Shown here: piece by piece, positions 1 to 64,000 of the stretch
Position numbering within the stretch: the stretch's first letter is position 1
How the letters are laid out: the number at the start of each line of letters is the position of its first letter
The notes under the pieces: generated by a model
The model's input: the letters and a program-made list of their open reading frames with translations, nothing else
The model's database searches: none
Told to the model about the DNA's origin: nothing
Source of the DNA: Klenkia soli
GTDB lineage: Bacteria; Actinomycetota; Actinomycetes; Mycobacteriales; Geodermatophilaceae
Length of the DNA stretch: 64,000 nt
Assembly: GCF_900103975.1 (NCBI RefSeq)
Contig: NZ_FNIR01000007.1
Coordinates: 1-64,000 of the forward strand
Direction of reading: 5' to 3'
Position numbers and translations under genes: made by a program

Positions 1-624
1 CTCGCCGGTGATGTGCTGGGTCAGGTCGACCACGTGCGCGCCGATGTCGCCCAGTGCCCCGGAGCCGGCCTTGTCGGCCTCCAGCCGCCAGGACATCGGG
101 GCCTGCGGGTCGGCGATCCAGTCCTGCAGGTAGGCCGCGCGCACGTGCCGGATCGTCCCCAGCCGCCCCTCGGCGACCAGCTGGCGGGCCAGCGCGATCG
201 CCGGCACCCGGCGGTAGGTGAACCCGACCATGGCTCGGACGCCGCGCGCGGCCGCCCGGTCGGCGGCGGCGGTCATCGCCTCGGCCTCGGCGACGGAGTT
301 GGCCAACGGCTTCTCGCACAGCACGTGCTTGCCGGCCTCGAGCGCGGCGATCGCGATCTCGGCGTGGGTGTCACCGGGGGTGCAGATGTCGACCAGGTCG
401 ACGTCGTCCCGCTCCAGGACCGCGTGCCAGTCGGTGGCGGTCTCGGCCCAGCCGAGCTGCTCGGCGGCTGCGGCGGTGCGCCCGGCGTCCCGACCGACCA
501 GGACGGCGAGCTCGGGACGCAGCGGGAGGTCGAAGAAGCGGGGCGCGGTGCGCCAGGCGTGCGAGTGGGCCCGGCCCATGAAGGCGTGGCCGACCATCGC
601 GACGCGCAGGGGGCGGGTGGTCAT
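1..624 (-). CDS. Gfo/Idh/MocA family oxidoreductase (C-terminus cut by window edge)
   Basis: NAD(P)-dependent sugar dehydrogenase, likely cytosolic. The N-terminal Rossmann motif is VGHAFMG (about residues 11-17), and the family EKP motif (CEKPLANS, Lys about residue 105) is present. The visible 208 residues include the start of the C-terminal substrate domain (DIGAHVVDL). The ATG at 624 overlaps the stop of the upstream MFS gene as ATGA, so this is the fifth gene of the isomerase operon starting at 4844. Family members reduce or oxidise sugar ring carbons, and in 3-keto-glycoside pathways they interconvert keto and hydroxy sugars. Here it could reduce a keto sugar released after deglycosylation, which is inference. 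The substrate cannot be read from sequence. Confidence 0.9.
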   Translation of the reverse strand, partial: MTTRPLRVAMVGHAFMGRAHSHAWRTAPRFFDLPLRPELAVLVGRDAGRTAAAAEQLGWAETATDWHAVLERDDVDLVDICTPGDTHAEIAIAALEAGKHVLCEKPLANSVAEAEAMTAAADRAAARGVRAMVGFTYRRVPAIALARQLVAEGRLGTIRHVRAAYLQDWIADPQAPMSWRLEADKAGSGALGDIGAHVVDLTQHITGE

Positions 625-2126
625 GGGGGTCCTCCCAGGTGGTGGCGGGGGTCGGTGGTGGCCGGCTGCGGGTCGGGGGACGGGACGGGCGGTGGCGGCG
701 GGCCGGTGGCGGTGCCCGGGAGGGCCAGACCGCCGACCCCGGCGACCAGCACCAGTGCGGCGCCGACGAGCAGCGCCACCCCGTACCCGTCGGCGAGCAG
801 GGCGGCCGACGGCACGGCGCCCCCGGCCCGGTGGGCGGTCACCGTCGAGGCGATCACCACGAACGCCGCCAGGCCGACGGCACCGCCGATCTGCCGCGAG
901 GTGTTCAGCAGCCCCGAGGCCAGTCCGGCCTGCTCGCGGCCCACGCCGGAGGTCGCCGCCATCGTGATCGGCAGACCGGCGGCGCCGAACCCGGCCGTGG
1001 CCAGGAACAGCGGGCCGAGCACCTCGCCGGCGTAGCCGCCGCCCGAGCCGATCCGGGACAGCAGGAGCAGGCCGACGACGCTCACCAGGCAGGCGGCGCA
1101 GTACACGCTGCGCGGGCGGAACCGCCGGAGCAGCCGGGGCCCGGTCTGCAGGCCGACCACGATGCCCAGTCCGGCGGGCAGCAGCGCCAGACCTGCCTCG
1201 AGCGGCGGCATGCGCAGCCCCTGCTGCAGGTGCAGCGAGACGAAGAAGAAGATCGCCGGGATCAGCCCCGCGGTGAGCAGGCTGAGCCCATTCGCCAGGG
1301 CCAGCGACCGCACCCGGAACACCCCGAGCGGCACCAGGGGGTGCGCGGCCCGGCGTTCGACCAGCACGAACGCCGCACCGAGGACGACGGCCGCCCCCAG
1401 CAACCCGAGCGTGGACGGCGCCCCCCACCCGTGCTGCTCGCTGCCCACCAGCCCGCCGATCAGGCAGCTGGACGCCGCGGTGACCAGGGCCGCGCCGGTG
1501 AGGTCGAGCCGGCCACGCAGCGGTCGCCGCGGCTCGGGGGCCAGCACCCACCAGGCCGCGGCGAGCACCGCCAGCCCGATGGGCACGTTGACGATGAGCA
1601 CCCACCGCCAGCTCAGCAGGCCGGTGAGCACGCCGCCGATCACCCCGCCCAGCGCGCCGCCCGCCGACGCCACCCCGGACCAGATGGCCAGCGCCCGGGC
1701 CCGCTCCCGCGGCTCCACGAACGTCGTCGTGACCAGGGTCAGCGTGGCGGGGGTGAAGACCGCACCGCCGACCCCCTGGAGCGCGCGGGCGGCGACCAGC
1801 TGCCAGCCCTCGGTGGCCAGCCCGCCCAGCAGGCTGGCCACCGTGAAGACCGCGAGTCCGGCGATGAACACCGGACGTCGTCCCAGCAGGTCCGCCGCCC
1901 GACCGCCGACCAGCAGCAGGCCGGCGTAGGTGAGCGTGTAGCCGTTCACCACCCACTGCAGGCCACCGGGTGACAGGCCCAGGTCGGCCCGCATCGACGG
2001 CAGCGCCACGTTCACGATGCTGACGTCGAGGATGCCCATGAACGAGGCCACGCAGGCCACGGCCAGGACGGCGTTCGGGCGGTGCCGGACGGGACGGTCG
2101 ACGTCGGGCACCGCCCGGGTCGTCAC
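621..2126 (-). CDS. MFS transporter, 14-TM drug/metabolite exporter type
   Basis: Membrane exporter of the major facilitator superfamily, about 501 residues, longer than the usual 12-TM proteins and matching the DHA2 (EmrB/QacA-like) type. The N-terminal SFMGILDVSIVNVALP and GRAADLLGRR motifs are typical for TM1 and the TM2-3 loop; GGVIGGVLTG resembles exporter motif C. The GTG start at 2126 shares bases with the preceding TGA (GTGA), indicating translational coupling inside the isomerase operon. Such an exporter could remove released aglycones (flavonoid- or phenol-like), which is an inference from context. Drug efflux unrelated to the pathway is the alternative. Confidence 0.85.
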   Translation of the reverse strand: MTTRAVPDVDRPVRHRPNAVLAVACVASFMGILDVSIVNVALPSMRADLGLSPGGLQWVVNGYTLTYAGLLLVGGRAADLLGRRPVFIAGLAVFTVASLLGGLATEGWQLVAARALQGVGGAVFTPATLTLVTTTFVEPRERARALAIWSGVASAGGALGGVIGGVLTGLLSWRWVLIVNVPIGLAVLAAAWWVLAPEPRRPLRGRLDLTGAALVTAASSCLIGGLVGSEQHGWGAPSTLGLLGAAVVLGAAFVLVERRAAHPLVPLGVFRVRSLALANGLSLLTAGLIPAIFFFVSLHLQQGLRMPPLEAGLALLPAGLGIVVGLQTGPRLLRRFRPRSVYCAACLVSVVGLLLLSRIGSGGGYAGEVLGPLFLATAGFGAAGLPITMAATSGVGREQAGLASGLLNTSRQIGGAVGLAAFVVIASTVTAHRAGGAVPSAALLADGYGVALLVGAALVLVAGVGGLALPGTATGPPPPPVPSPDPQPATTDPRHHLGGPP

Positions 2127-3112
2127 CGGGCGCCGCTGCCGACGGCGCTGGTCAGCGGCAGCAGCTCGCGCTGCAGCAGGTACCCGGCGACCAACGTGCT
2201 CTGCGCCGGGTGCGGGCTCTGGTCGCTCTCCACCACCACCCAGCCGGTGTAGCCGGCGTCCAGCAGGGCGCGGGTCAGCGCCGGGAAGTCCAGCCGGCCG
2301 CCGTCGGCACCGGGCTCGGCGAACCAGCGCGGCACCTCCTGCGCTCCCCCGCGCACCCGCACGGTCCAGTGCGCGGCGGGCTGCCGGTACTCCCCCGCCT
2401 CGTCGACGGCCAGCGCGTCCTTGAACTGGACGTGCCGGATCCGGTCGCCGCGCGCGGCGATGACCGCCAGCGGGTCGATGCCGGCCACGGCCAGCTCGCC
2501 GGTGTCCAGGGCCAGCCCGACCAGCGCCGGGTCGGTGCGGGCCAGCAGCGCGTCGAGCGCTCCGTCGGCCCGCAGCGAGGAGAGGAAGTCGACGTGCACG
2601 GCGAGCTGCACGCCGTCCTCCGCCACGGCCGCACCGACGGCGTTCCAGGTCGCCGCCAGCTGGTCGAGGGCCGCGTCGTCGAGGGGCGGCTTGTCCTCCG
2701 CCGCCGGACCGGCCGGGACGACCAGCACCGATCCGCCGAGCTCGGCCAAGGCCTGGGCGTACCAGCGTGCCTCGGCGACGAGGGTCGGGACATCGTCGGC
2801 CGACAGCGGCGACAGCGACCCGGTGAGGTGCTCCATCGAGCGCTCGGACGGGTCGTAGACCCAGCTGCTGACGGCGGTGAGCGCGCAGCCCCGGACGAAC
2901 CGGCCGAACCCGGCGACCGACCCGAAGTTGGCGGCCAGCTGCTCGGGGTTGCCCATCGGCTGCCAGCGGCCGGTGCCGCTGGTGAGCTCGACGCCCTCGA
3001 AGCCGGCGATCGAGATGGTCTTCAGCGCCCGCTCGTGCGCCTCGCGGCGGACGAAGTCGTCGAACTGCGGCTTCCACTGGTTGATCGCGTAGGCCCAACG
3101 GATGCCGCTCAC
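2123..3112 (-). CDS. sugar phosphate isomerase/epimerase (xylose isomerase-like TIM barrel)
   Basis: Protein of 329 residues in the AP endonuclease 2/xylose isomerase-like family, resembling IolE/inosose dehydratase in layout. Candidate metal ligands come in the usual barrel order: AVHVDFLS, LALDTGEL, RHVQFKDAL and VVVESDQS. The GTG start at 3112 overlaps the stop of the upstream barrel gene (GTGA). This is one of three consecutive TIM-barrel isomerases in one operon next to an MFS exporter and a Gfo dehydrogenase. Members of this fold catalyse isomerisation, epimerisation, dehydration and 3-keto-glycoside elimination or hydration, so it may act on the keto or enediol sugar made by the deglycosylation enzymes. 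The exact reaction is unknown. Confidence 0.8.
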   Translation of the reverse strand: MSGIRWAYAINQWKPQFDDFVRREAHERALKTISIAGFEGVELTSGTGRWQPMGNPEQLAANFGSVAGFGRFVRGCALTAVSSWVYDPSERSMEHLTGSLSPLSADDVPTLVAEARWYAQALAELGGSVLVVPAGPAAEDKPPLDDAALDQLAATWNAVGAAVAEDGVQLAVHVDFLSSLRADGALDALLARTDPALVGLALDTGELAVAGIDPLAVIAARGDRIRHVQFKDALAVDEAGEYRQPAAHWTVRVRGGAQEVPRWFAEPGADGGRLDFPALTRALLDAGYTGWVVVESDQSPHPAQSTLVAGYLLQRELLPLTSAVGSGAR

Positions 3113-4071
3113 CGGTAGATCTCCTCGAGGACGTTCTTCGCGTACCAGCGGGAGATCGCGGTGCTCTCGGAGTAGTCGCCGCCCTCCTTGTTGGCCTTGT
3201 CGTGCTCCACCGAGATCCAGCCGGTGTAGCCGTTGTCGCGGACGGCGGTCATCATCGCCTCGAAGTCGACCAGGCCGTCGGGGGTGCCCATCTCGTAGAA
3301 CCACTTGCCGGTGGTCGGCGCCATGATCTCGGAGTCGGGCCGGTTGGCGTGCTCGCCGGGGGCGGCGACGTGGTGGGTGTCCTTGAAGTGGAACCCGCTC
3401 ACCCGCTGGGCGTGCCGGTCGTACAGCGCCACCGGGTCCAGCCCCGCGATGCAGTGCTGCGCGGTGTCCACGAACAGCGACACGTACAGCGGGTCGGTGT
3501 AGGAGTAGAAGGTGTCGATGTCGGCCTCGGTCTGGATGCCGCAGAAGAACTCGTGGTGGCAGGTCAGCCGCACCCCGAAGCCGGCGGTGATCTCGCCGAC
3601 CTTGTTCCAGACGTCGGCGGTGTGCTTGAGCTTGTCGTCGGTGACCGGCTCCATGTCGTAGGCCAGCGTCGCCGGCATCACGATGATGTTGTCCAGCTGG
3701 ATCTCCGACCAGCGGCCCATGGTGACCCGGAAGTCCTCGAGGATGGCCTCGTGGGTCTCGGGCAGGTGCGGGGCGTAGGTGCGGGTGTCGTAGTCGGCGG
3801 CGTGGAAGGTGTTCACGATCCGCTCGAGGCCGTGGTCCTGGACCATCTCCTGGTACTTGGCCGGCCCGCCGTAGTCGCCGTACATCTGCCAGATGCGGAA
3901 GTCGAAGGTGTCGATGGCGTCGAAGCCGACCGCCTTCACCTGCTTGAGGAACGCCGACATCGTCCGGTGGGAGTGCCACTGGTCGACCGGGCCGGCGGGG
4001 CCGTTGCTGCGCCAGTGGTCCATGTAGCTCCACTTGATGGCGCGCTCGGCGGCCGTGGGTGCGGCGGTCAT
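3109..4071 (-). CDS. sugar phosphate isomerase/epimerase (TIM barrel)
   Basis: Protein of 320 residues, second of three tandem TIM-barrel genes. Family motifs are visible: CHHEFFCG, LFVDTAQHC, SGFHFKDTHH and WISVEHDKAN, giving a Glu/Asp/His/Glu divalent metal site. The ATG at 4071 overlaps the upstream stop (ATGA) and its own stop overlaps the next GTG. It differs strongly from the barrel genes on either side, so the operon is not a simple tandem duplication. It probably converts a sugar intermediate in the cytosol; the reaction cannot be assigned from sequence. Confidence 0.8.
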   Translation of the reverse strand: MTAAPTAAERAIKWSYMDHWRSNGPAGPVDQWHSHRTMSAFLKQVKAVGFDAIDTFDFRIWQMYGDYGGPAKYQEMVQDHGLERIVNTFHAADYDTRTYAPHLPETHEAILEDFRVTMGRWSEIQLDNIIVMPATLAYDMEPVTDDKLKHTADVWNKVGEITAGFGVRLTCHHEFFCGIQTEADIDTFYSYTDPLYVSLFVDTAQHCIAGLDPVALYDRHAQRVSGFHFKDTHHVAAPGEHANRPDSEIMAPTTGKWFYEMGTPDGLVDFEAMMTAVRDNGYTGWISVEHDKANKEGGDYSESTAISRWYAKNVLEEIYR

Positions 4072-4844
4072 GCCGACGCCGCCAGCGACCGGATGTGCTG
4101 CACCGAGGCCACGGTCTCGGTGGTCGGCACGTACTCCAGACCGATGGGGCCGTCGTAGCCGACGGCGCGCAGCTCGCCCAGCCGGGCGGCCCAGTCGATG
4201 TCGCCCGTCCCGGGCTCGCCGCGGCCGGGGGCGTCGGCGATCTGCACGTAGGCGATCACGTCCGCCGCGCCCTTCAGCGCCAGCGTCGCGTCCTCGCCCT
4301 GGGCGACCGAGTGGTAGAGGTCGAACAGCAGGCGGAGGTCGTCCGAGCCGACCATGCGCACGACCTCGACCGCGTCGGCGGTGTGGTCCAGCAGCGCGCC
4401 GGGGTGGTCGACCCGGGTGTTGACCGGCTCGAGCACGAGGGTGATGCCGGACCCGGCGACCCGCTCGGCCGCCTGGGTGAAGATCTCGGCCAGCCGCTCG
4501 TGGTTCGCCGTCCGCTTGGCGCCGCCGAAGCCGCTGCCCGACCCCAGCACGATGCGCGGGCAACCGAGCGTGCGGGCGGCCTCGACACCCTTGTCCAGCC
4601 CGGCGAAGAAGGCGTCCATGGTCTCCCACGGCATGGCGAAGTTGGTGCGGGGCTCGGCCAGGATGCCGGTCATGGAGACCCCGGTCTCGCGCAGCGCCGC
4701 GGCGATGGCCGGGACGTCGCGGGTGGACGTCTGCCACATCTCCACGGCGTCGAAGCCGGCCGCAGCGGCCGCCCGGACCCGGTCGGCGAGGTCGGGCCCC
4801 GCCTCGCTGAAGAGCAGTTCGATGTTGGGTGACAAGCGGTACAC
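4068..4844 (-). CDS. hydroxypyruvate isomerase family protein
   Basis: Protein of 258 residues, matching the usual length of the Hyi family (hydroxypyruvate isomerase, a TIM barrel that interconverts hydroxypyruvate and tartronate semialdehyde). The segment LVLEPVNTRVDHPG closely resembles the family's EPxNxRDxPG signature, followed by LLFDLYHSVAQGED, YVQIADAPGRGEPG and GLEYVP. First gene of the isomerase-MFS-Gfo operon, with about 174 bp upstream that holds an inverted repeat and a TAGAAT-like -10 hexamer. In this catabolic setting it may act on a keto sugar rather than hydroxypyruvate; Hyi-like proteins are often reassigned in sugar clusters. Confidence 0.8.
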   Translation of the reverse strand: MYRLSPNIELLFSEAGPDLADRVRAAAAAGFDAVEMWQTSTRDVPAIAAALRETGVSMTGILAEPRTNFAMPWETMDAFFAGLDKGVEAARTLGCPRIVLGSGSGFGGAKRTANHERLAEIFTQAAERVAGSGITLVLEPVNTRVDHPGALLDHTADAVEVVRMVGSDDLRLLFDLYHSVAQGEDATLALKGAADVIAYVQIADAPGRGEPGTGDIDWAARLGELRAVGYDGPIGLEYVPTTETVASVQHIRSLAASA

Positions 4845-4998
4845 GGGGACCTCTCCCGTTGCGGTGGGCGGGCCGTCGTCCGACGACCCGCGGGTGCTGG
4901 GCTGACGAGGTGGCTCGGGTGCCTCGTCGAGGTCGGCGTCAGGGAGGTGCCCGCACTCGAGCGGGTCCCGCAGAGCGGGCCTGGCGTCTAGCGGCTCT

Positions 4999-5016
4999 TC
5001 AGAACCGCCATTCTGA
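4999..5016. promoter_or_regulatory. inverted repeat, copy 1 of shared operator (TCAGAA-N6-TTCTGA)
   Basis: Perfect 6-bp arms TCAGAA and TTCTGA separated by CCGCCA. It starts two bases after the GMC oxidase stop codon and lies about 155 bp upstream of the Hyi-family start at 4844. On the minus strand a TAGAAT hexamer (a plausible -10) overlaps its upstream edge. The same architecture occurs at 15099-15118 and, with one mismatch, at 20702-20719. I infer an internal promoter and operator for the isomerase operon. The rest of the 174-bp gap holds only a short CCCGC-AGA-GCGGG hairpin. Confidence 0.6.
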
Positions 5017-5018
5017 TT

Positions 5019-6584
5019 CTAGCCCGACGTGGTCTGGGTCTCAACCCCCTGGGCCAGCCGGGCGGCGATCTCGCGGGCCCCGGCCACGGCCAGCGCGACG
5101 GAGGTCAGGGTGGGGTTGCAGGCCATCGGCGTCGGGATCACGCCGTTGCCGGCGACGAACAGGCCCTCGACGTCCCAGACCTCGCTGGTCGGGCCGCAGA
5201 CCGAGGTGCCGTCGTCCACCGCGCCCATGCGGGTCGACCCCTGGTAGTGCAGCGAGGCGCCCGACGGCAGCACGAACGGCTCGTCGCCCAGTGCCTCGCC
5301 GAGCGCATCCGCGGCGCGCCGGACGCTGCGGGCGGCCTGCGCCAGCGTCGCCCGGTCGCGGTCGGTCAGCGTGTAGTGGACCAGCGGCTTCGGCATGCCG
5401 AACTCGTCGACGGCGTCGTCGTCGAACTCCACGCGGTCGGTGGCCTGCAGGTCCTTGCCGCAGAACCAGCCCAGCCCGACGACCGTGCCCGGCGCCGGGA
5501 CGTCGCCCACGATCGGCACCGGCGAAGCGTCCAGCTGCATGACCTGGCCGTGGAAGGGGTTCGCGTCGGTGTAGGGCACCCACGACACCCCGCTCTGCTG
5601 CACGATCGCGGTGTCCCCGCGAGGGTCGTGCTGGTCGGCGGCGGTGCTGCCGACGTCGCGCAGCCGGACGGCGAAGACCATCTGCGGCTGGTCGTTGAGG
5701 TACCGGCCCAGCGCCGGCGGCCGCACACCCGAGGCGTGCAGCAGCTGCGGGGTGCGCACCGCATCGGCGGCGGCGACCACGAACCGGGCGCGCACCTCGT
5801 GGTCGGTGCCGTCCCGGCGGTCCCGGACGACGACGCCGACGGCCCGGCCGTGCTCGACCAGCACCCGGCGGACCTGGGCCTCGGGGAACAGCGTGGCGGC
5901 CGGGTTGTCCCGGGTCACGTCGCCGAAGACCACGTCGGCACCGCTCCAGGTCAGGGCGCCGTCGGCCCGGCGCTGCACGGCCAGCGGCATGGACCGCACG
6001 TACCGGTCGGCGGGGCGCTCGGCGTCGAACTCGGCACCCAGCCGCTCCCGGACGACGTCGGAGTACGGCGCGTCGCCGAAGGGGTCGCGGGAGACCCCGA
6101 GCAGTCGCTCGGCCTCGTCGAGCAGCTCGTCGAGGTCGGGGCGGGCGTCGATCCGCTCCGCCCCGCCGGGGCGGGGGCAGGCACAGGTCCAGTGCGCGCC
6201 CATGCCGCCGACGTTGCTGGACATCGCCAGGGCCGGGATGCCGTCCTCCCCCGGCTGCCGGAAACCGTCGGGCAGCACGTGGGTGCCGGGCCGGACGACC
6301 CGCTTGGTCGGGTCGGTGAGGGCGGCCTCGGCCTTGGTGGCGGTGTGCGGGTGCACGCCCTCGGACCGCCGCTGGGCGACCAGCCGCTCGTCGAGGTCGG
6401 CGATGTTCTTCACGTGCATGCCGGGCGGGTCGGTGAGCGCCGGGCCGACCTCGAACACCGCGAGGGTGGTGCCGGGCGACAGCTCGCTGAGCACGCGGGC
6501 GTAGGCGGCGCCGGTCGGGCCGCTGCCGACGATCGCGACGTCGACGGCGGAGGGGAAGGAGCGGGGCACGTCGTCTCCGGTCAT
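5019..6584 (-). CDS. GMC-type FAD oxidase, pyranose oxidase / C-glycoside 3-oxidase (CarA/DgpA)-like
   Basis: Flavoenzyme of 521 residues. N-terminal FAD-binding motif VGSGPTG (about residues 19-25). GGMGAHWTCACPRP (His about 131) matches the segment that carries the covalently linked FAD histidine in fungal pyranose 2-oxidase. The C-terminal ASLHYQGSTRMG and ACNPTLTSVALA hold the expected catalytic His and Asn. Family members oxidise sugar hydroxyls at C2 or C3. CarA/DgpA oxidise C-glycosides at C3 to activate them for C-C cleavage. The gene sits downstream of separate alpha and beta deglycosidase genes and overlaps the alpha/beta-hydrolase stop (ATGA). A paralogue lies at 27753-29294. Assignment as the 3-oxidase is inference from family and neighbours. 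Confidence 0.85.
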   Translation of the reverse strand: MTGDDVPRSFPSAVDVAIVGSGPTGAAYARVLSELSPGTTLAVFEVGPALTDPPGMHVKNIADLDERLVAQRRSEGVHPHTATKAEAALTDPTKRVVRPGTHVLPDGFRQPGEDGIPALAMSSNVGGMGAHWTCACPRPGGAERIDARPDLDELLDEAERLLGVSRDPFGDAPYSDVVRERLGAEFDAERPADRYVRSMPLAVQRRADGALTWSGADVVFGDVTRDNPAATLFPEAQVRRVLVEHGRAVGVVVRDRRDGTDHEVRARFVVAAADAVRTPQLLHASGVRPPALGRYLNDQPQMVFAVRLRDVGSTAADQHDPRGDTAIVQQSGVSWVPYTDANPFHGQVMQLDASPVPIVGDVPAPGTVVGLGWFCGKDLQATDRVEFDDDAVDEFGMPKPLVHYTLTDRDRATLAQAARSVRRAADALGEALGDEPFVLPSGASLHYQGSTRMGAVDDGTSVCGPTSEVWDVEGLFVAGNGVIPTPMACNPTLTSVALAVAGAREIAARLAQGVETQTTSG

Positions 6585-7552
6585 CGGGGTGTGGTGGCGG
6601 TGGTCGTGACGACCTCGGCCACGAGGTCCAGGGCGCGGCCGACCGGCTCGAGCTCGGCGGGCAGGTTGAGGAAGGCGTGCAGCATCCCGGGGACGAGGAC
6701 CTGGCGGACGTCGACCCCGGCCAGCGCCAGCGCCGCGGCGAACGCCTCGCCCGAGGCGCGCAGGTTGTCGTACTCGCCGTTGACCAGCACGGTGGGGCAC
6801 AGGCCCTCGAGCACGGCGAGGGCGGGCATGGCGTACCCGTCGGCGGTGCCCAGCGGCCCGCCCAGGTAGTTGGTGGTCACCCACGAGGTGTCCTCGCCGG
6901 GCTTCTCCTGGTAGAGGCCGGGCAGCTCGGCCAACCGGGCGGCCAGCGCCCGGGACGGCGCGGGGACGACGGGGTGGAAGACGCCGTAGACCAGCACCAG
7001 GGCGGCCGGGACCCAGCTCTCCCGGTCGCGCAGCTTCAGCACGGCACCGGCGGTGAGGTTGGCCCCGGCGCTGGCGCCCCCGACCGAGATGCGTGCCGGG
7101 TCCACGCCCAGCGCCGCGGCCTGGTCGCGCACCCAGGCGATCGCCGCCACCGCGTCGTCGTGCGGCACGGGGTAGCTGACCTCGCCCTGGGCCAGCCGGT
7201 AGTCCACGCTCACCACGACGGCGTCGGCCCGGGCGCTGACCTCGCGGGCGGTCCAGTCGGCCTCCCGCATGTCGAGGTCACCGCCGGCGAACCCCCCGCC
7301 GTGCAGCCACACCAGGCAGGGGCGGGTGGTCCCGGCCTCCGGCCCGGGCCCGTAGACGCGGACCGGCACCGGGCCGTGCGGTCCGGGCGCACGGTCCTCG
7401 CGGACGTCGACCTGCGGTGGCGGGACCGTCGGGTCCCAGGCCTCGAACCGGTCGATCTGCGCGCGGCCGGCCGCGGTGCCGTAGGCCTCGCGCAACGAGG
7501 TGAGGCCGTCGAGGTGGTGGAACCGGGACGCGACGTCCGGGTGGATGGGCAC
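6581..7552 (-). CDS. alpha/beta hydrolase, HSL-type esterase
   Basis: Esterase-like protein of 323 residues. The oxyanion-hole motif LHGGGF, the nucleophile elbow GGASAGA, the acid in GEYDNLR and the histidine in GMLHAF form a complete hormone-sensitive-lipase-type triad. GTG start at 7552, 18 bp after the NTF2-like gene. It lies between the deglycosidase subunits and the GMC oxidase, suggesting removal of acyl groups (acetyl, malonyl or phenolic esters) from decorated glycosides. That role is inferred from position only. Confidence 0.85.
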   Translation of the reverse strand: MPIHPDVASRFHHLDGLTSLREAYGTAAGRAQIDRFEAWDPTVPPPQVDVREDRAPGPHGPVPVRVYGPGPEAGTTRPCLVWLHGGGFAGGDLDMREADWTAREVSARADAVVVSVDYRLAQGEVSYPVPHDDAVAAIAWVRDQAAALGVDPARISVGGASAGANLTAGAVLKLRDRESWVPAALVLVYGVFHPVVPAPSRALAARLAELPGLYQEKPGEDTSWVTTNYLGGPLGTADGYAMPALAVLEGLCPTVLVNGEYDNLRASGEAFAAALALAGVDVRQVLVPGMLHAFLNLPAELEPVGRALDLVAEVVTTTATTPR

Positions 7553-7570
7553 GGATCTCCTGTCAGCGGG

Positions 7571-7939
7571 TCAGAACATCGGGTGGTCGGTGGCGGACGT
7601 CGCCGGCCAGGGCTGGATGACGTCCCAGTGCTCGACGACCTGCTCGCCGTCCCAGCGGTAGAGGTCGACGACGGCGGCCACCGGCCGGCCGTCGCGCACG
7701 ATGCGCAGGTGCACCGCGCACAGGTCGCCGTCCACGAGGAGCCGGACAACCTCGGGGGCGAAGCCCGGGTCGGCGAACATCGCCACCAGCGGCTCCCGGG
7801 CGGCGTCCCGGCCGTCGGCCAGGCCGGGGTTGTGCTGCACGTAGTCGGCGGCCACGTAGGTGTCGAAGGCCGCGCCGACGTCCTTGCGGCGGTACATCAC
7901 GTCGACGAAGTCCTCGACCAGCCGGCGGTCGGCGGTCAC
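7571..7939 (-). CDS. NTF2/SnoaL-like small protein
   Basis: Protein of 122 residues with the cone-shaped NTF2 fold pattern: N-terminal helices (LVEDFVDVMYRRKD), YVQHNPGLADGRDA, then beta strands ending VVEHWDVIQPW, which is typical of SnoaL-like polyketide cyclase or dehydratase relatives. The GTG start overlaps the stop of the beta-subunit gene (GTGA), so it is translated with it. SnoaL-like proteins act as small hydratases, isomerases or ligand-binding proteins. It could act on the unsaturated sugar or the aglycone from the neighbouring deglycosidase, but no activity can be assigned. Confidence 0.75.
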   Translation of the reverse strand: MTADRRLVEDFVDVMYRRKDVGAAFDTYVAADYVQHNPGLADGRDAAREPLVAMFADPGFAPEVVRLLVDGDLCAVHLRIVRDGRPVAAVVDLYRWDGEQVVEHWDVIQPWPATSATDHPMF

Positions 7940-8322
7940 CCCGCGAGGGTCAGGCGCTTGCGGTCCCGGCCGCCGCCGGGCACCGGCATGTAGGAGATCC
8001 GCAGCCGCACCGCCACCGCCACGTCGTGCTCGCCGGGCGCGAGCGGTGCGTCGGTCTCGAAGGCCAGCTGGGCACGCTCCCCCATCTCCCACCGGTCGTG
8101 GAGCACCGTGGGCAGCTGGTCGAAGCCGTAGCTGTTCCCGTGCACCGTGAGGGTGGTGCGCGCAGCCGGGACCGGGACGCCGTCGAGGGTCAGGTCGACG
8201 GCCTCGACCATCGACAGGCCCAGACCGCGGTAGTAGGGCATGCGGACCTCGACGACGCCGCCGGTGCGGCCGTCGTCCCGGGCCCGGAAGCCCTCCTCGC
8301 AGACGATGTACTGGTCGAACAT
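7936..8322 (-). CDS. C-glycoside deglycosidase beta subunit-like (DUF6379 type)
   Basis: Protein of 128 residues with all-beta composition, the size of the small beta subunit of CarBC/DgpBC C-deglycosylation enzymes. It aligns with the first 130 residues of the fused protein at 26452-27750: both share a GFR N-terminal motif, a PxYRG segment and a DGVxVP segment. Its ATG overlaps the alpha-subunit stop by one base (TGATG), so the two subunits are coupled. In the known enzymes this subunit packs on the TIM barrel and helps shape the active site. The family assignment rests on size, pairing and the internal homologue. Confidence 0.75.
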   Translation of the reverse strand: MFDQYIVCEEGFRARDDGRTGGVVEVRMPYYRGLGLSMVEAVDLTLDGVPVPAARTTLTVHGNSYGFDQLPTVLHDRWEMGERAQLAFETDAPLAPGEHDVAVAVRLRISYMPVPGGGRDRKRLTLAG

Positions 8323-9314
8323 CAGACGGACTCCGTTCCGAGCAGGCGGGTGAACAGGGCGTGCTGGCGGCGGACCTGCTCGACGCTGTCCACGGGGAAG
8401 GCGTCCTGGATGTGCCGGTTGCCCTCGTACTCGCTGGACAGGTAGCCGTCGTAGCCGCCCTCGACGAGCACCGGGACGATCCGCTCGTAGGGGATCGAGT
8501 ACTCGGAGCCCTCGTCGGTCATCTCGTAGAACTTCGCCTGGATGTGCCCGATCAGCGGCATGTGCGGCAGCATCGAGCGGGGGTCGGTCCAGATGTAGTG
8601 CGTGGCCTGGCGGGCCAGCCCGACCTCGACCGGGCCGCCGTGGCGGTAGTTCATGATGTCCATCAACGCGTGGGTGTCGCCGTGGTCGTCGTAGGTCTTG
8701 ACGATGTAGTCCACGAGCTCGGGCCGGGCGCCGTCGCGCAGGGCGCGGTCGCTGACCACCCGTGGGAACCGCTCCACGAAGGTGCCCATGTCCGGCATGA
8801 GGCCCAGGGCCGGGGAGCCGGTGCGGTGCATGACCTCGAGGTGCTCGAGGATCCACGGGTGCTCGTAGTGGAAGGGCGCGTGCACCTCCAGCAGCAGCCG
8901 CACGCCGTGGGCCTCCGCGTAGGGCGCGGCCCCCTCCATCACCTCGGGCGGAGTGTTGATGATCGCCCGCACGATGCGCGCGTCCAGGCGCACGGCGATG
9001 TCGACGTCGCGGCGGACCGAGGCGACCTGCTCCGCGAGGGTCAGCCAGCGGTCGGCGTGCAGCTTGGTGTCCAGGAAGAGGTCGGTGGCCACCGGCGTGG
9101 TGCCGTAGGTCTCCATCCAGCCGTGCCAGGTCGCGACGAACTCGTCGGTCAGCTGCGGGAAACCCGGGACGGACTGCTCGGGGATGATCTCGATCCCCCG
9201 GGCACCCATGTCGGCGGCGGCGCGGATCTGGTCCTCGAGGCTCAGGGTGCGCAGGAAGTACTCCTCCTGGAAGGAGTACAGGCTCACGCCCCTCTTGATC
9301 TGGTGCTCGGCCAC
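8322..9314 (-). CDS. C-glycoside deglycosidase alpha subunit-like TIM barrel (CarB/DgpB type)
   Basis: TIM-barrel protein of 330 residues starting at GTG 9314. Probable metal ligands are Glu143 (LLEVHAP), Asp175 (LMPDMG), His257 (GHIQAKF) and Glu295 (YLSSEYEG); His145, two residues after Glu143, is a candidate catalytic base. The fused homologue in module 2 conserves all of them (EIH, VDTG, HFIQAKF, WLSSEYEG). The known enzymes use Mn2+ to cleave the bond between a 3-keto sugar and its aglycone, giving the free aglycone and an unsaturated keto sugar. The gene follows the ABC importer by 22 bp and is coupled to the beta subunit. O-glycoside elimination by the same chemistry is an alternative activity. 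Confidence 0.8.
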   Translation of the reverse strand: MAEHQIKRGVSLYSFQEEYFLRTLSLEDQIRAAADMGARGIEIIPEQSVPGFPQLTDEFVATWHGWMETYGTTPVATDLFLDTKLHADRWLTLAEQVASVRRDVDIAVRLDARIVRAIINTPPEVMEGAAPYAEAHGVRLLLEVHAPFHYEHPWILEHLEVMHRTGSPALGLMPDMGTFVERFPRVVSDRALRDGARPELVDYIVKTYDDHGDTHALMDIMNYRHGGPVEVGLARQATHYIWTDPRSMLPHMPLIGHIQAKFYEMTDEGSEYSIPYERIVPVLVEGGYDGYLSSEYEGNRHIQDAFPVDSVEQVRRQHALFTRLLGTESV

Positions 9315-9336
9315 GGTGGGCTCCTGTCTGATCGGG

Positions 9337-10404
9337 TCAGGGGGCGGTGGGGGCGAGCTCGCCGGCCACCAGGTCGGGGGCGCCGCCGGCCTGCGGGTGG
9401 CCCGAGGCGGCGTCGAAGACGTGGCAGGCGACGACCCGGTCCTCGAACGGGGTGTCGGCGGGCCGGGTGGTCCAGCAGACCTCGGCGGCGTGCGGGCAGC
9501 GCGGGGCGAACGGGCAGCCCTGCTCGGGCGCCGGGCGGGCCTGCGCGGTGGTGGCGCGGACGACCGCCTGCCGCTGCCGGCGCAGCACCCGCTGGGCGGC
9601 CACGTCGGGCACGGGGACGGCGGCGCGCAGCGCCTGGCTGTAGGGGTGGGCCGGCCGGGCGTGGATGGTGGCCGCGGGGCCGGACTCCATGACCCGGCCG
9701 CGGTACAGCACCAGCACGCGGTCGGAGAAGTAGGACACCACGGGCAGGTTGTGCGCGATGAACAGGAACGCCACCCCGGTGTCGCGCTGGAGGTCGCGCA
9801 GCAGGTTGAGCACCTGGGCCTGCGTGACGACGTCGAGGGCGCTGATCGCCTCGTCGCAGACGATCAGCTTGGGGTTGACCGCCATCGCGCGGGCGATCGC
9901 GATGCGCTGCCGCTGGCCGCCGGAGAACGCGTTGGGGTACCGGTCGACGGCGTCGTCGGGCAGCCGGACCTTGCTCAGCAGACCGCGGATCTCGGCCAGC
10001 GCGGTGGAGCCGTCCGCGCCGGCGACCGCCTCGAGCGGCTCGGCGAGGGTCTTCCCGACCGTGCGGGAGGGGTTCAGCGAGCCGTAGGGGTCCTGGAAGA
10101 CCACCTGCAGGTCGGAGGCGATGTGCTTGCGGTCGCCCGCCTTCGTGTGGGTGATGTCGTGCCCGGCCAGCTCGATCGAGCCGCTGGTGACCGGCGCGAG
10201 GCCGAGCAGGGCCCGGCCGATGGTCGACTTCCCCGAACCGGACTCCCCCACCACCCCCAGCGTCTCGCCCTCGGCGAGGGTCAGGTCGACCCCGTCGACC
10301 GCGCGCAGCGGCGTGGTGCGCCAGCCCGGCAGCTTGTAGTCCACGTGCAGGTCGGCGATCCGCAGCAGGGGTGACGACGGCGACGTGGTGCCGGGAACGG
10401 TCAT
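9337..10404 (-). CDS. oligopeptide-type ABC transporter ATP-binding protein (DppF/OppF-like)
   Basis: ATPase of 355 residues. Walker [10 protein letters not shown], signature FSGGQRQR, Walker B IVCDEAISALD, and the C-terminal Cys-containing oligopeptide-transporter extension (GCPFAPRCPHAAEVC). It couples ATP hydrolysis to import through the DppB/DppC-type membrane parts encoded upstream. The ATG at 10404 overlaps the stop of the permease-ATPase fusion (ATGA). The system belongs to the peptide/nickel family, but members of this family also import oligosaccharides and glycosides; the catabolic neighbours suggest a glycoside substrate. Confidence 0.92.
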   Translation of the reverse strand: MTVPGTTSPSSPLLRIADLHVDYKLPGWRTTPLRAVDGVDLTLAEGETLGVVGESGSGKSTIGRALLGLAPVTSGSIELAGHDITHTKAGDRKHIASDLQVVFQDPYGSLNPSRTVGKTLAEPLEAVAGADGSTALAEIRGLLSKVRLPDDAVDRYPNAFSGGQRQRIAIARAMAVNPKLIVCDEAISALDVVTQAQVLNLLRDLQRDTGVAFLFIAHNLPVVSYFSDRVLVLYRGRVMESGPAATIHARPAHPYSQALRAAVPVPDVAAQRVLRRQRQAVVRATTAQARPAPEQGCPFAPRCPHAAEVCWTTRPADTPFEDRVVACHVFDAASGHPQAGGAPDLVAGELAPTAP

Positions 10405-12419
10405 GACTGGCCTCCGGTGGCAACGGGGTGGACGCCCCGGGCGGTCTCGGCGGTGCGGATGCAGCGGCTCTGGTGGTCGGGGCCGACCACCTCGATCGGG
10501 ACCGGTCCGGTGCGGCAGGCGTCGGTGGCCAGCTCGCACCGGGCGGCGAACCGGCAGTGCGTCGGCCAGTCCTTCGGCAGCGGCACCACGCCGGGCACGG
10601 TCCGCAGCGGGACGCCGCGCTCGGCGTCCTCGGGCATGGCGTCCAGCAGGCCGCGGGAGTAGGGGTGCCGCGGGGCGGCGAGCAGCTCCTCGACGGGGGC
10701 GAGCTCGACCACCTGGCCCGCGTACATCACCGCGGCGGTGTCGCCGATGTCGGCCACCACGCCCAGGTCGTGGGTCACCAGCACCAGCGCCAGGCCCAGG
10801 CTGTCCTGCAGGGACCGGAGCAGGTCCAGGATCTCGGCCTGGATGGTGGGGTCCAGGGCGGTGGTGGGCTCGTCGGCCACCAGCACGTCGGGCTCACCGG
10901 CCAGGGCGAGGGCGATGCAGACCCGCTGCGCCATGCCCCCCGACAGCTGGTGCGGGAAGCTGCGCCCCACCCGCTCGGCGTTGGGGATGCCGACCAGCCG
11001 CAGCAGGTCCAGCGTCCGGGTGCGCACGTCGGCGCGGGAGCCACCGCGGTGCAGCCGGACCACGTCGCCGAGCTGGCTGCGCACGGAGAAGCAGGGGTCC
11101 AGGGCCACCATCGGCTCCTGGGACACCAGCGCGATCCGGCTGCCGCGGACCCGGGCCATGGCCTTCTCGTCCAGGCCGATGAGCTCCTGGCCGCCCAGCC
11201 GGACCGACCCGGCGGCCGCACCGCCCTCGGGCAGCAGGCCGAGGGTGGCCAGTGCGGTCATCGTCTTGCCGCAGCCGGACTCGCCGACCAGGCACAGCGT
11301 GCGGCCGCGCTCGACGGCGAACGAGACGCCGTCCACGACCGGCTGCCAGCGGCCGTCCTCGCCGCGGAAGGAGACCACCAGGCCCTCGACGACCAGCCGG
11401 GGCTCGTCGCCGCCCGGGCCGGCGGGCAGCGGGGCCGGGGCCGTCGAACCGGTGCCGTGGGCGTCGGCGACGGGCAGCACCGGCCGACGCGTCGGGGTGA
11501 GCAGCCGGGCCCGGCGGGAGGAGGGCAGGGTGGCCAGCAGCGCGTTGCCGACGTAGTTCAGCGCCGCGACGGTGGCGATGAGCACGACCCCGATCGGCAC
11601 CATCAACCACGGGTCGGTGTCCAGCTTGGCCGTCGCGTCGAAGACCAGCTGGCCCCAGCTGGGCTCCTGCGGGTCGAAGCCCAGGCCGAGGAACGACAGC
11701 GAGGTCAGGAAGAGGAAGGCGCCGCTGTAGAGCAGGAAGCCCTGCACGATCAGCGGGCCGAGCACGTTGGGCAGGATGTGCCGGGCCAGGATGGTGGTGC
11801 GGGTGACACCGCTGACCCGGGCGGCGTCGACGTAGAGCAGGTCCCGCGAGGCCTGCGTGGAGGCCCGCACGAGCCGGAAGATGCCGCCGCTGACGACCAC
11901 GCCGAACACCACGGTCATGATCGGCAGGTTGTTGTCGGTGACCACCGAGACGGCCAGCACGACCACGAGCGCCGGGATCGCGAACAGCACGTTGACCACG
12001 AAGTCGGCGACCGCGTCGGCCTTGCCGCCCACGTAGCCGACCAGCAGCCCGGCCGGGACGCCCAGCAGGTAGGAGACCAGCACGGGGACGACGGCGGCCA
12101 GCAGCAGCACCCCGCCGCCGTGCAGGATCCGCGACAGCAGGTCGCGGCCCAGGTCGTCGGTGCCCAGCAGGTGGGCGGCGGTCGGGCCCTGCAGCCGGCT
12201 GCCCAGGTCCTGGGCCAGCGGGTCGAACGGGGACAGCGGTCCGGCCAGGAGGCTGGTCACGACGACCAGCACCAGCCACCCGAGGGCGATCAGGACCGCG
12301 GGGCGGCGCAGCGTCTGCCGGACCGCCCGGGCGGTGGCGCCCACCGGGCGGGCGGCGCGGGCCGCGGGGGTGGCCGCGCCGACCTCCTGGCCGACGGGCG
12401 TGGGGACCGTGGTGGTCAT
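10401..12419 (-). CDS. ABC transporter permease-ATPase fusion (DppC-DppD-like)
   Basis: Fusion of 672 residues. Residues 1 to about 305 are a DppC-like permease (N-terminal TM, then GTDDLGRDLLSR and the YVDAARVSGV coupling motif). After a proline-rich linker, residues about 340-672 are a DppD-like ATPase with Walker A GESGCGKT, signature LSGGMAQR and Walker [14 protein letters not shown], plus the four-Cys C-terminal extension. One gene thus supplies the second membrane domain and the first ATPase. Its ATG overlaps the DppB stop. The same fusion is repeated in module 2 at 31314-33134, showing that the two importers share ancestry. Confidence 0.92.
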   Translation of the reverse strand: MTTTVPTPVGQEVGAATPAARAARPVGATARAVRQTLRRPAVLIALGWLVLVVVTSLLAGPLSPFDPLAQDLGSRLQGPTAAHLLGTDDLGRDLLSRILHGGGVLLLAAVVPVLVSYLLGVPAGLLVGYVGGKADAVADFVVNVLFAIPALVVVLAVSVVTDNNLPIMTVVFGVVVSGGIFRLVRASTQASRDLLYVDAARVSGVTRTTILARHILPNVLGPLIVQGFLLYSGAFLFLTSLSFLGLGFDPQEPSWGQLVFDATAKLDTDPWLMVPIGVVLIATVAALNYVGNALLATLPSSRRARLLTPTRRPVLPVADAHGTGSTAPAPLPAGPGGDEPRLVVEGLVVSFRGEDGRWQPVVDGVSFAVERGRTLCLVGESGCGKTMTALATLGLLPEGGAAAGSVRLGGQELIGLDEKAMARVRGSRIALVSQEPMVALDPCFSVRSQLGDVVRLHRGGSRADVRTRTLDLLRLVGIPNAERVGRSFPHQLSGGMAQRVCIALALAGEPDVLVADEPTTALDPTIQAEILDLLRSLQDSLGLALVLVTHDLGVVADIGDTAAVMYAGQVVELAPVEELLAAPRHPYSRGLLDAMPEDAERGVPLRTVPGVVPLPKDWPTHCRFAARCELATDACRTGPVPIEVVGPDHQSRCIRTAETARGVHPVATGGQS

Positions 12420-13360
12420 CGGACACGCACCCTGGGGTCGAGGCTCGCCGTCGCCACGTCCACCACGAGGTTGACGAGGATGACGGCGAGGCTGAAGTAG
12501 AGGACGCCGCCCTGGACGACGCTGAAGTCGTTGGTCTGCACCGACCGCAGCATCAGGTTGCCCAGGCCCGGGAGGTTGAAGATCAGCTCGAGGATCACCA
12601 CACCGCCGAGGGTGAAGATGAAGGTGAGCCCGGTGACGGTCACGACCGGCACCGACGCGTTGCGCAGCACGTGCTTGAACAGCACCCGCCGGCGCGGGGT
12701 GCCGGTGGCCTGCAGGGTCCGCACGTAGTCACGGCCCAGGGCGTCGGCGAACGCCGCGCGGGCCTGGAAGGCGATCTGGCCGAGGTTGACCGCGCTGAGC
12801 GCCAGCACCGGGAGCACCAGGTGGGACAGCCAGGGACCGAGGCCCTCGGTGGCGAGCTCGGCGTACCCGGTGGCCGGGAACAGCGGCAGCTCGATGGCGA
12901 GGACGAAGACCAGCAGGGCGGCCAGCCAGAAGTTGGGGATGGCCATGCCGAGGCTGCCGACCCACTGCACGGCCTTGTCGGTGCGCCCGCCGCGGACCGC
13001 GGCGGCCATGCCCATCACCAGGCCGAGGCCGAGGGTGAGCAGGGTCGACAGCACCGCCAGCGACAGGGTGGGCGCCAGCGCCTGGCTCAGCGCGTCGGAC
13101 ACGGGCTGCCCGGTGACGTAGGACCGGCCGAGGTCGCCGTGCGCGGCGCCGGTCAGCCAGTCCACGAACTGGGTGGTGGCCGGGGCGTCCAGGCCGAGGC
13201 TGCGCTCGAGGGCGTCGACCTGGTCCTGGGTGGCGGTCGGGCCGAGGATCGCGGCGGCCGGGCTGCCGGGCACCAGCTGCACGAGGAAGAAGGAGATGGT
13301 GGCGACGACGAGCACCAGGGGCACCGCGACCGCCAGGCGGCGGAGGACGTACCGGGTCAT
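12416..13360 (-). CDS. ABC transporter permease (DppB-like)
   Basis: Inner-membrane permease of 314 residues with six predicted TM segments. The N-terminal YVLRRLAVAVPLVLVVATIS, LVPGSPA, GRDYVRTLQATG and the C-terminal LNPxVRVR-like tail (SLDPRVRVR) are typical DppB features. It forms the translocation pore with the DppC half of the downstream fusion. It starts 76 bp after the binding-protein gene, and a strong hairpin fills that gap. Its stop overlaps the downstream ATG. Confidence 0.92.
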   Translation of the reverse strand: MTRYVLRRLAVAVPLVLVVATISFFLVQLVPGSPAAAILGPTATQDQVDALERSLGLDAPATTQFVDWLTGAAHGDLGRSYVTGQPVSDALSQALAPTLSLAVLSTLLTLGLGLVMGMAAAVRGGRTDKAVQWVGSLGMAIPNFWLAALLVFVLAIELPLFPATGYAELATEGLGPWLSHLVLPVLALSAVNLGQIAFQARAAFADALGRDYVRTLQATGTPRRRVLFKHVLRNASVPVVTVTGLTFIFTLGGVVILELIFNLPGLGNLMLRSVQTNDFSVVQGGVLYFSLAVILVNLVVDVATASLDPRVRVR

Positions 13361-13400
13361 GGGGTCTCCTGCGGCGGTCGGGACGGATGGGGGTGGTGCA

Positions 13401-13430
13401 CCGGGGGTGGGCCGGTCGGCCCACCCCCGG
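13401..13430 (-). terminator. intercistronic hairpin after binding-protein gene
   Basis: Perfect inverted repeat with 13-bp arms (13401-13413 and 13418-13430) and a GGTC loop, 7 bp past the lipoprotein stop codon and 41 bp before the DppB start. There is no U-tract. It probably acts as a partial terminator or RNA stabiliser so that binding protein exceeds permease. An equivalent hairpin lies at the same place in module 2. Confidence 0.7.
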
Positions 13431-13436
13431 CGGGGA

Positions 13437-14996
13437 TCAGCTGGGGAGCTGGTAGTCGTACAGGTGGATCGCACCGCGGTCCGGCGGGGTCACGGTCACG
13501 ACCGAGGGGTCGTAGGCGGTGACGGTCTGCAGGACCAGGGTGGCGATGTACCAGGACTGCTCGGCGCCGGCGACGGCCGCCTGCTGGTACAGCGCGTTGC
13601 GGGCGGACTCGTCGGTCGCCTGCGCGGCCTGGGTCAGCAGCGAGGTGACGTCGGTCGCCTCGCCGTGGTGGACGTTGAAGAACGCGTTCGGGTCGAAGGC
13701 GTTCTGCAGGTCCTGGCCGGCGTCGCCGGTCAGCCGCTGCAGCACCAGGCCGGAGGACTTCGCGCCCGACTGCACGGTCTGCACCAGGTCGGCGCCGTGC
13801 ACCTCGACCGACACCCGGACGCCGACGTCGGCCAGCTGGCCGGCGATGGCCTGGGCGAACTGCTCGGCCTGCGGGACGGCGATCATCGTCATGTCGAAGC
13901 CGTCGGCGTACCCGGCCTCGGCCAGCAGCTGCTTGGCCTTGTCCGGGTCGAAGGAGTACAGGTCACCCAGCTGGCTGCTGTAGGCGGCGCTGTCGGGGGT
14001 GATCGGCACGCCGGCGACGGGGATGGCGGTGTCCTGGTAGGCGACCTCGCCCAGCTGCTGGGTGTTGACCGCGTAGTTCAGGGCCTGCCGGACCCGCTCG
14101 TCGCCCAGCGCCGGGGTGACGGTGCCGGTCATGTCGACCCAGGCACCGGTGATGCCGGCCTGGTCCCCGGACTCGCTGGTGACCTGCTCGAACCCGGTGA
14201 TGTCGGTGCCCGGCTGCACGGTGAGCGCGTCGACCTGGCCGCTGGTGGCCGCGTTCTTGGCCGCGGTCGGGTCGCCGATGATCGAGTAGGTGACCGTGTC
14301 GAAGGGGAAGAGGTCCTGGTCGGCGGCCCAGTAGTCGGGGTTGCGCTTGTAGACCACGGTGACGCCGGGGCGGGTGGCGTCGGTGTCGAGGAGGTAGGGG
14401 CCCGAGCCGACCGGCTCCTGCTGCAGGCCGTCCTCGGTGGCGAGCGCCTCCGGGCTGGCCATGTAGCCCGACAGCTGGGAGAAGTCGTAGGGCAGGGCCG
14501 GGTTGGGCTGGGTGAGCGCGATGTCGATGGTGGTGTCGTCGACCACCGTCATCCCGGAGATGTTGGCCAGGAAGGTCTGGTCCTGCTGGTTCGCGCCGGC
14601 GTCGATGGCGTACTGCAGGTTGGCCTGCACGGCGTCGGCGTCGAAGGTCGAGCCGTCGGTGAAGGTGACGTCGTCGCGCAGCTTCAGCTCGAGGGTGTTC
14701 GGGTCGGTGAACTCCCACGAGGTGGCCAGCCAGGGCTGCAGCTCGCCGTCGGAGTAGTGGATCAGCGTGTCGTAGACCGGGTCGAGGAAGGTCGAGGTGG
14801 CCGAGCCCGGGTCCCAGGGGTTCCAGAAGGAGGGGACCGGACCGGTGGTGGCGATGGTGATGCTCTCGCCCGCGGCGTCCCCACCTCCTCCGCCGGAGCT
14901 CGAGGAGCCGCAGGCGGCGAGGCCGGCGGCGAGGGCGACGACGCCGCCGGTGGCGACGACGGCCCGGAGGCTGCGAACCGTTCTGGGGAGGTGCAC
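13437..14996 (-). CDS. solute-binding lipoprotein of ABC transporter (SBP family 5)
   Basis: Extracellular substrate-binding protein of 519 residues with a lipoprotein signal: positively charged start, hydrophobic stretch and lipobox LAAC (Cys about 29), followed by a Ser/Gly-rich linker. Family 5 features include FDADAVQANL, GSGPYLL and RVRQALNYAV. The GTG start at 14996 is supported by AGGAG eight bases upstream. First gene of the importer operon, with two operator-like sites upstream. Family 5 proteins bind peptides, nickel chelates or oligosaccharides; the downstream genes favour a glycoside ligand (inference). Confidence 0.92.
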   Translation of the reverse strand: MHLPRTVRSLRAVVATGGVVALAAGLAACGSSSSGGGGGDAAGESITIATTGPVPSFWNPWDPGSATSTFLDPVYDTLIHYSDGELQPWLATSWEFTDPNTLELKLRDDVTFTDGSTFDADAVQANLQYAIDAGANQQDQTFLANISGMTVVDDTTIDIALTQPNPALPYDFSQLSGYMASPEALATEDGLQQEPVGSGPYLLDTDATRPGVTVVYKRNPDYWAADQDLFPFDTVTYSIIGDPTAAKNAATSGQVDALTVQPGTDITGFEQVTSESGDQAGITGAWVDMTGTVTPALGDERVRQALNYAVNTQQLGEVAYQDTAIPVAGVPITPDSAAYSSQLGDLYSFDPDKAKQLLAEAGYADGFDMTMIAVPQAEQFAQAIAGQLADVGVRVSVEVHGADLVQTVQSGAKSSGLVLQRLTGDAGQDLQNAFDPNAFFNVHHGEATDVTSLLTQAAQATDESARNALYQQAAVAGAEQSWYIATLVLQTVTAYDPSVVTVTPPDRGAIHLYDYQLPS

Positions 14997-15098
14997 CGTG
15001 GTTGCTCCTGGTGTCGGGGTGTCCCTGGACGGGTCCACCGCGGCGTCGCGGACCTGGTGGTCTGCGTCACGTTCGGCGTCAGTGTGCACGGGACCGGG

Positions 15099-15118
15099 AT
15101 CAGAAGCAAGGTTCTGAT
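15099..15118. promoter_or_regulatory. inverted repeat, copy 2 of shared operator
   Basis: Seven-bp perfect arms ATCAGAA and TTCTGAT separated by GCAAGG, about 103 bp upstream of the binding-protein start. This is the most symmetrical copy of the motif found ahead of three module 1 units. It probably overlaps or neighbours the importer promoter, although no convincing -35/-10 pair could be placed. Confidence 0.65.
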
Positions 15119-15140
15119 TCAGAGAATTCCGAGCGTGCCT

Positions 15141-15162
15141 GATACCCGGTATCGACGGTATC
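15141..15162. promoter_or_regulatory. GATACC/GGTATC palindrome with extra half-site
   Basis: The 13-bp palindrome GATACC-C-GGTATC (15141-15153) is followed at 15157-15162 by a third GGTATC. It lies about 145 bp upstream of the importer start, beyond the shared operator. Symmetry and the repeated half-site suggest a second transcription factor site. One further GATACC occurs at 15935-15940, upstream of the tetR gene. Confidence 0.45.
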
Positions 15163-15187
15163 GATGCAGGTCACAGGCACGCCGAGG

Positions 15188-15212
15188 AGCCGGCCCGCAA
15201 GCGGGACCGGCT
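15188..15212 (-). terminator. terminator-like hairpin downstream of tetR
   Basis: Stem with arms AGCCGG/CCGGCT continued by CCCGC/GCGGG, an AA loop and one bulged A, about 39 bp beyond the tetR stop. It would end the tetR transcript before the importer promoter region. No U-tract is present, as is common in high-GC actinobacteria. Confidence 0.5.
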
Positions 15213-15250
15213 GGGCCCGATCGCCTCCGGATCGGGGTGGAACGGGTGGG

Positions 15251-15901
15251 TCAGCCCGCGGCGGGGCGCGCCAGGTAGGCGGTCACCATGTCCGACAGGT
15301 CGGCCAGGATCTGCTCCCAGTCGCCGTCCCCGGCCGCCTCGGGCGCGCTGCCCAACCCGAGGAACCGGGCCAGGACGCTGTAGACGACGCGGTAGGCCCA
15401 CTCGACCGCGCGCACCGGGTCGGCGTGCGCGATCGCCTCGGCCCGGGCCAGCAGCCCGCTGGTGAAGCGGTGGTGCATGTCGTCGTAGGCGGGGCGGGCC
15501 TGCTGGTAGATGACCGGGTCGTCGCTGCCGATGCGCATGAACGGCGAGAGCACGGGCGCCTCGGTGCGCAGCAGCTCGGCGGTGACCCGCACGGTGCGGG
15601 TCACCGCCGACTCCAGGGAGTCCGGGACGTCGTCCCCGCCGTCCTCGAACGCGGCCCGCTGCACCCCGAGGAGGCGGTCGGTCTCGCGCAGGTGGGCCGC
15701 CCGGATCAGGTCGGACTTGCTCTCCACCCGGCCGTAGATCGACCCGGTGGAGACCCCCGCCAGCTGCGCGACCTCGGCCAGGGTGAAGGCGTCGGAGCGA
15801 CGCTCGGCCAGCAGCGTGACGGTCGCGTCGAGCGCCTTCTCGAAGGACTGCCGGCTGCGTTCCTGCTTGGGCGCCTTCACCGGGCTGGTCGGGTTCTGCA
15901 C
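15251..15901 (-). CDS. TetR/AcrR family transcriptional regulator
   Basis: Regulator of 216 residues. The N-terminal HTH (about residues 15-62) reads FTLAEVAQLAGVSTGSIYGR followed by VESKSDLIRAAHL, the canonical TetR DNA-binding segment; the C-terminal part is a helical ligand-binding domain. GTG start at 15901. It lies between the GH3/LLM operon and the importer operon, both on the same strand, and the shared inverted repeats occur near each. It is therefore the best local candidate for the regulator of module 1, sensing a glycoside or aglycone. That assignment is inference. Confidence 0.88.
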   Translation of the reverse strand: MQNPTSPVKAPKQERSRQSFEKALDATVTLLAERRSDAFTLAEVAQLAGVSTGSIYGRVESKSDLIRAAHLRETDRLLGVQRAAFEDGGDDVPDSLESAVTRTVRVTAELLRTEAPVLSPFMRIGSDDPVIYQQARPAYDDMHHRFTSGLLARAEAIAHADPVRAVEWAYRVVYSVLARFLGLGSAPEAAGDGDWEQILADLSDMVTAYLARPAAG

Positions 15902-15938
15902 GGCTCGACGGTACGGGCGGGGGGCGGTGACCGCGATA

Positions 15939-15956
15939 CCCGAACGAGGGTTCTTG
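15939..15956. promoter_or_regulatory. degenerate fourth copy of the shared operator
   Basis: CCCGAA and TTCTTG separated by CGAGGG keep the 6-6-6 spacing of the module 1 operator but mismatch it at two positions per arm. It lies 38-55 bp upstream of the tetR start, where an autoregulatory site would be expected. With this much degeneracy a chance match is possible. Confidence 0.3.
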
Positions 15957-15957
15957 T

Positions 15958-18381
15958 TCACCGATGCACGGCCAGCTCCGCGGTCAGGTGCACCGACGAC
16001 CGCCCCACCAGCACCTCGTGCCGGCCCGGAGGGGTGCGCCAACCGCCCTCGTCGGCCGACCACCGGGCGAAGGCGCGGTCGCCCAGCGGCACGGTGACCT
16101 CGGCGGTCGCCCCGGGCTCCACCCGGACGCCGGCGAACCCGGCCAGCCGGGTGTCGGCCTCCCCGGGTGCGCGCACGTAGACCTGGACGACCTCGCGGCC
16201 ACGGCGCTGCCCGGTGTTGCGCACCGTGACGGTCACCTGCGCCCCGCCGTCGGGCAGGTCCTCGACCCGGGCGTCCCCGTGCACCCAGGTCGTCCAGCCC
16301 AGCCCCGACCCGAACGCGAACCGCGCCGCCCGGCCCTGCCGCTGCAGGCCGCGGTACCCGGTGGGCTCGGTGCCGGTGTAGTCCAGCGCCAGGTCCTCGT
16401 CGAGGGCGACGCCCCAGGTGGACCGGTCCTCGTCGGCCACCGGCACGGTGACCGGCATCCGGCCCGAGGGCTCGGCGTCCCCGGCCAGCACGGCGGCGAC
16501 GGCGTCGCCGAAGCCCTGGCCGGGCAACCAGGTCTGCACCAGCGCCGCGACGTCGTCGGCCCAGGGGGTGTGCACCGGCCGGCCGGCGTTGAGCAGCACG
16601 ACGGTGCGCGGGTTCTCCGCGGCCACCCGGCGCACCAGCTCGACCTGCTCGGGCGGCAGGCCCGAGGCGGGCAGGTCCCGGCTCTCGCGGGAGGTCTCCA
16701 GCACGTCGCCGACGACGAGGACGACGGCGTCGGCGGACGCCGCGGCCTGCACGGCCCGTTCCAGCACGCCGTCCGGCTGCGGCGCCAGGCACCCCACCGT
16801 CAGGGCCTGCACCCGCGCCCCGGCCGAGGTCATCTCGACCTCGACGGTGACCGGCCGGCCGGCGGTCAGCTCGACCTCGCCGTCCGTGGTCTCCGCTCGC
16901 GCCACCTGGCCCATCACGTCGCCCGGCGCGGGGGCCGGGCGGGTGGCCACGACCTCGCCGTCCACCCGGACGACGGTCTCCCCCGACCCCCCGGCGCCGA
17001 TGCGGTGCACCCCGGTGGCGGTCGGCGTCAGGACGGCGGTCAGCCGCAGCACCCCCGGCGCTGTGGTCGGCCCGACCCCGGGCACCGCGCCGAACCAGAT
17101 GAAGGCGGTGTCGGCGCGGACCTCGCCGAGCACCGCCTCCCCTCCCCCGGCCGGCAGGTGCTCCAGCAGCACACCGGGCTCGCCGTCGGGCGTCGTGGTG
17201 GCGAACCCGCCCAGCGGCTCGAGCCGGGTGCGCGCCACGCCGACCTCGTGCACGACGTCCCACGACCCGCCGAAGCGGTCGCGGACGGCGTCCAGCGGGG
17301 TGGCGACGACCCCGGCCGGGCGGACCCGGCCGAAGGTGGCGCCCTGGTAGGTGGGCCGGGAGGCGTTGGGGCCGACGACGGCCAGCCGGCCGCCGGCCGA
17401 CGCCGACAGCGGGAGCAGGTCGCCCTCGTTGCGCAGCACGACGAAGGAGGCCGCAGCCGCCTCGACGAGCAGCTCGGGTGCCTGCTCGGCCGGGACGTAC
17501 CCGGGCGGGGTCGGGTCGGCGGAGGGCCCGTCGCCGAGCGCACCGACGCGGGAGGCCAGCCGCAGCTGGCGCAGCACCGCGTCGTCGAGCCGGTCGGCCA
17601 GGACGTCGCCGTCGGCCACCGCGGCGCCGAACCGCGCACCGAGGTGGATCGCCGGGCCCGGCATCTCCAGGTCCAGCCCGGCGGTCGCCGGGCCGAGGGT
17701 GTCGCCCAGGGCGAAGTAGTCGGAGACGACCAGGCCGTCCCAGCCCCACTCGTCCTTCACCACCGCGATCAGCTCGGCGTGCGCGGTGCACGGGACGCCG
17801 TTGAGCCGGTTGTAGGCGGCCATGACCGCCCAGGCACCGGCGTCGCGCAGCGCCAGCTCGAAGGGCCGCAGGTACACCTCGCGGAGGCTGCGCTCGTCGA
17901 CCTGCGCGCTCATCCGCTGGCGCTCGGTCTCGGTGTCGTTGGCCACCAGGTGCTTCGGGCAGGAGGCCACGCCCTGGCTCTGCATCGCGCTGACGAACGC
18001 CGCGCCCAGCACGCCGGCCAGCTCCGGGTCCTCCGAGTACATCTCGAAGGTCCGGCCCGACAGGCCCGTGCGGGCCAGGTTGAGGTTCGGCGAGTACACC
18101 GCCGCGTAGCCGCGGCGCAGCGCCTCCGAGGCCTGCGCGCGGGCCACCGTGCGCACCCGCTCGGGGTCCCAGGTGGCGCCCAGCGCGGTGCCGCAGGGCA
18201 GCAGCAGCGCCGTCTCGCGCTCGTCGAAGGTGTGGCTGACCAGGCCCAGCGGCCCGTCGCCCATGATCATCGCCCGCAGGCCGACCTCCGGGGCGGCGAC
18301 CGTGCTCCAGCCGCTCGCCCCGGCGGTCAGCTCGGCCCGCCGCTGCGGGCCGAGGGCCTGCAGCGCCTCGTCGGGGCTCAC
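15958..18381 (-). CDS. GH3 beta-glucosidase with PA14-like insert
   Basis: Glycoside hydrolase of 807 residues without a signal peptide, so probably cytosolic. The (alpha/beta)8 domain carries the CPKHLVAND motif (Lys143-His144) and the nucleophile Asp221 in GLVVSDYFAL. The second domain includes VVLRNEGDLLPL, a PA14-like insert around residues 400-520, and a C-terminal fibronectin III-like domain. It hydrolyses terminal beta-linked glucose from glycosides, which in this cluster would handle O-glucosides in parallel with C-deglycosylation. The GTG start overlaps the stop of the upstream luciferase-like gene (GTGA). Confidence 0.92.
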   Translation of the reverse strand: MSPDEALQALGPQRRAELTAGASGWSTVAAPEVGLRAMIMGDGPLGLVSHTFDERETALLLPCGTALGATWDPERVRTVARAQASEALRRGYAAVYSPNLNLARTGLSGRTFEMYSEDPELAGVLGAAFVSAMQSQGVASCPKHLVANDTETERQRMSAQVDERSLREVYLRPFELALRDAGAWAVMAAYNRLNGVPCTAHAELIAVVKDEWGWDGLVVSDYFALGDTLGPATAGLDLEMPGPAIHLGARFGAAVADGDVLADRLDDAVLRQLRLASRVGALGDGPSADPTPPGYVPAEQAPELLVEAAAASFVVLRNEGDLLPLSASAGGRLAVVGPNASRPTYQGATFGRVRPAGVVATPLDAVRDRFGGSWDVVHEVGVARTRLEPLGGFATTTPDGEPGVLLEHLPAGGGEAVLGEVRADTAFIWFGAVPGVGPTTAPGVLRLTAVLTPTATGVHRIGAGGSGETVVRVDGEVVATRPAPAPGDVMGQVARAETTDGEVELTAGRPVTVEVEMTSAGARVQALTVGCLAPQPDGVLERAVQAAASADAVVLVVGDVLETSRESRDLPASGLPPEQVELVRRVAAENPRTVVLLNAGRPVHTPWADDVAALVQTWLPGQGFGDAVAAVLAGDAEPSGRMPVTVPVADEDRSTWGVALDEDLALDYTGTEPTGYRGLQRQGRAARFAFGSGLGWTTWVHGDARVEDLPDGGAQVTVTVRNTGQRRGREVVQVYVRAPGEADTRLAGFAGVRVEPGATAEVTVPLGDRAFARWSADEGGWRTPPGRHEVLVGRSSVHLTAELAVHR

Positions 18382-19478
18382 CGCCCGGTGAACTTCGGCA
18401 TGACGTCGGAGGCCATGAGCTCCATGGCCTGCCGGCCCCAGGCAAGCCGCTGCGGGGTGACCGTGCCGCCGAGGTAGCCGCCCAGGACGTTGCCGATGCC
18501 GATGTCGCGGACCTCGGCCAGGTGCTCGGTCACCGTGGCCGGGCTGCCCCACAGGCACCACGTCTTCTGCCACCCGGGGCTGCGGCCGTCGTGGGCCGGG
18601 CCCAGCTCGACGCCGCTGATCGCCTCGGCGGCCTTGTTCGCCTCGTGCTCGCGCTCGATCGCGGTCTGGTAGAGGTCGATGATCTGGCCGAACTCGTCCT
18701 CGGCCTGCGCGTCGCTCTCGGCCACGTGCACGTGCTGGTAGGTGTGCGTGGTCCACTCCAGCGCCGCGTCGACCTTCGCCTGCGGGTGGCCGGCGGCCTC
18801 GAGGGCCTCCTTGTAGGCGGCGAAGTAGCGACGCAGGTGCGGCAGCGGGTCGCCGTCGTCCAGGGCCGGCGGGGTGAAGGCCGGGATGAAGGCGGGCTGG
18901 CCCATGGTCGCCGCACGCTGCACGCTGGCCGGCCGCATGGCCACGCTCATCACCCGCGGGCCGTCGGCGGAGTAGGCGGCCGGTGCGATCCGCGAGACGA
19001 CGGCACCCTTGTAGTGGCCGTTGTCGAACACCACGGGCTCGTCCTCGGGCTGCTTGGCCCACAGCTGCTCGACGATCGCGATGTTGGAGTCGGTGAGGGT
19101 CTTGGTGTCCTTGTAGTTGACGCCCAGCCCGATCATCTCCTCGGGCGTGGTGCCCGAGCCGATGCCGACCAGGATCTTGCCGTCGGTGAGCTGGTCGAGC
19201 AGGTTGAGCCGCTCGGCGAACCGGACCGGGTGGTGCAGCGGGATGGTCTGCACCGAGAAGCCGAAGTGCAGCCGGGGCAGCTTGGCGGCCAGGTAGGACG
19301 CGAACATCATCGGGTCGCTGGCCGGCGGGGCGTAGCCGGTGAAGTGGTGGTCGGGCAGGAAGACGGCGTCGAAGCCGAGGCGCTCGGCGTCCACGGCGTT
19401 CTGGACCATCGCGTCCATGACCGCGCGGTCCTCGTGGGGGCCGGACGAGCGGGTGGTGAGGAAGGCGGAGAAGTGCAC
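18378..19478 (-). CDS. luciferase-like (LLM class) flavin-dependent monooxygenase
   Basis: Protein of 366 residues in the bacterial luciferase family, a TIM barrel that uses reduced FMN and oxygen. Motifs include GFDAVFLPDHHF, FGFSVQTIPLHHPVRFAERL, and LDQLTDGKILVGIGSG. GTG start at 19478 with an AGAGGA ribosome site. It is followed by GH3 (coupled) and preceded by a flavin reductase 53 bp upstream, which would supply FMNH2. The substrate may be an aglycone or other aromatic or heterocycle; not assignable from sequence. Confidence 0.88.
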   Translation of the reverse strand: MHFSAFLTTRSSGPHEDRAVMDAMVQNAVDAERLGFDAVFLPDHHFTGYAPPASDPMMFASYLAAKLPRLHFGFSVQTIPLHHPVRFAERLNLLDQLTDGKILVGIGSGTTPEEMIGLGVNYKDTKTLTDSNIAIVEQLWAKQPEDEPVVFDNGHYKGAVVSRIAPAAYSADGPRVMSVAMRPASVQRAATMGQPAFIPAFTPPALDDGDPLPHLRRYFAAYKEALEAAGHPQAKVDAALEWTTHTYQHVHVAESDAQAEDEFGQIIDLYQTAIEREHEANKAAEAISGVELGPAHDGRSPGWQKTWCLWGSPATVTEHLAEVRDIGIGNVLGGYLGGTVTPQRLAWGRQAMELMASDVMPKFTGR

Positions 19479-19531
19479 GGGGTCCTCTTTCGGCGGGGGC
19501 GGGCGGGGTGGGTGGTGGTCGGGACGGCCGG

Positions 19532-20689
19532 TCAGCGGCCGAGCAGGAGGGAGCAGCGGGCCGCGGCGGCGTGCAGCTCGGTGACGGCGCGGCCGATCTC
19601 CCAGCCGGGCTCGGTGCCGGTGAAGCCGCTCAGGTGCAGGGCGAGCACGACGCGGCCGCCGGCGTCGCGGACCGGGGCGGTCAGCGAGGTGACGTCGACC
19701 AGCTCGGCGACGGGCTCCTCGGCGACGGGCAGCGGCCCGGTGTCGAGCAGGGCACGCAGCACCGGGGCCAGGCCGTCGGCCTCCTCGCCGCGGACGACCC
19801 GCTCGAAGGCGTCGGCGGTGGCGTGGCCGGTGGTGACGTGCACCCCGCGCTCGCGCACCGCGTGCAGCTGGGCGGCCAGGGCGTCGTCGTGGCCGCCCCC
19901 GGTGAGCGCCCGGGCCCGGTCGGCCCAGGCACGCTGCTCGGCCTCCGGGGCCCAGGCGACGAACACCGGTGCCAGCGGGGCGACGAGCGGGAAGGAGGTC
20001 CCGACCCGGGTGGCCGACCCGGCCGCGCGGGACTCGACCCCGGCGGCGACCAGCGACACGACACGGCCGTCGACGGCAGCGGTGACCAGGCACTCGAGGT
20101 GGGTGGCCGCAGCGAGCGCCTCGGCCTCGGGCCGCACCCGGTCGGCCCACGCCAACTGGGCGGCCCACGCCGGGACCTCGGCCTGGACGGAGGGGACCGA
20201 CGGCGCACCGTAGCCGCCGCGGACGAACAGCAGGGGCAGCCGACCACCGGCGCCGGGCGCCAGCGAGCGGACGGCGCCCAGCACGAGGTGGTGGTCGCCG
20301 GCGTCCAGGACGTCGTGCACGGTGCAGTCCACGGTGAGCACGGCGCCGCGGACCGCGCGCCCGGCCGTGCCGGGCTCGACGGGGTCCAGCAGGTCGAACC
20401 GGCCCTCGGCCTTGGTGGCGAAGGCGCGGCAGACCGGCTCCTGGTCGGCGGCCAGCACGCTGACGCGGAACCCGCCGGTCGCGGCGATGCGCGGCCAGCT
20501 GCTGCTGGACCGGTCGGGCAGGAAGCCGACCAGAGGTGGGTCCAGCGAGACGGAGGTGAACGTGCCCACCACCATCGCCGCGGTGCCGCCGTCGGCCTCG
20601 GTGGCCGTGACGACCGCGACGCCGGTGGCGTGCAGGCCCAGGGCGCGGCGGAGGTCCTGCGGCGCGACGGCTGCCGTCACGGCGACCAC
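19532..20689 (-). CDS. flavin reductase with C-terminal IclR-like ligand domain
   Basis: Protein of 385 residues. Residues 1 to about 165 are a flavin reductase (FMN-binding split barrel: GVAVVTATEADGGTAAMVVGTFTSVSLDPP, FRVSVLAADQEPV). Residues about 180-385 resemble the effector domain of IclR regulators (VGTSFPLVAPLAPVF; VTSLTAPVRDAGGRVVLALHLSGF), but there is no HTH. It should deliver reduced flavin to the adjacent luciferase-like monooxygenase. The extra domain suggests reductase activity gated by an aromatic ligand, as in some two-component phenol hydroxylases. Start is GTG 20689 or GTG 20680. Confidence 0.85.
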   Translation of the reverse strand: MVAVTAAVAPQDLRRALGLHATGVAVVTATEADGGTAAMVVGTFTSVSLDPPLVGFLPDRSSSSWPRIAATGGFRVSVLAADQEPVCRAFATKAEGRFDLLDPVEPGTAGRAVRGAVLTVDCTVHDVLDAGDHHLVLGAVRSLAPGAGGRLPLLFVRGGYGAPSVPSVQAEVPAWAAQLAWADRVRPEAEALAAATHLECLVTAAVDGRVVSLVAAGVESRAAGSATRVGTSFPLVAPLAPVFVAWAPEAEQRAWADRARALTGGGHDDALAAQLHAVRERGVHVTTGHATADAFERVVRGEEADGLAPVLRALLDTGPLPVAEEPVAELVDVTSLTAPVRDAGGRVVLALHLSGFTGTEPGWEIGRAVTELHAAAARCSLLLGR

Positions 20690-20701
20690 CCCGATCCCGT
20701 A

Positions 20702-20719
20702 TCCGAATGTTGATTCTGA
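20702..20719. promoter_or_regulatory. inverted repeat, copy 3 of shared operator
   Basis: TCCGAA-TGTTGA-TTCTGA: one mismatch in the left arm, perfect right arm, same 6-bp spacer as copies 1 and 2. It lies 13-30 bp upstream of the flavin reductase start, within the divergent region shared with the MFS gene at 20796, so it could repress from the promoter or transcription start. Confidence 0.55.
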
Positions 20720-20795
20720 TCTGAGAGGAAGTTAGGTGGGCTGGGTCACGCTGTCAACACCCTGCGCGTGTCCGGACCTGCGATGCTGGCTGGTC

Positions 20796-22004
20796 GTGGC
20801 CGAGACACCCGTGGGCAGCCCGTTCGCGAGCCGGGGGTTCCGGTGGTTCTTCACCGGTCGGCTGGTCTCGCTGGCGGGCACGTCGCTGAGCTCGGTGGCG
20901 CTCGCCTTCGCCGTGCTGGACGCCGCGGGGTCGGCCACCGCGCTGGGGGTCGTGCTGACCGGTCACAGCCTGGCGATGGTCGTGTTCCTGCTGGCCGGAG
21001 GCGTGGTCGCCGACCGGCTCCCGCGCCGCGGCGTGCTGGTCGTCTCGCACCTCGGGGCCGGGCTCACCCAGGCCACCGTGGCCACGGTCCTGCTGTCGGG
21101 ATCCTTCGACCTGGCGGCGGTCACCGCACTGTCGGCGGTCAACGGTGTGGTCACCGGCTTCACCATGCCTGCGTTGCGCGGCATCGTGCCCGAGCTGGTG
21201 GCCCGCGGGCAGCTGCAGCGGGCCAACTCGCTGCTGGCGAGCACGGCCAACGCGACCAAGGTGCTCGGGCCCACCGTGGCCGGGGTGCTCAGCGCCACCG
21301 CCGGCGGCGGGTGGGCGCTGGCCGTGGACGCGGTCAGCTACCTGCTGGCCGCGCTCTGCCTGGCTCGGGTCCCGGTCAGGCCTGCCGCCGGTGCGCCGCG
21401 CAGGTCGGTGGTGGACGACCTGCGCGACGGCTGGGACGCGTTCCGGTCGCTGACCTGGGTGTGGGCGGTGACCCTGGCGTTCCTGGTCGTCAACCTGGTG
21501 CAGCAGGGTGTCTGGTCGGTGCTGGGCCCGACCATCGCGCGGGCGTCGTTCGGCGAGGCGGCGTGGGGTGTGATCCTCAGCGGGCGGGCCGTCGGACTGC
21601 TGGCTGCCAGCCTGCTGCTGTACCGGGTCGCCGTCCGCCGCCCGCTGCGCGCCGGGCAGCTGTGCACCGCCCTGCTGGCCCTGCCGCTGCTGCTGCTGGG
21701 CACCGCCGCGCCGGTCGGCTGGTTGGTGGCCGTCGCCTGCCTGGCCGGTGCGGGCTCGGCCGTGGCCGGCATCTGCTGGGAGACCGCTCTGCAGGGGCAC
21801 GTGCCGCAGCGGGTGCTCTCCCGGGTGTCCTCCTACGACGACCTGGGCTCGTTCGTGGCGATCCCGCTCGGTCAGGCGGTGGCCGGCCCGCTCGCCCTGG
21901 CCTTCGGCGCCGGTCAGGTGGCCGTCGCCGGCGCCGTCGTCCTCGCCGGGTCGGCGCTGCTGCCGCTCGCGGCCCGCTCCGTCCGCGACCTGCGGCACGC
22001 CTGA
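20796..22004 (+). CDS. MFS transporter (12-TM)
   Basis: Membrane transporter of 402 residues beginning FASRGFRWFFTGRLVSLAG, typical of MFS_3/EntS-like exporters; VADRLPRRGVLVVSHL is the loop 2-3 motif. The GTG at 20796 is chosen because the hydrophobic N-terminus follows directly; in-frame GTG 20736 would add 20 residues that do not look like protein. No Shine-Dalgarno precedes it, so it may be leaderless. Divergent from the flavin reductase operon and possibly co-regulated through the site at 20702-20719. Export of aglycone or metabolite is a guess. Confidence 0.85.
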   Translation: MAETPVGSPFASRGFRWFFTGRLVSLAGTSLSSVALAFAVLDAAGSATALGVVLTGHSLAMVVFLLAGGVVADRLPRRGVLVVSHLGAGLTQATVATVLLSGSFDLAAVTALSAVNGVVTGFTMPALRGIVPELVARGQLQRANSLLASTANATKVLGPTVAGVLSATAGGGWALAVDAVSYLLAALCLARVPVRPAAGAPRRSVVDDLRDGWDAFRSLTWVWAVTLAFLVVNLVQQGVWSVLGPTIARASFGEAAWGVILSGRAVGLLAASLLLYRVAVRRPLRAGQLCTALLALPLLLLGTAAPVGWLVAVACLAGAGSAVAGICWETALQGHVPQRVLSRVSSYDDLGSFVAIPLGQAVAGPLALAFGAGQVAVAGAVVLAGSALLPLAARSVRDLRHA

Positions 22005-22070
22005 GCACGCCGTCCGACCCCGGAGCTCCACGTGGGCGGCGGCCGCGTCGTCCGGCCGCGCGGCCTGCAG

Positions 22071-22709
22071 TCAGCGTCCGAGCAGGTGGCGGACGGCGGC
22101 GTCGGCCTGGGCGGAGACGAAGGCGGCGTCGTCCAGCGGGACGGCGGTGGTGAAGTCGGCACCCCAGGCCACCCGCAGCACCCCGGCGGCGAAGACGGAT
22201 CCGAAGCAGGTGCGGGCCGCGGCCGCGGGCGCGGGGTGGGTGACCGCCTCCCCCAGCCGGCCGACCAGCTCCACGAAGGCCTCCTCGAGGGCGTGCGCGT
22301 ACCCGGCTCCGCGCCGGTGCACCTCCGGGTGGGCGGCGGAGATCAGCACGACGGCGCCGAGGAACCGCCGGTGCGCGAGCATCCCGCCCAGCACCGCGGC
22401 GACGGCGTCGCGGACGAGCTGCGCGGGATCGCCGTGCTGCAGGTCCTCCAGCGCGCCCTGCGCCGGGGCCAGCCGGGCGATGCCGTGCTCGTAGACGGCG
22501 AGGAAGAGCGCTTCCTTGTTCGTGGTGCGGGCGTAGATCGCCGGAGGGGCCACCCCGGCCCGCTCGCACAGCGCGGCGATGGTGAAGGCGTCGTAGCCGC
22601 CCTCCTCCAGCAGCTGCACGCCGGCGTCGAGCACCCGGGCCCAGGCCTCACGGCTGCGGCGCTGCAGGGGCGGGCGGATCTGCAGGTCCGACGGCAGGGG
22701 TTCAGCCAC
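22071..22709 (-). CDS. TetR/AcrR family transcriptional regulator
   Basis: Regulator of 212 residues; HTH segment FTIAALCERAGVAPPAIYARTT followed by NKEALFLAVYEHGI, then a helical ligand domain. GTG start at 22709 with GGGAGG eight bases upstream; longer starts would run into the intergenic operator. It is divergent from the FAD hydroxylase at 22802 and a perfect palindrome lies between them, the standard layout for a TetR repressor controlling its neighbour and itself. Confidence 0.9.
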   Translation of the reverse strand: MAEPLPSDLQIRPPLQRRSREAWARVLDAGVQLLEEGGYDAFTIAALCERAGVAPPAIYARTTNKEALFLAVYEHGIARLAPAQGALEDLQHGDPAQLVRDAVAAVLGGMLAHRRFLGAVVLISAAHPEVHRRGAGYAHALEEAFVELVGRLGEAVTHPAPAAAARTCFGSVFAAGVLRVAWGADFTTAVPLDDAAFVSAQADAAVRHLLGR

Positions 22710-22755
22710 GACGACATCCTCCCTTGACAGCCGGGTGACCTGGGTTACGGTCGCA

Positions 22756-22775
22756 ACAGTAGTGCTCACTACTGT
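22756..22775. promoter_or_regulatory. 20-bp palindromic TetR operator
   Basis: Arms ACAGTAGTG and CACTACTGT with a CT centre, perfectly symmetrical. It lies between the tetR start at 22709 and the hydroxylase start at 22802. A TTGACA hexamer at 22723-22728 on the plus strand could be the hydroxylase -35, with the palindrome then overlapping the region downstream of its -10. Confidence 0.8.
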
Positions 22776-22801
22776 TCAGCCGACACGACGAGGTGCCCGA
22801 C

Positions 22802-23998
22802 ATGTCCCACCCCTCCCCCGGACGGGTCGCCGTCCTCGGCGCCGGCCCCGCCGGCATGGCCGCCGCGCTCGGCGCGATCCGCGCCGGCCACGACGTCACG
22901 GTGTACGAGCGGTACCGGGAGGCACGGCCGGCCGGCAACATCCTCAACCTGTGGCCGCCGCCGCTGAAGGCGCTGCGGGCGCTGGGGGTGGACACCGTCG
23001 ACCTCGGGGCCCCGACCGACTCCGAGTTCCGCAACCTGCGCGGCGACGTCCGGGTGCGGGTCAAGCTCGACCAGGCGGCCAAGGACGAGTTCGGCGGCGG
23101 GTTCATCGGCCTGCTGCGCCCCGAGCTCTACCGCCGCATGCTCGAGGCCCTGCCCGGGGGCACCATCCGCTTCGGCCAGCAGGTCGAGCGCATCGAGCAG
23201 GACGACCGCGCGGTCACCCTGCACTTCGCCGACGGCAGCACCGCCGAGCACGACGTGCTGGTCGGCGGTGACGGCATCGACTCGCTCGTGCGGCGGACCC
23301 TGTGGGGCGACGCCCCCAAGCGGGAGCACAAGCTGCACATCTTCGGCGGCTTCACCTTCGCCGAGGTCCCGGGCACCACCCCGAACAGCTGCGTGCTGAC
23401 CCACGGCCCGACCGTGCAGGGCAGCTGGACGTCGATCCGGCACGAGGGCCGCGACGGCCACCAGTGGTGGGTGCTGACCGCCTGCGACCCCGACGCCCCC
23501 GCCCCGGCCGACCTCAAGGCCGCGGCGACCGCGCTGGCCACCGGCTTCCCCGCCCCGCTGCCCGGGCTGATCGCCGCCACCGCCGACGCCGACGTGCAGC
23601 GGTGGGTGCTCCGCGACCGGCCCGCGCTGGAGCAGTGGTCGAGGGGCCGCGCCACCCTGGTCGGCGACGCCGCCCACCCGACGTCGCCCTACGCCGCATA
23701 CGGCGCGGGCATGTCCATCGAGGACGGCTACTTCCTCGGCGTCGCCCTGCGCGGGGTCGACCTCACCGACGCCGCCGCCGTGGCCGTGGCACTCCAGAGC
23801 TACGAGGACCCGCGCAAGCCGCACACCGCCCAGCAGGTGCAGCAGGCCTACCTGCTGGGCAAGGTGTTCCACCACGCGCCCGCGTTCCTGCGGCCGGTGC
23901 GGGACTTCGTCTTCGACCACACCCCGTTCCTGCAGAAGGTGGCCGGCGACAGCAACCCGGCGATGATCAGCAAGCAGCTGGCCCTCATCGAGGGCTGA
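22802..23998 (+). CDS. FAD-dependent aromatic hydroxylase (PHBH-fold monooxygenase)
   Basis: Protein of 398 residues with all class A flavoprotein monooxygenase motifs: N-terminal VLGAGPAGMA for the FAD ADP part, VGGDGIDS (DG motif) about residue 158, and VGDAAHPTSPYAAYG near residue 290. These NAD(P)H-dependent enzymes hydroxylate phenolic rings; the neighbours suggest an aglycone fragment as substrate, but none can be assigned. ATG 22802 with AGG eight bases upstream. Its 3' end overlaps the convergent Gfo gene by 14 bp. Confidence 0.9.
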   Translation: MSHPSPGRVAVLGAGPAGMAAALGAIRAGHDVTVYERYREARPAGNILNLWPPPLKALRALGVDTVDLGAPTDSEFRNLRGDVRVRVKLDQAAKDEFGGGFIGLLRPELYRRMLEALPGGTIRFGQQVERIEQDDRAVTLHFADGSTAEHDVLVGGDGIDSLVRRTLWGDAPKREHKLHIFGGFTFAEVPGTTPNSCVLTHGPTVQGSWTSIRHEGRDGHQWWVLTACDPDAPAPADLKAAATALATGFPAPLPGLIAATADADVQRWVLRDRPALEQWSRGRATLVGDAAHPTSPYAAYGAGMSIEDGYFLGVALRGVDLTDAAAVAVALQSYEDPRKPHTAQQVQQAYLLGKVFHHAPAFLRPVRDFVFDHTPFLQKVAGDSNPAMISKQLALIEG

Positions 23999-24977
23999 CC
24001 CGGTCCGCCGCAGGGTGGGCGACCAACCGGGCGCGGACCAGGTCGATCGTGTCCAGGACGGCGATCGTGTCCCGCAGCGGCCGGTCGGGGTGCTCCAGGA
24101 GTCCCGCGGCGAGGGCCTCGCCGACCGCGCGGAACATGGGCACGTAACCGTTGCCCTCCAGCGGCAGCGTGATGCGGTCGGGCCGCCGGGACGGCGGCGT
24201 CAGCACCTCGAGGGAACCCGTGGCGAAGAACGGTGCGTCCAGGGTGATCGCCCCGTCCGTCCCGCCGATGTCCGCGCCCGCCCCGACGAAGCTGCGCAGG
24301 CTGGTCAGCAGGGAGGCGAACCGGGCGTCGCCGTGGCGCAGGAACACCGACGCCGTCAGGTCGACGCCGTCCGCGCGCACCTCACCGGTCGCATCGACGG
24401 CCGTCGGCGCGCCGAGCAGCAGGTGCGCCAGGGTCAGCGGGTAGACCCCCATGTCCAGCAGCGCCCCGCCGCCGTCGGGCCGCCAGTGCGCCGCGCCGGG
24501 CGGTGGCGGGAAGCCGAAGCTGGCCCGGACCGAGCGCACCTCGCCGATCCTGCCGTCGGCGACCTCCTGGAGCACCCGGCGCACGGCGGGGTTGAAACGC
24601 ATCCACATGGCCTCCATCAAGAAGCGGCCCTGCTCGGCGGCGAGCGCGGCCAGCGACCGCGCCTCGTCGGCCGTGCTGGCGAGGGCCTTCTCGACGAGGA
24701 CGTGCTTGCCGGCCAGCAGCGCCCGGCGGGCGAGGTCGGCGTGGGTGCCGATCGGGGTGCAGAGGTAGACGACGTCGACGTCGTCGGCGGCGAGGAGCGC
24801 GTCCACGTCGCCGTACCACCGCGGGACCTCGTGGGCGGCCGCGAACGCGGCCGCGGTCTCCTCGTGGCGCGAGGCGACGGCCACGAGGTGGACGTTCTCG
24901 GCCAGGTGCAGATCACCGACGGTGGCCCGGCTGATCCCGCCGGTGCCGACCATCCCCCACCGCGTCCGGCCGCTCAT
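23985..24977 (-). CDS. Gfo/Idh/MocA family oxidoreductase
   Basis: Sugar dehydrogenase-like protein of 330 residues. Rossmann motif MVGTGGIS near the N-terminus; the usual EKP reads EKA here (HVLVEKALAST); MEAMWMRFNP and GGGALLDMGVYPL follow, typical of the trans-dihydrodiol/glucose-fructose oxidoreductase-like subgroup. Last gene of module 2; its ATG overlaps the GH43 stop by one base (TGATG). Probably acts on a keto sugar or a 1,2-diol intermediate. The Pro-to-Ala change in EKP is tolerated in this subgroup. Confidence 0.88.
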   Translation of the reverse strand: MSGRTRWGMVGTGGISRATVGDLHLAENVHLVAVASRHEETAAAFAAAHEVPRWYGDVDALLAADDVDVVYLCTPIGTHADLARRALLAGKHVLVEKALASTADEARSLAALAAEQGRFLMEAMWMRFNPAVRRVLQEVADGRIGEVRSVRASFGFPPPPGAAHWRPDGGGALLDMGVYPLTLAHLLLGAPTAVDATGEVRADGVDLTASVFLRHGDARFASLLTSLRSFVGAGADIGGTDGAITLDAPFFATGSLEVLTPPSRRPDRITLPLEGNGYVPMFRAVGEALAAGLLEHPDRPLRDTIAVLDTIDLVRARLVAHPAADRVSPR

Positions 24978-26455
24978 CAGCCGGCCACGCCTCCGCCCTC
25001 GAGCAGCGCGTCCGCGGCATCCGACCCGCGGTACCGCAGGGCGCGCACCAGCACCCTGCCGTCGGTGCAGGTGATCCCGGCCAGCCGGCCGGTCATGCCG
25101 CCGGCGACCTCGGTGGAGACGTACCGGCCGTCCACCGACCCCAGGGCCTCGAACGCCCCGTCGACGACGATGCCCGCGGTGACCCGGTCCGGGCCCAGCC
25201 CCGTGGAGAACGGGCGCGGCTCGGTCCCCGGCGAGGTCGCGATCCGCAGCTGCGTGCCGGCCGGCAGCTCACGCGTCCCGAGCACGTGCCGGACGTCCCC
25301 GACCGCCCAGACCGCCGACACCCGGCCGTCGGCCACCTCCAGCTCCAGGCCGTGCCGCGGGTCGATGCGCAGCGCCACCCCCCCGGTGCCGGTGACCTCG
25401 AGGTCTGCGGTGACGTCGCAGAAGAGCTGCTCCTGCCGGGTGCCCAGGAAGCCCGGGCCCACTACCAGCCCGCGGTCGGTCCAGCGGGTCAGCTCTGCGG
25501 GGAACCGCTCGGCGGCCACCCACTCCGGGCCCGTGCCCGGGCCGGTCAGCTCACGGACGACGACCTCGTCCACCGGCCCGATCGGCTCGACCGGCCCCGC
25601 GACGACCGGCCAGCCGTCCACCCAGTCGATGTCGACGGCGAAGGTCTCCCGGCCCAGCACGTGCCACTCCGGGCTGGCGCCGCGGGCCCGCACGCCGTGG
25701 AACACCATCGCCCAGCTGCCGTCGGGGCGGTGCACCAGGTCGGCGTGCCCGGTGTTCTGCACCGGGTGGTCGGTGCCCCGGTGGGTGAGCACCGGCCCGG
25801 TCGGGCACGCCTCGAAGGGGCCGGACGGCGAGGCACTCCGCGCGATGGTCACGGCGTGACCGCGCTCGGTGCCGCCCTCGGCGATGAGCAGGTACCAGTG
25901 CTCGCCGATGCGGTACAGGTGCGGGCCCTCGGGGAACTTGCCCCCGGTGCCCGACCAGATCCGCCGCGGCGGGGTCAGCACCTCGCCGGTCACCGGGTCG
26001 ATCGCCGACTGCACGATGCCGCCCAGGGCACCGAACCCGGCGTACGTCATCAGGCAGGTGCCGTCGTCGTCCCACGCCAGGTCGGGGTCGATGCCGACCG
26101 CGCCGGGGATCCGGGCGGGCACCGACCAGGGGCCGGCCGGGTCGGTCGCCCAGCTGATCAGCTGCCCGCCCTCGTCGGTCCAGTTGGTGGTGGCCATCCA
26201 GCACCGGCCGCCGTGGTGGCGCAGGGTCGGTGCGAACACACCGCCGGCCGGGCCCGCGTCGCGCACGTCGAGCTGCTCGGGCCGGTCCAGCACGTGCCCG
26301 ATCTGCTCCCAGGTGCGCAGGTCGGTCGACCGGAACAGCGGGACGCCGGGGGCGTACTCGAAGCTCGAGCAGGCCAGCAGGTACTCCCCGTCGACGACGC
26401 AGACGCTCGGGTCGGGGTGGAAGCCCGGGACGACCGGGCGGGTGCCGACGCTCAT
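24977..26455 (-). CDS. GH43 family beta-xylosidase / alpha-L-arabinofuranosidase
   Basis: Glycoside hydrolase of 492 residues without signal peptide. The five-bladed propeller catalytic residues are visible: Asp15 in GFHPDPS (base), Asp123 in GIDPDLAW (pKa modulator) and Glu176 in KFPEGPHLY (acid). The C-terminal half from about residue 310 resembles the beta-sandwich of GH43_C2 (XynB-type) enzymes. It would remove pentoses (xylose or arabinose) from imported glycosides in the cytosol. Its ATG overlaps the stop of the fused deglycosidase (ATGA), so it is translationally linked to C-deglycosylation. Confidence 0.9.
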   Translation of the reverse strand: MSVGTRPVVPGFHPDPSVCVVDGEYLLACSSFEYAPGVPLFRSTDLRTWEQIGHVLDRPEQLDVRDAGPAGGVFAPTLRHHGGRCWMATTNWTDEGGQLISWATDPAGPWSVPARIPGAVGIDPDLAWDDDGTCLMTYAGFGALGGIVQSAIDPVTGEVLTPPRRIWSGTGGKFPEGPHLYRIGEHWYLLIAEGGTERGHAVTIARSASPSGPFEACPTGPVLTHRGTDHPVQNTGHADLVHRPDGSWAMVFHGVRARGASPEWHVLGRETFAVDIDWVDGWPVVAGPVEPIGPVDEVVVRELTGPGTGPEWVAAERFPAELTRWTDRGLVVGPGFLGTRQEQLFCDVTADLEVTGTGGVALRIDPRHGLELEVADGRVSAVWAVGDVRHVLGTRELPAGTQLRIATSPGTEPRPFSTGLGPDRVTAGIVVDGAFEALGSVDGRYVSTEVAGGMTGRLAGITCTDGRVLVRALRYRGSDAADALLEGGGVAG

Positions 26456-27750
26456 GACCGCTCGGCAGCGATGGAGCGCATCAGGGCGTGCGACCGGCGG
26501 ACCTGGTCCCCGCCGCGGTACGGGTCGCGCCGGCCCTCGTACTCGCTGGACAGCCAGCCCGACCAGCCGGCGTCCTGCAGCGCCGGGATGATCTCCCGCC
26601 ACGGCACGTGCAGGTCGTGCAGGTCGTCGTCGACGGTGGCGAACTTGGCCTGGATGAAGTGCACGTGCGGCAGCACCTCGACCAGGTCGGCGATCGGCAC
26701 GGCGAGCGGGCGCAGGTGCATCGGCACCTCCTCGTCGTCGTCGACCTGGATCTCCTCGGACAGCTCCAGGACCGGTGCGGTGTTGAAGATGCCGGTGTCG
26801 ACGAGCAGCTTGAAGTGGTCGCTGCCGGTTCGCTCGATGAAGTCCACGTAGGCCTGGGTGACCGGGTGCTTGATCGGCGTCGGGGCGTGGATCTCCGGGC
26901 AGATGACGACGTCGAGCTCGGCGGCCAGCTCCAGCGAGCGCTCGACGGACTCCTGCCAGATCGGGTGCGGGTCCAGGTCCCAGGAGGTGACCCCGAACTT
27001 CGGCCGCACCGAGGTGAAGCCCAGCCGGGAGGCCAGCCGCAGGTCCTGCTGGATCTGGGCGGCGCCCTCCTCGGCGGTGAGGCTGCGGTCGTGCCACATC
27101 TCGGTGTCGACCCAGGAGCCGTAGTTGGTGGCGGTCAGGGAGTAGCGGTCCAGCAGGGTGCGCCAGTGGTCCACCCAGCCGGCGTCCGGGGTGGGGTAGC
27201 CCGGGATGTTGCCCTCGCCGAGGATCTCCACGCCGGTGGCACCCATGTCGGCGATGTCGGCGAGCACGTCCTCCATCGTCATCAGCGTGTAGATGTCGGC
27301 GGTGTAGCTGTAGGTGGAGACGCCGAACTTCAGCCCGCCGCCGGGCACCGGCGGGACCAGCACCGGGGTGGCCGAGGCGGTGAACGTCGTCCGGTTCACC
27401 ATCGGCGGGAAGTAGGGACGGCGGAGGAAGACCACCACGTCGAGCTGGTGCACACCCGCGGCGAGGCCGCCGGGCTTCGGCACGGTGATGGTGGCCAGCT
27501 CGTCGAGCTGCCAGCGGACGTCGGTCGAGGCGCGCAGTTCGTCCAGGGTGAGCGTGCGGCCCTGCAGCGTCCACAGCGGCACGTGGTCGGGGACCCGCTC
27601 GCCGTCGACCACGACCTCGACGCCGTCGAGCAGGCTGCCCGAGACGCCCCGGTAGTTGGGGTTGCGGAGCTGGAACCGGAAGCCGGTGACCCGGCCGCCC
27701 TCGGTGACGTTGCGGAAGCCGCGGGATTGGATGACGGAGCGGTCGAGCAT
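26452..27750 (-). CDS. fused C-glycoside deglycosidase: beta domain + alpha TIM barrel
   Basis: Single open frame of 432 residues. Residues 1 to about 130 are the small beta-sandwich domain (homologue of the 128-residue protein at 7936-8322); about 139-432 are the metal-dependent TIM barrel. Candidate ligands are Glu286 (PEIHAP, with His288 as possible base), Asp318 (LLVDTG), His364 (HFIQAKF) and Glu403 (WLSSEYEG), all shared with the separate alpha subunit at 8322-9314. A short Pro/Gly-rich linker (VPPVPGGG) joins the halves. Order is beta then alpha, the reverse of the gene order in module 1. ATG is 2 bp after the GMC stop. Predicted role: cleavage of the 3-oxidised glycoside. Confidence 0.85.
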   Translation of the reverse strand: MLDRSVIQSRGFRNVTEGGRVTGFRFQLRNPNYRGVSGSLLDGVEVVVDGERVPDHVPLWTLQGRTLTLDELRASTDVRWQLDELATITVPKPGGLAAGVHQLDVVVFLRRPYFPPMVNRTTFTASATPVLVPPVPGGGLKFGVSTYSYTADIYTLMTMEDVLADIADMGATGVEILGEGNIPGYPTPDAGWVDHWRTLLDRYSLTATNYGSWVDTEMWHDRSLTAEEGAAQIQQDLRLASRLGFTSVRPKFGVTSWDLDPHPIWQESVERSLELAAELDVVICPEIHAPTPIKHPVTQAYVDFIERTGSDHFKLLVDTGIFNTAPVLELSEEIQVDDDEEVPMHLRPLAVPIADLVEVLPHVHFIQAKFATVDDDLHDLHVPWREIIPALQDAGWSGWLSSEYEGRRDPYRGGDQVRRSHALMRSIAAERS

Positions 27751-27752
27751 GG

Positions 27753-29294
27753 TCAGTTCCTCTCGGAGAGCGAGCCGGCGATCGAGCGCGCGCCGGCGAC
27801 GGCGAGCGCGACCGAGGTCAGGGTGGGGTTGCAGGCGATGGGGGTGGGGATGACGCCGTTGCCCGCGACGTGCAGGCCGGGGACGTCCCAGACCTCCGAG
27901 GTGGGCCCGCAGACCGAGGTGCCGTCGGGGGTCTCGCCCATCCGGACGGTGCCCTGGATGTGCAGCGAGGCGCCCGGGCCGAAGGTGAACGGCTCGCCGC
28001 CCAGCGGGTCGCCGAGGGCCGCGGCGACCTCCTTCACCGCGGCGGTGGCCGCCGCGATCGAGGCGTGGTCGGCCTCGGTGAGCCGGTAGTGCACCTGGAT
28101 GCCGGGCATGCCGTACGGGTCGGGCGCGGTCTCGTCGAACTCGAGCCGGTCGCTGTCCTGCAGGTCCTTGGCGCAGAACCAGCCCAGCCCGACGATGGTG
28201 CCCGGGGTCGGGACGTCGTCGGCGGCCAGCGGCACCGGAGAGGCGTCGAGCTGCATGACCTGGCCGTGGAAGGGGTGCTGGTCGGTGTAGGGCACCCAGC
28301 TGACCCCGCTCTGCGCCACGATCGAGCTGCGGCCGCGCGGGTCGACGTCCTCCTGGTCGGCGTGCCCGACGTCGCGCAGCCGGACGGCGTAGACGGTCTG
28401 CGGCTGGTCGTTGAGGTACCGGCCCAGCGCGTGCGGCCGGACGCCGGAGGCCCACAGCAGCTGCGGGGTGCGCAGACTGTCCGCGGCCACGACGACGTAC
28501 CGGGCGGCGACGTCGTGCTCCTGCCCCGTCTGCAGGTCGCGCACCCGGACGCCGGACGCGCGCCCGTCGGTCAGCAGCACCCGGGTGACCAGCGCCTCGG
28601 GCAGCAGGGTGTGCCGCGGGTTGGCCCGGGTGACGTCGCCGTAGACGACGTCGGAGCCCGACCAGGTCAGCCGGCCGTCGGCGTGCCGGGTGACCGCCAG
28701 CGGCATCGGGCCGACCCGGCGGTCCTCCGCCCGGTCGGCGTCCAGGTGGTCGGCCAGCCGCTTGCGGACCTCGTCGGCGAACGGGGCGTCGTCGAAGGCG
28801 TGGTCGTCGACGGCCAGCAGCCTCTCGCCCTCGGTCAGCAGCTCGTCGAGGTCGGCCAGGAACGCGATCCGCTCGCCCTCGCCGGGCCGCGGGCAGGCGC
28901 CGGTCCAGTGCGCGCCCATGCCGCCGACGTTGCTGGACATCGCCGCGTTGGGCAGGCCGTCCTCGCCGGGCTGGCGGTAGCCCGCGGGCAGCAGCCAGGT
29001 GCCGGGGCGGGCCATCCGGGGCGCCTCGTCGGCGTAGCCGTCCATGGTGTCGGTCGGGGTGTCCGCCGAGAGCGGCGCCGGGCCCTCCGAGGCGCGCTGG
29101 GCGGCGGACCGGGCCTGCTCGTCGAGGATGTTCTTCACGTGCCCGCCGGGCGGGTCGGCCAGCTGCGGACCGACCTCGAGGGTCAGCAGGGTGGCCTGCG
29201 GGGCGCGCTCGCTGAGCACGCGGGCGTAGGCGGCGCCGCACGGGCCGCTGCCCACGATGACGACGTCGACGCTGGTGGGGAAGGTCCTGCTCAT
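27753..29294 (-). CDS. GMC-type FAD oxidase, C-glycoside 3-oxidase/pyranose oxidase-like (module 2)
   Basis: Paralogue of the 5019-6584 protein, 513 residues. Same landmarks: VGSGPCGAAYARVLSE FAD motif, GGMGAHWTGACPRP with the possible flavinylation His, GQVMQLDASPVP, and C-terminal ASLHIQGTVRMG and ACNPTLTSVALA with catalytic His and Asn. Expected to oxidise the sugar at C3 before the fused deglycosidase acts, using oxygen or another acceptor. ATG 29294 overlaps the Gfo stop. Divergence between the copies lies mostly in the middle (substrate) region, suggesting different sugar or aglycone preference. Confidence 0.85.
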   Translation of the reverse strand: MSRTFPTSVDVVIVGSGPCGAAYARVLSERAPQATLLTLEVGPQLADPPGGHVKNILDEQARSAAQRASEGPAPLSADTPTDTMDGYADEAPRMARPGTWLLPAGYRQPGEDGLPNAAMSSNVGGMGAHWTGACPRPGEGERIAFLADLDELLTEGERLLAVDDHAFDDAPFADEVRKRLADHLDADRAEDRRVGPMPLAVTRHADGRLTWSGSDVVYGDVTRANPRHTLLPEALVTRVLLTDGRASGVRVRDLQTGQEHDVAARYVVVAADSLRTPQLLWASGVRPHALGRYLNDQPQTVYAVRLRDVGHADQEDVDPRGRSSIVAQSGVSWVPYTDQHPFHGQVMQLDASPVPLAADDVPTPGTIVGLGWFCAKDLQDSDRLEFDETAPDPYGMPGIQVHYRLTEADHASIAAATAAVKEVAAALGDPLGGEPFTFGPGASLHIQGTVRMGETPDGTSVCGPTSEVWDVPGLHVAGNGVIPTPIACNPTLTSVALAVAGARSIAGSLSERN

Positions 29295-30397
29295 GGGGTG
29301 GCTCCTGCCGGTGCGGCGGTGGTGGGGGTGACGTCGACCCAGCGGTCCGTGCGCGCGGACTCCAGGACCGCGGCGGTGAGGTGCGCGGCCCGCAGGCCGT
29401 CGGTGAAGGTGGGCAGCCCGTCGGGGGTGTCCCCGGCGAGCGCGGCGTAGGTGTCGGCGACGAAGGCGTCGAAGCAGTCCTGGTAGCCCTGCGGGTGGCC
29501 GGCCGGGACCCGGTCGTACCGGGTCGCGCCGGGGTGCGCCGACGTTCCGCGGGCCAGCAGCGTGGTGGCGTCCCGTTCGCCGACCCACAGCGTCTCGGGG
29601 GCCTCCTGGTCGAAGACCAGGCCCTCGTGCTCGCCGTCCAGGGAGAACCACAGCCGGTTCTTCCGGCCCGGGCTGACCTGGCTGACGGTGAGGTTCCCGG
29701 TCGCGCCGCCGTCGGTCTCGAACAGCACGACGGCGCCGTCCTCGGTGCGCACCGGGCGCCCGCCCCGCTCGGGGACGGCGACCAGCAGCCGGGCGGCCAG
29801 GCGGGTGACCCGGTGGCCGGTGACGAACTCGACCAGGTCGCACCAGTGCACGCCGATGTCGGCGAACGCGCGGGAGGGCCCGCCGACGGCGGGGTCGACG
29901 CGCCAGTCGTCGTCCTCGTGGCCGGTCAGCCAGTCCTGCAGGTAGGACCCGTGCAGCAGGCGCAACGGACCGGTCCGGCCGTCGGCGACGCGGGCGCGGG
30001 CCTCGCGCACCGTGGGGTAGAAGCGGTAGACGAACGGCACGGTGGCGACCACGCCGGCCGCCGCGGCCAGCGCGGTGAGCTCGGCCGCCTCGGTCGGGTC
30101 GACGGCCAGCGGCTTCTCGCAGACGACGTGCTTCCCGGCGGCGAGCACCGCGCGGACCAGCGGGGCGTGCGTGGCGTTGGGCGTGCAGACGTGGACGACG
30201 TCGACGTCGGTGGCCAGCAGCTGGTCCAGGTCGTCGGCGCACGCCTGCGCACCCAGCCGGTCGGCGGCGGCGCGGGAGCGCTCGGGGGTGGAGCCGACGA
30301 CGGCGGCGAGGACGCCGCCGCTGCGGGTGATCGCCCGGGCGTGCACGGTGGCCATGAAGCCACCGCCGACGACGCCGGCTCGGATGCGGTCGGTCAC
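29291..30397 (-). CDS. Gfo/Idh/MocA family oxidoreductase (module 2)
   Basis: Protein of 368 residues; Rossmann [16 protein letters not shown] motif CEKPLAVDP, then [16 protein letters not shown] with the family His in the substrate domain. Located between the importer ATPase gene and the GMC oxidase. It resembles the 1-624 protein in overall organisation (DIGxH, QDWL segments), so each module has its own copy. May reduce the 3-keto sugar or regenerate the free sugar. NAD(P)-dependent by family. Confidence 0.9.
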
Positions 30398-30433
30398 GGT
30401 CGTCTCCTCTCGGGGCTGTTCAGGACGTGCGGG

Positions 30434-30449
30434 ACCCCGGCGACGGGGT
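30434..30449 (-). terminator. GCGA-loop hairpin between Gfo and ABC ATPase genes
   Basis: Perfect 6-bp stem ACCCCG/CGGGGT with a GNRA-type GCGA tetraloop, in the 86-bp gap between the ATPase stop (30484) and the Gfo start (30397). Likely an RNA-processing or partial-termination element separating the transport half from the catabolic half of module 2. Confidence 0.4.
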
Positions 30450-30483
30450 GCGTCGTCGTGGCGGGGCGGGGCGGGGTGAGGGG

Positions 30484-31317
30484 TCAGGCGCGGGCGGCGG
30501 CGAGGCGGTGGCGCTCCTCCCGGCGGGCGGCCTGACGGGCGGGGTCGGGCACGGGGGCGGCCAGCAGCAGGGTGCGGGTGTAGGAGTGCCGCGGGTCGCT
30601 CGTCACCTGGGCGGCGTCGCCGGTCTCCACCAGCTCACCGCGGTGCATGACGGCGACCCGATGGCTGATGTGCCGGACAACCGACAGGTCGTGGGTGATG
30701 AACAGGTAGGCCACGCCGGTGCGCTCCTGGATCTCGATGAAGAGGTCCAGCACGCGCGACTGGGTGCTGAGGTCCAGCGCGCTGACCGGCTCGTCGCAGA
30801 CGATCACCGCGGGGTCCCGGGACAGCGCGCGGGCGATGGCGATCCGCTGACGCTGGCCGCCGGAGAACTCCCGGGGCAGCCGCTGGCCGGCGTCCTGGGG
30901 CAGGTGCACCTCGTCGAGCAGGTCGCGCACCCGGCGGTCGGCGTCGGCCCGGCTGGCCCCGGCCACCACCAGCGGCTCGGTGAGGATGTCGGCGACGGTC
31001 ATCGCCGGGTTCAGCGAGCTGTAGGGGTCCTGGAACACGACCTGGATGTCCCGGCTCAGCGCCCGGCGGGCCTTCGTTCCGATGCCGGAGATGCGCTCGC
31101 CGCGGAACCGGATCTCCCCGCCGGTCACCGGCGCGAGCCCGAGGACGGCGCGGCCCAGCGTCGTCTTGCCCGAGCCGGATTCTCCCACCAGCCCGACGGT
31201 CTCGCCGGGGAGGATGTCCAGGCTGATCCCGTGCAGCACCCGCGCGGGCGCCTGGCGGAAGCCGCGGAGCGGGTACTCCACGACGACGTCCTCGATCTCC
31301 AGCAGCGGCGCGGTCAT
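30484..31317 (-). CDS. oligopeptide-type ABC transporter ATP-binding protein (DppF-like, module 2)
   Basis: ATPase of 277 residues; Walker [10 protein letters not shown], signature FSGGQRQR, Walker [12 protein letters not shown]. Shorter than the module 1 counterpart (355) because it lacks the Cys-rich C-terminal extension, ending in a charged tail. ATG 31317 overlaps the fusion-protein stop. Pairs with the ATPase half of the upstream fusion to power import. Confidence 0.92.
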
Positions 31318-33134
31318 CGGGTGCCTCCGGCGGGGGTGGTCAGGGCCGCCCGTGCGGGACCGCCCTCGAGGGTCGCGGCCAGCAGGCTGCGGGTGTACTC
31401 GTGCTGCGGGTCGGCGAACAGCTGGGCGGCCGCCGCGGACTCCACGACCTCCCCGGCGCGCATGACGGTGACCGTGTCGCACAGGTCGGCCACCACGCCG
31501 AAGTCGTGGGTGACCAGCAGGACGCCGAGGTCGCGCTCGGCCTGCAGGTCGCGGACGAGGTCGAGCACCTCGGCCTGCACGGTGACGTCCAGGGCGGTGG
31601 TGGGCTCGTCGGCGATCAGCAGGTCGGGGTCGCAGGACAGCGCGCCGGCGATGAGCACCCGCTGGGCCATGCCGCCGGAGATCTGGTGCGGGTAGCTGTC
31701 GAAGACCCGTGCCGGGTCGACGATGCCCACCCGGTCCAGCAGCTGGATCGCCTTGGCCTTGGCCTCCGCCTTCGACAGGCCCAGGTGGTGCCGCATCGGC
31801 TCGGTGAGCTGGGAACCGATCCGGAAGGAGGGGTCCAGGTTGCTCATCGGCTCCTGCGGGATGTAGCCGATCCGCCGGCCGCGCAGCTGGTTCATCCCGC
31901 GCCGGGAGATGCCCCGCAGGTCACCGCCGTCGAAGGTCAGGGTGGTCGCCGAGGTGTGCGCCTGCGGCGGCAGCAGCCCGAGGACGGCGAAGGCGGTCTG
32001 GCTCTTGCCCGAGCCTGACTCCCCCACCAGGCCGTGCACCTCGCCGCGGCGGATGGTCAGCGAGACGCCGTGCACGACCTCTCCCTCGCCGCCGTCCGGC
32101 TCGGGGTAGGCCACCCGCAGGCCCTCGACCCGGAGCAGGGCGTCGTCGGGGGCGGGGGCCGTCCCCGAGCTCGGCCGGCCGTCCTCGACGACCGGACCGA
32201 CGGCCCGGACCGCCGAGCGCCTGCGCACCGGCGGGGTCGCCCCGACGCCGAGCACGTCGCGCAGGCCGTTGCCGACCAGGCTGCACGCGGTGACGGTGAC
32301 GACGATCGCCAGCCCCGGGAGGAGGAGCAGGTTCGGCGCTGCGTAGATCTTGGCGAAGGCGTCGTTGAGCATCCCGCCCCAGCTGGCCTGGTTCGCCGAG
32401 CCCAGCCCGATGAACTCCAGGCCGGCCTGCAGCACGATCGCGATGCCCAGGACCTGCGACATCTGGATGATCGTCGGGGCCACCACCACGGGCAGCACGT
32501 GCCGCCGCATGATGCGCGGGTCCGAGAGCCCGGCGACCCGGGCGGCGTCGACGTACAGCTCGCCGCGGACGGCGATGATCGAGGCGCGCACCAGGCGGAA
32601 GACCCCGGGGGCGATGACGACGCCGAAGACCAGCATCGCCAGCTCGGTGCTGCGGCCGAACTGGGCCAGCACCACCAGCAGGATGATGATCGCCGGCTGG
32701 GCCATCACCAGGTTCGCCACCCAGCTCGCCGCGGCGTCGAAGCGGCCGCGGTAGTAGCCGGCCAGGACACCGGCCGGCAGGCCCAGCACCAGGGCCACCG
32801 CCACCACGATCAGTGCGCCGACCAGGCTGGTGCGGGCGCCGTAGAGCAGCTGGGCGAGCACGTCCCGGCCCAGGCCGTCGGTGCCCAGCGGGCTGTCGCC
32901 GCCGAAGGGGGCCAGCGCGTTGGTGATCGAGGACGCCGTGGGGCTCGCAGACGTGAGCAGCGGCGCTGCCGCCGCCAGGACCGCGACCAGCAGCAGCCAG
33001 GCCACCGAGGCCACCGCCACGGGCTTGCGCAGGAACCGGCGCGCCACGCCGGCCCGGGGCGGGACGGCGGTCGGGGCGACCGAGGACGAGGGAGCGGCTG
33101 CGGCGGCCGGACCGCCGTCGGACAGGAGGCTCAT
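31314..33134 (-). CDS. ABC transporter permease-ATPase fusion (DppC-DppD-like, module 2)
   Basis: Fusion of 606 residues. The permease half (to about residue 310) contains [12 protein letters not shown] and [10 protein letters not shown]. The ATPase half (about 335-606) has Walker A GESGSGKS, signature ISGGMAQR and Walker [14 protein letters not shown]. Same architecture as 10401-12419 but lacking the Cys-rich C-terminal extension. Starts and stops overlap both neighbours, so subunit ratios are translationally coupled. Confidence 0.92.
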
Positions 33135-34072
33135 GCCGTGCGCACCTTCGGGTTGAGCCAGCCCAGGGCCAGATCGGCCAGCAGGTTGACGACGACGACG
33201 AGCACGACGGTGAGCACCACGACGCCCAGGACCACCGGGACGTCGCCCGTACTGGCCGCCGAGGTCGCGCGCTCGCCGATGCCGTTGAGACCGAACACCT
33301 TCTCGATCACGACCGCGCCGCTGATGAGGGCGATGAACTGCAGGGACAGCACGGTCAGCGAGGCCGGCGCGGCGTTCCGCAGGGCGTGCTTGAGCAGGAT
33401 GCTGCGGGTCGGCAGGCCACGGCTGCGCAGCGTGCGGACGTAGTCCTGGCCCAGCACGTCGATCATCGAGCCGCGGGTCTGGGTGGCCACGGTGGCGGTC
33501 GCGCCGATGGCCAGCGCGACGGCGGGCAGCGTGATCGACGCCGCCCACAGCCCGGGGTCCTGGGCGAACGGGGTGTAGCCGATGGCCGGGAAGAGGCCCA
33601 GCTGCACGGCGAAGACCAGGGCGAGCAGGAGGCCGACCAGGAAGTTGGGGACCGCGAAGGCCAGGATCGAGGCGCCCTGCAGGGCCGAGTCGACCCAGCC
33701 GCCGCGCACCGCGGCCACCACGCCGATCACCACGCTGACCAGGGCGGTCAGCACGATCGCGGCGACGACCAGGGACAACGAGATGGGCAGGGCGTCGGCG
33801 ACGGTGCCGCCGACCGGCTGGTTGGTGAACCAGGAGACCCCCAGGTCCCCGTGCACCGCGCTGGTCAGCCAGTCCCAGTACCTCTCGAGCACCGGGCGGT
33901 CCAGCCCGAGCTCCTGACGCTTGGCCAGCACGGTGGCGGCGTCGGCCTGCGGGCCGACGATCCGCCGGGCGGGGTCGGACCCGGTGGCGTTGGTGAGGAA
34001 GAAGGTCGCCGTGGCGGTGACCCAGACGAGCACGACACCGGCGCCGAGCCGCTTGAGCAGGAACCCGAGCAT
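33131..34072 (-). CDS. ABC transporter permease (DppB-like, module 2)
   Basis: Six-TM permease of 313 residues; MLGFLLKRLGAGVVLVWVTA start, QDYVRTLRSRG coupling motif and [11 protein letters not shown] end are DppB hallmarks. ATG 34072 lies 71 bp after the binding-protein stop, the gap filled by a strong hairpin. Forms the pore with the DppC half of the next gene. Confidence 0.92.
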   Translation of the reverse strand: MLGFLLKRLGAGVVLVWVTATATFFLTNATGSDPARRIVGPQADAATVLAKRQELGLDRPVLERYWDWLTSAVHGDLGVSWFTNQPVGGTVADALPISLSLVVAAIVLTALVSVVIGVVAAVRGGWVDSALQGASILAFAVPNFLVGLLLALVFAVQLGLFPAIGYTPFAQDPGLWAASITLPAVALAIGATATVATQTRGSMIDVLGQDYVRTLRSRGLPTRSILLKHALRNAAPASLTVLSLQFIALISGAVVIEKVFGLNGIGERATSAASTGDVPVVLGVVVLTVVLVVVVNLLADLALGWLNPKVRTA

Positions 34073-34104
34073 CGTTGCCCTCCTGGTCCAGGTGGATGGG
34101 TGGA

Positions 34105-34138
34105 CCCGCGCCCGCGGGGGTGTCCCCGCGGGCGCGGG
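34105..34138 (-). terminator. intercistronic hairpin after binding-protein gene (module 2)
   Basis: Perfect 15-bp arms (34105-34119 and 34124-34138) around a GTGT loop, starting 5 bp past the lipoprotein stop. It occupies the same place as the module 1 hairpin but differs in sequence, so the position rather than the sequence is conserved. Probably limits permease expression relative to the binding protein. Confidence 0.72.
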
Positions 34139-34143
34139 GTGGG

Positions 34144-35676
34144 TCAGCTACCGGCCGGTGCGAAGCTGCTCAGCGGCGGGATCGACAGCCCGGGCACGCC
34201 CTGGACCGTGACGTCGGCCGTGGTCACGTAGGCACCCTCGAGGGCGTACCAGGGGGCGAACCAGGCCTGCTCGACCAGCTGGTCGGACAGCTGCTGCAGC
34301 ACGTCGGCCTGCTGGTCGGCCGGGGCGGTGACGGCCTGCTGCACCAGCGCGTCGATGGAGGGGTCGCTGCTCTTGAACGGGTTGAACGGCGACTGCTGGG
34401 TGAGCGTGAGGCCGATCATCTCGTAGGGCGACCCGGCGGTCAGCGTGAAGAAGTTCGCCGGCCACTGCGCGCCGATGATGCTGCCGACGACCTGGTCACC
34501 GGTGATCGGCGCGTAGGTGACGTCGATGTTCAGCGAGGAGAAGGCCTCGGTCATGGCGGCCTGCTCGTCGGGGTAGACCGGCGAGAAGTCCGGCAGCGTC
34601 ATCGAGAAGCCGTCGGCGTACCCGGCCTCGGCCATGAGCTCCTTGGCCTTGTCCAGGTCGAAGTCGTAGGTGCCCTCGAGCGAGGCGTCGTAGCCGTCGG
34701 ACTCCGGCCCGAAGACCTGCACGGTGGGCTGGCCCAGACCGTTCTTCACCACGTCGACGATCGACTGGCGGTCGATGGCGTAGTTGATCGCCTGCCGCAC
34801 CCGCACATCACCCAGGGCCGGGGCCAGGGCGCCGGCGCGGTCCCACAGGTAGATGCCCTCGATGCCGCCGCTGGTGTAGGTGGTCACCGTCAGGCCCGCG
34901 CTCTCCGCGCCGTCCTGCAGGTCGTTGGTCTGGGCGGTCGAGCCGTCGATCTGGCCCGACCGCAGGCCGTTGAGCACCGCGGTGGTGTCGTCGAGGTACT
35001 GCACCTCGACGGTGTCGAAGGGGTAGGAGTCGGCGTCCCAGTAGTCCTCGTTGCGGGTGAACGTGTAGTCGCTGCCCGCGGTGCTGGCGTCGGCGTCGTA
35101 GACGTACGGGCCGGAGCCGACCGGGTTGGTGGCCAGGTCGGGGCTGTCCAGCGCGTCCGGGCTGGCCATGTAGCCGCTGCTGCGGGCCAGGCTCTGCAGC
35201 AGGCCCGGGTCGGGCCGGCTGAGGACGAGGTCCACGTGGGTGGCGTCGACGACCTCGACGCTGCTGATCGACCCGAGCGCGGTGCCGGCCTCGCCGGTGG
35301 CGGCGCGGGCGACGTCCAGGTTGGCCTTGACCGCGTCGGCGTCGAACGCGGTGCCGTCGGTGAAGGTCACGCCCTCGCGCAGGGTCAGGCTCAGCGTCGT
35401 GTTGGTCTCGTCGTAGGACCACTCGGTGGCGAGGTCCGCGGCGGGCTGGCCGTCGGCGTCCTGGGTGAGCAGCTTGTCGTAGACGGCCTGGTAGTAGGTG
35501 TCCTCGGGGCCGCTCTGCGCCATCGCGCCGATGGCGAACGAGCTGGGCGGGGTGATCGCGGCGAGGGTCAGGGTGTCGTCACCGCCCCCGGACCCGGAGG
35601 AGGAACCGCCCCCGCCGCCGCACGCGGCGAGCAGGAGCAGGGACGCGGCACTGGCCGCGATGAGGGACCGACGCAT
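34144..35676 (-). CDS. solute-binding lipoprotein of ABC transporter (SBP family 5, module 2)
   Basis: Secreted binding protein of 510 residues. Signal MRRSLIAASAASLLLLAAC with the lipobox Cys at about 19, then a Gly/Ser-rich linker. Family 5 motifs include FDADAVKANL, GSGPYVY and RVRQAINYAI. ATG 35676 is chosen because it starts the signal peptide; the upstream in-frame ATG would bury it. First gene of the module 2 operon, preceded by a recognisable promoter at 35781-35808. Ligand likely a glycoside by context. Confidence 0.92.
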   Translation of the reverse strand: MRRSLIAASAASLLLLAACGGGGGSSSGSGGGDDTLTLAAITPPSSFAIGAMAQSGPEDTYYQAVYDKLLTQDADGQPAADLATEWSYDETNTTLSLTLREGVTFTDGTAFDADAVKANLDVARAATGEAGTALGSISSVEVVDATHVDLVLSRPDPGLLQSLARSSGYMASPDALDSPDLATNPVGSGPYVYDADASTAGSDYTFTRNEDYWDADSYPFDTVEVQYLDDTTAVLNGLRSGQIDGSTAQTNDLQDGAESAGLTVTTYTSGGIEGIYLWDRAGALAPALGDVRVRQAINYAIDRQSIVDVVKNGLGQPTVQVFGPESDGYDASLEGTYDFDLDKAKELMAEAGYADGFSMTLPDFSPVYPDEQAAMTEAFSSLNIDVTYAPITGDQVVGSIIGAQWPANFFTLTAGSPYEMIGLTLTQQSPFNPFKSSDPSIDALVQQAVTAPADQQADVLQQLSDQLVEQAWFAPWYALEGAYVTTADVTVQGVPGLSIPPLSSFAPAGS

Positions 35677-35780
35677 GGGGACTCCAGGGGCGACGGGACC
35701 GACGGTGGCCCCGGGCGGCGCGAGCCGCTGTGACAGGTCGCAGGCGCCCGGTCTGTGCCTCGGGTCACCCTGCATCGCCG

Positions 35781-35808
35781 ACTTTAGCGCCAGTGGCACA
35801 TATGTCAA
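35781..35808 (-). promoter_or_regulatory. sigma70-type promoter for module 2 operon
   Basis: On the minus strand TTGACA (35808-35803) and TAAAGT (35786-35781) are separated by 16 bp. A start near 35774 would give a leader of about 98 nt to the lipoprotein ATG. The AT-rich spacer ACATATGT-like segment is a possible binding site for the ROK regulator encoded just upstream. Confidence 0.65.
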
Positions 35809-35824
35809 GGACCACGTTCGTGGC

Positions 35825-37087
35825 TCAGCCCACGGCCACCTGGTGCAGGTGCGCGGCGTGGCCCACCGGGCTGCCGTGCTCGACCCAGTGGCCGAGCCCG
35901 GCCGGGTCGAAGAGCTGCTCGATGGCCAGGATGGCCGCGCCGGTCACCCCCTCCTGGAAGCCCAGCGAGGCAGGCCGGATCACCAGCTGCTGCCCGGCCA
36001 GCCGGGAGACCCGGCCGCGCACGGTCTCGGCGAAGGTGTCGAACACCGACTCCCCCACCCGCAGGGCGCCTCCGCCCAGCACCACGGTGCCCGGGTTCAC
36101 GAAGTTCACCAGGTTGGCCACGGTGGTGCCGACCAGCCGGGCGCTGGCCAGCACCACCTCGGTGGCCAGCGGGTCGCCGTCCCGGGCGGCCATGCCGACG
36201 TCCTCGGCGGTGAGCTGGCCGTGCCGCTCGAGCAACCGGCGCAGCGCCGGGCTCTCGTCGACCCGGCCGGTCACGCGGCGCACCAGGCTCCAGCCCCCCG
36301 ACAGCGCCTCCAGGCACCCGGTCTGGCCGCACCGGCACAGGACGTCGGGGTCGTCGGTGACCTGCAGGTGGCCGATGTCCCCGGCCGCCCCGCTGTCGCC
36401 GCGCCACACCTGGCCCCGCGAGACCAGACCGGCGCCGACCCCTTCGTCGACCAGGATGTACAGCAGGTCGCGCCCGTCCTGGGGCTCGCCGACGTGCCAC
36501 TCGGCCAGGGCCATGAGGTTGACGTCGTTGTCCACCCAGACGGGGGCGTCGTAGCGCTCACGGAACCAGGTGCGCACGCTGTGGCCGTCCCATCCGGGCA
36601 GGATCGGCGGGGCCACGATGCGGCCGCTGCCGAAGCTGACCGGCCCGGACACGCCGACCCCGAACGCCCACGGCTCGGTGCGGGTCCGGCGGGCCAGCCG
36701 GGTGAACATGCCGTCGAGCATCGCCATGGTCGCCTCGGGCCCGACGTCGGCCACCCAGTCCTGCTGCATCGAGGCGATCACGGCGCCGTCGAGGGTGGCC
36801 ACCGCCACGCGGCTCTCGGTGGCCCCGATGACCGCGGCGAACACGTGCCCGGCCTCGACCCGGAACCGCAGCTGGCGCGAGGGCCGCCCACCGCCGGAGG
36901 GCGCCAGGTCGGCGTCCTCTAGCAGGCCGACGTCGATGGCCTGCTGCACCCGCTGGGCGACGACCTTGCGGCCCAGCCCGCTCTGCTGCTCCAGGGCCGG
37001 CCGGGTCAGTGCCGCGCCGGTGCGCACCAGGTTGATCAGGCGGCTCTGCACGAAGGCGTCCTGCGGGGACGGTGCCGAGCTGGTCAT
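35825..37087 (-). CDS. ROK family transcriptional regulator
   Basis: Regulator of 420 residues: N-terminal winged HTH (about residues 12-65, ALTRPALEQQSGLGRKVVAQRVQ) joined to a ROK sugar-kinase-like domain. The glucose-site motifs are present: VDNDVNLMALAEW, and the zinc motif CRCGQTGCLEA. Such proteins usually repress sugar operons and release DNA on binding a sugar. It is upstream of the module 2 operon on the same strand and divergent from the GH78 gene, so it probably controls both. Its own promoter may use the TATGAT hexamer at 37122-37117. Confidence 0.9.
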   Translation of the reverse strand: MTSSAPSPQDAFVQSRLINLVRTGAALTRPALEQQSGLGRKVVAQRVQQAIDVGLLEDADLAPSGGGRPSRQLRFRVEAGHVFAAVIGATESRVAVATLDGAVIASMQQDWVADVGPEATMAMLDGMFTRLARRTRTEPWAFGVGVSGPVSFGSGRIVAPPILPGWDGHSVRTWFRERYDAPVWVDNDVNLMALAEWHVGEPQDGRDLLYILVDEGVGAGLVSRGQVWRGDSGAAGDIGHLQVTDDPDVLCRCGQTGCLEALSGGWSLVRRVTGRVDESPALRRLLERHGQLTAEDVGMAARDGDPLATEVVLASARLVGTTVANLVNFVNPGTVVLGGGALRVGESVFDTFAETVRGRVSRLAGQQLVIRPASLGFQEGVTGAAILAIEQLFDPAGLGHWVEHGSPVGHAAHLHQVAVG

Positions 37088-37116
37088 GGGGGTTCCCTCC
37101 GAGCGATGTGCCCGCC

Positions 37117-37155
37117 ATCATAAGTTCTTCCCGCACACAAGCCAGCGTCGCTGGC
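37117..37155. promoter_or_regulatory. ROK/GH78 divergent region: -10 hexamer and 15-bp palindrome
   Basis: A TATGAT hexamer on the minus strand (37122-37117) suits the ROK gene, leaving a leader of about 23 nt. A 15-bp perfect palindrome GCCAGCG-T-CGCTGGC spans 37141-37155, midway between the two divergent starts, and may be an operator. No clear -35 is visible for either direction. Confidence 0.4.
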
Positions 37156-37180
37156 CCCGTCGAGCGATGCCGGAGTCCCC

Positions 37181-40039
37181 ATGGTCCAGCCCTCCCCCGC
37201 CACACCTCGGCCCCGGGTCGTCGACCTGCGGGCCGGACGCCGTCGGGACGGCGTGCGGTGGGTCGACGGACCGGCCCCGGTGCTGTCCTGGCGCACCGCC
37301 GACGGGCCGCCCGGGTGGGTGCAGTCCCGGGCCGAGCTGAGGGTGACGTGGCTGGACGACGGCGGCAGCACCGGCACCGCGACGGCGTCCGGCCCGGTGA
37401 GCACCGGCATCGCCTGGCCCTGGCGGCCGCTGCGGTCACGGGAGCGGGTGCGCATCGAGGTCGTGACGGCCGCCGTGGACGGGCCCGCCTCGGCGGGCGC
37501 CGCCGTCGAGGTCGAGGCACCGCTGCTGGACGCCGCCGACTGGACCGCCTCGTGGATCGCGCTCCCCACCGGCGAGGACACCCCGGGGCAGCTGCGCCGC
37601 TGCTTCACCCTCCCCGCCGCACCGGTCCGCGCCCGCCTGCACGTGACCGCCCTCGGCGCGCTGGAGGTCGAGCTCAACGGGGTGCGCGTCGGCGACGAGG
37701 TGCTGGCCCCGGGGTGGACGGCCTACCACGACCGGGTGCTGGCCAGCACCCACGACGTCACCGACCTGCTGCGGGCCGGGACCAACGTGGTCGGCGCCTG
37801 GCTCGCCGGGGCCTGGTTCACCGAGCGGTACGGCTTCTTCGGCCGCGCCCGCCGCGCCTACGACGGCCCACCCGCCCTGCTGGCCCAGCTGGAGGTGGAC
37901 CTGGTCGACGGCACCCGCGTGGTGGTCGGCACCGACGGCACCTGGACGGGGACGACGGAAGGACCGCTGCGCGCCTCGGGCATCTACGCGGGCGAGGAGT
38001 TCGACGCCACCCGCCACGACCCGGCGTGGTCGCGCCCGGGGCCCGCCGGCGACGGCTGGGCGCCCGTGCGGGTGCTCCCCGCGCCGTCGGCGGTGGTGCT
38101 GCCGGCCACCGCCGAGCCCGTCCGCCGCACGCAGCTGGTCACCCCGGTCGCCCTGACGACCAGCCCGTCGGGCGCGCAGCAGGTCGACTTCGGCCAGAAC
38201 CTGGTCGGCCGGGTGCGGATCCGGGTCACCGGCCCGGCCGGGCACACGGTCACCCTGCGGCACGCCGAGGTGCTGGAGGACGGCGAGCTGGCCACCCGGC
38301 AGCTGCGGCACGCGTACTCGGTGGACCGGTACACCCTGGCCGGTACCGGGGTCGAGGAGTGGGAGCCGCGGTTCACCTTCCACGGGTTCCGTTACCTGCA
38401 GGTCGACGACTGGCCCGGCGAGCTGACCGCCGCCGACGTCACCGCGGTGGTCTGCCACTCCGACATGGCTCCGACGGCGTCCTTCTCCTGCTCGGAGCCG
38501 TTGCTGGAGAGGCTGCACGAGAACGTCGCGTGGAGCATGCGCGGCAACTTCCTGTCCATCCCCACCGACTGCCCGCAGCGCGACGAGCGGCTGGGCTGGA
38601 CCGGGGACCTGCAGGTCTTCGCCGGCGCCGCGGCGACCCTGCACGACTGCGACGCCTTCCTCACCTCGTGGCTGGCCGACCTGGCCGCCGAGCAGCGCCG
38701 CAGCGGAGGTGTCGTCCCGATCATCGTGCCCACCGCGATGCCCGAGGACCGCGAGGGCGTCGTGGCGGCCTGGGGTGACGCGGCGACCGTCGTCCCGTGG
38801 ACGCTGCACGAGCGGTTCGGCGACGTCGACGTGCTCGCCCGGCAGTGGGCGAGCATGCAGGCCTGGGTGGAGGTGGAGCTGGCGCAGGCCGACGAGGAGG
38901 GCCTGTGGTCCCGCGGCTACCAGCTGGGCGACTGGCTGGACCCGCGGGCGCCGGCGCACAGCCCGCGCGAGGGGCGGACGCACCCGTCGCTGGTGGCCTC
39001 GGCCTACCTGTTCCGCTCGCTGGACGTCGTCGCCCGCACCGCCCGGGTGCTCGGCCAGGACGCCGACGCTGACCGGTACGCGGGCCTGGCCGAGCGCACC
39101 CGCACCGCGTTCCTGGCCGCCTACGTGACCCCGGCCGGGCGGATGGTCTCCGCGGGACCCACGACCTACGCGATGACCCTGGTGTTCGGCATCGCCACCG
39201 ACCCGCTGCTGCGCGAGCGGCTGGGGCGGCGGCTGGCCGAGGTCGTGCGGGAGGACGGCTACCGGATCGGCACCGGGTTCGTCGGCACGCCGCTGGTCAT
39301 GGACGCCCTCTGCGCCACCGGTCAGCTGCACACGGCAGGTCGGCTGCTGCTGCAGACGGAGTCGCCGTCCTGGCTGTACCCGGTCACGGTCGGGGCGACC
39401 ACGGTGTGGGAGCGCTGGGACGCCCTGCTGCCCGACGGCACGGTCAACCCGCACGAGATGACGTCGTTCAACCACTACGCCCTGGGCGCGGTGGTCGACT
39501 GGCTGCACCGCGGCCTGGTGGGCATCGCCCCCGCGGAGCCCGGCTACCGGCGGGTGCGGGTGGCCCCGGTCGTCCTGCCCGGCCTGACGTCGGCCACGAG
39601 CGACCTGGTCACCCCCTACGGCCCGGTGCACGCGGGCTGGGTGCTCGCCGACGGCGCCGTCCGCGTGACCGCGCACATCCCGACCGGGGCCGGCGCCGAC
39701 GTCCTGCTGCCCGACGGCACGACAGACCAGGTCGGGTCCGGCGAGCACAGCTGGACGGTGCCGTGGGCCCCGCCGGTGCCCACCCCGCAGCTGGCCGGCC
39801 TGGACACCGACCTGGCCGAGCTGGTCGACGACCCCGAGGCGCTGGCCCTGGTCCGCTCCCGGGTGGCCGCCTTCGACCCCGGCCGGGCCCGGGCCTTCGA
39901 CGGCCCGCTGCGCTACGAGGCCGGCTCCACCCTGCGCACCGCCCTGATGTTCGCCGACCCCGCCGGCCTGCAGCAGGTCGACCAGGCACTGCTCGACCTC
40001 GCCGCCCACCGCACCACCCCCACCGAGGAGACCCCGTGA
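37181..40039 (+). CDS. GH78 alpha-L-rhamnosidase
   Basis: Glycoside hydrolase of 952 residues without signal peptide. N-terminal beta domains carry the lectin-like rhamnosidase segment (WTASWIALP, LEVELNGVRVGDEVLAPGWTAY). The (alpha/alpha)6 catalytic domain has the acid Glu469 in CPQRDERLGWTGD and the general base Glu744 in VWERWD, then a C-terminal beta domain (PGYRRVRVAPV). It removes terminal rhamnose from flavonoid or other plant glycosides inside the cell. ATG 37181 has GGAG five bases upstream. Divergent from the ROK gene and coupled to the next gene by a GTGA overlap. Confidence 0.93.
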   Translation: MVQPSPATPRPRVVDLRAGRRRDGVRWVDGPAPVLSWRTADGPPGWVQSRAELRVTWLDDGGSTGTATASGPVSTGIAWPWRPLRSRERVRIEVVTAAVDGPASAGAAVEVEAPLLDAADWTASWIALPTGEDTPGQLRRCFTLPAAPVRARLHVTALGALEVELNGVRVGDEVLAPGWTAYHDRVLASTHDVTDLLRAGTNVVGAWLAGAWFTERYGFFGRARRAYDGPPALLAQLEVDLVDGTRVVVGTDGTWTGTTEGPLRASGIYAGEEFDATRHDPAWSRPGPAGDGWAPVRVLPAPSAVVLPATAEPVRRTQLVTPVALTTSPSGAQQVDFGQNLVGRVRIRVTGPAGHTVTLRHAEVLEDGELATRQLRHAYSVDRYTLAGTGVEEWEPRFTFHGFRYLQVDDWPGELTAADVTAVVCHSDMAPTASFSCSEPLLERLHENVAWSMRGNFLSIPTDCPQRDERLGWTGDLQVFAGAAATLHDCDAFLTSWLADLAAEQRRSGGVVPIIVPTAMPEDREGVVAAWGDAATVVPWTLHERFGDVDVLARQWASMQAWVEVELAQADEEGLWSRGYQLGDWLDPRAPAHSPREGRTHPSLVASAYLFRSLDVVARTARVLGQDADADRYAGLAERTRTAFLAAYVTPAGRMVSAGPTTYAMTLVFGIATDPLLRERLGRRLAEVVREDGYRIGTGFVGTPLVMDALCATGQLHTAGRLLLQTESPSWLYPVTVGATTVWERWDALLPDGTVNPHEMTSFNHYALGAVVDWLHRGLVGIAPAEPGYRRVRVAPVVLPGLTSATSDLVTPYGPVHAGWVLADGAVRVTAHIPTGAGADVLLPDGTTDQVGSGEHSWTVPWAPPVPTPQLAGLDTDLAELVDDPEALALVRSRVAAFDPGRARAFDGPLRYEAGSTLRTALMFADPAGLQQVDQALLDLAAHRTTPTEETP

Positions 40040-41676
40040 CCACCACCCCGCTGCCCCACCTGCGCGCCACCGCCACCGGGCACCAGCTCGTCGTCGACGG
40101 CCGCCCGGCGCTGCTGCTGGGCGGGCAGCTGCACAACTCCACCTCCTCGGACCCCGTCGGCGTCCGCGCGGTGCTGGCCCGGTTGGCCGCCGAGGGGGTG
40201 CGCACGGTGATCGGCTCGGTCAGCTGGGCGCAGGTCGAACCGGTCGAGGGCACCCTGGACCTGGCGACGGTCGATGCCCAGGTGGCCGCCGCGCAGGAGC
40301 TGGACCTGCGGCTGGTGCTGATCTGGTTCGGCGCGTTCAAGAACGCGTCGTCGACCTACGCGCCGACCTGGGTCCGTGCGGACACCGACCGCTTCCCCCG
40401 CGCGCGGACCCGCGGGGACCGGACGCAGGCCTTCACCTACCCCGGCGGCATGCCCAAGCCGGTGCTCAGCGTGTTCTCCCCCGAGCTGCTCGAGGCCGAC
40501 CGCCGCGCCTACACCGGTTTCCTGCGGCACCTGGCCGAGGTCGACCCGACCCACCGGGTCGTCCTGGTCCAGGTGGAGAACGAGGTCGGGCTGCTCGGCG
40601 ACAGCCGCGACCGCTCCCCGGTGGCCGAGCGGGCCTGGGCGGCACCGGTGCCGCAACCGCTGCTGGACCTGCTCGGACGGGGTGGGGAACTGCGCCCCGA
40701 GCTGACCGCGCTGTGGGCGCGCCACGGACGCCGGACGTCGGGCACCTGGGCGGAGGTCTTCGGCGACGACTGGGAGGCCGACGAGGTGTTCATGGCCTGG
40801 GGCTTCGGCTCCTACCTGGGCTCCCTGGCCACGGCCGGCAAGGAGGTCCTGGCGCTGCCCACCCTGGCCAACGCCTGGCTCGGGCCGCAGCCGGGCCAGC
40901 CCGAGGCCGGCGACTACCCCAGCGGGGGCCCGGTCGCCCGGGTGCTCGACGTCTGGCGGGCGGCGGCACCGGACCTGGACCTGCTCGGGCCGGACCTCTA
41001 CGGCGCCGACGTCGCGCCGGTCATGGCCGCCTACGACCGGCCGGACAACCCGCTGTTCGTCCCGGAGTCGGCGCTGCGCACCGGGAGCATGTTCTGGGCG
41101 CTGGGCCGGCACCGGGCCCTGGGCATGTCGATGTTCGGCATCGACCACCTGCGCGCCGGCAGTCAGCTGGGCGAGGCCTGCCGGCTGCTCGGGTCCCTGG
41201 AGGACCGGATCACCGCGGCGCAGGCCGAGGGCCGGATCGCCGGGGTGCTGCTGGCCGACGGCGCCACCGAGCAGTCGTTCGAGGTGGCCGGGCACCGGGT
41301 CGTGGCCCGCGACGCCCGCGCCCTGCTGGACCGCATGCTGCTCGACGTGGGTGTGCAGGGACCGCCCCCGCCGGGCCCGCGCCCCGACGAGTGCCACGAC
41401 CCCGACGGCCGGCCCTCCCCCGCGGACGGACGCGCCTTCGGGATCGTCATCGCCGAGGGCCCGGGCGACCTCCTGCTGGTCGGCCAGGGCCTGACCGTCG
41501 ACGTCGAACCCGACGACGACACCCACGTCGTCGAGGTGGACGTCGTCGAGGAGGGCACCGTCGTGGACGGCGCCTGGGTGCCCGGGCGGCAGCTCAACGG
41601 CGACGAGCGGCTGTTCCTGCTGCCCCTGGACCGGTTGGGCGCGGTGCGGCTGCGGGTGCTCCGGCGCCCGCGGTGA
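40036..41676 (+). CDS. GH35-like beta-galactosidase with DUF5597-type C-terminal domain
   Basis: Protein of 546 residues. The barrel starts with LGGQLHNSTSSDP and GVRTVIGSVSWAQVEPVEG; acid/base Glu183 in VQVENEVG and candidate nucleophile Glu344 in FVPESAL fit clan A retaining galactosidases. The C-terminal part (GIVIAEGPGDLLLVGQGLTV) matches the DUF5597 domain of small GH35 enzymes. No signal peptide. GTG 40036 overlaps the rhamnosidase stop, so both sugars are probably trimmed together from one substrate class. Its stop abuts the hisG stop with no spacer. Confidence 0.85.
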   Translation: MTTTPLPHLRATATGHQLVVDGRPALLLGGQLHNSTSSDPVGVRAVLARLAAEGVRTVIGSVSWAQVEPVEGTLDLATVDAQVAAAQELDLRLVLIWFGAFKNASSTYAPTWVRADTDRFPRARTRGDRTQAFTYPGGMPKPVLSVFSPELLEADRRAYTGFLRHLAEVDPTHRVVLVQVENEVGLLGDSRDRSPVAERAWAAPVPQPLLDLLGRGGELRPELTALWARHGRRTSGTWAEVFGDDWEADEVFMAWGFGSYLGSLATAGKEVLALPTLANAWLGPQPGQPEAGDYPSGGPVARVLDVWRAAAPDLDLLGPDLYGADVAPVMAAYDRPDNPLFVPESALRTGSMFWALGRHRALGMSMFGIDHLRAGSQLGEACRLLGSLEDRITAAQAEGRIAGVLLADGATEQSFEVAGHRVVARDARALLDRMLLDVGVQGPPPPGPRPDECHDPDGRPSPADGRAFGIVIAEGPGDLLLVGQGLTVDVEPDDDTHVVEVDVVEEGTVVDGAWVPGRQLNGDERLFLLPLDRLGAVRLRVLRRPR

Positions 41677-42558
41677 TCAGATGCGGCAGGCGTGGATCGA
41701 CGTCACCAGGATGGCCCGGGCGCCGAGCTCCCACAGCTCGTCCATGAGCCGGTTGGTCTCGGCCTGGCGGACCATCGCCCGCACGGCCGACCAGCCCGGC
41801 GTCTGCAGCCGGCTGACCGTCGGGCCCTCGAGGCCCGGGGTGATGGCGGTGGCCTTCTCGAGGAGGTCGTCGGGGCAGTCGTAGTCCAGCATCACGTACT
41901 GCCGGGCCACCAGCACCCCGCGCAGCCGGCGCTGCAGCTGCGCCACGGCCGGGTTGTCCTCGGCACCGGTGCGCTGCACCAGGATCGCCTCGCTGGTCAG
42001 CACCGGGTCGCCGATCACGTGCAGACCTGCCTGGCGCAGCGTCGTCCCGGTCTCGACGACGTCGCAGACGGCGTCGGCCACGCCCAGCCGGCACGCGGTC
42101 TCGACCGCGCCGTCGAGCTTGACCACCGCGGCGTCGATGCCGGACTCGGCCAGGAACTTCTGCAGCAGCACCGGGTACGCGGTGGCGATGCGGGTGCCGG
42201 CCAGGTCGGCCACGGTCTCGATGCCCGAACCGGTGGGGCTGGCGAACCGGAAGGACGAGCGGCCGAAGCCCAGTGCCATGACCTCGACGGCCGGGGACTG
42301 CGTGGCCGGCGGGGTGGTCTCCTGCAGCATGTCCCGGCCGGTGATGCCGACGTCCAGCGTGCCGGCGGCGACGTAGACGGCGATGTCCCGCGGTCGCAGG
42401 TAGAAGAACTCGGTGTCGGAGTCGGGGTCGTAGACCGCGAGGTCCTTGGTGCTGCGGCGCTGGCGGTAGCCGCTCTCGGACAGCATCTCGGCCGCGGGTT
42501 CGGACAGGACGCCCTTGTTGGGGACGGCGACGCGCAGCACGGGGGAACTCCTGGTCAT
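41677..42558 (-). CDS. hisG: ATP phosphoribosyltransferase, long form
   Basis: First enzyme of histidine synthesis (ATP + PRPP). 293 residues, the long HisG form with a C-terminal ACT-like domain for histidine feedback. RVAVPNKGVLSEPAAEML, FFYLRPRDIAVYV, DVGITGRDML and the PRPP loop region DVVETGTTLRQAGL are present. ATG 42558 is 4 bp after hisE. Last gene of the rib-his run; the catabolic island ends against its stop codon. Confidence 0.96.
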   Translation of the reverse strand: MTRSSPVLRVAVPNKGVLSEPAAEMLSESGYRQRRSTKDLAVYDPDSDTEFFYLRPRDIAVYVAAGTLDVGITGRDMLQETTPPATQSPAVEVMALGFGRSSFRFASPTGSGIETVADLAGTRIATAYPVLLQKFLAESGIDAAVVKLDGAVETACRLGVADAVCDVVETGTTLRQAGLHVIGDPVLTSEAILVQRTGAEDNPAVAQLQRRLRGVLVARQYVMLDYDCPDDLLEKATAITPGLEGPTVSRLQTPGWSAVRAMVRQAETNRLMDELWELGARAILVTSIHACRI

Positions 42559-42562
42559 CGGT

Positions 42563-44640
<2,078 letters not shown>

Positions 44641-44644
<4 letters not shown>

Positions 44645-45249
44645 GCGCGTGCTCCGATCAGTCGTTCGACGTACTTGGCGATGACGTCCACCTCCAGGTT
44701 GACCGGGTCACCCGGGGCGCGCGTGCCGAGGGTCGTCTCGCGCAGGGTGGTGGGGATGAGGGAGACCTCGAGCCACGGCTCGGGGTCGGTGGCGGCGGTC
44801 AGGGCGCTCACGGTCAGCGAGACGCCGTCCACGGTGATCGAGCCCTTCTCCACGACGTAGCGGGAGATGTCCGCCGGCAGCGCCACCCGGACGACGGTCC
44901 AGTGCTCGCTCGGCGTGACCGACACGACGGTGCCGACGCCGTCGACGTGGCCCTGCACGATGTGGCCGCCCAACCGGGTGTCGGCGGTGACCGCGCGCTC
45001 GAGGTTGACCGGGTCGCCGTCGGAGAGCGAGCCGAGGCTGCTGCGACGCAAGGTCTCGGCCATCACGTCGGTGGACCAGACGTCGGCGGCCACACCGGTG
45101 ACGGTGAGGCAGACCCCGTTGACCGCGATGGAGTCGCCGAGCGCGACGCCCTGGAGGGTCTTGGCTCCGCGGACCTGGAGGCGGGCGGAGTCGCCCTGGT
45201 CGTCGCGGACCACGAGCGTGCCGACCTCCTCGACGATGCCGGTGAACAC
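44641..45249 (-). CDS. ribE: riboflavin synthase alpha chain
   Basis: 202 residues built from two lumazine-binding repeats (VNGVCLTV near 43 and VDGVSLTV near 140), converting two lumazines to riboflavin. The [10 protein letters not shown]-terminus is diagnostic. The start is GTG 45249, 1 bp after the ribD stop. No FMN riboswitch is seen in front of this run. Confidence 0.96.
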
Positions 45250-45250
45250 G

Positions 45251-46405
45251 TCAGCTGCCCTCTTCCGTCGGTCGTGTGGCACCAGTGTGCCGGGTGGGCC
45301 GGTACCGGATCTGCACGTCCCTCCCCAGGGGGGTGACGTCCAGCATCCGCCACTGCAGCGCATCGGCCATCGTGCTGATTCCCAGGTCGGCGGTCGTCGC
45401 GGGCCCCGCACCCAGCAGCTGCGGGGCCAGGTGCAGCACGAGCTCGTCGACCAGGCCCGCCCGCAGGAACGCCGCGACCAGGGTCGGCCCGCCCTCCAGC
45501 AGCACCCGCCGCACGTCGCGGTCCCACAGCTCGGCCAGCAGTTCGACGGGCCCGGCCGCGCGGCTGACCAGGGTCGGTGCCGCGTCGTCGTGCACCCGGG
45601 CAGTGGCGGGCACCCGGCCGCGGCGGTCCAGGACCACCCGCAGCGGCTGGTGGGCCACGCCCGGCACGTCGCGCACGGTCAGCTGCGGGTCGTCGGCCAG
45701 CGCGGTGCCCGACCCGACGAGGACGGCGTCGCAGGTGGCCCGCAGCCTGTGCACCTGCGCCCGGGCGTCGGCGCCGGTGACCCACCGGCTGGTGCCGTCG
45801 CTGGCCGCGACCCGGCCGTCCAGGGTGCTGGCGACCTTCCACACCACCTGCGGCCGGTGCTCGTGGACGCCGAGCAGCCAGGGCGCCAGGGCGCCGTCCT
45901 CGGCTTCGTCCCGCTCGACGCCGAGCAGGACGTCGACCCCGGCGGCCCGCAGCCGGGCCGCCCCGCCCGCGGCGGTGCCGGTGGGCTCGGGGACGGCGAC
46001 GACGACCCGGGCGACCCCGGCGGCCAGCAGCGCCGCACTGCACGGACCGGTGCGCCCGGTGTGGTCGCAGGGCTCCAGCGTGACGACGGCGGTGCCCCCG
46101 CGGGCCCGCTCCCCCGCCTGCTGCAGGGCGACGACCTCGGCGTGCGGCCCGCCCGGCGGCCGGGTGGCGCCCTCGCCGACGACGGCACCCGCGGGGTCCA
46201 GGACGACGGCGCCGACCGCCGGGTTGGGGCTGGTGGTGCCCAGCACGCTCAGCCCCAGCGCGCGGGCCCGGGCCATGGCGGCCAGCTCCACCGCGGTGGG
46301 CGTCGTGCTGGCGGGCGCGGTGCCCGTGGGTGCGGTGCCGGTGCGACCGGCGGCGGCAGCTCGGCTGGCGGCTGCGGCCTGCTCGGCGGTGACCGGGTCG
46401 GTCAC
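45251..46405 (-). CDS. ribD: bifunctional pyrimidine deaminase / reductase
   Basis: 384 residues. Deaminase domain with zinc motifs PHAEVVALQ and EPCDHTGRTGPC, then the NADPH-dependent reductase domain (STLDGRVAASDGTSRWVTG, LLEGGPTLVAAFL). Carries an Ala/Thr-rich N-terminal stretch of about 38 residues before the deaminase domain (VELAAMARAR); a later start is possible but GTG 46405 overlaps the rpe stop (GTGA), supporting this one. Confidence 0.95.
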   Translation of the reverse strand: MTDPVTAEQAAAASRAAAAGRTGTAPTGTAPASTTPTAVELAAMARARALGLSVLGTTSPNPAVGAVVLDPAGAVVGEGATRPPGGPHAEVVALQQAGERARGGTAVVTLEPCDHTGRTGPCSAALLAAGVARVVVAVPEPTGTAAGGAARLRAAGVDVLLGVERDEAEDGALAPWLLGVHEHRPQVVWKVASTLDGRVAASDGTSRWVTGADARAQVHRLRATCDAVLVGSGTALADDPQLTVRDVPGVAHQPLRVVLDRRGRVPATARVHDDAAPTLVSRAAGPVELLAELWDRDVRRVLLEGGPTLVAAFLRAGLVDELVLHLAPQLLGAGPATTADLGISTMADALQWRMLDVTPLGRDVQIRYRPTRHTGATRPTEEGS

Positions 46406-47079
46406 GGCGTCGGGAACGAGTGCGCGGCCTGCGCCCGCAGCGCGGCGATCGCGGCCCCGGGGTCGGCGGCGCCGTAGACGGCGGAGCCGGCGACGAACAT
46501 GTCCACGCCGGCCTCGGCGGCGGCCTCGATGGTGTCGGCGTTGATGCCGCCGTCGATCTCGACCAGGAGCTGCAGGTGGCCGGTGTCGACCAGCCGGCGG
46601 GCCTCGCGCACCTTGCCCAGCACCTCGGGCATGAACGACTGGCCGCCGAACCCGGGCTCGACGCTCATCACCAGCAGGGTGTCGAACTCGCGCAGCACCT
46701 CTTTGTAGGGCTCGAGCGGCGTGCCGGGCTTGATCGCCAACCCGGCCAGCGAGCCCGCGGCGCGCAGCGTCCGGGCCAGGTCCCGGGGGTCACCGGTGCA
46801 GGCCTCGGCGTGCACCGTGACGTTGCGGGCGCCGAGCTCGGCGTAGGCCGGCGCCCACCGCTCGGGGTCGTCGATCATCAGGTGGCAGTCCAGCGGGACC
46901 GGGCTGACCGCCTGGATCGCCTTCACCACCGGCTCGCCGAAGGTCAGGTTCGGCACGAAGTGGGCGTCCATGACGTCGACGTGCGCCCAGTCGGCGTCGA
47001 CGATCCGCGCGGTCTCGTCGGCCAGCCGGGCGAAGTCGGCGGACAGCAGGCTCGGCGCGATCATGGGACGGCGGGACAC
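46402..47079 (-). CDS. rpe: ribulose-phosphate 3-epimerase
   Basis: 225 residues, interconverting ribulose 5-phosphate and xylulose 5-phosphate. Motifs: IAPSLLSADF, HVDVMDAHFVPNLTFG, CHLMIDDPE, MSVEPGFGGQSF and VEIDGGIN. GTG 47079 (VSRRPM) is preferred; the internal ATG 47064 is also possible. It supplies ribulose 5-phosphate to RibBA directly downstream. Confidence 0.95.
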   Translation of the reverse strand: MSRRPMIAPSLLSADFARLADETARIVDADWAHVDVMDAHFVPNLTFGEPVVKAIQAVSPVPLDCHLMIDDPERWAPAYAELGARNVTVHAEACTGDPRDLARTLRAAGSLAGLAIKPGTPLEPYKEVLREFDTLLVMSVEPGFGGQSFMPEVLGKVREARRLVDTGHLQLLVEIDGGINADTIEAAAEAGVDMFVAGSAVYGAADPGAAIAALRAQAAHSFPTP

Positions 47080-47105
47080 CGGGTGATCGTAGGTGCGGGC
47101 CACCG

Positions 47106-49055
47106 TCACGCCCCTGCCCGGTGCGCCGTCCAGGCGTCCTGCACGGCGTCCAACGCGGCCGGGTCGGTCAGCGACGTGGTGTCCCCGCCCCCGCGGCCGG
47201 CGGTCAGGTCGGCCATCAACCGGCGCATGATCTTCCCCGAGCGGGTCTTGGGCAGGTCGGTGACCACGACGACCTCGCGCGGCTTGGCCACCGCGCCGAC
47301 CCGCAGCGCCACGTGCGCCCGCAGCTCCTCGGCCAGCCCGGCGTCGTCCGCGCCCGCGTCGTCCCGGGTGATCACGAAGGCCACGATCCGCTGGCCGGTG
47401 ATGTCGTCGGGCGCGCCCACGACGGCGGCCTCGGCCACCCGGGGGTGCGCGACGAGCGCCGACTCCAGCTCGATGCTGCTCAGCCGGTGGCCCGAGATGT
47501 TCAGGACGTCGTCGATCCGGCCGCCGATCCAGATGTACCCGTCGTCGTCCTTCGAGGCCGAGTCGCCGGCGAGGTACCACCGCTGCTGCGCGTAGGGCGC
47601 CCAGTAGGAGCGCACGAACCGGTCGTGGTCACCCCACACCGTGCGCGCCATGCCCGGCCACGGCGCGGTGATGACCAGGTTGCCCTCGACCCCGGGCGGG
47701 GTCTCGGTGCCGGCGTCGTCGACCACGGTCGCCGACAACCCGGGCAGCGGGACGGTCGCCGACCCCGGCTTCAGCGCGGTGACCCCGGGCAGCGGGGCGA
47801 CGACGGCGGCCCCGGTCTCGGACTGCCACCAGGTGTCCACCACCGGGCACCGGCCACCGCCGACGTGCTCGTGCAGCCACCGCCACGCCTCGGGGTTGAT
47901 CGCCTCGCCCACCGAGCCCAGCAGCCGCAGGGAGGACAGGTCGTACCCGGCCGGCAGCTGCGGCCCGTGCTTCATGAACGTGCGCACCAGCGTCGGCGCC
48001 GTGTAGTAGGTGGTCACCCCGTACCGCTCGATCACCTCGAAGTGGCGGCCGGGGTGCGGGGTGAGCGGGCTGCCCTCGTAGACCACCTGGGTCGCGCCGT
48101 TGGACAGCGGGCCGTAGAGCACGTACGTGTGCGCGGTGACCCACGCCAAGTCGGCCTGGCACCAGTAGACGTCGTCGGGCTCGAGGTCGAACAGCGCCCA
48201 GTGCGTCCAGCTGGCGTGGGTGAGGTAGCCGCCGGTGGTGTGCACCAGGCCCTTGGGGCGGCCGGTGGTGCCCGAGGTGTAGACAATGAACAGCGGGTGC
48301 TCGGCGTCGAAGGAGGCCGGCTCGTGGTGGGCGGGCTGCCGCTCCAGCAGCTCGTGCCACCAGACGTCGCGGCCCGCCGTCCACGGCACGTCGTCCTGCC
48401 CGGTGCGCCGCACCACGAGCACGTGCTCGACGTGCGCCAGGCCGGCCACGGCCTCGTCGGCGGCGGCCTTGACCCCGACCGCGGTGCCGCGGCGGAACTG
48501 GCCGTCGCTGGCGATGAGCAGCTTCGCGCCGGTGTCGGCGACGCGGAACCGCAGCGCATCGGCGGAGAACCCGCCGAACACCAGGCTCACCACCGCGCCG
48601 ATGCGCGCGCACGCCATCGTGGCCACGACGGTCTCGACCAGCACCGGGAGGTAGAGCACGACCCGGTCACCGGCCTCGACGCCGAGCTCGGTCAGGCCGT
48701 GGGCCAACCGGCTGACGTCGGCCAGCAGCTGGGCGTAGGTGACGGTGCGCCGGTCACCCGGTTCGCCCTCCCAGTGCAGGGCCACCCGGTCGCCGTGCCC
48801 GGCCGCGACGTGCCGGTCGACGCAGTTCACCGCCACGTTCAGCCGACCGCCGTCGAACCACCGGGCCGTGGGCCACTGCGCGTCGTCGAACACCTGGTCC
48901 CAGGGCCGGTCCCACTGCAGCCGCCCGGCCTGCTGCGCCCAGAAGGCGAACGGGTCGGCGGCGGCCTGCGCGTACACGTCGGGCCCGACGTTGGCCTGCG
49001 CGGCGAACGCGGCGGGCGGGGGGACGACGTCGGGGCGCTGCATGGGCTCGCTCAC
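47106..49055 (-). CDS. acetyl-CoA synthetase-type acyl-CoA ligase
   Basis: AMP-forming ligase of 649 residues, close to the usual Acs length. P-loop YTSGTTGRPKGLVH, core WWQSETGA, SGHRLSSIELESAL and PKTRSGKIMRRL containing the lysine that is acetylated in regulated Acs proteins. It activates acetate (or propionate) to the acyl-CoA. Start GTG 49055 or ATG 49043. First gene of the minus-strand run after the small plus-strand gene; 26 bp before rpe. Confidence 0.9.
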   Translation of the reverse strand: MSEPMQRPDVVPPPAAFAAQANVGPDVYAQAAADPFAFWAQQAGRLQWDRPWDQVFDDAQWPTARWFDGGRLNVAVNCVDRHVAAGHGDRVALHWEGEPGDRRTVTYAQLLADVSRLAHGLTELGVEAGDRVVLYLPVLVETVVATMACARIGAVVSLVFGGFSADALRFRVADTGAKLLIASDGQFRRGTAVGVKAAADEAVAGLAHVEHVLVVRRTGQDDVPWTAGRDVWWHELLERQPAHHEPASFDAEHPLFIVYTSGTTGRPKGLVHTTGGYLTHASWTHWALFDLEPDDVYWCQADLAWVTAHTYVLYGPLSNGATQVVYEGSPLTPHPGRHFEVIERYGVTTYYTAPTLVRTFMKHGPQLPAGYDLSSLRLLGSVGEAINPEAWRWLHEHVGGGRCPVVDTWWQSETGAAVVAPLPGVTALKPGSATVPLPGLSATVVDDAGTETPPGVEGNLVITAPWPGMARTVWGDHDRFVRSYWAPYAQQRWYLAGDSASKDDDGYIWIGGRIDDVLNISGHRLSSIELESALVAHPRVAEAAVVGAPDDITGQRIVAFVITRDDAGADDAGLAEELRAHVALRVGAVAKPREVVVVTDLPKTRSGKIMRRLMADLTAGRGGGDTTSLTDPAALDAVQDAWTAHRAGA

Positions 49056-49187
49056 CGCACCATGGTCCGCTGCACCCCGGCCCGGTCGCGCGCCCACCCG
49101 ACCGTTCGTGACCAGGCCCACCGTGTTGTGCCCCGCGCGGCCGCAGGTGATCCTCGGGGCCGGCACGGACGGTGGACGGGGGCGGGG

Positions 49188-49772
49188 ATGGACGAGCAGG
49201 TGATGGTGCGGCTGGCCCGCCGTCGGCGCCTCGGCCGGCGTCTCGGGGTCGTCGCCGTACCCGTCGTCCTGGTCGGCTGGTTCGTGGTGACGTCCGCGGA
49301 CGACGGCCCGCCCGACGCCGTCAGCGTGCTGGCCCTGCTCGCGCTGGCCGCGGCGGTGGCGGTCGGGTGGTGGTGGCTGGAGCGCGGCGCCGGGCGGTCC
49401 TGGGCGGGGTTGCGCGCCCGCTCGGGCCCGAGCGGCCCGACGGCCGAGCAGCTCGCCGACGCCCGCGCCGAGCTGGCCCTGCGCACGTGCTCACCACCGG
49501 CCCCGGGCGACCGGGTCCGCGTCGAGGGCCTGGTGGACCGGTGATCCCGCGACGCCCGGTTCGGGCTGTGGGCCGCCCCGGTCTACGGGGCCTTCCTGGT
49601 GCTCATGGCCACCCACGGCGGGTACGACGAGGGCCGCAGGGTCCCGTGGCCGGTCACCGCGCTCTGGCTGGCGGTGGCGGTGTGGCTGCTGGGCCGGTCG
49701 CTCCACCGCCGACGGGTGACCCGCCGGTGGCTTGCCGCGCACGGGTCACCCGAGGTGGCCGGACGTCCCTGA
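49188..49772 (+). pseudogene. small membrane protein gene split by an in-frame TGA
   Basis: The first part (49188-49544, 118 residues) has a basic N-terminus and two hydrophobic segments (VVAVPVVLVGWFVVT and LALLALAAAVAVGWWWL). It ends at TGA 49542-49544, but the same frame continues without another stop to 49772 and encodes a further 75 residues with two more membrane segments (LWAAPVYGAFLVLMATH, LWLAVAVWLLG) and a basic tail. One four-TM gene broken by a nonsense change is the simplest reading. Two separate genes or a sequencing error are alternatives; the second part could restart at GTG 49599. Function unknown. Confidence 0.6.
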
Positions 49773-49853
49773 CGGTGTGCGCACCGGGCGACGGCCGGCC
49801 ACCGTGCAGGACGTCCGGCCACCCCACCGGGCGAGGTCAGTCCACCGGCGAGG

Positions 49854-51308
49854 TCAGCCCCGGCGGCGGAGGAGGGCCACGAACATCGCGTCGGTGCCGT
49901 GCCGGTGCGGCCACAGCTGGAGCGCGTCGCCGCGGGCGGCGTCGGGCACGCCCGGGAACAACGGGGGCACGGCCAGCACCTCGACGTCGGGCCGGTCGGC
50001 CACCGCGGCCACCACGTCGACGGTCTCGGCGGTGTGCGGTGAGCAGGTCACGTAGGCCACCACTCCCCCGGGCCGGACGGCGACCAGGGCGGCGTCGAGC
50101 AGCTCGCGCTGCAGCTCCGCCAACGGGGCGACGTCCTCGGGCGTCCGCCGCCACCGCACCTCGGGACGACGGCGCAGCGCGCCCAGGCCGGTGCACGGCG
50201 CATCCAGCAGCACCCGGTCGAACGAGCCCGGCGCCCACGGGCCGGAGCGCCCGTCGGTGACCACGACCTCGACGTCCTCGGCGTCGCGCAGCGCCGAGGC
50301 CACCAGCCCGACGCGGTGCTCGGAGCGGTCGGCGGCGGTCAGCTGCACGCCCTCGGGGCGGACGGCGGCCAGCAGCGCCGCCTTGCCGCCCGGGCCGGCG
50401 CACATGTCCAGCCAGGTCTGGTCGGGACCCTCCATCGGCGCGCGGACCAGCGCCAGCGCGGCCAGCTGCGACCCCTCGTCCTGGACGCCGGCCGCCCCGG
50501 AGCGCACCTCGGCCAGCAGACCGGGGTCACCGCCCTCCAGGCGCACCGCGTAGGGCGACCACGGGCCGGGCAGGCCGTCGGAGGAGGCGATGAGCGTCGC
50601 CCGGTCGACCGACCGGGCCACCAGGTGCACCTCAGGGGCCTCGTCGTCGGCCAGCAGCGCGGCCTCCAGCTCGGCGTCGGCGCCCAACCCCTCGGCGCCC
50701 AGCGCCCCGCGCCAGGCGGCCACGATCCACAGCGGGTGGTCGGTCAGCAGCGACAGCCGCTCGTCGCCCTCGACGCCCAGGGCGGTGACCCACTCCTCGC
50801 GGGTCCCGCCCGCGGCCACCTTGCGCAGCACCGCGTTGACCAGGCCGGACGCGCCGGTGCCCACGATCGCCCGGGCCAGCGCGACGGTGGTGTCCACCGC
50901 CGCGTGCGCCGGCACGCGCAGGTCGATCAGCTGGTAGGCGCCCAACCGGAGCAGGTCCAGCAGCTTGGGGTCCAGCTCGGCCAACGGCCGCGAGACCAGA
51001 CCGGTGAGGATGGCGTCGAGGGTGCCGGTGGCGCGCAGCGTGCCGTAGGCCAGCTGGGTCGCGAAGGCGGCGTCGCGCGGGCGCAGGTCGGCCGACCGCT
51101 CGCGCAGCAGCTGGGGCAGCAGCAGGTTGGCGTAGGCGTCCCGGGCGGACACGCCCTCCAGGACGTCGTAGGCGGTCAGCCGGGCACCGTCGAGGACCGG
51201 GCGGACCCGGCGGCCCTCCGGTCGGTTCTGGACGGTCCGCGGCCCCGCCGGCCGCCCGGACGGACCCTGCCGCCCGCTCGTGCCCTGCCGTCGTCCACCC
51301 TGCGTCAC
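49854..51308 (-). CDS. rsmB: 16S rRNA m5C967 methyltransferase (RsmB/Fmu)
   Basis: 484 residues. After a Gly/Arg-rich N-terminus, a NusB-like domain (about 45-180) precedes the SAM-dependent methyltransferase: [11 protein letters not shown] for [21 protein letters not shown] and the catalytic-Cys motif YVTCSPH. Methylates a cytosine in 16S rRNA. GTG 51308 overlaps the fmt stop (GTGA), part of the def-fmt-rsmB translation cluster. Confidence 0.95.
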
Positions 51309-52255
51309 GCGCCCACCCTCTCGCCGTCGGTCGGCCGGGCGCCGCGCGCCCAGTCCGCCGCCGGCAGCATCTTCTTGCCCGCGGGCTGGACCAGGCCCAG
51401 CCGGACCGATCCCCGCCCGGTGCCCACCAGCACCCCGCTGGGCCCCACCAGCACCCCGCTGGGCCCCACCGACAGCTCGCCGGGCGCCAGGCCCAGCGCC
51501 GTCGGCAGCGGCTCGACCGGGCCCAGCCGCAGCCGGTCGCCGCGCCACGTCGTCCAGGCCCCGGGGGCCGGGGTCACCCCGCGCACCCGCCGGTCGACCA
51601 CGTGCGCCGGCAGCGACCAGTCGACCGCGGCGTCGGCGGTCTCGACCTTGGGGGCCAGCGAGACGCCGTCGGCCGGTTGCGGCCGGGGCACCAGCGACCC
51701 GTCGGCGATGCCGTCCAGGGTGGCCACCAGCAGGCCGGCGCCGGAGACGGCGAGCCGGTCGAGCAGATCACCGGCGGTGTCGCGGGGGCCGACCGGTTCG
51801 GTGACGACGCCGTAGACCGGGCCGGTGTCCAGCCCCTGCTCCAGCCGGAAGGTGGCCGCACCGGTGACCTCGTCGCCGGCCATCAGCGCGTGCTGCACCG
51901 GTGCCGCACCGCGCCAGGCGGGCAGCAGCGAGAAGTGCAGGTTGACCCAGCCGTGCACCGGGACGTCGAGGGCCGCCGGCGGCACCAGTGCGCCGTAGGC
52001 GACCACCGGGGCGCAGTCAACGCCGAGGGCGGCGAACGTCTCCAGGAACGCGGGGTCGCGTGGGGACGGCGGCTGCAGCACCGGGACGCCGGCCTCGTCG
52101 GCGCGCACGGCCACCGGCGAGCGGACCTCGCGGCGCCCCCGCCCGGCCCGCGCGTCGGGCCGGGTCAGGACGGCGACCACCTCGTGGTCGCTGGCCAGCA
52201 GCGCCTCCAACGAGGGGACGGCGGGCGCCGGCGTACCGGCGAAGAGCAGCTTCAG
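51305..52255 (-). CDS. fmt: methionyl-tRNA formyltransferase with CTG start
   Basis: About 316 residues; transfers a formyl group to initiator Met-t[21 protein letters not shown], the catalytic [15 protein letters not shown] and DTGPVY are visible, then the C-terminal tRNA-binding domain. The family N-terminus (M-K-L-L-F-A-G-T) places initiation at a CTG (52255-52253) that overlaps the def stop as CTGA, with AAGGTG eight bases upstream; no ATG or GTG lies nearby in frame. A 21-bp in-frame tandem duplication lies at 51426-51467. Confidence 0.92.
51426..51467 (-). repeat. 21-bp tandem duplication inside fmt
   Basis: Two identical 21-bp units, 51426-51446 and 51447-51467, encode two copies of the seven residues VGPSGVL in the C-terminal domain of Fmt. 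The frame is kept. Likely a recent slippage event in a surface loop. Confidence 0.85.
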
Positions 52256-52803
52256 TGCGGGCTCACCTTCACGACGGGAGCGGGTTCGCCCTGCGGCAGC
52301 CAGGCGGCGTGCCCCTGCCACTCGGCCCCGGCCAGCACGTCCAGGGCGGCGGCGCGGGCCTGAACATCCAACCGGTCGACGAACAGCACGCCGTCGAGGT
52401 GGTCTGTCTCGTGCTGGATCGCCCGGGCCAGCTTGTGCGACCCCTCGACCCGGATCGGCTCCCCGTGCATGTCCCACCCGCTCGCGGCGACGTACAGGTG
52501 CCGACGGCAGTCGAACCGGAAGCCGGGGATCGACAGGCAGCCCTCGGCGTCCTCCGCGGTCTCCTCGCCCACCGGGACGACGTCGGGGTTGACCAGGTGG
52601 CCGACCTCGCCGTCGACGTACCAGGTGAACACACGCAGGCCGACGCCGATCTGCGGGGCGGCCAGGCCCGCGCCGCCGGCGGCGTGCATGGTCTCGGTCA
52701 GGTCGGTGACCAGCCGGCGCAGCTCGGCGTCGAAGTCGACGACCGGCGCGGCGGGGGTGCGCAGCACGGGGTCGCCCATGATCCGGATCGGGGTGACGCT
52801 CAC
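52252..52803 (-). CDS. def: peptide deformylase
   Basis: 183 residues. All three motifs are present: [19 protein letters not shown] (metal Cys) and QHETDHLDG (metal His pair and catalytic Glu). Removes the formyl group from nascent proteins, the reverse partner of Fmt encoded immediately downstream. GTG 52803. Confidence 0.96.
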
Positions 52804-52828
52804 CGGTCGAGTCTAGGAGGGCCGGGGA

Positions 52829-53518
52829 TCAGTCGAGCGCGGCGGCCAGGGCGGCCTGCACGTGCAGGGCGGTGGTGGCGAAGACGGGGACGTCGACGTC
52901 CTCCGGTCGGAGCAGCAGCTCGATCTCGGTGCAGCCCAGGACGACGCCGGTCGCGCCGTCCTCGACGAGCCGGCCGACGACCTCGACGAACCTGGCCCGC
53001 GACGCCGGGTTGACCACGCCGCGGCACAGCTCCTGGTAGACCACCCGGTGCACCTCGGCGCGGTCGGCCGGCCCCGGCACCACGACGTCGAGCCCGCCGG
53101 CGGCCAGCCGGTCCCGCAGGAACGGCTGCTCCATCGTGAACGCCGTACCCAGCAGGCCGACCCTGGTCACCCCGGCGGCGGTGACCGCTGCGGCGGTGAC
53201 GTCGGCGATGTGCAGCAGCGGGACGTCGAGCACTGCTTCCAGCGCGGGCGCCACCCGGTGCATGGTGTTGGTGCAGAGCAGGACCAGGTCGGCCCCGGCC
53301 GCCTGCACAGCGGCGGCGTCGGCGGCCAGCAGCTCCCCGGCGGCGTCCCAGTCCCCGGCGGCCTGCAGGGCCTCGACGCCGGCGAAGTCCACCGACAGCA
53401 GCACGCACCGGGCGCTGTGCAGTCCACCGAGCCGCTCGCGCACCCCCTCGTTCAGCAGCCGGTAGTACAGGGCGCTGCTCTCCCAGCTCATCCCGCCCAG
53501 CAATCCGATCGTCCGCAT
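52829..53518 (-). CDS. aspartate/glutamate racemase family protein
   Basis: 229 residues. Two catalytic cysteines are in LLCTNTMHRVAP and LGCTEIELLL, and the N-terminus IGLLGGMSWESSALYYRLLNEGV is characteristic of the YgeA-type broad-specificity amino acid racemases. PLP-independent. Upstream of def with a 25-bp gap; substrate uncertain. Confidence 0.9.
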   Translation of the reverse strand: MRTIGLLGGMSWESSALYYRLLNEGVRERLGGLHSARCVLLSVDFAGVEALQAAGDWDAAGELLAADAAAVQAAGADLVLLCTNTMHRVAPALEAVLDVPLLHIADVTAAAVTAAGVTRVGLLGTAFTMEQPFLRDRLAAGGLDVVVPGPADRAEVHRVVYQELCRGVVNPASRARFVEVVGRLVEDGATGVVLGCTEIELLLRPEDVDVPVFATTALHVQAALAAALD

Positions 53519-53539
53519 CCGAGGACGATCCCACCTGGG

Positions 53540-53545
53540 TACCGT
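53540..53545 (+). promoter_or_regulatory. -10 hexamer for a leaderless gene
   Basis: TACCGT five bases before the ATG at 53551. This spacing would place the transcription start on the ATG itself, as is common for leaderless actinobacterial mRNAs; no Shine-Dalgarno is present. Confidence 0.45.
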
Positions 53546-53550
53546 GGGGC

Positions 53551-54054
53551 ATGGCTCCCGGTACCCGCCACCGCGCCCGCGCCCTCGTCAGCAGTGCCCT
53601 GGACGGCGTCCTCATCGGCGCCGCCGAGGCCGCGCTGGACCATCCCCGCAGGTCGCCGGTCCGTCGTCGCACGTACCTGGCCCTGGGCGCCGCGATGCTC
53701 ACCGACGGCGTGCTGGGCGAGCTGCCCACCGTGCGGGCCATCGCCGCCGGGCGTCCGCCGCGCCCGGTCGAGCCCGCCCAGCAGCAGCTCGCGGTCGCGG
53801 CCGGCCTGGTCTCGGTCGGCTGGGGGTTCGTGGTGACCGTCGTGGACGGTCCGCTGGCCCGGTCGCTGCAGCGGCGCGGCGTGGCCCGCCCGCACCTGGT
53901 GCTGGGCGTGGCGACCGGCCTGGTCACCGCGGCGACGACGCTGCCGATGTGGTGGCGGCGGGCCACGCTGCGCATCCGCGAGGACGAGCGGACCACCGTC
54001 GAGGCGGCCGACCTGGCCGCGTGGGAGGCCGAGCTGGCGGCCGTCGACCGCTAG
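53551..54054 (+). CDS. hypothetical membrane protein
   Basis: 167 residues, not recognised. Three hydrophobic stretches (YLALGAAMLTDGVLGELP, QLAVAAGLVSVGWGFVVTVV, LVLGVATGLVTAATTLP) suggest an integral membrane protein with a basic N-terminus and an acidic C-terminal tail. Probably leaderless. Divergent from the racemase gene. Confidence 0.7.
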   Translation: MAPGTRHRARALVSSALDGVLIGAAEAALDHPRRSPVRRRTYLALGAAMLTDGVLGELPTVRAIAAGRPPRPVEPAQQQLAVAAGLVSVGWGFVVTVVDGPLARSLQRRGVARPHLVLGVATGLVTAATTLPMWWRRATLRIREDERTTVEAADLAAWEAELAAVDR

Positions 54055-54066
54055 ACCACCGTCGCC

Positions 54067-54354
54067 ATGACGTCGCCGACGGCCCGGGGCGGACGGGCCC
54101 CCCTGGCGCAGGGGGACCACGTGCGGGTGCTCGCGCACGCCGACGACCCGGCGGGCGGCAACCCCGCCTTCGGCGTGGTCGGCGAAGCCCTGCCCGTCGG
54201 CGGGCTGCTGGTCGCGCAGGCGGGGGCCGGTCTCGGCGTGTTCGCCCCCGAGGACCTGCAGCGGGTGTCCCCCGGGGACATCCCGCCGGATGCGCTCGCG
54301 GACATCCACCGCCGCGCCGGGCTGCCTCCACCGGCCCCCCGACCTGCGCCGTAG
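54067..54354 (+). CDS. hypothetical small protein
   Basis: 95 residues, not recognised; compositionally protein-like (LAQGDHVRVLAHADDPAGG, FGVVGEALPVGGLLVAQAG) and lying 12 bp after the membrane protein gene on the same strand, with a Pro-rich tail. The antisense frames are weaker. Convergent with priA. Confidence 0.5.
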   Translation: MTSPTARGGRAPLAQGDHVRVLAHADDPAGGNPAFGVVGEALPVGGLLVAQAGAGLGVFAPEDLQRVSPGDIPPDALADIHRRAGLPPPAPRPAP

Positions 54355-54376
54355 GTGCCGACGGCCCCACGGCACC
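54354..54376. terminator. bidirectional hairpin between small ORF and priA
   Basis: Arms GGTGCCG and CGGCACC with a 9-nt loop in the 23-bp gap between convergent genes; its left edge touches the stop codon of the small ORF. Probably ends transcription from both sides. No U-tract. Confidence 0.5.
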
Positions 54377-54377
54377 G

Positions 54378-56373
54378 CTAGAGCGAGTCGGGGTCCAGCT
54401 GCACACGCACGTGCTCGGGCGCCTTGCGCGCCGAGCGCACCCCCTGGACGTCGGCCAGCGCGCGGGCGAGCGCCAGGCCGTCGGCGCGGGCTGCCCGCAC
54501 CAGGAACCGCTCGCCGGCCTCGTGCCCGGGCCTCGCCGGCTCGGGCACCGGGCCCAGCACCTCGGCACCCGGGGGTGGGCGCAGCAGCTCCAGGAACTCC
54601 GCCAGCGCCGTGGGGTCGCCCGAGAGCGCCGCCATGCGGGTGGCCGGCGGGAAGCCCAGCTCGCGCCGGTCGCCCAGCTCGCGCGCGGCCAGCCAGGCCG
54701 GGTCCCAGCGCACCAGCGCCTGCACCACCGGGTGCGCGGCGTCGGCGGTGACCACGACCTGCCCGCCGGCCGCGGCCGGGCGCACGAGTGCGGCGGCGTT
54801 CAGCCACCGCCGCAGGGTCTCCTCCCCCGCGCGCAGGTCGGCCCGGCCCAGCAACGCCCACGAGTCGAGCAGCAGCGCCGCCCCGTAGCCGCCCTCGACC
54901 ACGGGCTCGGCCCCGGGCGTGGCGACCACGATGGCCGGCCCCGGCTCGACGTCGGCCAGCACCGAGCCGCGGCCGCTCACCCGCACGGCCGCCCCCGGGA
55001 AGGCCCGGCCCAGCTCCTCGGCGGTGCGCGCCGAGCCCACCACCGAGGCCCGCAGCTTCGTGCCGTGGCAGTGCGGGCAGTCGAAGGTGGCCGCCGGACG
55101 TGCGCACCACCGGCAGGCCGCCACCCGCTGCCCACCCGGCGCCGGCGCCGCGGCCACCCCGAGGGGCCCGGCGCAGTGGGTGCAGCGGGCCGGGGCCCGG
55201 CACCGGTCGCAGACCAGCCCGGGCGCGTAGCCCGCCCGGGGCACCTGCACCAGGACCGGTGCCCCGGTGGCCAGCGCCTCGCGGGCCACCCGGAAGGCCA
55301 GCGACGGGAGCCGGGCGCTGCGCGCGGCGGCGTCGCGAGCCAGCTCGGAGTCCGCGCCCAGGGCCTGCACCCGGGGCGCGGCCGACCGCAGCACCGCCCG
55401 CTCGGCCGCCAGCTCGTGCGCCCAGCCCGACTCCACCAGCAGCGCCGCCTCGGCCGTGCGGGCCGTCGCGGCCACGACCGCCGAGCAACCGGCCAGGTGC
55501 GCCCGCTGCACCAGGACGTCACGGGTGTGCGGGTAGGGCGCCCGCGGCTCGGCGTGCAGGTCGTCGCCGTCGTCCCAGACCACGACCAGGCCCAGGTCGC
55601 GGACGGGGGCGAACATCGCCGCCCGGGTGCCGAGCACCACCTGGGCGGTGCCGCGGGAGACCGACAGGAACCGGCCGTAGCGGGTGTCGGGGGCGGAGTC
55701 GGCGCGGAGCACCGCGACGGCGTCCTTCGGCAGCTCGCGGGTCGCAGCCGCGGCCAACCGGTCGAGGTCCTTGCCGTCGGGGACGACGACCAGGGCACCG
55801 CGGCCACCCGAGAGCGTGGCCCGGCACAGCTCGACGAGCCGGGCGGGCCAGTCCTCGCCGGGCAGCGCCGTCCACACGGCGCGCACGGGCCGGCCGAGAG
55901 CCAGCGCCTCGAGGAACTCCGGCCCGGTCGGGTACCGGGCGAACCCGGCCGGGTCGGGCAGGTCGGGCAGCGGCGGCGGGTCGGCCACCGGGCGCTTCTC
56001 CGGTGCCCCCCGCCGCGGGGGCAGGGCAAGCCGGAGGACGTCGGTCAGGCTGCCGGCGTACCGGTCGGCCACCACCCGGGCCAGCTCGGCCACCTCGGGG
56101 GTGAGCACCGGCTCGCTCGAGACCAGCTTCGCCAGCGGCGCGAGCTTCCCGGTGTGCTCGGTCGTCGTCCCCACGTCGAGGACGACGCCGTCGACCAGCC
56201 GGCCGGCGAACCGCACCCGCACCCGGCACCCCGCGACCACCGCCGCCGACCCGCCGTCCCCAAGGTCGTCGGGGACGGCGTAGTCGAACGGTCGGTCCAG
56301 GTGCGCCAGCGGGACGTCGACGACGACCCGGGCTACCCGCACGCGGTCATGGTGCCGGGCACCACCGACAAGA

Positions 56374-56384
<11 letters not shown>
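54378..56384 (-). CDS. priA: primosomal protein N' (probable replication restart protein PriA)
   Basis: 668 residues. N-terminal 3'-DNA-binding domain ([22 protein letters not shown]) and the zinc cysteines CDRC, CTHC, CRWC and CPHC near the middle are clear. The Walker A GxGKT is absent, and the DEEH box is replaced by WDDGDD, as in other actinobacterial PriA proteins, so it is unlikely to unwind DNA and probably acts as a structural restart factor. Start GTG 56384 (GAGG nine bases upstream, overlapping metK) or GTG 56342. Confidence 0.9.
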
Positions 56385-57579
<1,195 letters not shown>

Positions 57580-57663
57580 TCGGTGCTCCCTGGGTGTACT
57601 GGGGTTCGGCCCGCGTGTGCGCGACCTCCGGGCGTTCGTTGCACGGGCGCCCGACGGATGAGG

Positions 57664-58878
57664 TTACCGGCGACCCGGGGACCGGGCAGCGACGGCGTCC
57701 CAGATGCCGGCGGCCACGACGTCCTTGCTGCCGGCCGGCACCTCGACGGCGGTGCCGTCGGCGGCCAGCACCGTGACGGCGTTGCCGGGGCGGCCGAAGA
57801 CCTGGCCGCCGGACACGTCGTTGACCACCAGCAGGTCGCAGCCCTTGCGGGCCAGCTTGGCGCGGGCGTGGCCCAGGACGTCGTCGTCGGCGTCCCCGGT
57901 CTCGGCGGCGAAGCCGACCACCAGCTGGCCCGCCGGGCGCCGGCGCACCAGCTCGGCCAGGACGTCGGGGTTGCGGGTCAGCGCGACGGCCGAGGGCTCG
58001 CTGCTGCTGCCCTTCTTGAGCTTGCTGGCCGCGACGTCCGTGGGGCGGAAGTCGGCCACCGCGGCGGCCATGACCACCACGTCGGCGGCAGGCGCGTGGT
58101 CGGTCATCGCCGTGCGCAGCTCGTCGGCCGACCCGACCGGGACGACGGCGCAGCCGAACGGGGCAGCGGCCTCCACGTTCGCCGCGACCAGCGTGACCTC
58201 CGCGCCGCGGGCGGCGGCGACCCGGGCCAGTGCCCAGCCCTGCAGGCCCGAGGAGCGGTTGCCGAGGTACCGGACCGGGTCCAGCGGCTCGCGGGTGCCA
58301 CCGGCGCTGACCAGCACCCGGGTGCCGGCGAGGTCCTGGACCAGCGACCCGCCGGCCAGCACGACGTCCAGCAGCGGGGCGACGTCGGCGGGCTCGGGCA
58401 ACCGGCCCGGGCCGGAGTCGGGCCCGGTGAGCCGACCCACGGCCGGGGGCAGCACGAGCGCGCCGCGGCGGCGCAGGGTCGAGACGTTGTCCTGGGTGGC
58501 CGGGTGCAGCCACATCTCGGTGTGCATCGCGGGCACGAAGACCACCGGCGCGGCGGTGGCCAGCAGGGTGGCGGTCAGCAGGTCGTCGGCGCGGCCGGCC
58601 GCCGCCCGGGCCAGCAGGTCGGCGGTCGCCGGGTTGACGACGACGAGGTCGGCGGTCTGCCCGATGCGCACGTGGGCGACCTCGGGGACGTCGTCCCAGA
58701 CCTCGGTGCTCACCGGGTTGCCGCTCAGCGCCTCGAAGGTCGCCGCGCCGACGAACCGCAGGGCCGACGCCGTGGGCACCACCCGCACGTCGTGCCCGCG
58801 CTCGGTCAGCGCTCGCAGCAGCAGGGCGGACTTGTAGGCGGCCACGCCGCCCCCGACGCCCAGCACGATCCGGCTCAT
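57664..58878 (-). CDS. coaBC: bifunctional phosphopantothenoylcysteine decarboxylase/synthetase
   Basis: 404 residues. CoaC flavoprotein domain (about 1-180) with LGVGGGVAAYKSALLLRAL, NPATADLLA and PAMHTEMW (the His variant usual in actinobacteria), then CoaB (VSAGGTREPLDPVRYLGNRSSG, VMAAAVADFRP, SKLKK). Two steps of coenzyme A synthesis. Downstream of rpoZ behind a strong hairpin, so probably a separate transcript. Confidence 0.96.
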   Translation of the reverse strand: MSRIVLGVGGGVAAYKSALLLRALTERGHDVRVVPTASALRFVGAATFEALSGNPVSTEVWDDVPEVAHVRIGQTADLVVVNPATADLLARAAAGRADDLLTATLLATAAPVVFVPAMHTEMWLHPATQDNVSTLRRRGALVLPPAVGRLTGPDSGPGRLPEPADVAPLLDVVLAGGSLVQDLAGTRVLVSAGGTREPLDPVRYLGNRSSGLQGWALARVAAARGAEVTLVAANVEAAAPFGCAVVPVGSADELRTAMTDHAPAADVVVMAAAVADFRPTDVAASKLKKGSSSEPSAVALTRNPDVLAELVRRRPAGQLVVGFAAETGDADDDVLGHARAKLARKGCDLLVVNDVSGGQVFGRPGNAVTVLAADGTAVEVPAGSKDVVAAGIWDAVAARSPGRR

Positions 58879-58906
58879 GTCCTCATCCTCGCCCAGGGAC
58901 GACGAA

Positions 58907-58930
58907 ACCCCCGGCCCCGGGGCCGGGGGT
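58907..58930. terminator. 24-bp palindromic terminator downstream of rpoZ
   Basis: Perfectly self-complementary 24-bp segment of C5-GGCC/GGCC-G5 type, followed on the minus strand by TTTCGTC. It separates the gmk-rpoZ unit from coaBC. A second long-range pairing lies closer to the rpoZ stop. Confidence 0.7.
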
Positions 58931-58955
58931 CCCCCCTAGCGAGCTACTGGAACGG

Positions 58956-59008
58956 CCCGGGTGCAGGGTCCCGTCGCGCGCGGAGCGTGCGGCGGGGGGG
59001 CACCCGGG
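58956..59008 (-). terminator. long-range stem immediately after rpoZ
   Basis: Arms CCCGGGTGC (58956-58964) and GCACCCGGG (59000-59008) pair perfectly around a 35-nt GC-rich loop, ending 4 bp from the rpoZ stop codon. Together with the palindrome at 58907 this forms a structured 3' region. Confidence 0.5.
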
Positions 59009-59012
59009 TCCT

Positions 59013-59276
59013 TTAATTCTCGCCGGCCGTGTGGGTCAGCAGGCCCTCGTTGATCTCGCGGAGCGCGATCGAGAGGGGCTTCTCCTGGGGCGCGGTGTCG
59101 ACCAGCGGGCCGACGTACTCCAGCAGGCCCTCGGAGAGCTGGCTGTAGTAGGCGTTGATCTGCCGGGCCCGCTTGGCCGCGTAGATGACCAGGCCGTACT
59201 TGCTGCTGGTGCGCTCGAGCAGCTCGTCGATCGGCGGGTTGGTGATGCCCTCGGGGGCAGGTGCGACTCCGGACAC
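59013..59276 (-). CDS. rpoZ: DNA-directed RNA polymerase omega subunit
   Basis: 87 residues. [30 protein letters not shown] is the omega family core, and [16 protein letters not shown] the C-terminal part. GTG 59276. It aids assembly of RNA polymerase. Downstream of gmk by 47 bp. TAA stop, unusual among the TGA-rich neighbours. Confidence 0.96.
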
Positions 59277-59323
59277 GGGCGGGTGAGCTCCTCGGTAGAT
59301 CGGGTTGCGCGGGGGGGCGATCG

Positions 59324-59893
59324 TCAGCCCGCGGGTGGCGCAGTCAGCAAGAGTACCAACTCGTCGGCGGCGCGGGCCAGGTCGTCGTTCACGACGACCA
59401 CGTCGTAGTCGTCGACGGCCGCCATCTCGGCCCGCGCGATGGCCAGCCGGCGCTCGATGACGTCGGGCGGTTCCGATCCGCGGCCGGTGAGCCGGCTGAC
59501 CAGCTCCTCGAACGACGGCGGGGCCAGGAAGACCAGCTGGGCATCGGGGGCGCTGGCCCGCACCTGGCGGGCACCCTGCATCTCGATCTCCAGCAGGGCC
59601 GGCAGGCCCACCCGCAGCTGCTCCTCGACCGGGCCGCGGGGGGTGCCGTAGCGGTTGCCGGCGTACTCGGCCCACTCCAGCAGGCCGTCGTTGGCGACCA
59701 GCCAGTCGAAGTGCTCGCCGTCGACGAACAGGTAGTGCTCGCCGTCGACCTCGCCGGCCCGGGGGGCGCGGGTGGTGACCGAGACCGACACCCACACGTC
59801 GGGGTGCCGGCGCCGGACCTCGGCGACCACCGTCCCCTTGCCCACGCCCGAGGGACCCGACAGCACCGTCAGCCGAGCAGGCGGCAGGGCCAC
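59324..59893 (-). CDS. gmk: guanylate kinase
   Basis: 189 residues. P-loop [16 protein letters not shown]-binding [20 protein letters not shown] and [12 protein letters not shown]. Phosphorylates GMP to GDP. GTG 59893, 35 bp after the mIHF gene. Confidence 0.96.
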
Positions 59894-59928
59894 GTGGGGC
59901 GTTCCTCGGACGTGGGTGGGGACGGGGC

Positions 59929-60255
59929 TCAGGCGGACTGCTCGCCGGCGAACTCGGCCTCCAGCGCCTTGCGCTGGTTGGCGCCGAGGCCGCGGACGCG
60001 ACGCGTCGGGGAGATCTCCAGGCGCTCCATGATCTTGGCGGCGCGGGCCTTGCCCACACCCGGCAGCGACTCCAGGACGGCGGAGACGCGCATCTTGCCG
60101 ATGATCTCGTCGGTCTCGCCCTGCTTGAGGACGTCGCCGACGGTGGTGCCCTTGCCCTTGAGCTTCTCGCGGAGCTCGGCACGGACCTTGCGGGCGGCAG
60201 CGGCCTTCTCGAGGGCTGCGGCGCGCTGTTCGGGGGTCAGCTGGGGAAGGGGCAC
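59929..60255 (-). CDS. mihF: mycobacterial-type integration host factor (mIHF)
   Basis: 108 residues. [21 protein letters not shown] and [20 protein letters not shown] (helix-two turn-helix DNA binding) match actinobacterial mIHF/sIHF, a nucleoid protein restricted to this phylum. GTG 60255 is preferred over the TTG 60267. The order mIHF-gmk-rpoZ is conserved in actinobacteria. Confidence 0.95.
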
Positions 60256-60472
60256 GGGGCAACCCAATCGTTTCTCGTGTCGGCGGCGGTGGCCGCCGGT
60301 GGCGGATCTCGGTGTGTGGGGGGTCGAGCAGCAGGGTGTCGCCCAGGCTGCTCGGGCCTGGCGGTCAACCTAGTCACCCCGGCTGGGCCTGGTCACCTGG
60401 CCCCGGTGCGCCGGGGTCGGTCGCCGTGTGCTGCACCGCCCCAACCCTACGCCTGGGTAATGTCACGCTGGG
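60256..60472. other. 217-bp intergenic region between pyrF and mIHF genes
   Basis: It contains the mIHF promoter, though no clear hexamer pair could be placed, and a perfect CCCCGG-TGCG-CCGGGG hairpin at 60401-60416, about 57 bp beyond the pyrF stop, likely the pyr operon terminator. No further gene is visible. Confidence 0.5.
60401..60416 (-). terminator. terminator hairpin after pyrF
   Basis: Arms CCCCGG/CCGGGG with a TGCG loop, extendable by two pairs including one wobble. Located 57 bp downstream of the pyrF stop codon on the minus strand. Confidence 0.55.
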
Positions 60473-61363
60473 TCATCCGGCCAGCTCAGCAGCCCACCGA
60501 GCGGCTGCGGCCCGCAGGGCGCCGACGTCCGGTCCGGTTCCGAGTACGTCGCGGGACACCGTGGGGACGACGGCCCGGCCGCGGCCGAACAGCCGGCGCA
60601 GATCGGCCGGGGTCCCGCCCTGGGCACCCAGCCCCGGGGCCAGCACCGGACCGCGCAGCCCGTCGAGGTCGACGTCCAGCTCGGCCAGCGTCGCACCGAC
60701 GACGACGCCGAAGGACCCGGTGTCCCCGCCCCAGCGGCCCTGCAGCTCGGCGTAGGAGGCCGGGTCGGGGGCCGGGTCGCCCACCAGCCAGTCGGGGGTG
60801 TTCCACCGGCCCACCTGGTCGACGACGGCCTGCGCCACGGTGCGGCCGTCGTCGAGCTGCGCGTGCTGGAACACGGCGGCGTCGGGGTTGGAGGTGCGGG
60901 CGAGCACGAAGAGCCCCCCGCCGTGCCGGCGGGCCGCGTCGACCGCGGGTTCCAGCGACCCCGGACCGAGGTACGGGCTCACGGTGAGCGCGTCGACCTG
61001 CAGCGGGTGACCGGGTTCGAACACCGAGGCGTAGCCGGCCATCGTCGACCCGATGTCCCCCCGCTTGGCGTCCAGCAGGACCAGCGCCCCGGCCGCGCGC
61101 GCGGTGGCGACGGCGTCCTCGAGCACGAGCAGCCCGCGCGACCCGTGCCGCTCGTAGAACGCCGACTGCGGCTTGAGGACGGCGACGGTGCCCGCGAGGG
61201 CCTCGACGACGGCGTCGGTGAACCGGCGCAGCCCCTCGACGTCGTCGGTGAGGCCCCAGGACAGCAGGAGCTCGCGGTGCGGGTCGATGCCCACGCACAG
61301 GGGTCCACGGGTGGCGACGGCCGCCGCGAGCCTGGTGCCGAACCTGCCCGGGTGCTCGGTCAT
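60473..61363 (-). CDS. pyrF: orotidine 5'-phosphate decarboxylase, type 2
   Basis: 296 residues, the longer type 2 form. The catalytic Lys/Asp motif LLDAKRGDIGSTMAGYA, FGTRLAAAV and VVPTVSRDVL are present. Final step of UMP synthesis. ATG 61363 overlaps the pyrD stop (ATGA). Confidence 0.96.
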   Translation of the reverse strand: MTEHPGRFGTRLAAAVATRGPLCVGIDPHRELLLSWGLTDDVEGLRRFTDAVVEALAGTVAVLKPQSAFYERHGSRGLLVLEDAVATARAAGALVLLDAKRGDIGSTMAGYASVFEPGHPLQVDALTVSPYLGPGSLEPAVDAARRHGGGLFVLARTSNPDAAVFQHAQLDDGRTVAQAVVDQVGRWNTPDWLVGDPAPDPASYAELQGRWGGDTGSFGVVVGATLAELDVDLDGLRGPVLAPGLGAQGGTPADLRRLFGRGRAVVPTVSRDVLGTGPDVGALRAAAARWAAELAG

Positions 61364-62334
61364 CGCCCGTGCCGTCCCTCGGGGCGCTTGTCCGGGGCGC
61401 GGTGGGCGTAGCCGACGGCGTCGGCCAGCCGGCCGAACCCGCGCTCGCCCAGCGCCTCGGCCAGCTCGGCGTGGATGCGGGCCGGCGCCGAGGGGTCGTT
61501 GAACACCGCGGTGCCCACCGAGACCGCACCGGCACCGGCCAGGACGAACTGCAGGGCGTCCAGGCCGGTGCGGATGCCGCCCATGCCCAGGATCGGCACG
61601 TTGGGCAAGGCCGCGTGCACCTGCCACACGCAGCGCAGCGCCACCGGCCGGATCGCCGGGCCCGAGAGCCCGCCGGTGACCCCGCCCAGCACCGGCCGCA
61701 TGGTGTCGGGGTCGATCACCAGGCCCAGCAACGTGTTGATCATGGACAGCCCGTTGGCGCCGGCGTCGGCGCAGGCGCGGGCCACCGACACGATGTCGGT
61801 GACGTCGGGGGTGAGCTTGGCGTAGACCGGGTGCGCCGGGTCGGCGGCCTCGCGCACGGCGGCGACCACCGCGGCCGAGGCGTCGGGGTTGCAGGCGAAC
61901 ACCTCGCCCCGGCTCTCGACGTTGGGGCAGGAGATGTTGACCTCGATGCCCAGCACCCCCGGAGCCCCGCGCAGCCGGGTGGCCAGCTCGGCGAAGTCCT
62001 CGGTGCGGGCGCCGGCGATCGAGACGAAGGACCGCACACCGCGCTCGGCCAACCAGGGCAGCTCGTCGGCGAGCAGGCCATCGATGCCCGGCCCCTGCAG
62101 CCCGATGGAGTTGATCATGCCGCTGGGGGTCTCGGCCATGCGCGGCGTGGCCCGGCCCGACCGCGGGCGCAGCTGCACCGACTTGGTGACGACGGCCCCG
62201 ATCGACGTCAGGTCGAAGAAGGGGTCGAGCTCGCGGCCGAAGGACGAGCAGCCCGACGCGGTGAGCACGGGGCTGACCACGGGGACCCCGCCGATCGAGG
62301 CCTGCATGTCGACGCTGGGCACCACCTCGGTCAC
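61360..62334 (-). CDS. pyrD: dihydroorotate dehydrogenase, class 1B catalytic subunit
   Basis: 324 residues. NISCPNVESRG holds the catalytic Cys of class 1 enzymes; KLTPDVTDIV and GMGGIRTGLDALQFVLAGA form the FMN phosphate site. Works with PyrK encoded directly upstream, passing electrons to NAD+. GTG 62334 overlaps the pyrK stop. Confidence 0.96.
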   Translation of the reverse strand: MTEVVPSVDMQASIGGVPVVSPVLTASGCSSFGRELDPFFDLTSIGAVVTKSVQLRPRSGRATPRMAETPSGMINSIGLQGPGIDGLLADELPWLAERGVRSFVSIAGARTEDFAELATRLRGAPGVLGIEVNISCPNVESRGEVFACNPDASAAVVAAVREAADPAHPVYAKLTPDVTDIVSVARACADAGANGLSMINTLLGLVIDPDTMRPVLGGVTGGLSGPAIRPVALRCVWQVHAALPNVPILGMGGIRTGLDALQFVLAGAGAVSVGTAVFNDPSAPARIHAELAEALGERGFGRLADAVGYAHRAPDKRPEGRHGR

Positions 62335-63311
62335 GGTGTCTCCCCCTCGACGGCCGGGGTGTGCGACAGCGTCATCGCGTCGGCGCCCACCAGGTCCGGC
62401 GGCAGCGTGCCGACGTCGGCGAACCGCACGCGGTCACCGGCGAACACCGGCCCCTCGACGCAGGAGCGGGCGAACCGGGACCGGCCATCGGCGCCGACCA
62501 CCGGCAGCACGCAGGTCATGCAGACCCCCACGCCGCAGGCCATCGACTCCTCCACGGCCACCCAGGAGGGCACGCCGCGGTCGGTGGCCAGCTTGGCGAC
62601 GGCGGCCAGCATCGGCATCGGCCCGCAGGCGTACACGGCCCCGGCGCCGCTGACCAGGTCGGCGACCGGCCCGGTCACCCGCCCCGGCCGGCCGGCGCTG
62701 CCGTCGTCGGTGGTGACCACGAACGGTGCGGCGACCGCGGCGAGGTCGTCGACCGAGCACAGCCGGGCGGCGTCGCCGGCACCCACGACGGCGGCCACCT
62801 CGTGGCCGCGCGAGCGCAGCAGGCCGCCCAGACCGACCAGCGCCGCGGCACCGTAGCCGCCGCCGACCAGCAGCGTGGGCGTGCCCTCGGGCGGCAGCGG
62901 GAACGGGCGGCCCAGCGGACCCACCACGTCGACCTCGTCGCCGGGGCGCAGCCCGGCCAGCCAGGTGGACCCGGCGGCCCGGGCGCTCACCACGACCGAG
63001 AAGCGACCGTCGCCCACCCCGGCGATCGCGATGGACCGGCGCAGCAGCATCGCCGAGGTCGGCCCGCCCACCGCGAACGCGACGAACTGGCCCGGCTGGG
63101 CCACCTGGGCGATGTCGGGGGCCTCCAGGGTCAGCTCGGTGTAGGCGCTGACCGGTCGGGAACCCACGACCACGGCCAGACCCTGCACCGGCGGGTGCTC
63201 GGCCGGCGGCGCCGGCTGCCCCAGCGGCTCGGTGCGCGACCCCGGCACCGGAGGGAGCACCCGGTCGCCGGAGGGCAGCTGCACCATGCGGGTGGCGCCG
63301 TCCTCGGTCAC
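62331..63311 (-). CDS. pyrK: dihydroorotate dehydrogenase electron transfer subunit
   Basis: 326 residues. Ferredoxin reductase-like FAD domain ([24 protein letters not shown]), NAD domain ([21 protein letters not shown]), and the 2Fe-2S cysteines in [16 protein letters not shown] with a fourth in SCVEGPVF. About 60 extra residues precede the family core at the N-terminus. GTG 63311 overlaps the carB stop. Confidence 0.95.
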
Positions 63312-64000
63312 GGCTGCACCTGCGCCTGGGCCTGGGCGCGGGAGGCGGCCAGCGCGGCGTGGAGGTCCTGCAGGCTGCGCACGCCGATCTCGCCGCGCCG
63401 CAGGGCCTCGACGCCCTGCACCGCGGCGGCCATGCCCTGCACCGTGGTGATGCACGGGATGCCCGCGGTCACCGCGGCGGCGCGGATCTCGTAGCCGTCC
63501 AGCCGCGGGCCGGAGTTGCCCGGTGCGCCGAACGGGGTGTTGACCACCATGTCGACCTCCCCGGCCAGGATGGCCTCGACCACGTTGCCCGGCCCGTCGG
63601 AGTACTTGCCCACCACCGTGCAGGCCACCCCGTTGCGGCGCAGCACCTGCGCGGTGCCGGTGGTGGCCAGCACGGTGAACCCGAGGTCGGCCAGCCGCTT
63701 GACCGGGAAGACCGCCGAGCGCTTGTCGCGGTTGGCCAGCGAGACGAAGACGGTGCCCCCGGTGGGCAGCGACCCGTAGGCCGCGGCCTGGGACTTGGCG
63801 AACGCGGTGCCGAACTCGGCGTCGAGCCCCATCACCTCGCCGGTGGACTTCATCTCGGGGCTCAGCACGGTGTCCACCCCCTGGCCGTCGGCGTTGCGGA
63901 ACCGGTTGAACGGCAGCACCGCCTCCTTGACCGCGATCGGGGCGTCGTCGGGGGTGTCGGTGCCGTCACCGGTGACCGGCAGCACGCCGGCGGCCCGCAG
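63308..64000 (-). CDS. carB: carbamoyl-phosphate synthase large subunit (N-terminus beyond window)
   Basis: C-terminal 230 residues of CarB. Visible are the end of the second ATP-grasp/oligomerisation region ([14 protein letters not shown]) and the MGS-like allosteric domain ([30 protein letters not shown]). The frame stays open to the window end. Supplies carbamoyl phosphate to the pyr operon; overlaps pyrK. Confidence 0.96.

Follow-up and report, generated by a model that had tools for sequence, protein, structure and literature searches.

In the heteromeric C-glycoside deglycosidases (CGDs; DgpBC, DfgAB and CarBC), the alpha and beta subunits are encoded in separate genes, whereas a window of Klenkia soli DNA (the whole stretch analysed, 64,000 nucleotides from contig NZ_FNIR01000007.1) carries a protein that combines both in a single frame of 432 codons. 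Passages of Mori et al. 2021 describe both CGD genes as lying side by side in each genome investigated (PMC8563793), and deglycosidases of this type appear only as heteromers in the cited part of a 2025 review (PMC12141560). The locus raises the questions of whether this frame is a natural fusion, which reaction its product would catalyse, and whether such a single-chain enzyme is new.

One frame with two domains

The fused gene (26452..27750, minus strand, stop codon included) consists of 432 codons from ATG to TGA with zero internal stops in the minus-strand translation; the plus-strand frame at the same positions meets a stop already at codon 2, so the coding strand is minus. The uninterrupted 432-residue frame described by an earlier reading made from the letters alone (the sequence-only reading) is therefore real, as is the proposed succession of a beta-sandwich and a barrel in one chain, which is borne out by two Pfam families and by the predicted fold. 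The CGDB family (PF19906) matches residues 2-113 (E 6e-38, 129.5 bits against a cut-off of 27.6), located at 27412..27747 on the minus strand, and this beta-sandwich domain contains Y33, the equivalent of Tyr39 of PuCGE/DgpB. The AP_endonuc_2 family (PF01261) matches residues 164-426 (E 4e-19, 69.8 bits against a cut-off of 31.1) within the metal TIM barrel, which spans residues 139-432 (26455..27336, minus strand) and holds E286, H288, D318, Q367, K369 and E403. In the predicted structure (mean pLDDT 87.6, pTM 0.88, from a 25-row alignment), the strands of the sandwich extend as far as residue 127, followed from residue 141 by the first strand of the barrel. Because no helix of at least four residues is modelled between residues 322 and 353, the lid region of longer alpha subunits (mean pLDDT 52 at residues 331-340), the enzyme looks in this model like the short, lid-less barrel type known from Eubacterium DfgAB.

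A single-chain relative of known structure

The sequence-only reading had suggested that a single-chain enzyme of this kind may be new, a suggestion that did not survive. The best Protein Data Bank match, 8QRZ/8UN2 (E 6e-136, residues 1-429 against 2-431), with which a profile search agrees, was released on 2025-04-23 under the title 'Microbacterium testaceum C-glucosyl deglycosidase (CGD), wild type' (8QRZ by crystallography and 8UN2 by cryo-EM). Since this enzyme has already been deposited as one 435-residue chain, the architecture is already solved in Microbacterium and the window protein is a further member. No paper describing a single-chain CGD was found among the matches listed from the parts of the open-access literature covered, and an exact search of that literature for 8QRZ and 8UN2 returned no citing paper.

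The model of the fused protein matches 8QRZ in one superposition over residues 3-432 (Z 47.0, rmsd 2.1 Å, 421 aligned, 51% identity; TM 0.93 against 8QRZ/8UN2), both domains together. Compared domain by domain, the window protein and 8QRZ are 47% (beta domain) and 53% (barrel) identical. Like the window protein, the M. testaceum enzyme is a single chain with the beta domain followed by the barrel, alignable end to end, and has a Gln at the known metal-His position; unlike it, it has a Val at the position of H364. It belongs to a sub-branch with an Arthrobacter plasmid gene, adjoining the separate genes of sphingomonads.

Among two-chain enzymes, DfgA-DfgB of Eubacterium cellulosolvens (EuCGD; 7BVS, 7DRE, 7EXB) has a lid-less short barrel (PMC8563793, in part), as the fused model does, and chain A of 7DRE is the best unfused solved match of the fused barrel (Z 36.2, rmsd 1.8, 270 aligned, 38% identity). 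However, DfgA-DfgB has a His at the metal position and consists of two chains that form an alpha4-beta4 heterooctamer, as given in the same passages (PMC8563793). The DgpBC (PuCGD/PuCGE) and CarBC-type enzymes (MiCGD, AgCGD2) have in common with the fused protein the CGDB sandwich, the metal barrel, the catalytic His and the equivalent of Tyr39 of the beta subunit, and differ from it in their separately encoded subunits and in their metal ligand His269; in PuCGD and AgCGD2 a lid domain is also described (PMC8563793, in part). Enzymes of the AtOGE type are a barrel alone, whereas the window protein contains the beta domain.

Conservation of the active site

The metal ligands of AgCGD2 are Glu147, Asp179, His269, Lys271 and Glu305, and its base is His149, as stated in passages of Mori et al. 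(PMC8563793). The metal-site equivalents E286, D318, K369 and E403 are kept in the fused protein, and the position of His269 is taken by Gln367, as in 8QRZ. H288 is the equivalent of the catalytic His (His149 of AgCGD2, His143 of PuCGE). E286, H288, D318, K369 and E403 are identical in all 51 aligned alpha (barrel) rows, and these residues, together with Y33 and Q367, are invariant in the 25 rows of the fused alignment, which comprises the window gene and 24 of the 31 loci of a motif scan (see below). This alignment omits L041, L049, L051, L058 and L067, as near-copies or as superfluous, L068 because of its broken frame, and L069 because its genes are separate. The earlier claim that all candidate catalytic residues are intact holds for E286, H288, D318 and E403 and is not supported for H364, which is a His in 20/28 fused rows; the eight remaining rows have Val, Tyr, Gly, Ala or Met there. 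Because of this variation H364 is an unlikely ligand, and it was rejected as such on conservation alone. The column of His269 holds Gln in 27/28 fused rows and in 6/23 separate rows, and His in 17/23 separate rows and in a single one of the 28 fused rows. As judged from these alignments, the fused lineage may have replaced the metal-ligand His by Gln, and the metal may be bound through Gln367. Gln at this place of the metal site is also present in hydroxypyruvate isomerase. This Gln, standing where the characterised heteromeric enzymes have a His that binds the metal, counts against reading the protein as a CGD, although the deposited CGD 8QRZ likewise has Gln there.

In the beta domain, Y33 aligns with Tyr39 of the beta subunit (numbering from the DgpB alignment, in which residue 39 is the Tyr before Arg-Gly). 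According to passages of Bitter et al. 2023 (PMC10628242), this Tyr is needed for the cleavage of C-glucosides and much less for that of O-glucosides, its change to Phe in PuCGE costing >99% of the activity on C-glucosides and 59% of that on O-glucosides. Because a Tyr occupies this column in 47/47 beta rows, it fits a C-glycoside substrate without discriminating within the family.

Distribution of the fusion

A frame that unites two genes could result from a sequencing or assembly error, and the distribution of the fused gene reduces this explanation to a negligible probability. The same unbroken frame is present in an independent assembly of Klenkia terrae (98% identity). Matches to the fused protein occur in 18 of 112 genomes of the family of the window organism, and 14 of the 112 contain a full-length, stop-free frame (71-100% identity), one genome having a second fused copy at 60%. 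A scan of 84,980 species genomes with two short motifs drawn from the alignment of fused proteins returned 31 loci, 29 of which have both domains in one open frame; as the motifs came from fused proteins, 29/31 is no measure of how prevalent the fusion is. The matched stretch is stop-free in 28 of these 29 loci, and the single stop in the remaining one (L060) is that which terminates the gene, past which the match extended. The two exceptions among the 31 are a broken frame in Streptomyces harenosi (L068) and separate genes in a metagenome-assembled genome (MAG) of the Gaiellaceae (L069). The broken frame of this one related locus is all that speaks for an assembly error, nothing of the kind being seen for the window gene, whereas the one-frame loci come from other assemblies and from two phyla and are joined by the 14 family genomes. 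A frameshift joining two genes is thus ruled out, and the fusion is natural, as the sequence-only reading had claimed.

The actinobacterial hosts of the 29 loci include Klenkia, Blastococcus, Geodermatophilus, Goekera, Streptomyces, Actinomadura, Actinoallomurus, Actinocorallia, Nocardioides, Actinoplanes and Actinomycetospora, and six loci are gammaproteobacterial (Aestuariibacter, Paraglaciecola, Marinomonas, an Alteromonadaceae MAG, and two loci from one MAG). Across the phylum, sampled evenly, the fusion is rare: 3/396 genomes match the window protein at all, and full length is reached only in the window's own genome. Plasmid records with a match number 22; at least 80% of the protein is covered in eight of them, and in one piece in a single one (Arthrobacter).

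Gene neighbourhood and proposed function

The fused gene lies in a series of minus-strand genes. Directly upstream is a GMC oxidoreductase gene (27753..29330, upstream limit approximate). Between its TGA and the ATG of the fused gene lie 2 bases, and a GAGAGGAA stretch resembling a ribosome-binding site comes before this TGA. On the other side, the ATG of a GH43 glycoside hydrolase gene (24977..26455) overlaps the TGA of the fused gene (ATGA). Given the 2-base gap and the ATGA overlap, the GMC, fused and GH43 genes are probably translated together. Further genes encode a Gfo/Idh/MocA oxidoreductase that is a candidate 3-keto-sugar reductase (29291..30397), a second Gfo/Idh/MocA oxidoreductase (23985..24977), an Opp-type ABC transporter with a family 5 solute-binding protein, a candidate for glycoside uptake (30484..35808), and a ROK-family protein (35825..37087), all on the minus strand. 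The GMC protein belongs to the group of bacterial pyranose oxidases and C-glycoside 3-oxidases, its nearest solved relatives being 7QF8 (E 3e-197) and 7DVE (E 5e-194). These are a bacterial pyranose oxidase and the C-glycoside 3-oxidase MtCarA, respectively, which occupy one common sequence space according to passages of Kostelac et al. (PMC10807413); because the very best match is the pyranose oxidase, oxidation of C-glycosides by the GMC enzyme is not certain. A GMC homologue is located within the flanks (up to 6 kb) of 23 of the 29 intact fused loci. None was found in these flanks at the other six, which are all the gammaproteobacterial ones, and the substrate may therefore differ across the clade.

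On the basis of its domains, the superposition of the model on 8QRZ, the conservation of catalytic residues and the neighbouring oxidase gene, it is likely that the fused gene product is a single-chain C-glycoside deglycosidase (3-keto-C-glycoside beta-eliminase), in agreement with the natural beta-alpha CGD fusion first proposed from the sequence. In the pathway envisaged, the ABC transporter would import an aromatic C-glucoside, the sugar of which would be oxidised at C3 by the GMC enzyme encoded directly upstream. The 3-keto sugar would then be bound on the metal ion in the barrel of the fused enzyme, on which the beta domain of the same chain is presumed to dock. With H288 serving as acid-base and Y33 of the enzyme's own beta domain assisting in aglycone activation, the C-C bond would be broken by beta-elimination. 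The sugar product would finally be hydrated and then reduced by a Gfo/Idh/MocA enzyme.

Two other functions have to be weighed against this. The protein could be a single-chain eliminase of 3-keto-O-glycosides, or a hydratase of the 2-hydroxy-3-keto-glucal product, C-glycosides not being its natural substrate. PuCGE acts on both 3-keto O- and C-glucosides (PMC10628242, in part), the adjoining GH43 protein is nearest to beta-xylosidases and arabinofuranosidases, which points weakly to O-linked sugars, the C-specific enzyme could be the dissimilar separate pair that this genome also carries (see below), and the gammaproteobacterial fused loci lack the oxidase gene in their flanks. On the other hand, the closest relative of known structure bears the name C-glucosyl deglycosidase in its deposition, and AtOGE, an eliminase of O-glycosides, lacks a beta subunit according to the cited passages (PMC10628242); the Tyr associated with C-cleavage, kept in 25/25 fused rows, also argues against the O-glycoside function, but is equally present in all 47 beta rows. 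This alternative is considered unlikely. Still far less likely is that the protein works as an ordinary isomerase or epimerase of sugars to which an accessory domain has been added: the xylose isomerase-like barrel does align with many isomerases and epimerases at Z of about 21-26, but the CGD chains rank well above them (Z 31.1-47.0), and the sole NCBIfam match of the protein, an isomerase model, remains far under its cut-off (13.3 against 353 bits). A single-chain CGD thus remains the preferred reading.

The separate pair and the origin of the fusion

The window also contains an unfused pair, as the sequence-only reading had noted, formed by the alpha gene (8322..9314, 330 aa) and then the beta gene (7936..8322, 128 aa) of a second, distant CGD, both on the minus strand. 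Their nearest solved relatives are chains A and B, respectively, of 8QVC, one of the structures of the Deinococcus aerius CGD (8QVC, 8QVD, 8UMC), which, unlike the fused protein, has two chains and is 31% identical to the fused barrel. The cluster of the separate pair includes a second GMC oxidoreductase (open frame 5019..6884, minus strand; best matches 7QF8 and 7DVE), the true start of which lies further in, since homology begins at about residue 108. The fused gene and the separate beta gene hold the only two CGDB domains of the whole genome. Because the fused and separate copies are only 31% identical in the alpha/barrel part and 30% in the beta part, the separate pair is a distant paralogue of the fused gene and not its recent parent; a recent fusion of the window's own pair was rejected on these identities and on the different subfamilies. 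Three genomes, those of Geodermatophilus amargosae, G. obscurus and Goekera deserti, carry a close relative of the separate pair (79-87% identity) no more than a few kb away from the fused gene, and because of this proximity the fused and separate enzymes may serve one pathway, perhaps acting on different aglycones.

The domain order of the fusion had been described as reversed relative to the separate genes, which is true of the window's own pair; the order is not special, because unfused beta-then-alpha pairs occur in the Gaiellaceae MAG (L069, the matched stretches lying 26 bases apart) and on a Niallia plasmid. In sphingomonads, the alpha gene of the separate pair comes first and the beta gene second. 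In the barrel tree, the Gaiellaceae pair falls just outside a group of 27 short-type fused and three sphingomonad rows (100/99), and the sphingomonad rows fall inside this group, adjoining the fused genes of Arthrobacter and Microbacterium (100/99). A tree of the joined beta and alpha domains gives the same placements (99/97 for the 30 rows, 99/99 for five), and the beta-domain tree alone does not resolve the placement of the sphingomonad and fused rows. A clade of all 27 short-type fused rows without the sphingomonads was rejected (AU p 0.0039), with the caveats that this group was chosen in view of the first tree and that long branches were flagged for the Gaiellaceae row and the outgroup. 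The trees left out L044, L051, L056, L058, L061, L067 and L068 and most loci from the genome searches as duplicates, and a length filter removed short partial domain matches (alpha below 200 profile positions, beta below 85). Two histories would fit these placements: a single fusion that sphingomonads later undid with a reversal of gene order, or two fusions that each put the beta domain before the barrel; as both fused branches have the same domain order, we lean towards the former.

A second one-frame fusion lies directly behind the fused gene on the plasmid of Arthrobacter sp. StoSoilB13 (L072, 13307-14794) and has a proline-rich linker. Because its barrel, with a His at the metal position, and its beta domain both fall in a far subfamily, it looks like an independent event. 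Of 72,556 plasmid records, 21 match this second fusion, in one piece over its whole length only in the query's own record; ten further records cover at least 80% of it in two pieces, which are two genes in the four annotated ones. Among the sampled Actinomycetota, 3/396 genomes match it, none at full length.

Concluding remarks

Taken as a whole, these phylogenies may indicate that fusion and splitting are reversible. The short-barrel CGD would have been fused once from a Gaiellaceae-like beta-then-alpha pair, would have spread to Actinomycetota and Gammaproteobacteria and been split again into alpha-then-beta genes in sphingomonads, the far subfamily being fused independently on the Arthrobacter plasmid and the metal-ligand His being changed to Gln, a scenario that we put forward tentatively and regard as slightly more apt to be wrong than right. 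The 2025 review (PMC12141560, in part) singles out transitions from heterodimers to natural fusions and back as noteworthy and as calling for phylogenetic study. A one-chain deglycosidase that cleaves C-C bonds needs neither co-expression nor subunit pairing, which matters for enzyme use, and the reverse reaction of CGDs can be used to make aryl C-glycosides (PMC13273386, in part). The clade of fused, separate and re-ordered versions, which are 36-53% identical to the window protein when compared by domain, offers a means of testing the effect of fusion on an enzyme with its active site between two subunits. With the architecture itself known, the remaining interest lies in the apparent passage of the enzyme to and fro between fused and separate forms during evolution, and in the His-to-Gln change at the metal.

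Fused and Separate Deglycosidase Genes

In the window, the fused C-glycoside deglycosidase gene (26452-27750, minus strand) and the separate alpha-beta pair lie about 17 kb apart, whereas in three other loci (L049 1-7296, L051 and L052) fused and separate deglycosidases occur together with a GMC oxidase gene, all within a few kb. The separate alpha protein of the window (8322-9314, minus strand) also carries Gln at the metal-ligand position that is occupied by His269 in AgCGD2 and by Gln367 in the fused protein, and the same holds for its relatives in L049 and L052. Because its sister, the Deinococcus aerius enzyme (PDB 8QVC), has His at this position, the Gln of the separate alpha protein is perhaps a change independent of that in the fused clade. 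The window additionally contains, at 19532-20689 on the minus strand, a single open frame that encodes a flavin reductase domain and, after it, a segment with a match to the IclR-type regulator C-terminal domain; this frame adjoins a luciferase-like monooxygenase gene.

Variation in Gene Architecture

A second beta-alpha fusion, which belongs to a far deglycosidase subfamily and has a proline-rich linker, is encoded on an Arthrobacter sp. StoSoilB13 plasmid (NZ_AP024649.1; L072 13307-14794), directly behind another fused gene that is of the window's type. The fusion at 13307-14794 looks independent of the window-type fusion. In Streptomyces harenosi (L068, about 5991-7295), the reading frame of a fused-gene copy is broken, reflecting either a pseudogene or a sequencing error.

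The Gaiellaceae metagenome-assembled genome KatS3mg012 (L069 2972-7747) harbors a consecutive row of three alpha and four beta domains as separate genes, in which beta mostly precedes alpha, and one of these pairs is placed immediately outside the fused clade. Three sphingomonad plasmid pairs (L073 9974-11297, L074 about 9944-11303 and L075 7974-9322) are placed within the fused clade in the barrel tree and in the tree of joined beta and alpha sequences, and in all of these pairs alpha is followed by beta. This gene order, together with their position in these two trees, suggests that the sphingomonad pairs may derive from a fused gene that was split and its order reversed.
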